A stretch of 37,063 nucleotides of DNA from Planctomycetota bacterium (GTDB lineage: Bacteria; Planctomycetota; Planctomycetia; Pirellulales; UBA1268): contig JAQCJP010000007.1 of the NCBI GenBank assembly GCA_027592945.1, forward strand, positions 1 through 37,063, read 5' to 3'. A model generated the notes under the pieces. The model saw nothing but the letters and a program-made list of their open reading frames with translations. It did no database searches and was not told the DNA's origin. Numbering within the stretch: position 1 is the stretch's first letter; each line of letters begins with the position of its first letter. Below, in pieces: positions 1 to 37,063 of the stretch. A program made the position numbers and the translations under genes.

Positions 1-311
1 TCGATGCCCGGCACCGCTTGGGCCGCGACCGCAGCCGGATCGACAGCCAGCGCGATCACGTTCGCCGCCAGCGACGGCAGCTCGCCGCCGGCCGGCGGCC
101 CCGCCGTGGCCAGCCCTGCGATCGCATACTCCGCCCGGATCGCATGGAGGGAGGCCGTCCGCTTGGCGTTGACGACACGGCCCTCCATGTCGATCAGTTG
201 CCAGCGGCGGTCGTGCTCGAGGGCCCCGCCGGGCAATAGGCCGGCCTGCATGACCGCGACCCCGTCGAGGCTCTTCACGGGATAGACGGTGATCCACTCG
301 AGCGTCGGCAT
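1..311 (-). CDS. MOSC N-terminal beta-barrel domain protein (partial, runs off left edge)
   Basis: Not in the ORF track because it has no stop inside the window. The reverse strand from ATG at 311 reads MPTLEWITVYPVKSLDGVAVMQAGLLPGGALEHDRRWQLIDMEGRVVNAKRTASLHAIRAEY..., matching the MOSC_N pattern (YPVKSL...DRRW.LID..G). It starts 17 bp after the upstream M50 gene ends. Confidence 0.72.
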   Translation of the reverse strand, partial: MPTLEWITVYPVKSLDGVAVMQAGLLPGGALEHDRRWQLIDMEGRVVNAKRTASLHAIRAEYAIAGLATAGPPAGGELPSLAANVIALAVDPAAVAAQAVPGI

Positions 312-328
312 GACGAGAAACCACCGGT

Positions 329-2560
329 CTACATCCGGAAGTTGAAGGTCTGCCAGAGGAGCCGCAGGAGCCACTGGCCGACCGTCCGGCTGCCAACCTT
401 GATCCGGGCCGTGCCCCGCATCCCGGGCGTGAACACGCCCTTGGCGTCGTCGATCGTCATCAGGGCCTCGTAGCTCGTCGAGATCGGCATCTCCCGGCCC
501 GCCTCGTCGGTCTTGGTCGGCACCGGACCGCCCGCCTTGACACTGAGCCGCTCCGAGCCGGCCTCGATCTCGCTCTCGGCGATCTGATCGATCTGGCCCG
601 AGAAGGTCTGCCAGGGAAAGGCGTCGAGCTTGAGGTCGACCGGCTGGCCGTGCTGCACGAACTCAACCTCCGTCTGGTCGATCACCATCACCACTTCAAA
701 CCGCTCCCGGTCGCCGATCATGCAGAGGACCGTGCCCGGGGTGAAGGTCGCGCCGAGATTCTCCGGATCGAGGGCATGGCCGGTCCAGCCTGGCAGCCGG
801 CCGGAGGGGTCGGGCCGCTCGGGCACGCCCGGGGCCGGCAGGACAACGCCCGCCCGCGGGGCGACGAGCGTCAGCTCCTGGCGATCCCGCCGCTTGCGGG
901 CCAGTTGCTCGCCGAGGCTCTTGAGCGTCTCGCTGACGGTGCCGATCTCGAGGGCTGCCGAGGGATCGCTGTACCGCTCCCGCTGGAGGCTCGCCAGCCG
1001 GCTCTCGGCATCCCGCCGGCGGCCCTCAAGCTCGGCGATTTCGAGGTCGAGTTCCAGGCTCGAAAGCTCGGCGAGCGTCTGGCCCTTGACCACTTCCTCG
1101 TCGGGCTCGACGAGCAGTTTCTCCAGCCGCCCGGCCTCCGAGACATACACCGTCTCCTCGCCGCGGGGCCGCAGCTCCGCCGCACACCAGACCCGCTGGG
1201 GCAGCGGGATCAGGGCGATCGCCGCGATCACCAGGCCGGCCACCAGAATCGTCGTGGTCAGATTCGTCGCCTTCACCTCGTCTCGCCTCCCGGGAACCTT
1301 CAGAAACTTGATCATCCCCTGCATCGGCCGGACCACCAAGCCCCAGATCGCCGCCCCGGCCAGGATCTGGCCGATCACCTGGAGGCGATACGGTTTGAAG
1401 ACGTTCCAGACGAACAGGAAGATCGAAAGCGTCACGAACCAGCCGTAGAGGCTCGAGGCGACGGCATAGAAGGCGAACCAGCCGAGTTTCCGCTGCGGCA
1501 GGAAGGGATCGTCGGGCTGCTTGATCCCGAGACACCACTTCGAGGCCAGCCGGCCGAGGATCGTGGTCGCCTTCTGGCGGAGATTCGGAATCTCGAGGAC
1601 GTCGGAGAGGATGTAGTAGCCGTCGTAGCGGAGCAGCGGATTGGCGTTGAAGAGGATTGTCGAGACGCTCGAGACGAACATCACGTCGAGGCAGAGCTGG
1701 TTGAAGACGCCCGGATGGGAGTTCCACCAGAGGTAGGTCGCGATCGCGGCCAGGACCACCTCGACGTACATCCCGGCCGCCCCGATCGCCGCCCGCTTCC
1801 ACTTGCTGGGCAGCATCCAGCTGTCGGAGACATCGCAATAGAGGCAGGGCGTGAAGACGAGAATCATCACCCCCATCTCATGGCACTCACCCCCGTAATA
1901 CTTGCAGGAGAGGCCGTGGCCGAACTCATGGATCACCTTGGTCACGCCCAGGGCGATGGCGAGGTAAAGCCAGTTGCCCGTGGCGAAGAACTGATGGAAC
2001 TCGGGCAGCTTCGAGCGGAAGACATCGAAGTTGATCAGCACCAACAGCAGGGCCGAGAGGGCGAAGCTCATCAAGACGGCGATCGCCGCCGGTGAGAAGA
2101 TCCAGCCGAGCCAGGGATTGAGCCGCTCGAGCATCCAGTCGGGATCGATGCCGCGAAACCGCAGGGCCATCACGTTCGAGATCCAGGCGACCCACTCCTT
2201 CCACTTCCGCTGCCGCCGCCGCTCGAAGAGCTGCGGCCCCTGCCCCGGCCGGTCGCCGATCACCAGCCCCGAGCGATGCAGCGTGCTGACGAACCGGGCC
2301 AGCTCCTCGACCGTGATCCGGCGAGGTGGAAACCGCTCCTCGAACTGCTCCTTGAGATCCTCGAGGCTCGTCTGGCCGTCGAGCATCTCGAGGAGGGCAT
2401 ACTCCTCCGGCCGAAACCGGAAGTAGTGCAGCGAGATCGGGTCTTTGACGACAAACCAGGCCTGCCCCTGGTAGACCTGACGGTTGACGTCGAGATCCCC
2501 CCGCTTCCGCAGGCCGACCGGCCGCGTCGTGCTGGAGCGAAAGGCCTCGGCGGTGGCCAT
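329..2560 (-). CDS. PqqD-like (RRE) / site-2-protease-type M50 peptidase / HlyD fusion membrane protein
   Basis: Start reassigned to MATAEAFRSS at 2560, a 4-bp ATGA overlap with the upstream gene. N-terminus is PqqD-like (FRFRPEEYALLEMLDGQTSLEDLKEQFEERF...LHRSGLVIGD). M50 motifs are HEFGH and NPLLRYDGYYILSD, with several TM segments. C-terminus is HlyD/biotinyl-lipoyl-like. Confidence 0.85.
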   Translation of the reverse strand: MATAEAFRSSTTRPVGLRKRGDLDVNRQVYQGQAWFVVKDPISLHYFRFRPEEYALLEMLDGQTSLEDLKEQFEERFPPRRITVEELARFVSTLHRSGLVIGDRPGQGPQLFERRRQRKWKEWVAWISNVMALRFRGIDPDWMLERLNPWLGWIFSPAAIAVLMSFALSALLLVLINFDVFRSKLPEFHQFFATGNWLYLAIALGVTKVIHEFGHGLSCKYYGGECHEMGVMILVFTPCLYCDVSDSWMLPSKWKRAAIGAAGMYVEVVLAAIATYLWWNSHPGVFNQLCLDVMFVSSVSTILFNANPLLRYDGYYILSDVLEIPNLRQKATTILGRLASKWCLGIKQPDDPFLPQRKLGWFAFYAVASSLYGWFVTLSIFLFVWNVFKPYRLQVIGQILAGAAIWGLVVRPMQGMIKFLKVPGRRDEVKATNLTTTILVAGLVIAAIALIPLPQRVWCAAELRPRGEETVYVSEAGRLEKLLVEPDEEVVKGQTLAELSSLELDLEIAELEGRRRDAESRLASLQRERYSDPSAALEIGTVSETLKSLGEQLARKRRDRQELTLVAPRAGVVLPAPGVPERPDPSGRLPGWTGHALDPENLGATFTPGTVLCMIGDRERFEVVMVIDQTEVEFVQHGQPVDLKLDAFPWQTFSGQIDQIAESEIEAGSERLSVKAGGPVPTKTDEAGREMPISTSYEALMTIDDAKGVFTPGMRGTARIKVGSRTVGQWLLRLLWQTFNFRM

Positions 2561-3522
2561 CAGCGGGCCTCTCCGACCGGCTCCCCTGCTTCGAGCGCCC
2601 CCCCGGCTTCGATGGGCTCCTTCTTGGTCGCCGGCGGCAGTGGGGCCTGGGCCGAGTGGATCGTCATCGTGACGAACTGGCCGGCCCGCAGGAGCCACTC
2701 GCCGTCGTCCTGACGATTCTCGACCTCCGCCACCACCCGGTAGTTGCCGCTCTCCATCCGCGGCTTGACGTTGAAAATCCGGCCGGCGAACGATGCCTCC
2801 CGGCCGCCTGCCAGCTGGGCTGCGACCGTCACCGGCCGATCGCGGACATCGCCCGGATCGAAGCGGGCGGCATCGACGTAGCCCTCCACGTAGAGCCGGT
2901 CGGTACGAATCAGCCGGGCCAGCGGGTCGCCCGGCTGGAGCCACTCGCCCTCGTGGGCGAAGACCTCTTCGACCTCGCCGGCGAGCGGCGAGCGAATCAC
3001 CCGCCGCTCGATCGCCTTGTCGGCCGCCTCGACCTCGACCCCCTTGCTCGTCGCGTCAAGCGCGGCCAACTGCCGCTCGAGTTCGGCCTGCTCGATTTGG
3101 AGGCCGGTCTTCTCCCATTCGAGCTTGAGCCGCTCCCGCTCGACCTCGGTGACCGAGCCCGGGCTGCGGGCGTGGGAGTCCTCCGCCTTGCGGTAGGTCA
3201 TCTCGGCCACGCCCTGGGCCTTCTTCGAGTAGCGAACGTCGACGTCGCTCTCGGCCCGGGCCAGGGTCTGATCGTGTTCCGCCTGGGCCCGCCGCTTCTC
3301 CATCTGCGGCTGGTCGTCATCGATCTTGGCGAGCACGTCGCCCTTCGCGACCACCGCCCCCTGCCGGATAACCAGCGTGACCACGACGCCCGGCTCGCGA
3401 GCCGGCACCTCGACCTCGTCGATCAGCGACACCAGGCAGCCCTCGATCACCGGCTCGGCCGGCTCTGCGGACACCGCCACGACACCCCAAATCAGACAGC
3501 AGAGAACAGCCAGCAGCGGCAT
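2560..3522 (-). CDS. Secreted HlyD-family periplasmic adaptor protein
   Basis: MPLLAVLCCLIWGVVAVSA signal-like start at 3522, then VIEGCLVSLIDEVEVPAREPGVVVTLVIRQGAVVAKGDVLAKIDDD (lipoyl-like hairpin), coiled coil and beta-barrel region. Confidence 0.85.
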   Translation of the reverse strand: MPLLAVLCCLIWGVVAVSAEPAEPVIEGCLVSLIDEVEVPAREPGVVVTLVIRQGAVVAKGDVLAKIDDDQPQMEKRRAQAEHDQTLARAESDVDVRYSKKAQGVAEMTYRKAEDSHARSPGSVTEVERERLKLEWEKTGLQIEQAELERQLAALDATSKGVEVEAADKAIERRVIRSPLAGEVEEVFAHEGEWLQPGDPLARLIRTDRLYVEGYVDAARFDPGDVRDRPVTVAAQLAGGREASFAGRIFNVKPRMESGNYRVVAEVENRQDDGEWLLRAGQFVTMTIHSAQAPLPPATKKEPIEAGGALEAGEPVGEAR

Positions 3523-3532
3523 CGCAAGGCTC

Positions 3533-5620
3533 CTACCAGAGACGGAACAGGATCTGGGTCTGAATGAATGACAGCAGGTCGTGAAACCAGACATAGCCGA
3601 GCGGCTGCTTGCCGCAGGCGATCCTCGCCGTCACGGTCGCTCCGGCACCGAGTTCCTCCTTCTCGTGGCGGTCGGGATCGATCGTGACCCGCACGAGCAC
3701 GGTGTTGCCCTCCTCGCCGCGAACCTCTGCCTGCTCGTGGATCTCCTCAACGACGCCGTGATGCCGGGTGCCGGGATCGGTGGCGAGGATGTAGTCGACC
3801 TCCAGGTCGCGGCCCTCCTCACGGGCCGCAACGGCCGCTCGGTTCACATGGCCGAGCCGGTCGTCTGGCATCTGCACTTCGAGCTCCCAGGGACCGGTCT
3901 TGTCGGCGACGCTCATCAAGACCTGCCCCTTCTCGACCGGCCGCAGCAGGAGCCTGTCGCGAACCTGCCAGGTGACGATCACGCCGTCGATCGGGCTCTT
4001 GACCTCGAGATCCTGCCGGCGGGCCTCCCAAAGCTTAAGCTGCTCCTCGAGGCTCTCGATTTCTCGCTCGAGCTGCGCCGCCCGGCCCGCAAGCCGGACC
4101 TTCTCATCCGCCGAGATCTTCTGATCTTCCAGGAGTGAGCGGCGGGTAGCCCGCAGCTGCTCCGTACTCGACGCCCGCCGGCCGAGCACATCGGCCAGGG
4201 CAACGTCCACCTCGGTGTTGCGGAGCCGGGCCAGCACCTGCCCTTCCTCCACCGCCACCCCGTGGCGAACGTCATCCGCAAGCCACTCGACGACGCCATC
4301 GATCCCCGCAAAGACCTCGCGGCGTTCGACCGGCTCGAGCGTGCCCTTCCCCTCGAGCCGCAACTCGGCCGGAATGAAGACCATCGCGAGAACTGCCGCC
4401 AGCAGCACGAGCCCGGCGAGCACCGTCTTGGGAAGGTTCCGGGCTGTGGTCAGTGCCTTCGACTTGCCGGCCAGGTTGATCAGCGGATAGAGCGGCAGGC
4501 CGGTGTGGTCGAGGGCGTTGGCCAGGGCCACCTTGCCATGCTCGGCGACCAGTTCAACGCGGGCCTTGCGGCCGGCGTCGACGATGCTGGCCTGAAACCA
4601 CTCCACGACGAGCGCCCCGATCGGATCGGGGGCGGTGGGCGGGGCCGCCTCGGCCTTCGCGACAGCGACCGCGTCGACGCCGCCCGGCTTGACGACGGGC
4701 GTCGACCGCGGCTTTTCCAGCGGAATGATCGCCAGAGCGGTGGCGTGCGACTCGTCGATATAGTTTTCGAGTTCCTCCTCGATCTGCGGCGGCAGCTCCC
4801 GGGAGGGGTCGGGATGCCAGAGCGGCTCCCCTGCCCGAGCCACCACCCGGACGAGCGCCTCCACCGCCTGGACGTCGTTGGCCCGCCGCTCGACGCTCTC
4901 CTGACCGCTGACCGCCTCGAGCCGCAGCTGCCGGCGGCGGCGGACGAGCACCCCGACCCGGTCGCAGCCGATGATCCGGCGGCCCTCGTTGGCCAACACG
5001 AAGGCCGTCGCCACCGGGTCGAGCGACTCGTGTACCGCGCGGGCAAATCGCTCCACCTGGGCCAGGGCCGATTGCTGGGTCGAGAGGGCCGTCATCTGCT
5101 GCCGCTGCAGATAGTCACCCGCCACCACCGCCAGTTGCTGCAGGAAGACGAGATACCCCCGCTCCACCTGCTCGTCCTGGGGCCTTTGGAAGACCTCGAT
5201 CAACCCCGCCCGATTGCCCTCCCGCTCGATCGGCACGGCAATCAGGGAGAGGGCCGTCGTGTTGGCCGCCAGCGGCTTGCCGTCACCCCCGCTCACCTGC
5301 GAGCCCGGCGGCACGACCACGCCTGTCGGACTCCCGAGCAGGGCCTGAACAAGTTTCAGGTGGTCCTGCTCGGCCTGCGGCGAGCCGGTGACTCCCGTTT
5401 CAGCCAACCCGGCATGACAGACCGGCTCGGCCGCCTGCCCCTCGCGGGCGACCCAGACGAGCCCCCCGACCGCCTCCATCGCCCGTAGGATCCGGTCGAG
5501 GAGGGCGGAGAAGAACTCCGCCTCGGCCATCTCACCCCGCGAGAGCGCATCGACCTCCGCCACGAGCGCACGAATCTGCTCGCGGGCCCTGTAGACCTCC
5601 TGGGATTCGTCGATACTCAT
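3533..5620 (-). CDS. GAF-domain / HlyD fusion membrane protein
   Basis: 695 aa. Two GAF-like regions in the N-terminal half (e.g. LANEGRRIIGCDRVGVLVRRRRQLRLEAVSGQ), one TM (VLAGLVLLAAVLAMVFI), then an HlyD module (REVFAGIDGVVEWLADDVRHGVAVEEGQVLARLRN ... VKSPIDGVIVTW). Confidence 0.85.
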   Translation of the reverse strand: MSIDESQEVYRAREQIRALVAEVDALSRGEMAEAEFFSALLDRILRAMEAVGGLVWVAREGQAAEPVCHAGLAETGVTGSPQAEQDHLKLVQALLGSPTGVVVPPGSQVSGGDGKPLAANTTALSLIAVPIEREGNRAGLIEVFQRPQDEQVERGYLVFLQQLAVVAGDYLQRQQMTALSTQQSALAQVERFARAVHESLDPVATAFVLANEGRRIIGCDRVGVLVRRRRQLRLEAVSGQESVERRANDVQAVEALVRVVARAGEPLWHPDPSRELPPQIEEELENYIDESHATALAIIPLEKPRSTPVVKPGGVDAVAVAKAEAAPPTAPDPIGALVVEWFQASIVDAGRKARVELVAEHGKVALANALDHTGLPLYPLINLAGKSKALTTARNLPKTVLAGLVLLAAVLAMVFIPAELRLEGKGTLEPVERREVFAGIDGVVEWLADDVRHGVAVEEGQVLARLRNTEVDVALADVLGRRASSTEQLRATRRSLLEDQKISADEKVRLAGRAAQLEREIESLEEQLKLWEARRQDLEVKSPIDGVIVTWQVRDRLLLRPVEKGQVLMSVADKTGPWELEVQMPDDRLGHVNRAAVAAREEGRDLEVDYILATDPGTRHHGVVEEIHEQAEVRGEEGNTVLVRVTIDPDRHEKEELGAGATVTARIACGKQPLGYVWFHDLLSFIQTQILFRLW

Positions 5621-5646
5621 GGCGGACCGGCTGGATGACGGCGGAA

Positions 5647-5976
5647 TCAGGCCTTCGCCGGGGGAGCCTGCTGGGGCTTGACCCGCTTCTGGACGTCGGT
5701 CTCAAGCGTGCCGAAGGCCTGCTCGTGACGAGCCACCGCATGGCCCAACGCGTAGGCAAGCCGCTTGGCGGTGAAGAAGTTGACGATGATCCGCTGCGTC
5801 AACTGGATCGTCTCCGGCGAGTTGCCGCCCACCTGCTTGTTGAGGCCGAAGTCGACGATCAGTTCCTCAGGCGTCCCGGTGACCCGGCAGAAGTTGGCGT
5901 AGGTAGCGGCGATGTGCGACTCATCGACGGGCACCTGGACGGGTTCAGGACGGGGGGACTGCTGCTCTTCGGCCAT
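5647..5976 (-). CDS. DUF3467-like protein
   Basis: Start reassigned to MAEEQQSPRPEPVQVPVDESHIAATYANFCRVTGTPEELIVDFGL...RIIVNFFTAKRLAYALGHAVARHEQAFG, matching the DUF3467 pattern. GGAG-like SD upstream of the ATG. Confidence 0.8.
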   Translation of the reverse strand: MAEEQQSPRPEPVQVPVDESHIAATYANFCRVTGTPEELIVDFGLNKQVGGNSPETIQLTQRIIVNFFTAKRLAYALGHAVARHEQAFGTLETDVQKRVKPQQAPPAKA

Positions 5977-6076
5977 GGAAATCTCCGCAACTTGTTTGGA
6001 AAGCATCGGCACCATCGCTCCCCACCAGACAGTGGGATTCGAACGACAGCGTAGGGCGAAAGTGTAACACCATCCT

Positions 6077-7027
6077 TCAGCGGGGGCCAACGCTGGGCGA
6101 GGCCCGCCCGCCCTCGTCATCGCCCGGCTGCCCGAGGGCGGTCGCCAGCCGCATACCGCCCTGCCGCTCCAGCCACTCTGATGACACAAATCGCCGGAAA
6201 ATCGATCGGCATGAGCGTACGGCATCCCGTTCCCAGCCCCACCCGGCATCGTGCGGAAGGATCTCTACACCGGCAAACGAAAGCCGGCATGGCCAGCCTT
6301 TGGAGGAGGCGATGGTGTTGAACCGTTCAGTGATTCGCAGGGTCCAGGCAGCTCCCAAAGTCTCGCGGAGCGCCAGAAACGGCCGCTCGATCGCTGCGGC
6401 CACGCCGCCGGCTTGATCGGCCGCTGCCGCTGGTCGCCAGAGCGATTGTCCGACCGCCAGAACCGCCCCGCAGGCGACCGCCAAGCCACCGACGGCATCG
6501 AGCCAAGCGGCCGGGGCGGTCGCATCGGCAAAGCCCCGCACCACTGGCCAGATCAACGCCAACTGGCCACCGGCCACCAGCGTCGCCGCGAGGCCGTGCC
6601 GCGTCGCGACGAAGTTCAGCCAGCCGACCACGACCAGCACGACGAGCAGGACACGCTCGATCATGTGCACATCAGGCATGCTGCCGGGCCGCACCAGGAC
6701 AGCCGAAACTGCCGGCAGCATCAGCACGCCTGCCAGCGTGGCGACGATGAACTGCCAGACCCCGTGCTGCGGCCGCTTGGCTCCCAAGAGCGAGGCGGCC
6801 GGGCAGACTGCCAGGGCAGCGACGATGAGTCGCGTGGCCGCTGCGGCGGAGGGCTCAGTGAGCCAGCCGACCGCCAACGCGGCAGACTCACCAGCCAGAG
6901 CCGCAGCCGCCACAACCGCCCAGGCGGCCGCCGGCACGGCTGTTGTGCCGCGGGCGAGAAAGCAGCCCGCGGCCGCGGCGAGGGCGGTGACAATCGCGGC
7001 AGCGAGCATGAGGGCGGGTGGGGGCAT
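6077..7027 (-). CDS. Hypothetical polytopic membrane protein
   Basis: Start chosen at MPPPALMLAAAIVTALAAAAGCFLARG. Multiple Ala/Val/Leu-rich TM segments and a soluble C-terminal tail. Confidence 0.6.
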   Translation of the reverse strand: MPPPALMLAAAIVTALAAAAGCFLARGTTAVPAAAWAVVAAAALAGESAALAVGWLTEPSAAAATRLIVAALAVCPAASLLGAKRPQHGVWQFIVATLAGVLMLPAVSAVLVRPGSMPDVHMIERVLLVVLVVVGWLNFVATRHGLAATLVAGGQLALIWPVVRGFADATAPAAWLDAVGGLAVACGAVLAVGQSLWRPAAAADQAGGVAAAIERPFLALRETLGAAWTLRITERFNTIASSKGWPCRLSFAGVEILPHDAGWGWERDAVRSCRSIFRRFVSSEWLERQGGMRLATALGQPGDDEGGRASPSVGPR

Positions 7028-7029
7028 CG

Positions 7030-7170
7030 TGGATACTGTAGTTGGCGAACGGGGGTTTGGTGGTAGTGGAAGCGGATTGGGCGTGTCGGTGGTGAGCGAG
7101 TGATGGCAATCAGGTGTTGAGCGGCCCAACGGCCCGCCGTCCCCCCGGCTCGCGCCGAGGGGCTTCTCTG
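7030..7170. repeat. Intergenic repeat copy A with GC-rich hairpin
   Basis: gcggattgggcgtgtcggtggtgagc (about 7072-7097) plus gtccccccggctcgcgccgaggggcttctct (about 7139-7169), both shared with copy B at 20180-20325. Confidence 0.75.
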
Positions 7171-7291
7171 GGTTGGGTTGTGGCGATGATGGCGGTTGCG
7201 AAGGATGGCGGCGGCTGGCTGCCGAAGCGACCAGTGAAAGGCCGATGCCTCCATTGCACTCTCCCTTCCGGCCCCCCTTCCAGAAATCACC

Positions 7292-7723
7292 ATGTCGTTC
7301 TTCGTTCAGCCGCTGGCCCGGCGGCTCGCCTCGCTGGCGGTTGTCACCGTCACCGTCGCGGCCGCCGACTGCCCCGCGATCGAGATGTTCACCTTCTTCG
7401 GCGACGGCGGCCGGATCGGTCTGCCGAGCCTCGAAGTGCCGATTGAGGCCTACCCCGGCATCCCACTGCGGAGCGACCGGCTGCGGGCCCGCCGACGGGC
7501 GATGCGGATGGGACCCGGGGCAGCGGTCAGGATCGGGCCGCCGGGCTATGCCCGCGGGATCACCATCCGGGCAATGCCGCCGGCAGGCCAGCCGGCGACG
7601 ATGCCGGCGGAGCGGGTCGTTCCGTCGCCGGAACCGACCGCCGCCCCCGAACCGCCCGCCCTCGACGATCTCGGCCCGGCGCGGGATTCGATTGAGGAGG
7701 TGCCCGCCCCGCCGGCGGAGTAA
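7292..7723 (+). CDS. Small secreted hypothetical protein
   Basis: 143 aa with signal-peptide-like N-terminus (MSFFVQPLARRLASLAVVTVTVAAADC) and Pro-rich C-terminus; GGCCCCCCTTCCAG upstream region. Confidence 0.55.
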   Translation: MSFFVQPLARRLASLAVVTVTVAAADCPAIEMFTFFGDGGRIGLPSLEVPIEAYPGIPLRSDRLRARRRAMRMGPGAAVRIGPPGYARGITIRAMPPAGQPATMPAERVVPSPEPTAAPEPPALDDLGPARDSIEEVPAPPAE

Positions 7724-7771
7724 ACCGCGGCGGGACGGACGAACCTTGTACGAAACGCCGCCAGCTGACGC

Positions 7772-9142
7772 CTACTCGTCGCCCTTCAGCGAGGAGAGCA
7801 GGTCCATGGCATCCGGCCGGGTGGCGAAGACAGCCTCGTTGGTCAAGACCTCTTCAAGGATCTTCTGAGCCCGGTCCTTCTCGCCCCGATCAGTCAGCAG
7901 TTTGGCCACGTAGTAGGCCCCGTCGCTGGTCAGCCGGTTGTTGCGGGCGATCTGGTCGAGAATCTTCTCGGCATCTTCCCGCCGGCCGAGCTTGTAGTAA
8001 ACCCAGGCCAGGGTCGTCAGGGCATTGACCTGCTGGGGAGACTTCTCCCGGTACATCGCCACGTTGGCCTCGGCCATCTCCAAGGCCCGCTGCTGGTCGG
8101 TCTTCTCCTCCGACTCGATCAGCACCAGGGCCAGCGAGTTGCTGGCGGCAAAGTTGCCCGGCGACTGAACGTGCGCCTCGTTGAAGAACTTCTCTGCCGT
8201 CTCGTAGTCGCGGGCCACCCGGGCAATCACGCCGCGGACGATGCGGGCGTCGAGGCTGTCGGGTTCGAGCGTGAGCACCTTTTCGGTGATCGTCTGGGCG
8301 TTCTTGAGATCGTTCTGCCCCAGATACCACTGGGCCGAGGCCAGCAAGACCGCCGCGTTGTCGGGTGCCGCCTTCATCGCCGCGTCGATCCACTTCTTGG
8401 CGGTATCCTTCTTGCGATCTTCGTCGTAGAGCCGGGCGAGGGCCAGTTCCGGCTGCAGGGCGTTTTCGTCGAGCTTGCGGGCCTCGCGGAACTCCGCGAT
8501 CGCCTCATCCTGCTTGTCGAGGCGGAAGAGGACGTTTCCCAGCCGGAAGTGGGCACCGGCGTTGTCGGGATCGAGTTCGATCCAGGCCTTGAGATGCTTG
8601 TAGGCCCTCTCCCACTCCCGCCGGGCCTCGGCGACGGCTGCCGTGCCGGCCTCGGAACGAATCTGGAAATCACGCTTCCGCTTGGGATTCTGGTCGAAGC
8701 CGGCCGTCAGCTCGTTGGCCCGGTCGAAGAGCACCGCCGAGTCGGTGACGCGGCGATCCTGAAAGGCGAGGTCGGCGAGCATCAGGTAGGGCTCGGGATC
8801 GGCCGGAAACTTGACGACCGTCTGCTCGAGTTCGGCCCGGGCCGGCATCAGCTGGTTCACGCTCAGCCAGAGCATCGCCATCATCACGCCCGGCGGCGGC
8901 AGCTTCTCGTTGTTGTTGCGGGCCCGCTCCAGGATCGCCCGGCAGCCGTCGATGTCGCGATCTTGAAACCGCTTGATCGCGTTGTTGATGTCCTTGTATT
9001 GCGAGTCGTCGGAGACCGCCTTGCCGATCAGTGTCTTGGCGGTCACCTGGGCCCGGGCAAACTCACCCCGGGCGAGGACGGCGATGGCGGCGAGAACGAG
9101 AATCAAGCGGCCGGCACAACGAACCAGCGGACGTGAGAGCAT
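7772..9142 (-). CDS. Secreted tetratricopeptide-repeat protein
   Basis: 456 aa, signal-like N-terminus, repeated TPR signatures (AHFRLGNVLFRLDKQDEAIAEFREARKLDENALQ; LTTLAWVYYKLGRREDAEKILDQIARNN). Confidence 0.85.
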   Translation of the reverse strand: MLSRPLVRCAGRLILVLAAIAVLARGEFARAQVTAKTLIGKAVSDDSQYKDINNAIKRFQDRDIDGCRAILERARNNNEKLPPPGVMMAMLWLSVNQLMPARAELEQTVVKFPADPEPYLMLADLAFQDRRVTDSAVLFDRANELTAGFDQNPKRKRDFQIRSEAGTAAVAEARREWERAYKHLKAWIELDPDNAGAHFRLGNVLFRLDKQDEAIAEFREARKLDENALQPELALARLYDEDRKKDTAKKWIDAAMKAAPDNAAVLLASAQWYLGQNDLKNAQTITEKVLTLEPDSLDARIVRGVIARVARDYETAEKFFNEAHVQSPGNFAASNSLALVLIESEEKTDQQRALEMAEANVAMYREKSPQQVNALTTLAWVYYKLGRREDAEKILDQIARNNRLTSDGAYYVAKLLTDRGEKDRAQKILEEVLTNEAVFATRPDAMDLLSSLKGDE

Positions 9143-9271
9143 GGCGAGAAAACTCCAGCGAGACTGTGAGAAGCAAAATGCGATGAGACCGAATCCCTGT
9201 GCGACCCGGAATCTATTACTCTAACGCTGCTGGAAGCGGGTTTCCACCGTTGGCGAAAAAGGGCCGTCGGC

Positions 9272-10930
9272 ATGCTCCTCGGTGCGGTTTGCGAGCGGGA
9301 GATGATGGTTGCGCCGCGAACCCGCGGCCTCTATCTGGCCCGCGGCCTGGCAGCCGCCACCCTGCTGGCGATCATCGCCACCTGCTGGCTGGTCGTGACC
9401 GGATCCCAGAGCCTCACGACCCTCGGCGACACAGCCCGATTCGCCGCCACGCTGCTGCGAATCATGGCGCCGCTGCAGCTCTCGTTGGCGGTGCTCGTCG
9501 CCGCGCTGGTGGCCGTCCTCGCCGTTGGCGTCGAGAAGGACCGGCGGACCCTCGAACTCCTGCTTGTCAGCCGGCTGGGCGACCCGCAGCTGGTGTTAGG
9601 CAAACTCGCCGGCAGCCTCCTGCGGGTGGGGCTGCTGCTGGTGGCCGCTGCGCCGCTCTTTGCCCTGGCCTCGCTCTTTGGCGGCGTCACGCCGCCGCAG
9701 CTCAGCCGACTGTTTCTGGTGACGGCTGCCGCAGCGGTGGCGGCGGCCAGCCTCGGCAACGCGGCGGCCTTTTGGCGCGACACCACTTTTCAGGCCTTGG
9801 CCATGACTGCCTCCGCTCTGGTCGCCTGGCTCGCCTGCGGCGAGGCGGCGGCGATCGTTGGGGGAGCCCGCTGGGGTGATATCGTCTCGCCGGCCCGGGC
9901 CGCCCTGGCCTCGCTGACGCCCGGTGGCGATCGATCATTGACAGGCTTCCTGGCTGTCTCCGCCGGAATCGCGGTGATCACCAGCGGAATCGCCGTCGCT
10001 CGGGTGCGACGGTGGAATACCGCAACGGAACGCCGTCAGGAGCCTGTGGCAACCGCGGGCCGGCGGCAAGCGCGACAGGTCTGGGCCAATCCCGTGCTCT
10101 GGCGAGAGATCCGCACCAGGGCGCACGGTCGGGCGATGGTTGTGGTGCGGATCGCCTGGCTGGCCATCTTTCTCGTGGCCGTGGCGGGCGTGGCGGTCGC
10201 CGCCGATGCGGAGCGTCCCGATCGCTTTGCCGTCGCCGCCGCCGTGGTGCCGATGGTGCTGGCGAGCCTTCTGGCGATCGCGGCCCTGGCCGTGACAAGC
10301 GTGACGGCCGAACGCGATCGCGGCACGCTCGATCTGCTGCTGGTCAGCGATCTGGAGCCCAGGGAGTTCGTCTGGGGCAAGCTGCTGGGCGTGATTGCCG
10401 CTGCCAGGGAAATGGCCCTGCTGCCGCTGGTGGTCTGCGGGGCGCTCGTGCCGCTGGGAATGGCGACCGGTGAGCAGGCATTTTATATGGTCGCTGGCCT
10501 CGCGCTCTTGACCTTCTTCGCAGCCGTGCTGGGCGTTTATGCCGGGCTGTCGCACCCGATCTCGCGACAGGCGATCGCCGTGACCCTCGGCATCGTGGCC
10601 TTCCTCTCGATCGGGGTCGCCACGGCGATGCGAATCATGGTCGCCTTCGGCGGGAGCTTCGAGTTGCAACTGGCGCCCTTTCTGGCCGCGATCGTGGGAG
10701 GAGGCGTGGGCCTCTATGCGGCCCTCTCCACCCGCAACCCGTCGCCGGCGGTCGCCTGGACCTCGGCCTTGCTGCCGGCGCTGACCTTCGTGGCCATCAC
10801 CGGCTTTCTGCAGGGCAGCAGCCTGCAGGTCTTCCTGGTCACGCTCGCGGCCTACGGCTTCGCCACCCTGGCCCTCTTGATTCCCTCGATCGCCGCCTTC
10901 GACCTGCTCACCGGCCGCAGCAGCGAATGA
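9272..10930 (+). CDS. ABC-2 type transporter permease, two homologous halves
   Basis: 552 aa polytopic. Two copies of the ABC-2 motif: VEKDRRTLELLLVSRLGDPQLVLGKL and TAERDRGTLDLLLVSDLEPREFVWGKL. Confidence 0.82.
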   Translation: MLLGAVCEREMMVAPRTRGLYLARGLAAATLLAIIATCWLVVTGSQSLTTLGDTARFAATLLRIMAPLQLSLAVLVAALVAVLAVGVEKDRRTLELLLVSRLGDPQLVLGKLAGSLLRVGLLLVAAAPLFALASLFGGVTPPQLSRLFLVTAAAAVAAASLGNAAAFWRDTTFQALAMTASALVAWLACGEAAAIVGGARWGDIVSPARAALASLTPGGDRSLTGFLAVSAGIAVITSGIAVARVRRWNTATERRQEPVATAGRRQARQVWANPVLWREIRTRAHGRAMVVVRIAWLAIFLVAVAGVAVAADAERPDRFAVAAAVVPMVLASLLAIAALAVTSVTAERDRGTLDLLLVSDLEPREFVWGKLLGVIAAAREMALLPLVVCGALVPLGMATGEQAFYMVAGLALLTFFAAVLGVYAGLSHPISRQAIAVTLGIVAFLSIGVATAMRIMVAFGGSFELQLAPFLAAIVGGGVGLYAALSTRNPSPAVAWTSALLPALTFVAITGFLQGSSLQVFLVTLAAYGFATLALLIPSIAAFDLLTGRSSE

Positions 10931-10952
10931 CTCCGACAGACCAAGGCGTTTG

Positions 10953-11777
10953 TCAGCGGGTCGGGCCGCGGGGTTCGACCGCGATTACGGGCACCGCGGC
11001 AGGTTGGAGGGCGGTCAGCCGGGCGGCCGCCTCGGCAGGGGCGTCGCCCTGCGAGACGGCCCGCTGGTAGCTCTCGATGGCGTCGGCCGGACGACCGAGG
11101 GCCTCCTGGGCCAGGCCTTCCAGATAGAGCACCTCGGCCGGGAGATCGCCCGGGCCGTAGGTCTCCCCAAGAATCGCCAGCGTCGCCAGGGCCCGCTGCG
11201 GCCGGTCGAGCCGCCGGTAGGCCTCGGCCGTGTCGAGCAGCGTGCCGCGACTCTCGGCCGCCAGCGCTAGCGACCGATGGAAGTCTGCCAGAGCTGGCTG
11301 GGGCTGCCCGCGGGCCAGCGACACCTGACCACGAAGGTGCCAGGCCTCGGCGTTGCGAGGCGCCATTCGAACCGCCTCGCCAGCCAGTCGATCGGCTTCG
11401 TCGAAGAGGCCGAGCTCCAGATACATCCGACCGGCCTCGATCGAGAGCCCGGCGTCGGCCGGCGAGAGTTCGAGGGCCTTGGCGATCTGCGTGATCGCCT
11501 CCATTTCCAGGCCCCGCTGCCAGAGCACCTCGGCATAGTGCCGCCGGGCATCGACATCGAGCGGGCAGTTCTGCACGGCCTGTTCGAGGAGCGACTCTGC
11601 GCGAATCAGGTCGCTCCGGTCGGCTGCCGACAGGCCTTCGTTGCAGAGCCGGCGGGCATCGGCCACCTCCGGCGGTACAGGCCCCCGCTTCGGCATCAGG
11701 CTGCACCCCACCCCGCACGATGCGATCACGACCGCAACGCCGAAGACCGGCACGGGCAGGCGGGGAAACGCAGGCAT
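10953..11777 (-). CDS. TPR-repeat lipoprotein-like protein
   Basis: Start reassigned to MPAFPRLPVPVFGVAVVIASCGVGCSLMPK (lipobox-like LxGC region). TPR-like repeats (ADAGLSIEAGRMYLELGLFDEADRLAGEAVRM). Confidence 0.8.
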   Translation of the reverse strand: MPAFPRLPVPVFGVAVVIASCGVGCSLMPKRGPVPPEVADARRLCNEGLSAADRSDLIRAESLLEQAVQNCPLDVDARRHYAEVLWQRGLEMEAITQIAKALELSPADAGLSIEAGRMYLELGLFDEADRLAGEAVRMAPRNAEAWHLRGQVSLARGQPQPALADFHRSLALAAESRGTLLDTAEAYRRLDRPQRALATLAILGETYGPGDLPAEVLYLEGLAQEALGRPADAIESYQRAVSQGDAPAEAAARLTALQPAAVPVIAVEPRGPTR

Positions 11778-12007
11778 CAGGAGCGACGGCAGGCCACGGA
11801 GCCGGGACGATAGCGGGCCAGCCGCCGAGACAACAGACCGTCCGCCCGAGCGATTGCAAGCGGGAGGCTCCCAGTTCACCCGGCTTACCAGGGCCGCCTC
11901 GCTTGCGATGCGTGATCGGCCCAGCGGCCGCCCCGGCGGCCTTGCCCCCCTGCACTGGCCCATCTACAAGCCCCGCTCCCCCGCGTCGCGTCGGAAGAGG
12001 CTTTTCC

Positions 12008-12583
12008 TTGTCACGGCTTTCGTCACGGTTTTCTCTGCCCCTGCATGCTGTCGCCTGGACGTTCCTCATCGTCGGCTGCGACATCCGCGACGAGCAGCCC
12101 CGGGTGGAGTCCGACAGTCCCTGGCTCGAGGCGGTGGCTCGGCGGATCGAGGCCGACGCCACCGGGGAAACCGCCACCGGCTCCGACACCCGTCTGCCCG
12201 CCGAGCCGATCACCGACTTCGCCTCCGGGGCAAGGCGGGCGGCCGTCGAGCGGCTGCCGCTGCTGTTGGTCTTTCAGGCCCGCTGGTGCCGCTGGAGCGG
12301 CGAGGTCGTCGAGACGCTCCGCAGCGATGCCCGGCTCAGCGATGATGCCGGCCGCTTCGTTTGTGCAACGGTGGATGCCGACCACGACGCTGCCGTCTGC
12401 CGATCGTTCGGCGTGACGATGTTCCCGACCGTGATCGTGCTCGACGAGACGGGCCGGGAGCGGTTTCGGGCCACCGGCCGCGGAGCCCGCCGCAACCTCT
12501 CGGCAGCACTGGCTGCCGCCCTCGATCCCGGCCTCCGGGTCGGCAGCCTTCCCGATGCCCGACCCGGCCGATCCTCGCAGTGA
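12008..12583 (+). CDS. Thioredoxin-fold lipoprotein-like protein
   Basis: In-frame part of ORF 11720-12583. Likely TTG start at 12008 giving LSRLSSRFSLPLHAVAWTFLIVGCD (lipobox-like). Thioredoxin-like core LLLVFQARWCRWSGEVVETL...FVCATVDADHDAAVCRSFGVTMFPTVIVLDETG. Exact start uncertain. Confidence 0.7.
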   Translation: MSRLSSRFSLPLHAVAWTFLIVGCDIRDEQPRVESDSPWLEAVARRIEADATGETATGSDTRLPAEPITDFASGARRAAVERLPLLLVFQARWCRWSGEVVETLRSDARLSDDAGRFVCATVDADHDAAVCRSFGVTMFPTVIVLDETGRERFRATGRGARRNLSAALAAALDPGLRVGSLPDARPGRSSQ

Positions 12584-12589
12584 GTTACG

Positions 12590-13801
12590 ATGCCGCAGTC
12601 GTCACCCGCCAGCCAACCTCCGCCCGCGATGACCGCACCGGCCTCTTCCCCCGCGACCACTGCCGGCAAGCCCCCCGGGGCTGAAGGCTTCCACGCCTAC
12701 CCGTGGTGGAGCCCCCGCTTCTGGCACGGGATGCCGCTGGGGGTCTGGCTGCGACTGGTCGCCGAACACCGGGCCCGGTTTTCACCATCCCGGCTCGGCC
12801 TGGTCGCCACGATCTCGACGGCCGCCGCCTCCAACTCACTGGCCGAGCCGCTCAGCGAGGCCCGTTACCGCCGCAAGCTCAACCAGGCCCCGGCCACGCC
12901 GCCGCCGCTGTTCATCCTCGGCCACTGGCGGAGCGGGACAACCCTGCTCCACGAACTGCTGATGCTCGACGAGCGCTTCTGCTGCCCATCCACCTACCAA
13001 TGCTTCGCGCCGGGGCATTTCCTGCTGACCGAGGCGATCCTGACCCGGATGCTTGCCTGGATGATGCCCTCCAAGCGGCCGATGGACAACGTGGCGGCCG
13101 GCTGGTCGCGTCCCCAGGAAGACGAGTTCGCCCTGGCCAACATGGGTGCCCCCTCGCCCTATCGCCGGATGGCCTTTCCGCTCACCAGCCCGGCCGAGCC
13201 GGTCGCCCTCGATATCAGCAAGTTGTCTGCCGCCGACCAGGCCCGCTGGCAGGAAACCCTGCGGCAGTTCCTGACAAGACTCGCCGTCCGAGACAGCCGG
13301 CGTCCGGTGCTCAAGAGCCCGCCCCACACGGCCCGGCTCGGTATCCTCGCGCGGATGTTTCCCGAAGGTCGCTTCCTGCACGTGGTGCGGGATCCGTTCG
13401 TCGTCTTCCCGTCGACCGTTCGGCTCTGGCGATCGCTCGACCACGTGCAGGGGCTGCAGGCAGGCCCGGCCGCCGATCTCGAGGAGTATGTGTTCGCCTG
13501 CTTCGAAGAGATGTATGCAGCCTTCGAGCGGGATCGGCGAGAACTGCCGGACAACCGCCTCCACGAGGTTCGCTATGAAGATCTGGTGGCCGATCCGGTC
13601 GCCTGCCTGGCCGAGGCCTACGAGCGGCTCGAACTCGACGACTTCGCCAAAGTCAGGCCGGCCCTCGAGTCGCACGTCGCGGCGATGAAGCAATATCGGA
13701 CCAACACCTACCACCACGATGCCCAGGTCGTCGCGGAGATCACCCGCCGCTGGCGGCCCTTCATCGACCGCTATGGCTACGAGGTGCCCGAGGCCGACTG
13801 A
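12590..13801 (+). CDS. Sulfotransferase family protein
   Basis: 403 aa with PAPS-binding 5'-PSB-like motif PPPLFILGHWRSGTTLLHELL and 3'-PB-like FLHVVRDPFVVFPSTVRLWRSL. Confidence 0.88.
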   Translation: MPQSSPASQPPPAMTAPASSPATTAGKPPGAEGFHAYPWWSPRFWHGMPLGVWLRLVAEHRARFSPSRLGLVATISTAAASNSLAEPLSEARYRRKLNQAPATPPPLFILGHWRSGTTLLHELLMLDERFCCPSTYQCFAPGHFLLTEAILTRMLAWMMPSKRPMDNVAAGWSRPQEDEFALANMGAPSPYRRMAFPLTSPAEPVALDISKLSAADQARWQETLRQFLTRLAVRDSRRPVLKSPPHTARLGILARMFPEGRFLHVVRDPFVVFPSTVRLWRSLDHVQGLQAGPAADLEEYVFACFEEMYAAFERDRRELPDNRLHEVRYEDLVADPVACLAEAYERLELDDFAKVRPALESHVAAMKQYRTNTYHHDAQVVAEITRRWRPFIDRYGYEVPEAD

Positions 13802-14532
13802 GCCCGCCCCGCCGGCTGCCGCTGCCGCTGGAGCAGCTTCACCCGCGGATCGGCTTGGAGCTCCTTCTGCTCCTCGGCAAGTTCGGTCGGCGTCATCCGG
13901 ATGCTCCGCTCAAAGCGGCGGCGAGCCAGCAGCCATTGGCCGAACGCCAACGCCGCGGCCGTGAAGGCCAGGCCAGCCATCGCCCGCCAGGCGACGACCG
14001 CCACGCCCCCGACGTCGCCAGGCTCCGCAGCCCGCTGCTGGAGCACTGCCAGCGGACGGGCCGCCACGAAGCCCGTCGCCACGATCATCGCAAGCCCCGC
14101 CGCTGCCGTCAGCAGCGTGGCAAGCGTGCCACGTGAAAAGATGCGGCCCAGCCCGGCCAGCGGGTTGATCCGCTGCGGATCGAACCTCATCCGCCCGGGC
14201 TGCCAAGAAAGACCGTCGCAGGCAAAGCGGACTGCCAGACCGGCCACCGCCGACGCAGTCAGCAGGCCGACGGTAGGCATCAGGAGGGCCGCCGCGAAGG
14301 CCCAGGAAAAGCCCACGCCCCGGTTGACGGCCACGGCGGCGGTGACCGCTTCACCGATCGCATCGCGGGCCGCGGGAATCGTGTGGCGAGCCCAGGCCGG
14401 CAAGAGCAGGATGGCGACCCCGGCCGATGCCGCCCAGGCTGGCAGGTCGGCCGGAGCCCCGAGCCCCTGGCGGCGAGCCTGTTCACGCCGCCGGGGTGTG
14501 GCCGGGATCGTGCGGTCGTGGGTGTCGGCCAT
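13777..14532 (-). CDS. flhB: Flagellar export protein FlhB, C-terminally truncated
   Basis: Start reassigned to MADTHDRTIPATPRRREQARRQGLGAPADLP. FlhB-like (KI..EAR..G.v..S.eL; F.PqriNPlaGLgRIFS; ERSIRMTPTELAEEQKELQADPRVK). No NPTH motif before the stop. Confidence 0.83.
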   Translation of the reverse strand: MADTHDRTIPATPRRREQARRQGLGAPADLPAWAASAGVAILLLPAWARHTIPAARDAIGEAVTAAVAVNRGVGFSWAFAAALLMPTVGLLTASAVAGLAVRFACDGLSWQPGRMRFDPQRINPLAGLGRIFSRGTLATLLTAAAGLAMIVATGFVAARPLAVLQQRAAEPGDVGGVAVVAWRAMAGLAFTAAALAFGQWLLARRRFERSIRMTPTELAEEQKELQADPRVKLLQRQRQPAGRAQSASGTS

Positions 14533-14546
14533 TGTGATCTCCCGGC

Positions 14547-15320
14547 TCAGGGTCCAACGCCGAAACAACGCTCGAGGAGCGGTCCCGCGGCGGCCGCAAA
14601 GCCTTCTGTCCAGACGCCCGCTCCGGCATAGACCGCAGCCAATATCACCAGTGACGCCGCTGCCTGCAGCAGGCCCGCTCCCGGTGTAAAGCGAACCGTC
14701 CGCAGGCAGATCGCGGCGGCGACGTGGAAGGTGAGCACGGCCGCAACAGCCGGAGCCGCCAACGATGCGGCCAGGGCCAGGGCAAGGCCGGGCACCGCGG
14801 CCGCCTGCTCGACCAGCGCGTCAATCGATCCGCCAGCGGCCAGGCCGCCCACCGGCATGTCCGCCACGCTGTCGATGAGCCCGGCGATGATCGCCAGGTG
14901 ACCGCCGGCAGCGAGAAAGCCGGCGACTGCCATCCAGGTGGCCAGCCGAGCCGCCGCGCCCTCGCCGGCCGCGGCGTCCGGCGTGAAGTCGTCGGCCCAG
15001 GAGAGGCCCGAGATCATCCCGAGGATCTGGCCGGCCCAGGCTGCCGCGGCAAACACGATCGCCGCGGCCAGGCCCATGCCGAGGCCGACGACAGCCTCGC
15101 CGGCCAGCAGCACGAGGAGGGGCGGCCGCGGTGCCGCCGCTGCCGCCGCGGGCAACGCCACCGCCGCCAGCGCAATGACAGCCACCGCCCGCAGTCGCAG
15201 GTCGAGCCGCGGAAAGACTGGCAGTCCGCCGACGGCCACCGCCGCGGCCATCCTCGCGATCACACCGAGGGCGATCGCCGGGTCGGCGGCGAGGATTCCA
15301 GGAAGCGAATCGGCCGGCAT
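14547..15320 (-). CDS. fliR: Flagellar export protein FliR
   Basis: 257 aa with FliR-like polytopic pattern (LLAGEAVVGLGMGLAAAIVFAAAAWAGQILGMISGLSWADDFTPDA) and gene order between fliQ and flhB. Confidence 0.83.
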   Translation of the reverse strand: MPADSLPGILAADPAIALGVIARMAAAVAVGGLPVFPRLDLRLRAVAVIALAAVALPAAAAAAPRPPLLVLLAGEAVVGLGMGLAAAIVFAAAAWAGQILGMISGLSWADDFTPDAAAGEGAAARLATWMAVAGFLAAGGHLAIIAGLIDSVADMPVGGLAAGGSIDALVEQAAAVPGLALALAASLAAPAVAAVLTFHVAAAICLRTVRFTPGAGLLQAAASLVILAAVYAGAGVWTEGFAAAAGPLLERCFGVGP

Positions 15321-15324
15321 CGGT

Positions 15325-15576
15325 TCAGGGCCCCGCGGCGAGACGGAAGAGTTCGGCCAGCCGGTCGACCATCCAAGGAAGCGTCCAGAGCACCGCCAGG
15401 CCCATGACCAGCAGCCGGGGCACCAGCCCGATGATCGGCTCCTGCACCCCGGTGGCGGCCTGCACCAGCCCGGTGACCAGGCCGACTCCCAGCCCGGCCA
15501 ACAGCACGGGCGTCAGCAGGATCCCGCCGGCCAGCACCGCCTCGCGAACGAGTTCAACCAGATCGGTTCCGGTCAT
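15325..15576 (-). CDS. fliQ: Flagellar export protein FliQ
   Basis: 83 aa, two TM; LVREAVLAGGILLTPVLLAGLGVGLVTGLVQAATGVQEPIIGLVPRLLVM is the FliQ pattern. Confidence 0.88.
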   Translation of the reverse strand: MTGTDLVELVREAVLAGGILLTPVLLAGLGVGLVTGLVQAATGVQEPIIGLVPRLLVMGLAVLWTLPWMVDRLAELFRLAAGP

Positions 15577-15590
15577 TGATCCTGCCGTTG

Positions 15591-16550
15591 TCAGGAGGCG
15601 ACGAATCCGTCGAGCAGCCCTTGGACGACGAGCGTCCAGCCGTCGGCGGCGACGAAGACGAGGAGTTTGAGGGGCAGGGAGACCATCGTCGGCGGTAGCA
15701 TCACCAGCCCGGTCGAGACGACGAGCGCGGCCACCAGAATGTCGATCACGAGAAAGGGCAGCAGCAGCCGAAAGCCGATGGCGAACGCCGTCTCCAGTTC
15801 ACTGACGAGGAAGGCGGGCAGCAACGCCTCCAGCGGCACATCGTCGTAGGTGGTCGCCTGGCGGGGGCCATTGGGATGGCGGGCCAGGAAGAGCAGCATC
15901 GTGTCACGGTTGCCCGCCTCCTCGATCTGGGCGGCCATCCAGCGACGGATCGGCAGCGAGCCTCGCTCGAAGGCCGTGGCGGCGGCGATTTCCCCGTCCT
16001 GATACGGCCGGACGCCCTCGTTCCAGGCCCGCGTCCAGACCGGCCACATCACCAGGGCCGAGAGGAAGATGGCCAGCGAGGCGACGACTTGGTTGGAGGG
16101 AATCTGCGGAGCTCCGATCCCCTGGCGGAGGAGCCCCAGCACGACCGACATCCGGACGAAGCAGGTCGTCATCAGCAGCACCGCCGGAGCCAGCGTGATG
16201 ACGCCGAAGAGCACCGCCGAGGGCAGCAGGGCAGCCAGCGAGCGGCCGCTGACGAACTGCCGCAGATCAAAGGGAACAGCTGGAGCCATCGCGGGGCCTG
16301 TCCCGTCGGCCGGAATCGCCGCGGACTCGACGGCCGGCAGGAGATCGTCATCCGGAGCTCGGGCCGCCTTGGGATCGAGGCCTGTCGCTTCGACCGGTGG
16401 TGGCGAAGCGGGAACGGAGGCGAACTCGGCGATCGGCACGGTGGCCGGCGTGTTGGCTGCCGCTTCTGCCGCGACGATCTGGCCGGCCCAGGCGGTGAAG
16501 AGCACCGCAGCGAGCCAGCCCACGGCGATTCGGGGGCCGCGGCCGATCAT
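15591..16550 (-). CDS. fliP: Flagellar export protein FliP
   Basis: 319 aa: TCFVRMSVVLGLLRQGIGAPQIPSNQVVASLAIFLSALVMWPVW ... LPAFLVSELETAFAIGFRLLLPFLVIDILVAALVVSTGLVMLPPTMVSLPLKLLVFV is diagnostic for FliP. Confidence 0.95.
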   Translation of the reverse strand: MIGRGPRIAVGWLAAVLFTAWAGQIVAAEAAANTPATVPIAEFASVPASPPPVEATGLDPKAARAPDDDLLPAVESAAIPADGTGPAMAPAVPFDLRQFVSGRSLAALLPSAVLFGVITLAPAVLLMTTCFVRMSVVLGLLRQGIGAPQIPSNQVVASLAIFLSALVMWPVWTRAWNEGVRPYQDGEIAAATAFERGSLPIRRWMAAQIEEAGNRDTMLLFLARHPNGPRQATTYDDVPLEALLPAFLVSELETAFAIGFRLLLPFLVIDILVAALVVSTGLVMLPPTMVSLPLKLLVFVAADGWTLVVQGLLDGFVAS

Positions 16551-17215
16551 GCTGCCTCCCCGCCGGCCGGCTCCGGGCGAACAGTGGAGACGGGCCGGGG
16601 TCGGGGCGGCGTCGTGCCGTTCGGCACGCCGCGAGCAGACCGGCCGGCGGTGCAGGCCGCGACGATCCGCTCGGTGGCCCCTGGATCAGTGAGTTCGGCG
16701 AGCGTCTGACTGCCGGCCGACGAGACGGCAACCAGGAGGGTTCGTGGGCCGAACCGGACCACTCGCACGGCGTGCTGGCCGCCGAGCGAGCCCTCCCCGA
16801 GCACATCGAAGACATCCGGCGGCAGTGATCGGGCGGCTCGCAAGGGCTTGAGGCGAAAGGCCGCCAACACGAGAAATGCCGCGGCGATGGCCAGCAGGAA
16901 TGTCCAGTTGCCTGCCTGCGGCACGACCGATGCAGCAGGCTTCTTCGAGTCAGTCGTGGTATCCGGAGCCGCCAGCGGCAGCGGGTGGTCGATCCGGCTG
17001 GTGGCGGCCTCAAAGGCGGCCGGTCGCACCTCGCCCTCAGCCCCTTCGCGTTCCATCGATACGCCATCGGCGAGCGGCGGCAGCGGTGCGACCGGGTCGT
17101 CGGCGAGCAAGGTTCCCGCCGCCAGCAAAAGCCCGGTCGTCAGCAGCAGCACGCGCCGCCCGGCCATCGGCCCACGGCCGGGTTGCCGCCGCGATTTCGC
17201 GGTTCGGTTCGTCAT
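16547..17215 (-). CDS. fliO: FliO-like flagellar biosynthesis protein
   Basis: Signal/TM plus small cytoplasmic domain (LGEGSLGGQHAVRVVRFGPRTLLVAVSSAGSQTLAEL) immediately upstream of fliP with ATGA overlap. Confidence 0.72.
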   Translation of the reverse strand: MTNRTAKSRRQPGRGPMAGRRVLLLTTGLLLAAGTLLADDPVAPLPPLADGVSMEREGAEGEVRPAAFEAATSRIDHPLPLAAPDTTTDSKKPAASVVPQAGNWTFLLAIAAAFLVLAAFRLKPLRAARSLPPDVFDVLGEGSLGGQHAVRVVRFGPRTLLVAVSSAGSQTLAELTDPGATERIVAACTAGRSARGVPNGTTPPRPRPVSTVRPEPAGGEAA

Positions 17216-18726
17216 GCGGCCACCTTCGCAGCGTGACCGGGGGCCGATGCTTCCGGGGCATGTCTCCGGCTCGTCCCGTCGATGCCCGACCAGTCGATCG
17301 GCTCGGCGGACGACTCGCGCTGAAGACCGCGGCGGCGGCGGCTAGTCGGCGGCCGCAGCACGAGCCAGCCGAGGATGCCGGCGGCCAACGCGATCACACC
17401 CAGCCAGACCTCGCGGGGGACCGCCTCGGGGTTGCCGGCGAGGAGCGACTGCCAGGCCGCCTCGAGTGAGACGGCTTCCGCCGATGTTCGCGATTCGGTT
17501 CCGTTGCCGGCGGCGGGAGCCTCAACTCGCTCGGTCACCTGCCGGGATCGGATGGCCGCGGTCGGAGCCGGTGAGGCGACGGGATAGGAGGTCAGCGCTA
17601 CCTGCCGGCCATCGGCCCGGGTGGTGGGCGGCAGCAGGGCGAGGACATGCTCGCGGAGTTTGGACTCGGTAAGCCCAGCCCGCGGACCGTTTGGATCTGC
17701 CGAGCCGCCAAGCCAGGTCTCGGGCACGGCGAGCGAGACGAGGATCGTCGTCGGACTGCTGGGGTCGGCACGTTCCAAGCGGACAGGCCGGGGTGGGGAG
17801 GGCGGCCCGTCGTCGCCGACTTCAGCCGGGGCATTGGCGTCGGCAACCCGTTGCGTGGCAGCGGACGGCTCGGGGGCCGGCAGGCGGGGTGGCACCGCCG
17901 GCCCGAAGGTCACGGTCACGTCAACGACCGCCCCGTCGATGAACGCCAGACCGCGACGGAGCTTGTCGGCAAGATGACGCTCGTGGGCGACACGTCGGGC
18001 AAGGGCAGGATCGGTCGCGGCAAGCCCGGCTTCGGCCTCCTGCGGCGAAGGCAGCGGCCCGACAAAGACCCGCCCGCTCCGCAGATCGGTGACGGCGACC
18101 TGCTCGGCGGAGAGACCGGCGATCGAGGCCGCCACCAGCACCCGAATCGCCTCGACTCGGGAGGCCTCCAGTTCGGTGTCGGGCTGGGTCCGGACGTTGA
18201 CGCTCGCCGTCGGCTCCCGCCCGGCTGTCAGGCCGCCTCCCGAGCGGCGGTCGTCACCGTCGTAGAGCACCGCAGCTCGCTCAATGCCCGGCATCGAACA
18301 GATGACGTGCGCCAGTTCCTCCTGAATGGCGACCCGGAGCATCTCTTCCTGGACCGCCCTGCTCTGCCAGGGGCTGTTCTGCTCGAGGGCCCGCCGCAGG
18401 CTGCTGCCAAACTCTCTCGGCAGTGCTTCGGCGTCAACCAAGGCCCGCATGTAGGCGCTCTGCCGGGTGCGGGGCACCCAGACCCGGCCCCCTTCGGTGC
18501 GATGGTCGATCAGCTGGGCCCGGTCAAAGGCCGCCTCGACGATGGCGAGTTCCGAGGAGGGCAGGACCGTGCCGGGGAGCAGTTCCACCTCCTCGCTGAT
18601 GGGTCGATCCCGCAGCAGCCAGGCGGCCCAGGCGAAGGACGCCATGACCAGGCCGATGCCCACCACCTGGGCGGGTGTGATCCGACGGGGAGATCCGCGG
18701 GGCGAGTCGTCGGCGTGAACCTGCAT
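17212..18726 (-). CDS. fliF: FliF-like flagellar MS-ring protein
   Basis: Two TMs flanking a periplasmic region; TASVNVRTQPDTELEASRVEAIRVLVAASIAGLSAEQVAVTDLRSGRVFVG matches the YscJ/FliF core. Start uncertain: ATG at 18726, or TTG at 18786 overlapping the upstream stop. Confidence 0.8.
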   Translation of the reverse strand: MQVHADDSPRGSPRRITPAQVVGIGLVMASFAWAAWLLRDRPISEEVELLPGTVLPSSELAIVEAAFDRAQLIDHRTEGGRVWVPRTRQSAYMRALVDAEALPREFGSSLRRALEQNSPWQSRAVQEEMLRVAIQEELAHVICSMPGIERAAVLYDGDDRRSGGGLTAGREPTASVNVRTQPDTELEASRVEAIRVLVAASIAGLSAEQVAVTDLRSGRVFVGPLPSPQEAEAGLAATDPALARRVAHERHLADKLRRGLAFIDGAVVDVTVTFGPAVPPRLPAPEPSAATQRVADANAPAEVGDDGPPSPPRPVRLERADPSSPTTILVSLAVPETWLGGSADPNGPRAGLTESKLREHVLALLPPTTRADGRQVALTSYPVASPAPTAAIRSRQVTERVEAPAAGNGTESRTSAEAVSLEAAWQSLLAGNPEAVPREVWLGVIALAAGILGWLVLRPPTSRRRRGLQRESSAEPIDWSGIDGTSRRHAPEASAPGHAAKVAA

Positions 18727-18782
18727 GAAAGCTGCCGGCCTGACGGCCGACTCATGTGGTGGGAGGGCGAAGAACCGGAACC

Positions 18783-19277
18783 TCAAGCCGCCAGGCTTCC
18801 TGAGCGGCGACGTGGCAGGTGGAGCGTGACGGCGGTGCCTCCGTCTGGACAGTGACAGTGATCGAGATGGCCGCCGAGGCGGCGGGCGAGTGACTCGAGA
18901 CGGCCGGCAATCTCGCTGTGATCACCGCTGGCGGAGGGGGCCGAGTCGGCCACCTCGATTTCGAGGGTGGTCGCCGTCTGGACGGCGGTAATGATGACCT
19001 CACGAAGCCGCTCGGGGGCGGTGGCAGCAGCTTCGCAGGCAGCCGCCACCAGCGGGGTCAACAGATCTGTCAGCCCGGCGACCGATGCCGCGGCCACGTC
19101 GACTTCCGCGTCGATGCTGACGGTGACGCCGCCGCGGCCTCGTCCCTCGTATTCGGTGAGAATCGTGCTCACCAAGGACTCGAGGACAGGCTGGAGCGAG
19201 ATGCCGGCCGCAGCAGATCGCAGCGGCAGCAGGTCCGGCCCGGCATCGGCCGGGCCGTCGTGGTGGGAGCGTGCCAT
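18783..19277 (-). CDS. Degenerate histidine-kinase-type ATPase fold protein
   Basis: 164 aa ending TTLEIEVADSAPSASGDHSEIAGRLESLARRLGGHLDHCHCPDGGTAVTLHLPRR, the layout of a HATPase_c domain. Confidence 0.55.
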   Translation of the reverse strand: MARSHHDGPADAGPDLLPLRSAAAGISLQPVLESLVSTILTEYEGRGRGGVTVSIDAEVDVAAASVAGLTDLLTPLVAAACEAAATAPERLREVIITAVQTATTLEIEVADSAPSASGDHSEIAGRLESLARRLGGHLDHCHCPDGGTAVTLHLPRRRSGSLAA

Positions 19278-19352
19278 GGGAGTCCTTTCCCGGGGAAGCG
19301 TCTCTCGTCAGGGAACCCTGAACCAGGGCTCCGAATCATTCGTGGCTGGCCT

Positions 19353-20027
19353 CTAATGGGCTCCGTGCGGCTGGAGCGGCGACGGGGCTCCGCTGATCTC
19401 CTCCATGAGCCAGCGGTTGACGTCGACCAGGACGGCCCGCGACAGCGGCCCGCCGCGCTGGTAGATCCGCACGGCGAGCGTGCCGCCGGCGGCGTGAAAG
19501 AGCCGAAGCGTCTCGTCGAGCGTCGTCGGCTCAGCCGTCACGTCGGCGGCTCGGCAGCAGAGCAGCATCGGCAGACGACGAATCTCGTCGAGCCGGGCCA
19601 GGGCCGACTCGCCAAGCGGAAACCGCCCGCCGAGCGAGATGCCGCCGGCACACTCGTCGGGATGACGACAGACCGCACGGAGGGCCTCGGTGCCGCCGCT
19701 GCCCTGACCAATCAGCCAGATCCGTCGGGGGTGAATGCTGAGCCGGTCGCGAACCCGGTCGATCGCCCGCCACATCGCGGTCTCAGAGCCGGACGGCTGG
19801 ACGGCCACATAGTTTCGCAGGCTCAGCCTGGTCATCGCCCGGCCAAGGTCGAACCGAGTGCCCGGCTCGGCGAGCCAGACGAGCAGCGGATAGTCGTAGC
19901 CAGATTCGTAGCCCTGGGGCACGAACACTCTGGCGTCACCGGTCCAGTCGGCCAGCGGTCCACGGCGAACGTCGGGCGTGCATCTCGACCGGCGGAGCGG
20001 GGCCGTGGCCAGGGACTTGCGGCTCAT
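19353..20027 (-). CDS. Alpha/beta-hydrolase (esterase/phospholipase-like) protein
   Basis: Start reassigned to MSRKSLATAPLRRSRC at 20027. ARVFVPQGYESGYDYPLLVWLAEPG... RIWLIGQGSGGTEALRAV... is typical of the phospholipase/carboxylesterase fold. Confidence 0.7.
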   Translation of the reverse strand: MSRKSLATAPLRRSRCTPDVRRGPLADWTGDARVFVPQGYESGYDYPLLVWLAEPGTRFDLGRAMTRLSLRNYVAVQPSGSETAMWRAIDRVRDRLSIHPRRIWLIGQGSGGTEALRAVCRHPDECAGGISLGGRFPLGESALARLDEIRRLPMLLCCRAADVTAEPTTLDETLRLFHAAGGTLAVRIYQRGGPLSRAVLVDVNRWLMEEISGAPSPLQPHGAH

Positions 20028-20179
20028 CTGAGATCCTCCGGGAGATGCGGAAAACGGGAGGGGTTTGTAACGGAACCCCCCGGAGCGGACAACGCCAGCG
20101 CCGCGGCCCTCCGGCAGGCCTGGCAAGCCAGGAAAAAGAGGCGGGGCACGGGAGGTAGAAAGGCGGCGCGGGATTCCTG

Positions 20180-20325
20180 GAATACGGGTTCGCGAAGAGT
20201 GCGGTTTGTTTCGGGTCGCGGATTGGGCGTGTTGGTGGTGGGCGGTTTCGCCGACTTCCGGGGGCCGGGATCGCGCAACAGCCCACTGTCCCCCCCGGCT
20301 CGCGCCGGGGGGCTTCTCTTGGGAT
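20180..20325. repeat. Intergenic repeat copy B with GC-rich hairpin
   Basis: gcggattgggcgtgttggtggtgggc (about 20218-20243) plus gtccccccggctcgcgccggggggcttctct; stem CCCCCGGC/GCCGGGGG with TCGC loop. Confidence 0.78.
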
Positions 20326-20349
20326 CGCGCCGCAATACGGCTCCGCGGC

Positions 20350-22803
<2,454 letters not shown>

Positions 22804-22807
<4 letters not shown>

Positions 22808-23838
22808 GTTTCCTGCTGGTCGTCGCTGTCGCTCCGCTGACGCTCCTCGGCAGCCACCCGCCGCAGCGACTCGGCGATCGAGACCGGCTCGACGTCGGCG
22901 AGGGATTCGTCCAGGTCGGCGGCGGCGGGAGCGAATCGCCTCCCCCGCCCCGACACCAGAAACCCGACGCCGATGGCGGCCACGATCGCCAGCATCGTAA
23001 CAACGCCCAACGCTCCCAGCGAGATATCCCAGATCCGATCCGTGGGATTCTCCTGTGGTGGCGGCGGACGGCTCGGACTGCGGGCCAGGATCAACGGGGC
23101 CACGCGGACCCCGTCAGCAGCCCGATAGGCCATGTTTTTCAAGAACGCCCCGGACACCACCACCGGCTCGTCGATCTCCATGCCGGTCGCCATCCCGGCA
23201 GGCAGTTCCAGGGCATGGATGACCACCGGCGAGGCAGGACCACCAGCCGGCTCGAGCCACCCCTGCCAGTATTCGTCGAAGCCGTAGTCGTTGGTCGGCG
23301 ACCGTAGCCGCTCGAGCCGTCGCAGCGTGCCTCGCAGCCGAACGGCCCGTCCGCGAAATGCCTCCGGCTGGCCGAAGAGCTCCGTGAAGCCCACGTCTTG
23401 CGGCGGGGCAAGCCGCCGGCCGTCCTCGCCCTCGAGCGTCAGGAATGTCTCCAGCCAGGCGTCGCGATCAGCCTGCCGGAAAAAGGTGGCGTCACGGATT
23501 TTGGCAAGGGCCTGAGCCGAGGCTGCCAGGAGCGTCTCATCGGGGAACGCCGCGGGCTCGTCAGGCGGCAGGATGACAACCTCGTCACCGACCGGCGGCG
23601 GACCGGTAACCGCCTCGATCCGGGTATCGACCTGAGGTTCGCGGGGCGGGGCCGGCGGTCCCTCCTGACGGGTCACCAGTTCGATCACGACCACCAACGC
23701 AATCGCAGGCGGCATGAACCGCCAGAAGAGCTTCCGCTGCTCGCCTGCCGAGAGAAAGTTGCGGGGTTGCCGGCGAGCGGAAGAGAGAGCGGTGGCAGCG
23801 GGCGGAAGGCTTGCGTCGTGATAGCCGGCAGCTGTCAC
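22804..23838 (-). CDS. Unknown membrane protein with domain related to the 21383-22807 product
   Basis: 344 aa, N-terminal TM (FMPPAIALVVVIELV) and C-terminal TM (LGALGVVTMLAIVAAIGVGFLV). GTG start overlaps the upstream stop. Confidence 0.75.
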
Positions 23839-24170
23839 GGGACCGTTCGCCCGACGGCGGCTCCCACGAGGTTGATGTCCTCGGCAGGCGACGTGGCCGG
23901 CGGCGAAGCGGCTTCGGGAATGACCTCGGCGACGAGCTTCTGCCGCCGCATCTCCCGCCAGATGTAGATCCCGAAGGACCCGGCCAGGGTGAAGGGCATC
24001 GCCAGCATGAAGAGGATGCTGTAGAAGTAGCCCCGCGCCACGTTCAGGCCGTCGGGATCGGTCGTGCTGACGCCATCCTTGCAGTTCGGGCAGCCGAGGG
24101 CATCGGGCCCTGCCTGAACGATGAGCATCGCCACGAGCACCACCAGAAATCCTGCTGAAACGCGTCTCAT
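23835..24170 (-). CDS. Small membrane protein with CPNC motif
   Basis: MRRVSAGFLVVLVAMLIVQAGPDALGCPNCKDGVSTTDPDGLNVARGYFYSILFMLAMPFTLAGSFGIYIWREMRR; ATGA overlap with DUF420 gene. Confidence 0.75.
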   Translation of the reverse strand: MRRVSAGFLVVLVAMLIVQAGPDALGCPNCKDGVSTTDPDGLNVARGYFYSILFMLAMPFTLAGSFGIYIWREMRRQKLVAEVIPEAASPPATSPAEDINLVGAAVGRTVP

Positions 24171-24628
24171 ACAGGCATTATAGCCGGCGGCAGATGGTAG
24201 AGCATCCCGTAGATGACCACCCCGGTCACCGAGACGTAGAGCCAGATCGGCATCGTGATCCGGCCGAGCCGCCGATGGCAGTCCCAGCGGCCCTTCCAGG
24301 CGAGATAGAACATCCGCAGGGCCATGAAGGGGACAGCTGCCGCCAGGACGACGTGGGTCAGCAGGATGACGTAGTAGACCACCCGTAGCGAGTCCGGGCC
24401 GGCGTACTTGCGGCTCCCCTCGAGATAGTGATAGACGAGGTACGAGACGAGAAACACCGCCGAAGTGGTGAAGGCGGCGACCATGGCCGCCCGGTGGGCC
24501 CGCCATTTGCCCTGCCGGATGAACACCCAGCCGGCGACCAGGAGGACGGCCGCCAGCGAGTTGAGAACGGCGTTGGTGGTGGCCAGCGGATGGATGCCGT
24601 CTGCAGCCGCCAGGAGGACGCCGCTCAT
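24167..24628 (-). CDS. DUF420 membrane protein (CtaM-like)
   Basis: 153 aa, four TM, NAVLNSLAAVLLVAGWVFIRQGKWRAHRAAMVAAFTTSAVFLVSYLVYHYLEGSRKY is characteristic of DUF420. Confidence 0.9.
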   Translation of the reverse strand: MSGVLLAAADGIHPLATTNAVLNSLAAVLLVAGWVFIRQGKWRAHRAAMVAAFTTSAVFLVSYLVYHYLEGSRKYAGPDSLRVVYYVILLTHVVLAAAVPFMALRMFYLAWKGRWDCHRRLGRITMPIWLYVSVTGVVIYGMLYHLPPAIMPV

Positions 24629-25323
24629 GCTGCATCCCCGGCGGAGGCATCATCCCCGGCAGCGGCCTCTCCACCGACCGGTTCGCCAGATGTTCCGAGG
24701 CTCTCGTCTGAAGCCTGCTCCGCCAGCACCTCGCGGATGAGTTCCTTGAGCAGCTCCACCCGGTCGGCGTCGGTCAGCGAGAAGCCGCCCCGGAGCTTGC
24801 CGTCCCGGCCGAAGACGACGCCCTTCTCCGCGTGCACACCGACCTCGACCGGCAGCTTAAACCGCCCCTTGCCCACTCGCTCGATCTCCTTCATGTCGCC
24901 GGTGAGCATCTTCCAGCGGCCGGGGTCGGCGTCGAACCGCTCGGCGTAGCGACCCAGAGCGTCGGGCGTGTCATTCAGCGGATCGCAGGTCAGGCTGATA
25001 ACGACGAAATCGGGATCATCGATGTCGGCAAGGATTTCGGCGATCGCCTGGTTCTCGCGGAAGCAGGGACCGGGGCAGTTCGCAAAGAAGACCGCCCCCA
25101 GCCAGACCTTGCCGGAGAGCGACTCCGACGAGAAGGGCTCGCCGGTCTGATCGGTGAGGGTGAAAGGGGACTCGGGGTCGGGGACCGCGGTAGCCACCGC
25201 GGCGGCGGTTTCGGGATCAGGCTCCGGCTGGCCCACCACGACCGTTGGCCGCTCGGCGCAGCCGGTAAAAAGGATCAGGCCCGCAAGGACCAGACACGAC
25301 GAGAGGCGAGCGTGCGTTGACAT
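24625..25323 (-). CDS. SCO1/SenC-family copper chaperone for cytochrome oxidase
   Basis: Lipoprotein start MSTHARLSSCLVLAGLILFTGC; FTLTDQTGEPFSSESLSGKVWLGAVFFANCPGPCFREN with CxxxC; PDFVVISLTCDPLNDTPDALGRYAERF. Confidence 0.9.
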   Translation of the reverse strand: MSTHARLSSCLVLAGLILFTGCAERPTVVVGQPEPDPETAAAVATAVPDPESPFTLTDQTGEPFSSESLSGKVWLGAVFFANCPGPCFRENQAIAEILADIDDPDFVVISLTCDPLNDTPDALGRYAERFDADPGRWKMLTGDMKEIERVGKGRFKLPVEVGVHAEKGVVFGRDGKLRGGFSLTDADRVELLKELIREVLAEQASDESLGTSGEPVGGEAAAGDDASAGDAA

Positions 25324-25375
25324 GACCGGATTATAGGCGACGTATTCGAAGTGGCACGGGCCCACCCCGAGCCGG

Positions 25376-25807
25376 TCAGTGGGCCTCGGCGGCGGGGCCG
25401 GCGGTACCGGCTTCCTCGAGGAGGAGCAGGTCGGCGGGGCGAGCCATGTGGAGGGCCCGCTCCTGGGACACCATTCGGTTTCGCATCCCGATGTCGGGGA
25501 TCAGCATGATCACCAGGAACAGCGCCATCATGGCCGCCGGGATCGTCAACACGTACTTCCAGTTGGCCTCCCACCAGACATGCATGAAAAACAACACCAC
25601 GAGCATCGCCTTGGTGCAGGAGACGGCCATCATGAACGCCCAGCCGACCTGGGGCTGGTCCCGCCAGGGCCAGGCCTCCGAGTAGGTGAAGAACGACATC
25701 GTCGTCAGGAAGCAAAGCGCGGCGAAGACGGCGATGTACTTGCCGAGCCCCCCGTGGGAATGCTCCTCATGGCCGGCGGAATCGTGCGGGGCGGCGTGAT
25801 CGCTCAT
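25376..25807 (-). CDS. Cytochrome c oxidase subunit IV-like
   Basis: Start MSDHAAPHDSAGHEEHSHGG at 25807; three TM, SCTKAMLVVLFFMHVWWEANWKYVL is the bacterial COX4 pattern. Confidence 0.88.
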   Translation of the reverse strand: MSDHAAPHDSAGHEEHSHGGLGKYIAVFAALCFLTTMSFFTYSEAWPWRDQPQVGWAFMMAVSCTKAMLVVLFFMHVWWEANWKYVLTIPAAMMALFLVIMLIPDIGMRNRMVSQERALHMARPADLLLLEEAGTAGPAAEAH

Positions 25808-25839
25808 CGTAGTGCCTCGAGCCTGTCGAAGAGATTGGT

Positions 25840-26808
25840 TCAGAAGAGGTAGAGCAAGGGAAACAGGAAGATCCAGACCAGGTCGACGAAATGCCAGTAG
25901 AGGCCGGCGTTTTCGATCATCCCTGCATTCTTCGGCCCGAGCGTGTAGCCGAGCAGCACGGCAAACACGATCAGGCCGACGACGACGTGAACGGCGTGGA
26001 AACCAGTCAACAGGAAGTAAGTGCTGGCCCACATGTTGCCGCCGGGGATCACAATCGGAAGCTGCAACTCGGGGAAGGCGTCGTTGATCCCGTGGGCATG
26101 GCCGCCACCGTGGCCGCCGGCCCCCTCGGCCGGCAAAGGCGCGATCTGGTCGGCCACGACGGCCATCTCAAAGGCTTGTTGGTTGGGGTCGCCGAGCATC
26201 GTGCGAATTTGCTGGAGCGACGTGCGGGCTGCCCGCTGTTCGGCCGAGAGGCTCTCAGCCGGCATCTCGTCGATCTCCTTCAGCCGCTCGATGATTGCCG
26301 ATTCGCCGAGGCGGGCCCGGACAGCCGAGCCGTAGTAGAGATCAGGCCGCTCGTAGATCCGGCTGTGAGGCGCGACCGGATAAATCCCGTGGCTGAACTT
26401 GGCCTGATACTCGTAGGCCTTGACCCCGAGAAAGAGCCCGCCGAGGACGAAGGTGGCCACCATCCAGATCTTGGCCAGGCCGGTCTTGTTGGACTTGGCC
26501 GCCTCGAGGGCAAGCACCACGGTGACGCTGGAGCAGATCAAGACAAAGGTGTTGAAGGCGCCGATCGGCTCTGAGAGATGCACGTGATGCGGCTTCGGCC
26601 AGATCGCGGCCCCGAAGCGAAGCACGATGTAACTGCCAAGCAGGGCCGCAAAGAACATGATCTCGGTCGACAGAAACAGCCACATGATCAGCTTCCCGCG
26701 GGAGAGCGGCAGGCCGGGCTGATACTGAAGATGGACGTGGCCGTGGTGGTCGTCATGGCCATCGGCATGGCCGGCGTCGTGCGGAATCGAGATGGCGGGG
26801 GAACTCAT
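25840..26808 (-). CDS. coxC: Cytochrome c oxidase subunit III
   Basis: [25 protein letters not shown] ... [19 protein letters not shown] ... [23 protein letters not shown], with a large internal insertion. Confidence 0.93.
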
Positions 26809-26852
26809 GAGGTTTTCCGGAAGTATTCAGAGCCGGCCGGATCGCCGGCGGA

Positions 26853-27830
26853 TCAGGAAGGACCACCAAACACGACCGCCGCGGTGAGCAGTCCGAGCAG
26901 GGATCCAAGGGAGGACAGGAGCAGCACCCGGGCCGCGGCGTCATCGCGACGCACCGCAAACCGGATCGTGGCCACAAGATACACGGTGCCGCAGACGGCC
27001 GCGGAGAGAAACATCCGCACGCTACCGGAGGGCACGGCGAGCACGAGGGCCGCCGGCAGGAGGGCGAGCGCCGCGGCCAACGCCTGACCGGCGGCCCGGA
27101 GGCCCGTCGGATCGACCACCGTCAGCATCCGCATCCCTGCGGCGGCGTATTGGGTTCGATAGAGCCAGGCGATCGCCATGAAGTGGGGAAACTGCCAGAG
27201 ATAGAGCACGGTGGCGAGCGCCGCGGCGGTCAAGGCCCCGCGGGCATCCCCGGCGGCCAGGCGGGCTGGCCCGTCGGCGGCCAGCCAGCCGATTGCCACC
27301 GGCAAGGCTCCGGCAACGGCCCCGACGGCAGTGTTGAGGGGTGTGATGCGTTTGAGCGGCGTGTAGAGGAGCACGTAGAGCAGCCACGTGGCGGCAGCAG
27401 CTGCGGCCGGTTGCCAGCCGGCGGCCAGCCAGCAGACCGCGGTGCCGATGCAGAGCGTGGCAGCGGTGAGCCACCAGGCGGTCGTGACGGGAAGCCGTCC
27501 TGCCGCGAGCGGCCGAGCAGCCGTTCGCTTCATGAGTTGATCGAAGCGTCGCTCGAGGATCTGGTTGGCAATGCTCGAGCTGGCCGCCACGAGGGCCGTG
27601 CCGGCAAGCAGCCAGAGGAATCTGCCCGTGTCGACCGGCCGGCCGGCAGTCAGCCAGGCGGCAGCCACGACCGTGGCCAACACCATCACAGCGATCCGGG
27701 GCCGCACGAGCCGGGAAACATCCGCGAGCCCGGCCCGCAGGCCGGCAACGTCGGCGTCACCGCGGACAACGGGCACCACAGCCGGCACCGCGGACCTTGC
27801 CAGTTCGGCGGCCAGGTGAGGAGGCGTCAT
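26853..27830 (-). CDS. ctaB: Protoheme IX farnesyltransferase (heme O synthase)
   Basis: UbiA-type polytopic protein: RPRIAVMVLATV..., ANQILERRFDQLMKRTAARPLAAGRL, LYTPLKRITPLNTAVGAVAGALPVAIGW. Confidence 0.93.
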   Translation of the reverse strand: MTPPHLAAELARSAVPAVVPVVRGDADVAGLRAGLADVSRLVRPRIAVMVLATVVAAAWLTAGRPVDTGRFLWLLAGTALVAASSSIANQILERRFDQLMKRTAARPLAAGRLPVTTAWWLTAATLCIGTAVCWLAAGWQPAAAAAATWLLYVLLYTPLKRITPLNTAVGAVAGALPVAIGWLAADGPARLAAGDARGALTAAALATVLYLWQFPHFMAIAWLYRTQYAAAGMRMLTVVDPTGLRAAGQALAAALALLPAALVLAVPSGSVRMFLSAAVCGTVYLVATIRFAVRRDDAAARVLLLSSLGSLLGLLTAAVVFGGPS

Positions 27831-28873
27831 GCGGGCATCCCCCGGGGTTGCGTCAGACGACCGCCTGCGGCCGTCAGCGATGCCAGTCGCGAGGCGGCCG
27901 GCTGACGGCCCGCCGCCGTGATCGCCAAGGCGACGCCGACGCCAAGAATCACCATCCCAAGGACGGCGTGGGCCGTGACCGTCACCGCACCAAGGCCGCT
28001 GCGGGCCACCACGGGATCAGCCAGTCGCCAGGAATCGGGCAGGATCGCTGAAGGAACCCCGTACTTCGCCACCCAGGTGCCGAGCCCCAACGAGATCTGA
28101 CAGACAACGAAGGCCGTCGCCACCCACGCCCACCGGCGGGCCGGGCGATTCTCCCCGCGACGCGTGGCCACCGCCGCTGCGATCGCAAGCCCTGCCACAA
28201 CCAGCCCGACGAGCACATGCGTGCCGACCAGGGCGTGAAAGGTCGCCGGCGGCGTCGCCGGATCGAGATGCCGCAGTTGGGCCCCCGCGACGAGCTGGGC
28301 GTACGCCGCGACCGGCACCGCCGCGCACAGCCCGCCCGCCACTCGCGGCGTCACCGCGCTGGCCGGGCGACGCGTCAGAACGGCCAGTGCCACGGCGACG
28401 GCGAAGAACAGCGGCCCGGTGCAGGCGTGGATCTTGGCGACGGTGGTATCGTCGAGGAGCACCCGCGCTCCGCCCAGGCCCCCCTGCACGATCACCAACG
28501 CGACCGCTGCCAGCGTGAGCCAGCGAACCGTCGGCCCGACCGGATACCGCCAGGCGACCGCAGCCAGGACCAGTGCGATCATGCCGACCAAGGCTCCCAG
28601 CAGGCGGTGGCCATGCTCGAGAAACAGATCCCAGGGCCCGCCCAACCACTCGGCCAGCGGGAACAGAAACATGTTGTGCCCGTAGGTGGCCGGCCAGTCA
28701 GGCACCGCCATCGCCGCCTCATACGTGGTCACCAGCGCCCCAAACGAAAGCAAGACCGCCGTCGCCGCCACCAGCAGGCAGGCGACGAGAAAGGGCACGT
28801 TCCAGCCCCCCCTGCCCCTCGCTGAGGCGGCAGGATCGGCGGAAGCTCGACGGACGTTGGAGGGTTCACTCAC
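27827..28873 (-). CDS. ctaA: Heme A synthase (COX15/CtaA family)
   Basis: Likely GTG start at 28873 (VSEPSNVRR). LFLEHGHRLLGALVGMIALVLAAVAW, KIHACTGPLFFAVAVALAVLTRR, FHALVGTHVLVGLVVAG. Confidence 0.87.
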   Translation of the reverse strand: MSEPSNVRRASADPAASARGRGGWNVPFLVACLLVAATAVLLSFGALVTTYEAAMAVPDWPATYGHNMFLFPLAEWLGGPWDLFLEHGHRLLGALVGMIALVLAAVAWRYPVGPTVRWLTLAAVALVIVQGGLGGARVLLDDTTVAKIHACTGPLFFAVAVALAVLTRRPASAVTPRVAGGLCAAVPVAAYAQLVAGAQLRHLDPATPPATFHALVGTHVLVGLVVAGLAIAAAVATRRGENRPARRWAWVATAFVVCQISLGLGTWVAKYGVPSAILPDSWRLADPVVARSGLGAVTVTAHAVLGMVILGVGVALAITAAGRQPAASRLASLTAAGGRLTQPRGMPA

Positions 28874-28958
28874 AGGATGATCGAGTCGCCGAGGGAGGTG
28901 GTGCGAAATATCCCGGCGAGGAGACTTCTGCCGTCCCGCCGCCGGCCATAAGCGAACA

Positions 28959-30767
28959 TCAGTGCGACGCAGCGGCCGCAGCCGCCGCTTCGGCATTGGG
29001 CGGATCGGTCTGCATCAGGTGGTCCTTCTCGACGCCCGGCACGGAGTACTCGTAGGGGCCGCGGTAGACGACCGGCTGGTAATCGAAGTTGCCGTGACCC
29101 GGCGGGCTCGGCGCCGTCCATTCCAGGCCGTTGGCATTCCAGGGATTCCGGCTGGCGACCGGCCCGTAGAACATGCTCCAGAAGAAGTTGATCGCAAAGA
29201 TGATCTGGCTGGCCACCATCCCGATGGCGCAGTAGGTCATGAAGGCGTTCATCGGCTGGAGGTGGTGGAAGGTCTCGTAGTGGTAGGCGTCGGCCAGCCG
29301 CCGCGGGAACCCGACCGCACCGAGGATGTGCATCGTGAAGAAGGTGCCGTTCAGGAAGATGAACGTCAGGAAGAAGTGGACCTTCCCCCAGAACTCGTTC
29401 ATCGTCCGTCCGAACATCTTCGGATACCAGAAATAGATCGCCGCCCAGACACCCATCGCCGTGCCGGCGAAGAGCACGTAGTGGAAGTGGGCCACGATGA
29501 AGTAGGTGTCGTGGATGAAGATGTCGACCGGCGTGGCCGCCATGAAGATGCCCGAGAGACCGCCGATGATGAACATCGAGACGAAAGACAGGGCAAAGAG
29601 CATCGACGTCGTGAACTGGATTCGGCCGCCCCAGACCGTACCGAGCCAGTTGAAGGTCTTCACCGCACTCGGCAACGCGATCATCATCGTCGAAACCATG
29701 AAGGTGATCCCCAGAGCGGGATTCATGCCCGACATGAACATGTGGTGGCCCCAGACGATGAACCCGAGGCCCGCGATCCCGGCAATCGAGTAGACCATCG
29801 GCCGATAGCCGAAGAGCGGCTTGCGCGCGAAGCAGGTGAGGATATCGCTCACCATGCCCATCGCGGGGAGGATCATGATGTAGACCGCCGGATGGCTATA
29901 GAACCAGAAGAGGTGTTGCCAGAGCAGCGGCTGCCCGCCGCCGGGGCCGGCGATCGCGTTGTTGACAATGTTGCCTTCCGGCGAGAAGAAGCCCGTGGCG
30001 AACATCCGGTCGGCCAGTTGCATGAAGCCGGCGGCGGTGAGCACCGGCAGGGCGAAGGCCTGAAGCACGGCCGTGATGAACATCGCCCAGATCGTCATCG
30101 GCAGCCGAAACATCGTCATGCCGGGAGCCCGCATCAGGATGATCGTCGTCATGTAGTTCACGCTCCCGAGCATCGACGAGACGCCCACGAACGTCAGCCC
30201 GATCAGCCAGAGGGTCTGGCCCCAGCCGCTTCCCGGCGAGGCGGCAATATTGGTCGAAAGCGGCGGATAGCTCGTCCAGCCTCCGGAGGCGGCGCCTCCC
30301 TCCACGAAAAAGCTCGCTCCGAAGGCGATGAACGCCGGCCACATGAACCAGTACGACAGCATGTTCAGCGTGGGAAAGGCCATGTCGTCCGCCCCGATCA
30401 TCAGCGGGATCAGGAAGTTGCCAAAGGCACCAGCGAGGATCGGGATGATCACCAGAAAGATCATCACCGTCGCATGCATCGTGAAGAGCATGGTGTAGAA
30501 CTCGGGGCTCATCTGCCCGCCCTGCTGCGCGAACAACTTCCCCACGACCGGCACGTCGGACCACGGCCAGGCAACCTGCCAGCGGACCGCGAGAGCCAGC
30601 AGGCCGCCGATCAGGAACCAGAGCAGCGTCGAAAACAGGAACTGCAAACCGATGACCTTGTGGTCTTTCGAGAAGACATAGGTCGACAGGAAGGTCGCCA
30701 CCGGATGCGGCTTGCGAACCTGCGCCGACGCGTGATCAACGGTGGGGGGCGCGGTGACGGTACTCAT
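28959..30767 (-). CDS. coxA: Cytochrome c oxidase subunit I
   Basis: 602 aa: MHATVMIFLVIIPILAGAFGNFLIPL, LFWFYSHPAVYIMILPAMGMVSDIL, WGHHMFMSGMNP, HDTYFIVAHFHYVLFAG. Confidence 0.97.
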   Translation of the reverse strand: MSTVTAPPTVDHASAQVRKPHPVATFLSTYVFSKDHKVIGLQFLFSTLLWFLIGGLLALAVRWQVAWPWSDVPVVGKLFAQQGGQMSPEFYTMLFTMHATVMIFLVIIPILAGAFGNFLIPLMIGADDMAFPTLNMLSYWFMWPAFIAFGASFFVEGGAASGGWTSYPPLSTNIAASPGSGWGQTLWLIGLTFVGVSSMLGSVNYMTTIILMRAPGMTMFRLPMTIWAMFITAVLQAFALPVLTAAGFMQLADRMFATGFFSPEGNIVNNAIAGPGGGQPLLWQHLFWFYSHPAVYIMILPAMGMVSDILTCFARKPLFGYRPMVYSIAGIAGLGFIVWGHHMFMSGMNPALGITFMVSTMMIALPSAVKTFNWLGTVWGGRIQFTTSMLFALSFVSMFIIGGLSGIFMAATPVDIFIHDTYFIVAHFHYVLFAGTAMGVWAAIYFWYPKMFGRTMNEFWGKVHFFLTFIFLNGTFFTMHILGAVGFPRRLADAYHYETFHHLQPMNAFMTYCAIGMVASQIIFAINFFWSMFYGPVASRNPWNANGLEWTAPSPPGHGNFDYQPVVYRGPYEYSVPGVEKDHLMQTDPPNAEAAAAAAASH

Positions 30768-30806
30768 GGCTGATCTCCGGAAACGTTCTCAGGGTCGTGT
30801 TCGGCC

Positions 30807-30888
30807 AAAAAGGGGACATTCTGCTTTTTCATGGGCTGCGCTGGGTTGCGGTCTCGAAACAAACGAAAAAGCAGAATGTCCCCTTTTT
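30807..30888. repeat. Perfect 24-bp inverted repeat with 34-bp spacer (REP/RAYT-like palindromic element)
   Basis: Left arm 30807-30830 aaaaaggggacattctgctttttc; right arm 30865-30888 gaaaaagcagaatgtccccttttt. Exact reverse complements, located in the coxB-coxA intergenic gap. Confidence 0.95.
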
Positions 30889-30894
30889 TAAACT

Positions 30895-31695
30895 TCAGTT
30901 GGTGACGAGGGTGCCGGTGACGTCCTCCACCGGCTGGGTTGCTTCCTGCTCGGCATACTTCCGCTCGAGCCAGGCGTTGAACTCGGGCCGGGTGACGAAC
31001 GTAATCCGGCCTTTCATTTTGTAGTGGCCCCAGCCGCAGAGCTCGGCGCAGACGATGTCGTGGCTGCCCGTTTCGGTGCCCTTGAACCAGACGGGAATCT
31101 TCATGCCCGGCACGGCATCCTGCTTGATGCGGAGGTTGGGCAAAAAGAAACTGTGCAAGACGTCCATGCTCTTGAGCTGCACCAGCACATCCTCATCGAC
31201 CGGCAGGTGGAGGTCGTTGACGAGATGGAGGTCGTCGGGCGTGCCGAGTTCGCCGTCGCGGCCGGGATACCGAAGCCGCCACTCGAACTGCCGGGCGATC
31301 ACCTCGACGGTCGGCGGCATGTCCGGCCGCCGCATCTTGACGTTCGCCCAGGCGTTCATCTGGTAGATCGCCAGGAAGAGGAGCGTGGCGGCCGGAATGA
31401 TCGTCCAGACGACCTCCAGGGTGTGGCTGCCATGGATGTAGGTGGCCTTTTCCTCGCCGCGGGCCGCCGCGTCATATTTCCAAATGAACCAGAAGAGGAG
31501 CACTTCCGTGGCGATGAAGACCACGCCAGTGAGTGCGAGGATGAAGTAGAAGAGCGAGTCGATCTCCCGGCCGTGCTCCGAGACGTCTTCGGGAAGCCAG
31601 ACGTCGATCGACGGCGCGACCGCGAAGGTCGCAACCCCCAACACCGGCACGGCCAAAAACAACAGGGCCCAGAAGATTCCCGCGGCGCGCTTCAT
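30895..31695 (-). CDS. coxB: Cytochrome c oxidase subunit II
   Basis: Two TM helices, CuA motif CAELCGWGHYKMKG and upstream DVLHSFFLPNLRIKQDAVPG. Confidence 0.95.
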   Translation of the reverse strand: MKRAAGIFWALLFLAVPVLGVATFAVAPSIDVWLPEDVSEHGREIDSLFYFILALTGVVFIATEVLLFWFIWKYDAAARGEEKATYIHGSHTLEVVWTIIPAATLLFLAIYQMNAWANVKMRRPDMPPTVEVIARQFEWRLRYPGRDGELGTPDDLHLVNDLHLPVDEDVLVQLKSMDVLHSFFLPNLRIKQDAVPGMKIPVWFKGTETGSHDIVCAELCGWGHYKMKGRITFVTRPEFNAWLERKYAEQEATQPVEDVTGTLVTN

Positions 31696-31698
31696 CGG

Positions 31699-32961
31699 TC
31701 AGTCCTCCTGAGTTGCGACAAGCCTGCCTGCCGGACCCGGCTGGGCGGCAACCGCGCGGTCGGCCCCCAGTTCACCATCGAAGTCATAGGGCAGGGAACG
31801 GATGTAGTTCACGATGTGCCAGATGTCTTCCGGAGCAACGGTGCCCTTGGCGGCTGGCATTGGAGCCCCGTTGATCCCGGCGTGAATCCGGTAGTAGAGA
31901 TCGAGCGGACGGCGACCGCCGCGGTAGATGCCCTGGCGGAGATTCCGAGGGGGAATCGTTCGCGGCGTGAGGGCGTCGCCGGCGAGAACCCGCTCAAACT
32001 CAGCGATCCACTGCCGCTCCTCGGAGTCCGGCTCGCTGTCGGCGAGGGTCTTGAGCTTCTCCTCGATCTTGTAGATGTTCTTGCTCCAGTCGTCGTAGTC
32101 GTTGGCCTGGCCGTCACCCAGGGCCGTGACACCGTGGCACTTGACGCAGTTGGCCTTGTCGCCGTGGAAGAGCTCCCGCCCCTTGGCGATCGAGGCGGCC
32201 AGATCGAGATCCTCGGGCATCTCCGGCACCTCGATCTCCTGGTCTTCGGCAGATGCCCACTTCTCCGCGATGGGCTCGAGGATCTCCTCGACGAGGAACT
32301 CTCTCGTCTCGGGCAGCTTGCCCTCGTCTTCCTCGTCGAGTTCGAAGTAGTAGCGCATCAGGGCCAGTTCGGTCTCACCCCGCATGCTCAGATACTTGAC
32401 ATACTCGACGAGGGCATCGATCTGAACCGGGCTCAGCAGGGCGAAGGAGGGCATTGAACTACCGGCCAGCCCCTCGTGGAGCACGCGATAGAGGTCGGCA
32501 TGGGTCGGCTTGCTCGCCCGCTCAGTGCTCTTGAATTTGAAGACACCGGGCCGGTAGTCGCGGGGGTAGGGATTGAGAAACGCGGCCGTCGGCCCCATCC
32601 CGTCGCCGGTGATGCCGTGGCAATGCACGCAGTGCTCGCGGTAGAGCCCGTTCTTGCGGCCGACGATGTCGCTGCGGACCGGTCCTGCGGCGAGTACGAG
32701 CTTGGCCGGATCGAGCCCGGTCTCCGGCAGGCAGGTCGGCGTGTCGGGGGTCCCGAACATCGCCGCCAGAATCGTGGCGACCTGCTTCTCCTGGGCCGGC
32801 GTGAGCGCCTGCTCGGCCGAGATGGAGTCTTTCTCGGCCGAGGGCGAGATCGCCTCGACCATGTTGAGCCGGAAGGAGGCCGGCGGCGTCGGGCCGCAGC
32901 CCGATGCCAGGGGCAGCAGGACGAGGAGGGCCAGCAGTGAAAGGCGGGTTGTGATAATCAT
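31699..32961 (-). CDS. Diheme c-type cytochrome lipoprotein
   Basis: Start reassigned to MIITTRLSLLALLVLLPLASGCGPTPP. Two CxxCH: YREHCVHCHGITGDGMGP and KANCVKCHGVTALGDGQ. Confidence 0.9.
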   Translation of the reverse strand: MIITTRLSLLALLVLLPLASGCGPTPPASFRLNMVEAISPSAEKDSISAEQALTPAQEKQVATILAAMFGTPDTPTCLPETGLDPAKLVLAAGPVRSDIVGRKNGLYREHCVHCHGITGDGMGPTAAFLNPYPRDYRPGVFKFKSTERASKPTHADLYRVLHEGLAGSSMPSFALLSPVQIDALVEYVKYLSMRGETELALMRYYFELDEEDEGKLPETREFLVEEILEPIAEKWASAEDQEIEVPEMPEDLDLAASIAKGRELFHGDKANCVKCHGVTALGDGQANDYDDWSKNIYKIEEKLKTLADSEPDSEERQWIAEFERVLAGDALTPRTIPPRNLRQGIYRGGRRPLDLYYRIHAGINGAPMPAAKGTVAPEDIWHIVNYIRSLPYDFDGELGADRAVAAQPGPAGRLVATQED

Positions 32962-33007
32962 GGCAGTCGACACACGTGGGCTAGTTTCAAGAGGCACAAA
33001 AGGCGGG

Positions 33008-33922
33008 CTACCCTCCCAAGGCGGCGGCTGGAACCTCGAGGGTGCCCAGATCTCTGACCTGGTCGGGCTCGAGCGTGATTTCAAACCGCCCCTTGCTCGA
33101 CCACTTGAGTTCGGGCTTTTGCAGCCCGAGCCCGCCGTTGGGACCCAACGAACGGGCGTGCCAGACCTGAAACTCCAGCGGCTCGCCGGCAGGCAGGTCT
33201 GAAATCGTGAACGAGCCGTCAGCCGCCGAGACGGCGACATACCCGTCATCACGGAAGACGGCGTAGGCCTTCATCCACGGATGGATGTTGCACGTCACCG
33301 AGACTGGCATGCCCGTCTCGCGGTTCGGCGTGAAGATCGTGCCGTCGCCGGCTGGGATCAACTGATTAAAGCTCGATCCCGAGACGTTGGTGTTGTGGCC
33401 GATCGGGTCGCTGTTGCGAACGTCGATCGGCTGGCCCACCCGGGCCGCGAAGACCGGCGAGAGAAACTCGCAGTTCTTCTGGTCGAACACCAGTTGCTCG
33501 GTGGAGACAGGATTCTTCACCCGCCGCGACTTCCGCACAAAGATCACCACGTCGGCGAGCCCGTTGCTGGCCGGATCGAGCCGCAGCGAGTTGTCGTAGA
33601 GCTTCATTCCGTCCTTGGAGCAGACCTCGATATCTTTACTGACTGTCAGAACCCGCCGTTCGCCCGTCGTGCCGACGAAGACGAACCGCCCCGTCAGGCT
33701 GCCCCAGCCGGTGCCGCTGACAACCTCCTCGGCGGCAGCCCCAGCCGATTCCCCGGACGTGAGCGATGCCCGGAGGGCAGCGGCGGCAGCTGCGTCCGGC
33801 AACGGACCGGCCACCCGGGCTGGACCGCAGCCGACCACCGTCGCCGCCAGAACAAGAACGACGGCTGGCGGCAGTCGCCGGACGATCGTGATGGGAACTT
33901 CTGGCATGGACCGCTTTCTCAC
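33008..33922 (-). CDS. Cupredoxin-like (plastocyanin/methylamine-utilization-type) lipoprotein
   Basis: VRNSDPIGHNTNVSG ... VSVTCNIHPWMKAYAVFRDDGYVAVSAADGSFTISDLPAGEPLEFQVWH; candidate type-1 Cu ligands H, C, H, M. Start GTG 33922 or ATG 33907. Confidence 0.82.
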   Translation of the reverse strand: MRKRSMPEVPITIVRRLPPAVVLVLAATVVGCGPARVAGPLPDAAAAAALRASLTSGESAGAAAEEVVSGTGWGSLTGRFVFVGTTGERRVLTVSKDIEVCSKDGMKLYDNSLRLDPASNGLADVVIFVRKSRRVKNPVSTEQLVFDQKNCEFLSPVFAARVGQPIDVRNSDPIGHNTNVSGSSFNQLIPAGDGTIFTPNRETGMPVSVTCNIHPWMKAYAVFRDDGYVAVSAADGSFTISDLPAGEPLEFQVWHARSLGPNGGLGLQKPELKWSSKGRFEITLEPDQVRDLGTLEVPAAALGG

Positions 33923-34692
33923 TTGAAGAGACCGGCGTCAAGGACGATCTCACCGAGGTCGTTCTCGCCCGGCTCGATCTCGAGCTTCATCCGCCCCCGC
34001 TTAGCGGTTTCCTTCTTGCCGTCGATCGTCATCTCACCGATGTAGCCGGCCTTCTCGTGCCAGAACTGCAGCTCGAGCTTTTCCGCCGGCAGATCGGCGA
34101 TCTCGAAGCTGCCATCCGGCCCGGAGACCGCGGCGTAGGGATTGTCGCGAACCACGATCCAGCCCTTCATCCAGGGATGGATGTTGCAGGTCACCTGGGC
34201 CGGAACCGCCTCGTCGGAGCCGAAGGTGGCGGTCACTTCGCCGCCGGCGGGGATCAGATTGTTCGACGGAGGATTCTTGACCGTGGCGATGTTGCTGTTG
34301 TGACCCACCGGATCGGAGTTCTTGATGACCAGTTCCTGGCCGGCCTGCACGAAGAGCACGTGCGGCTCGAACCGGCAGTTGAGATTGTCGAGAACAGGCT
34401 TCGCTTCCTTGGCGGCCGCCTCGAGTTCCGGCTTCACAGTGACCTTCTTGTCACGGACGAAGACGACGACATTGGCGACGCCCTTATCCTCGGCCACGAC
34501 GACTTCTTCATTGACCAGCTTGTGCTTGCCGCAGACCTCGACGTCTTTGTCGATGGTCAACGCAGCGGGATCGGACACGTCCCCGTTGACCACAAACCGG
34601 CCTTTGAGAGTGCCCCAATCCGCAGCGGAGGCAGCTGACCAGACCATGACGGCAGGGAGGGCGAGAATCAGGGAACGTGGAAAGGCGGGCAT
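33919..34692 (-). CDS. Cupredoxin-like secreted protein (paralog of the next gene)
   Basis: Start reassigned to MPAFPRSLILALPAVMVWSAASA. VIKNSDPVGHNSNIAT ... AQVTCNIHPWMKGWIVVRDNPYAAVSGPDGSFEIADLPAEKLELQFWH. Confidence 0.84.
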   Translation of the reverse strand: MPAFPRSLILALPAVMVWSAASAADWGTLKGRFVVNGDVSDPAALTIDKDVEVCGKHKLVNEEVVVAEDKGVANVVVFVRDKKVTVKPELEAAAKEAKPVLDNLNCRFEPHVLFVQAGQELVIKNSDPVGHNSNIATVKNPPSNNLIPAGGEVTATFGSDEAVPAQVTCNIHPWMKGWIVVRDNPYAAVSGPDGSFEIADLPAEKLELQFWHEKAGYIGEMTIDGKKETAKRGRMKLEIEPGENDLGEIVLDAGLFK

Positions 34693-34805
34693 GAAAATCT
34701 CCGAATCGTGCGAAAGGCTGGTCAGGGCGTACTGGAGGGAGGACAAACAACGTCGAGGAAGGTCGCGTCAAGCAGGATGGCCTCGGGCGGGCCACCCAGA
34801 CACCA

Positions 34806-37063
34806 TCATTCTAAACGGCGGCTTCCAAGCGGCGAATCGACCGCCGCAGCATCGGTGGCAGAGGGGACGGGAGCCGACGCCTCTGCGGACGGCTCGGCAG
34901 CCTGCGGCGCGGCCGCCGCGGGGGCCTGTGCGCCCCGCAGGAAAGCCTCTAGCGAGAGGTTCCGCTTGGCGAACAGGTCGAAGTGCATCAGCAAGTCGGT
35001 GAGGGCGTCGACCTGTTGCTCGCTGTCGCCCGCATAGAGATCCTGGCTGACCGGCTTGTCGAACGGAATGTTGACCGGCATGCCGGTATAAGGCAGGAAC
35101 CGCTTGGGATTGGCAATCCAGTCGTGGACATAGTCGGGCCGAAGCCGCTCGTGAACCCGTGCCAACTGGGGAGCCAACGCCTTGACGCTGCCCGGCGGCG
35201 TGTAGTCGCCCACCAGGTGGCACTTCACGCAGTAGTTGTTGTTGGTCACGATCCGAAGGGCGCCATCTAAATGCCCGGGCTTGGCGAGTTCCTTCTCGGC
35301 GACCGCAGTCTCGTCGAGTCGGGGATCGTAGACGTAGGGGTACTCGGCTCCATCGACGGCGGCGAAATAATCGACCATCCGCGCCGCCTGCTCCGCCGAC
35401 CAGTTGAACCGCGGCATCCGCAGCACGGCCGGCGGCCGGATCGGGTGAGGATTGAGCAGGAAGCGGTGCAACCAAGCTGACTGCACCTTCTTGCCCTCGC
35501 CGACCAGCGGCGGCGGCAGCCAGCCCCAGGCATCCTCCGGCTTGACGTTGGGATTGATCTCCATCTCGTCGGCGATCACCACCGGATAGAGAAGCCGCGC
35601 GAGATCGCCGCCCCAGGCGGGGTAGGTCTTGCCTGCCGCCAGGTCCTTCTCCGGCACGAAAACCGTCTGGCTGCCGACCGCCCAGGGCTGGCCGTCCACG
35701 AGGGCGTCGTTGAACAGCATCATCGGCCGATGCGGGATGATCTCGGGATCCTCATCCGCCTCCTCGCGGTCAATCGGCAGGAAGTCCTGGTCAACCAACT
35801 GGGGCAGGCCGGTCTCGGCGTCGAGTAGCGGCATGCCATGGAGGCTGGCATGGTGCTGGCCGGCGGCGTCAGCCTCCAGCGAGGCAGCGACCTGCTTGGG
35901 CGTGAAGCGGGGGGCAAGGAACGGGTAATCAGGCACCTCGGCCGGCTCACCAAGGGCACCGGGCCGGAAGGCGACATCCCAGCGGTCCATTTGGAGGATG
36001 TGGCAGCCGCCGCAGTTGAACTGCTCTGCGACCACCAGCCCGTCGAGCCGAGCCTGCTCCCGGGGGCCCGGGTTGTGGACAAACTGCGGCGCCGGCGGCT
36101 CGGAGACGAGGCCGAGCACGAAGGTCATGACCGCCTCCCGCTGCTCATCATCGAACGGGAACTGCGGCATCCTGTACCGCTCGTTGTAGGTCTTGTTTTC
36201 GGCCTTCTTGTAGTCGTAACTCCGCGGGGCCCGCAGCTTTTGCCAGAGGAAGCCCTCCCGCTCGTGGCCGATCAGCTTCTCGAGGAAGTAGCCCGTGTCC
36301 GGATCGAGCGATTCGAGATCGACGTGCATCTCGTCGCTCTCCACACCGTAGGCCAGCTCCGTCGGGAACGGAGACGCCGACTCCTGATGGTCATGATCAG
36401 CCTCCCCGTGGTCCCCTTGGGCGTTGTGGTCCCCGTGGCCGCCGTGGCCGCCGTGGGACTCAGCGAGTTGGTGCATTACAAAGTGGGAGACCTGCTCGAA
36501 GGCGATCCGGGAGGAATCCTTCCGGCCCCAGTCGGCCAGGGCGGCCCCGGCCGGCTTGGCATCTTCAAAGCCGGGGATGTCGTGACACGAATAGCAGGCG
36601 AGCTTGCCGATCGTCTTCTTGCCCACGTAGTGGAGCAGCGTCGCATCGCGAGCCGGGCCGTCGAGGCCGACCAGCATCTGCTCATCACCCCGCATCGTGG
36701 CCTGATCCTCGGAGAGGCCCTTTTCGAGAACCGCCTTGGCCCGCACCGTCGGGAACCGCTCCTTCAGATAGAGCAGGGCCAGCTCATCGAGGGCCTCCCG
36801 TTCCTCGGCCGTCAGGCTCGTGGCCGAAGGGATGCCTTCAGGCTGCCAGTCCTCGGTCGACTGCATCAGGTAGGCGGTGGCATCGGCAGCCGGATCGGAG
36901 ACGGTGCCGTCGGCAAGCGTTTCTGGCTCGAGCAGGACGTTGGGCATCAGGGTCTTGGAGTGGTAGCGGGCCGGCTCCCGCAGCCAGCTGTAGAGCCACT
37001 CCTTGCCCTTCGGGCTGGAGGCCATCTTGGCACCGATCCGGGAGAGCTCCGGACCGTGCGTGC
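34806..37063 (-). CDS. Large multiheme c-type cytochrome (partial, continues past right edge)
   Basis: The frame stays open upstream of the annotated ATG (37025), reading THGPELSRIGAKMASSPKGKEWLYSWLREPARYHSKTLMPN, a cytochrome c core sequence. Three CxxCH motifs: CYSCH, CGGCH, CVKCH. Confidence 0.88.
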   Translation of the reverse strand, partial: THGPELSRIGAKMASSPKGKEWLYSWLREPARYHSKTLMPNVLLEPETLADGTVSDPAADATAYLMQSTEDWQPEGIPSATSLTAEEREALDELALLYLKERFPTVRAKAVLEKGLSEDQATMRGDEQMLVGLDGPARDATLLHYVGKKTIGKLACYSCHDIPGFEDAKPAGAALADWGRKDSSRIAFEQVSHFVMHQLAESHGGHGGHGDHNAQGDHGEADHDHQESASPFPTELAYGVESDEMHVDLESLDPDTGYFLEKLIGHEREGFLWQKLRAPRSYDYKKAENKTYNERYRMPQFPFDDEQREAVMTFVLGLVSEPPAPQFVHNPGPREQARLDGLVVAEQFNCGGCHILQMDRWDVAFRPGALGEPAEVPDYPFLAPRFTPKQVAASLEADAAGQHHASLHGMPLLDAETGLPQLVDQDFLPIDREEADEDPEIIPHRPMMLFNDALVDGQPWAVGSQTVFVPEKDLAAGKTYPAWGGDLARLLYPVVIADEMEINPNVKPEDAWGWLPPPLVGEGKKVQSAWLHRFLLNPHPIRPPAVLRMPRFNWSAEQAARMVDYFAAVDGAEYPYVYDPRLDETAVAEKELAKPGHLDGALRIVTNNNYCVKCHLVGDYTPPGSVKALAPQLARVHERLRPDYVHDWIANPKRFLPYTGMPVNIPFDKPVSQDLYAGDSEQQVDALTDLLMHFDLFAKRNLSLEAFLRGAQAPAAAAPQAAEPSAEASAPVPSATDAAAVDSPLGSRRLE

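Follow-up and report, generated by a model that had tools for sequence, protein, structure and literature searches.

The closest described system is a locus reported by Kamneva, Poudel and Ward in 2015 (PMC4452313), which holds genes for Peptidase_M50+HlyD, HlyD/biotin-lipoyl and GAF+HlyD proteins and for a SecA_DEAD protein without SecA_SW, sometimes together with OEP. SecA was proposed there as the ATPase and M50 as the pore, and the biological role was called completely unknown; the terms PqqD, DUF3467, giant and LEPR are absent from the main text of that paper. A separate line of work concerns the N-terminal motif RRLxxExLExRxLLA (Studholme 2004, as cited in PMC8567305), which is considered a novel export signal (PMC8567305). 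In Tuwongella, the motif is found on 52 genes, including eight of the ten longest proteins, and 8 of the 20 motif proteins that were detected occurred exclusively in the SDS-soluble fraction S3 (PMC8567305).

In the literature found, subscription papers and preprints lying outside the search, no link is drawn between the motif and the locus, and no exporter is named for the motif. Here we describe a planctomycete cassette that, judging from sequence, is likely to be the inner-membrane and periplasmic part of a type I secretion system (T1SS)-like machine without an ABC transporter, exporting large and giant leader-bearing surface proteins. The locus itself has been known since 2015; its likely substrates are what is new here.

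Gene organization of the cassette

The window, that is, the whole stretch of DNA analysed (37,063 nucleotides), is an entire 37-kb contig of a draft planctomycete genome, with the cassette at its left end. The DUF3467, GAF-HlyD, secreted HlyD and RRE-M50-HlyD genes form one minus-strand cassette (329-5976), in which neighbouring genes overlap or are separated by gaps of 10-30 bp. The features are as follows.

5647-5976, minus strand: DUF3467 protein, first gene of the cassette; 109 aa from the ATG at 5976; PF11950, E=1e-19.
3533-5620, minus strand: GAF-HlyD protein; GAF region in the cytosol, a single membrane helix and HlyD in the periplasm; HlyD_3 above cut-off, GAF_2 weak.
2560-3522, minus strand: HlyD-type adaptor, secreted to the periplasm; the reading frame stays open to 3594, and a signal peptide with a hydrophobic core starts from the Met at 3522; NCBIfam RND_mfp above its cut-off.
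329-2560, minus strand: RRE-M50-HlyD protein; 743 aa from the ATG at 2560; NCBIfam daptide_HExxH-like over residues 29-422, Pfam M50 and HlyD; AlphaFold2 full model with pLDDT 81.8.
2255-2512, minus strand: predicted RRE/PqqD-like N-terminal domain of the RRE-M50-HlyD protein, residues about 19-104; AlphaFold2 with Foldseek, and profile against PDB sequences.
1916-1930, minus strand: M50 zinc motif HEFGH; invariant in both homologue alignments, HExxH in 89/91 homologues.
1616-1642, minus strand: M50 second motif NPLLRYDGY; Asp and Gly invariant in the proteobacterial alignment, strict motif in 85/91 homologues.
407-1204, minus strand: adaptor domain of HlyD/MacA type, part of the M50 protein and located in the periplasm; Pfam HlyD_D23 and HlyD_3; Foldseek MacA, MexA and ZneB, E about 1e-13 to 1e-12.
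3-311, minus strand: MOSC N-terminal fragment; first 103 residues, cut by the contig end; PF03476, E=7e-14; neighbour only in close relatives.

These four genes had been recognised in a sequence-only reading, and Pfam and NCBIfam bear them out, including its several HlyD adaptors, which Pfam resolves into three HlyD modules across the cassette. That reading had counted MOSC as a fifth member of the unit, a part that did not stand: the MOSC gene is an edge-cut neighbour and probably not part of the machine. We judge MOSC and the upstream genes at 6077-10930 to be neighbours in close relatives only. The opposite strand carries an ABC-2 permease at 9272-10930, outside the cassette unit, and no ABC, RND or MFS pump is encoded within the unit. 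The GAF domain is sub-threshold by Pfam in the window protein and strong in the alphaproteobacterial homologues. DUF3467 is also present in two alphaproteobacterial loci (L166, L171), and it lies behind M50 in Blastopirellula (L130).

Elsewhere in the window, ORF reading shows consecutive minus-strand flagellar-export-like genes at 13777-19277 (FlhB, FliR, FliQ, FliP, FliO-like and FliF/YscJ-like) and a respiratory cluster at 22804-37063 with cytochrome c oxidase subunits, haem A/O synthesis, an SCO-like protein and large c-type cytochrome proteins. A sulfotransferase family protein (PF13469, E=7e-32) is encoded at 12590-13801, between TPR and flagellar genes.

Domains of the RRE-M50-HlyD protein

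The Pfam PqqD model matches the N-terminus of the M50 protein below its cut-off (E=0.03). Residues 1-123 were modelled by AlphaFold2 with a pLDDT of 86.5, from an alignment of planctomycete loci only, and the best Foldseek matches are TbiB1 and TfuB1 (with leader peptide), TigE, CteB and PqqD (best E 2e-3, probability 1.00). The model consists of a three-stranded sheet and three helices, as in PqqD and TbiB1. A profile of this segment against PDB sequences placed TfuB1 and PqqD at the top, with weak E values. The sequence-only reading had proposed an RRE here and named the fold as the check; the N-terminal domain is indeed predicted to have the RRE/PqqD fold and may bind a leader.

Pfam Peptidase_M50 scores 30.2 bits, above its cut-off. 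In the model, the HExxH and distal Asp motifs sit in membrane helices, and both are intact and conserved, in agreement with the earlier assignment as an M50 protease; HEFGH is invariant across the proteobacterial set. By analogy, the Asp of NPLLRYDGY would be the third zinc ligand. The NCBIfam model of the daptide intramembrane metalloprotease (NF041824) matches residues 29-422 with E=2e-59 and 201.5 bits, below its cut-off of 300. In a Foldseek search with the full model, HlyD/MacA matches dominate and are uninformative on the M50 part.

Conservation across Planctomycetota

The GAF-HlyD, HlyD and M50-HlyD trio is syntenic across the order, in nearly all intact neighbourhoods examined in relatives. 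The M50-HlyD gene was found in 58/59 sampled genomes of the class and in 28/119 sampled genomes of the phylum, and one genome (G035) carries as many as four cassette copies. Since the trio is syntenic and M50-HlyD is present in 58 of the 59 class genomes, the cassette is not a product of chance. The cassette belongs to the core of the class, which sets it apart from a biosynthetic cluster specific to one strain. An artefact of one metagenome-assembled genome was rejected.

A second SecA and TolC-like proteins encoded elsewhere in the genome

The window contains no SecA gene, which is linked to the cassette in Blastopirellula and others. The window's own genome encodes a canonical SecA (contig C276) and a 643-aa SecA-like protein (contig C159) with 54% identity to the cassette-linked one of Blastopirellula. 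In the 643-aa protein, the GEGKT, DEAD-type and TNMAGRGTD motifs are retained, as is the preprotein-binding domain, and the sequence stops where the wing and scaffold begin; Pfam accordingly reports DEAD, PP_bind and P-loop and no SW. TolC-like proteins are encoded on four contigs of this genome, and TolC-like genes stand next to some paralogous cassettes (L058, L063). The sequence-only reading had noted neither a pump nor TolC nearby. For ABC, RND and MFS pumps in the unit this holds, but at other places the genome does encode TolC-like proteins and a SecA-like ATPase. The "missing pump" is probably the wing-less second SecA, located here on another contig. Because large LExR proteins, often a SecA-like ATPase of ~650 aa and, at several of the loci, a TolC-like gene recur, we consider that both a motor and an outer-membrane channel probably exist, encoded elsewhere in this genome.

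Large leader-bearing proteins beside proteobacterial plasmid loci

A tblastn search against plasmid records revealed homologues at 24-34% identity in Azospirillum, Niveispirillum, Methylosinus, roseobacters, Variovorax, Kosakonia and rare E. coli plasmids; among complete E. coli genomes, 24 of 5,426 carry the M50-HlyD gene. The same search with GAF-HlyD gave no match, although homologues exist there. Twelve proteobacterial plasmid loci were examined, and in ten of them M50-HlyD adjoins a gene for a large or giant protein of about 2,350 (Kosakonia) to 16,200 aa (Variovorax). All ten large neighbours have an N-terminal basic stretch followed by [L/M]ExR-x-[L/M][L/F], which is the LEPR-XLL/Planc_extracel motif (for example, LEPRMMFDAA, LEPRFLLSAD, LEARYMFDAA, LESRQLFDGA and MEPRVLLSAD), and for three of them LEPR-XLL is the public annotation's own name. 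In most of the ten loci, what follows the large-protein gene is either TolC with two HlyD genes or GAF-HlyD (in some with DUF3467) and a SecA-like ATPase of ~650 aa. In the roseobacter locus M382, all that lies between the large gene and the adaptors is a few short genes and the point where the circular record starts. The two remaining loci showed no leader: Phyllobacterium has a different neighbour, and the Magnetospirillum ORF is apparently truncated. No linked SecA was found in the E. coli plasmid, Kosakonia, Azospirillum, Variovorax and Niveispirillum loci, and the motor is therefore unproven there.

Several further observations concern these records. The annotated starts of two giant proteins (L200/L201, NZ_CP123586.1; L168/L179, NZ_CP039644.1) lie downstream of the leader, which is contained in the in-frame upstream sequence. 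Public records label the short SecA-like ATPase as a DEAD/DEAH box helicase or a prepilin peptidase (L166, 17192-19108; L171, 14121-16106). A SapC-family gene recurs next to the roseobacter versions (L169, L183, L201), and in the SecA-less subtype (Variovorax, Niveispirillum, Kosakonia) the leader of the giant proteins is directly followed by DUF4347. The E. coli plasmid NZ_CP081687.1 (L170) and its relatives carry a unit of M50-HlyD, HlyD, HlyD, TolC and an Ig-like giant protein, with no linked SecA in the one locus examined. The M50-HlyD gene also occurs on Citrobacter and Hafnia plasmids.

The leader motif in Planctomycetota

In Pirellulales, many large proteins next to the cassette bear the motif, here a basic stretch followed by LExRxLL. 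Among cassette-locus proteins of at least 1000 aa, some of them from orthologous loci, 15 of 44 have the motif in their first 150 aa, compared with 0.35 expected from shuffling and none in an internal window. Members of the family to which the window belongs (L036, L039, L076) encode a leader-bearing giant beyond MOSC, which for the window corresponds to a position just past the contig end. Next to the single core cassette of many Pirellulales, a leader gene is not present. The window's own genome encodes several leader-motif proteins on other contigs. A search of this genome with NF012209 gave chance matches only; the planctomycete variant of the motif was found by PF07595 and by a leader model built here. 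PF07595 was discarded as a co-occurrence marker, being too weak. The leaders are cationic, and a hydrophobic core is missing from 19 of 21: their maximal mean hydropathy stays below 0.9, whereas the secreted HlyD has a Sec signal that reaches 2.9. They are thus unlike ordinary Sec signals.

The leader model has 28 columns and was built from 33 leaders, to which the window's own genome was the sole contributor among 119 Planctomycetota genomes. At E ≤0.01 and an ORF length of at least 300 aa, leader matches were found in 19/28 cassette-positive and 2/91 cassette-negative genomes (n=119; Fisher 2.5e-13), or 13/18 and 2/64 by family (1.8e-9), and the short SecA was found in 16/28 and 1/91 of the same 119 genomes (1.7e-11); these p-values are indicative, as the cut-offs were set after the tables had been seen and relatedness was only partly handled. 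The two leader-positive genomes without a cassette stand beside nine of the 28 cassette-positive genomes without a leader match at this cut-off, where the genomes are drafts and the short model is weak. Among the matches listed, a leader gene lies within 5 kb of M50 in 12 of 86 class loci, compared with 0.49 expected; four of these adjacencies come from loci used in the leader model, and the other eight represent two arrangements, apparently orthologous, in one family. The co-occurrence of leader and cassette could also arise from the shared ancestry of lineages rich in surface proteins.

Proposed export machine

Taken at the level of sequence, the data suggest that this machine exports, and probably trims, very large N-terminally tagged surface proteins. 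Its substrates would be large and giant surface proteins that start with a basic stretch and [L/M]ExR-x-[L/M/V][L/F/M] in place of a Sec signal peptide. In the cytosol, the leader may be bound by the M50 protein's RRE, the fold of which is seen in the model. The wing-less SecA-like ATPase (C159), which has the ATPase motifs, may then drive the unfolded chain, a motor role like that proposed by Kamneva in 2015. The chain would pass through an inner-membrane conduit made by or around the M50 and GAF-HlyD proteins, and then through the HlyD assembly and a TolC-type channel, all of them parts encoded at these loci or in these genomes. The M50 active site, with its conserved motifs, would remove the leader. 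The GAF domain and DUF3467 might conceivably serve regulation. The sequence-only reading had envisaged capture, cleavage and export with M50 as a possible conduit; an N-terminal leader scheme fits this view, which was partly proposed in 2015 (PMC4452313), but the cargo appears to be giant proteins, not small peptides.

Four other explanations were weighed against this machine. One of them keeps the export of leader proteins and makes M50 a conduit only, with a zinc site unused on the substrate. The polytopic M50 part is fused to HlyD and a pore role was proposed for it in PMC4452313, but HExxH is retained in 89 of 91 homologues and invariant in the proteobacterial set, and we regard this version as unlikely. 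The GAF domain and the intact site-2 protease motifs would also suit signalling, in which GAF senses a ligand, M50 cuts an anti-sigma factor or regulator bound to the membrane, the HlyD parts have a structural role and the leader proteins leave by another route. No conserved sigma or anti-sigma partner was seen, however, and the linkage seen in two phyla, to TolC, to the SecA-like ATPase and to large secreted proteins, makes signalling quite improbable.

A maturation route of the RiPP type, in which RRE and M50 process and export a small daptide- or epipeptide-like leader peptide via the HlyD adaptors, draws on the RRE fold and on the similarity to the daptide protease (E=2e-59). That similarity, however, is 100 bits short of the family cut-off, and the cassette is present in nearly all class genomes, like a core function. 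The sequence-only reading had favoured a small RiPP or lipopeptide substrate; no precursor peptide gene, recurrent small ORF or modifying enzyme was recognised among the neighbours examined by ORF reading, and the recurrent partners are instead large LExR-leader proteins. We therefore consider the RiPP route very improbable. The adaptors score best against RND/MacA adaptor models, as they would in an operon for the efflux of small molecules or metals into which an M50 gene had strayed. Yet the units contain no RND, MFS or ABC pump, and multidrug efflux was rejected; most cassettes examined have no dedicated pump nearby, and homologues consistently beside an ABC or RND pump, the outcome that the sequence-only reading had set against itself, were not seen in the neighbourhoods examined. 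With leader proteins, a SecA-like ATPase and TolC as partners, an efflux operon is extremely improbable.

A bolder form of the proposed export machine, which we advance tentatively and with more doubt than belief, is a distinct secretion system in which the wing-less SecA drives giant LExR-leader proteins, with neither SecYEG nor an ABC transporter, through an intramembrane-protease gate joined to HlyD and TolC. RRE would read the leader and M50 would open and clip, giving a dedicated exporter for giant surface proteins of Planctomycetia and many proteobacteria. If true, two orphans would be joined: an export-like signal on planctomycete surface proteins, known since 2004 and with no machine given for it in the papers found, and a secretion-like locus known since 2015 without a substrate. 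One deletion strain would then test the exit route of proteins that rank among the largest in bacteria (up to about 16,200 aa here), and translocation that combines a SecA-like motor with an intramembrane protease would be open to study in everyday laboratory strains such as Methylobacterium extorquens AM1.

Comparison with known systems

The SecA_DEAD/T1SS-related module of Kamneva 2015 has the same M50+HlyD, HlyD and GAF+HlyD proteins, which stand side by side in the window; its secondary SecA_DEAD without SecA_SW is present in the window's own genome but unlinked to the window cassette. LEPR-XLL (NF012209)/Planc_extracel (PF07595) is shared by proteins of this genome and the proteobacterial neighbours, and is a signal, not a machine. 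The daptide HExxH protease (NF041824) and the YydH/LiaK epipeptide protease (NF058609) align with the N-terminal region and M50 core over 394 residues. However, these models (379 and 246 positions) have no HlyD part, the cassette protein scores far below cut-off, and no RiPP genes were recognised nearby.

Accessory SecA2 systems likewise have a second SecA gene besides the canonical one; the SecA considered here lacks the wing and scaffold, and no linked second SecY was noted in the loci examined. Type I secretion (HlyB-HlyD-TolC) and C39-peptidase ABC exporters are characterised by HlyD adaptors, a TolC channel and leader removal at the inner membrane, all of which the proposed machine would share by analogy. 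In it, a SecA-like ATPase would take the place of the ABC transporter and M50 that of C39, and the signal would be an LExR leader at the N-terminus, not a C-terminal or double-glycine one.
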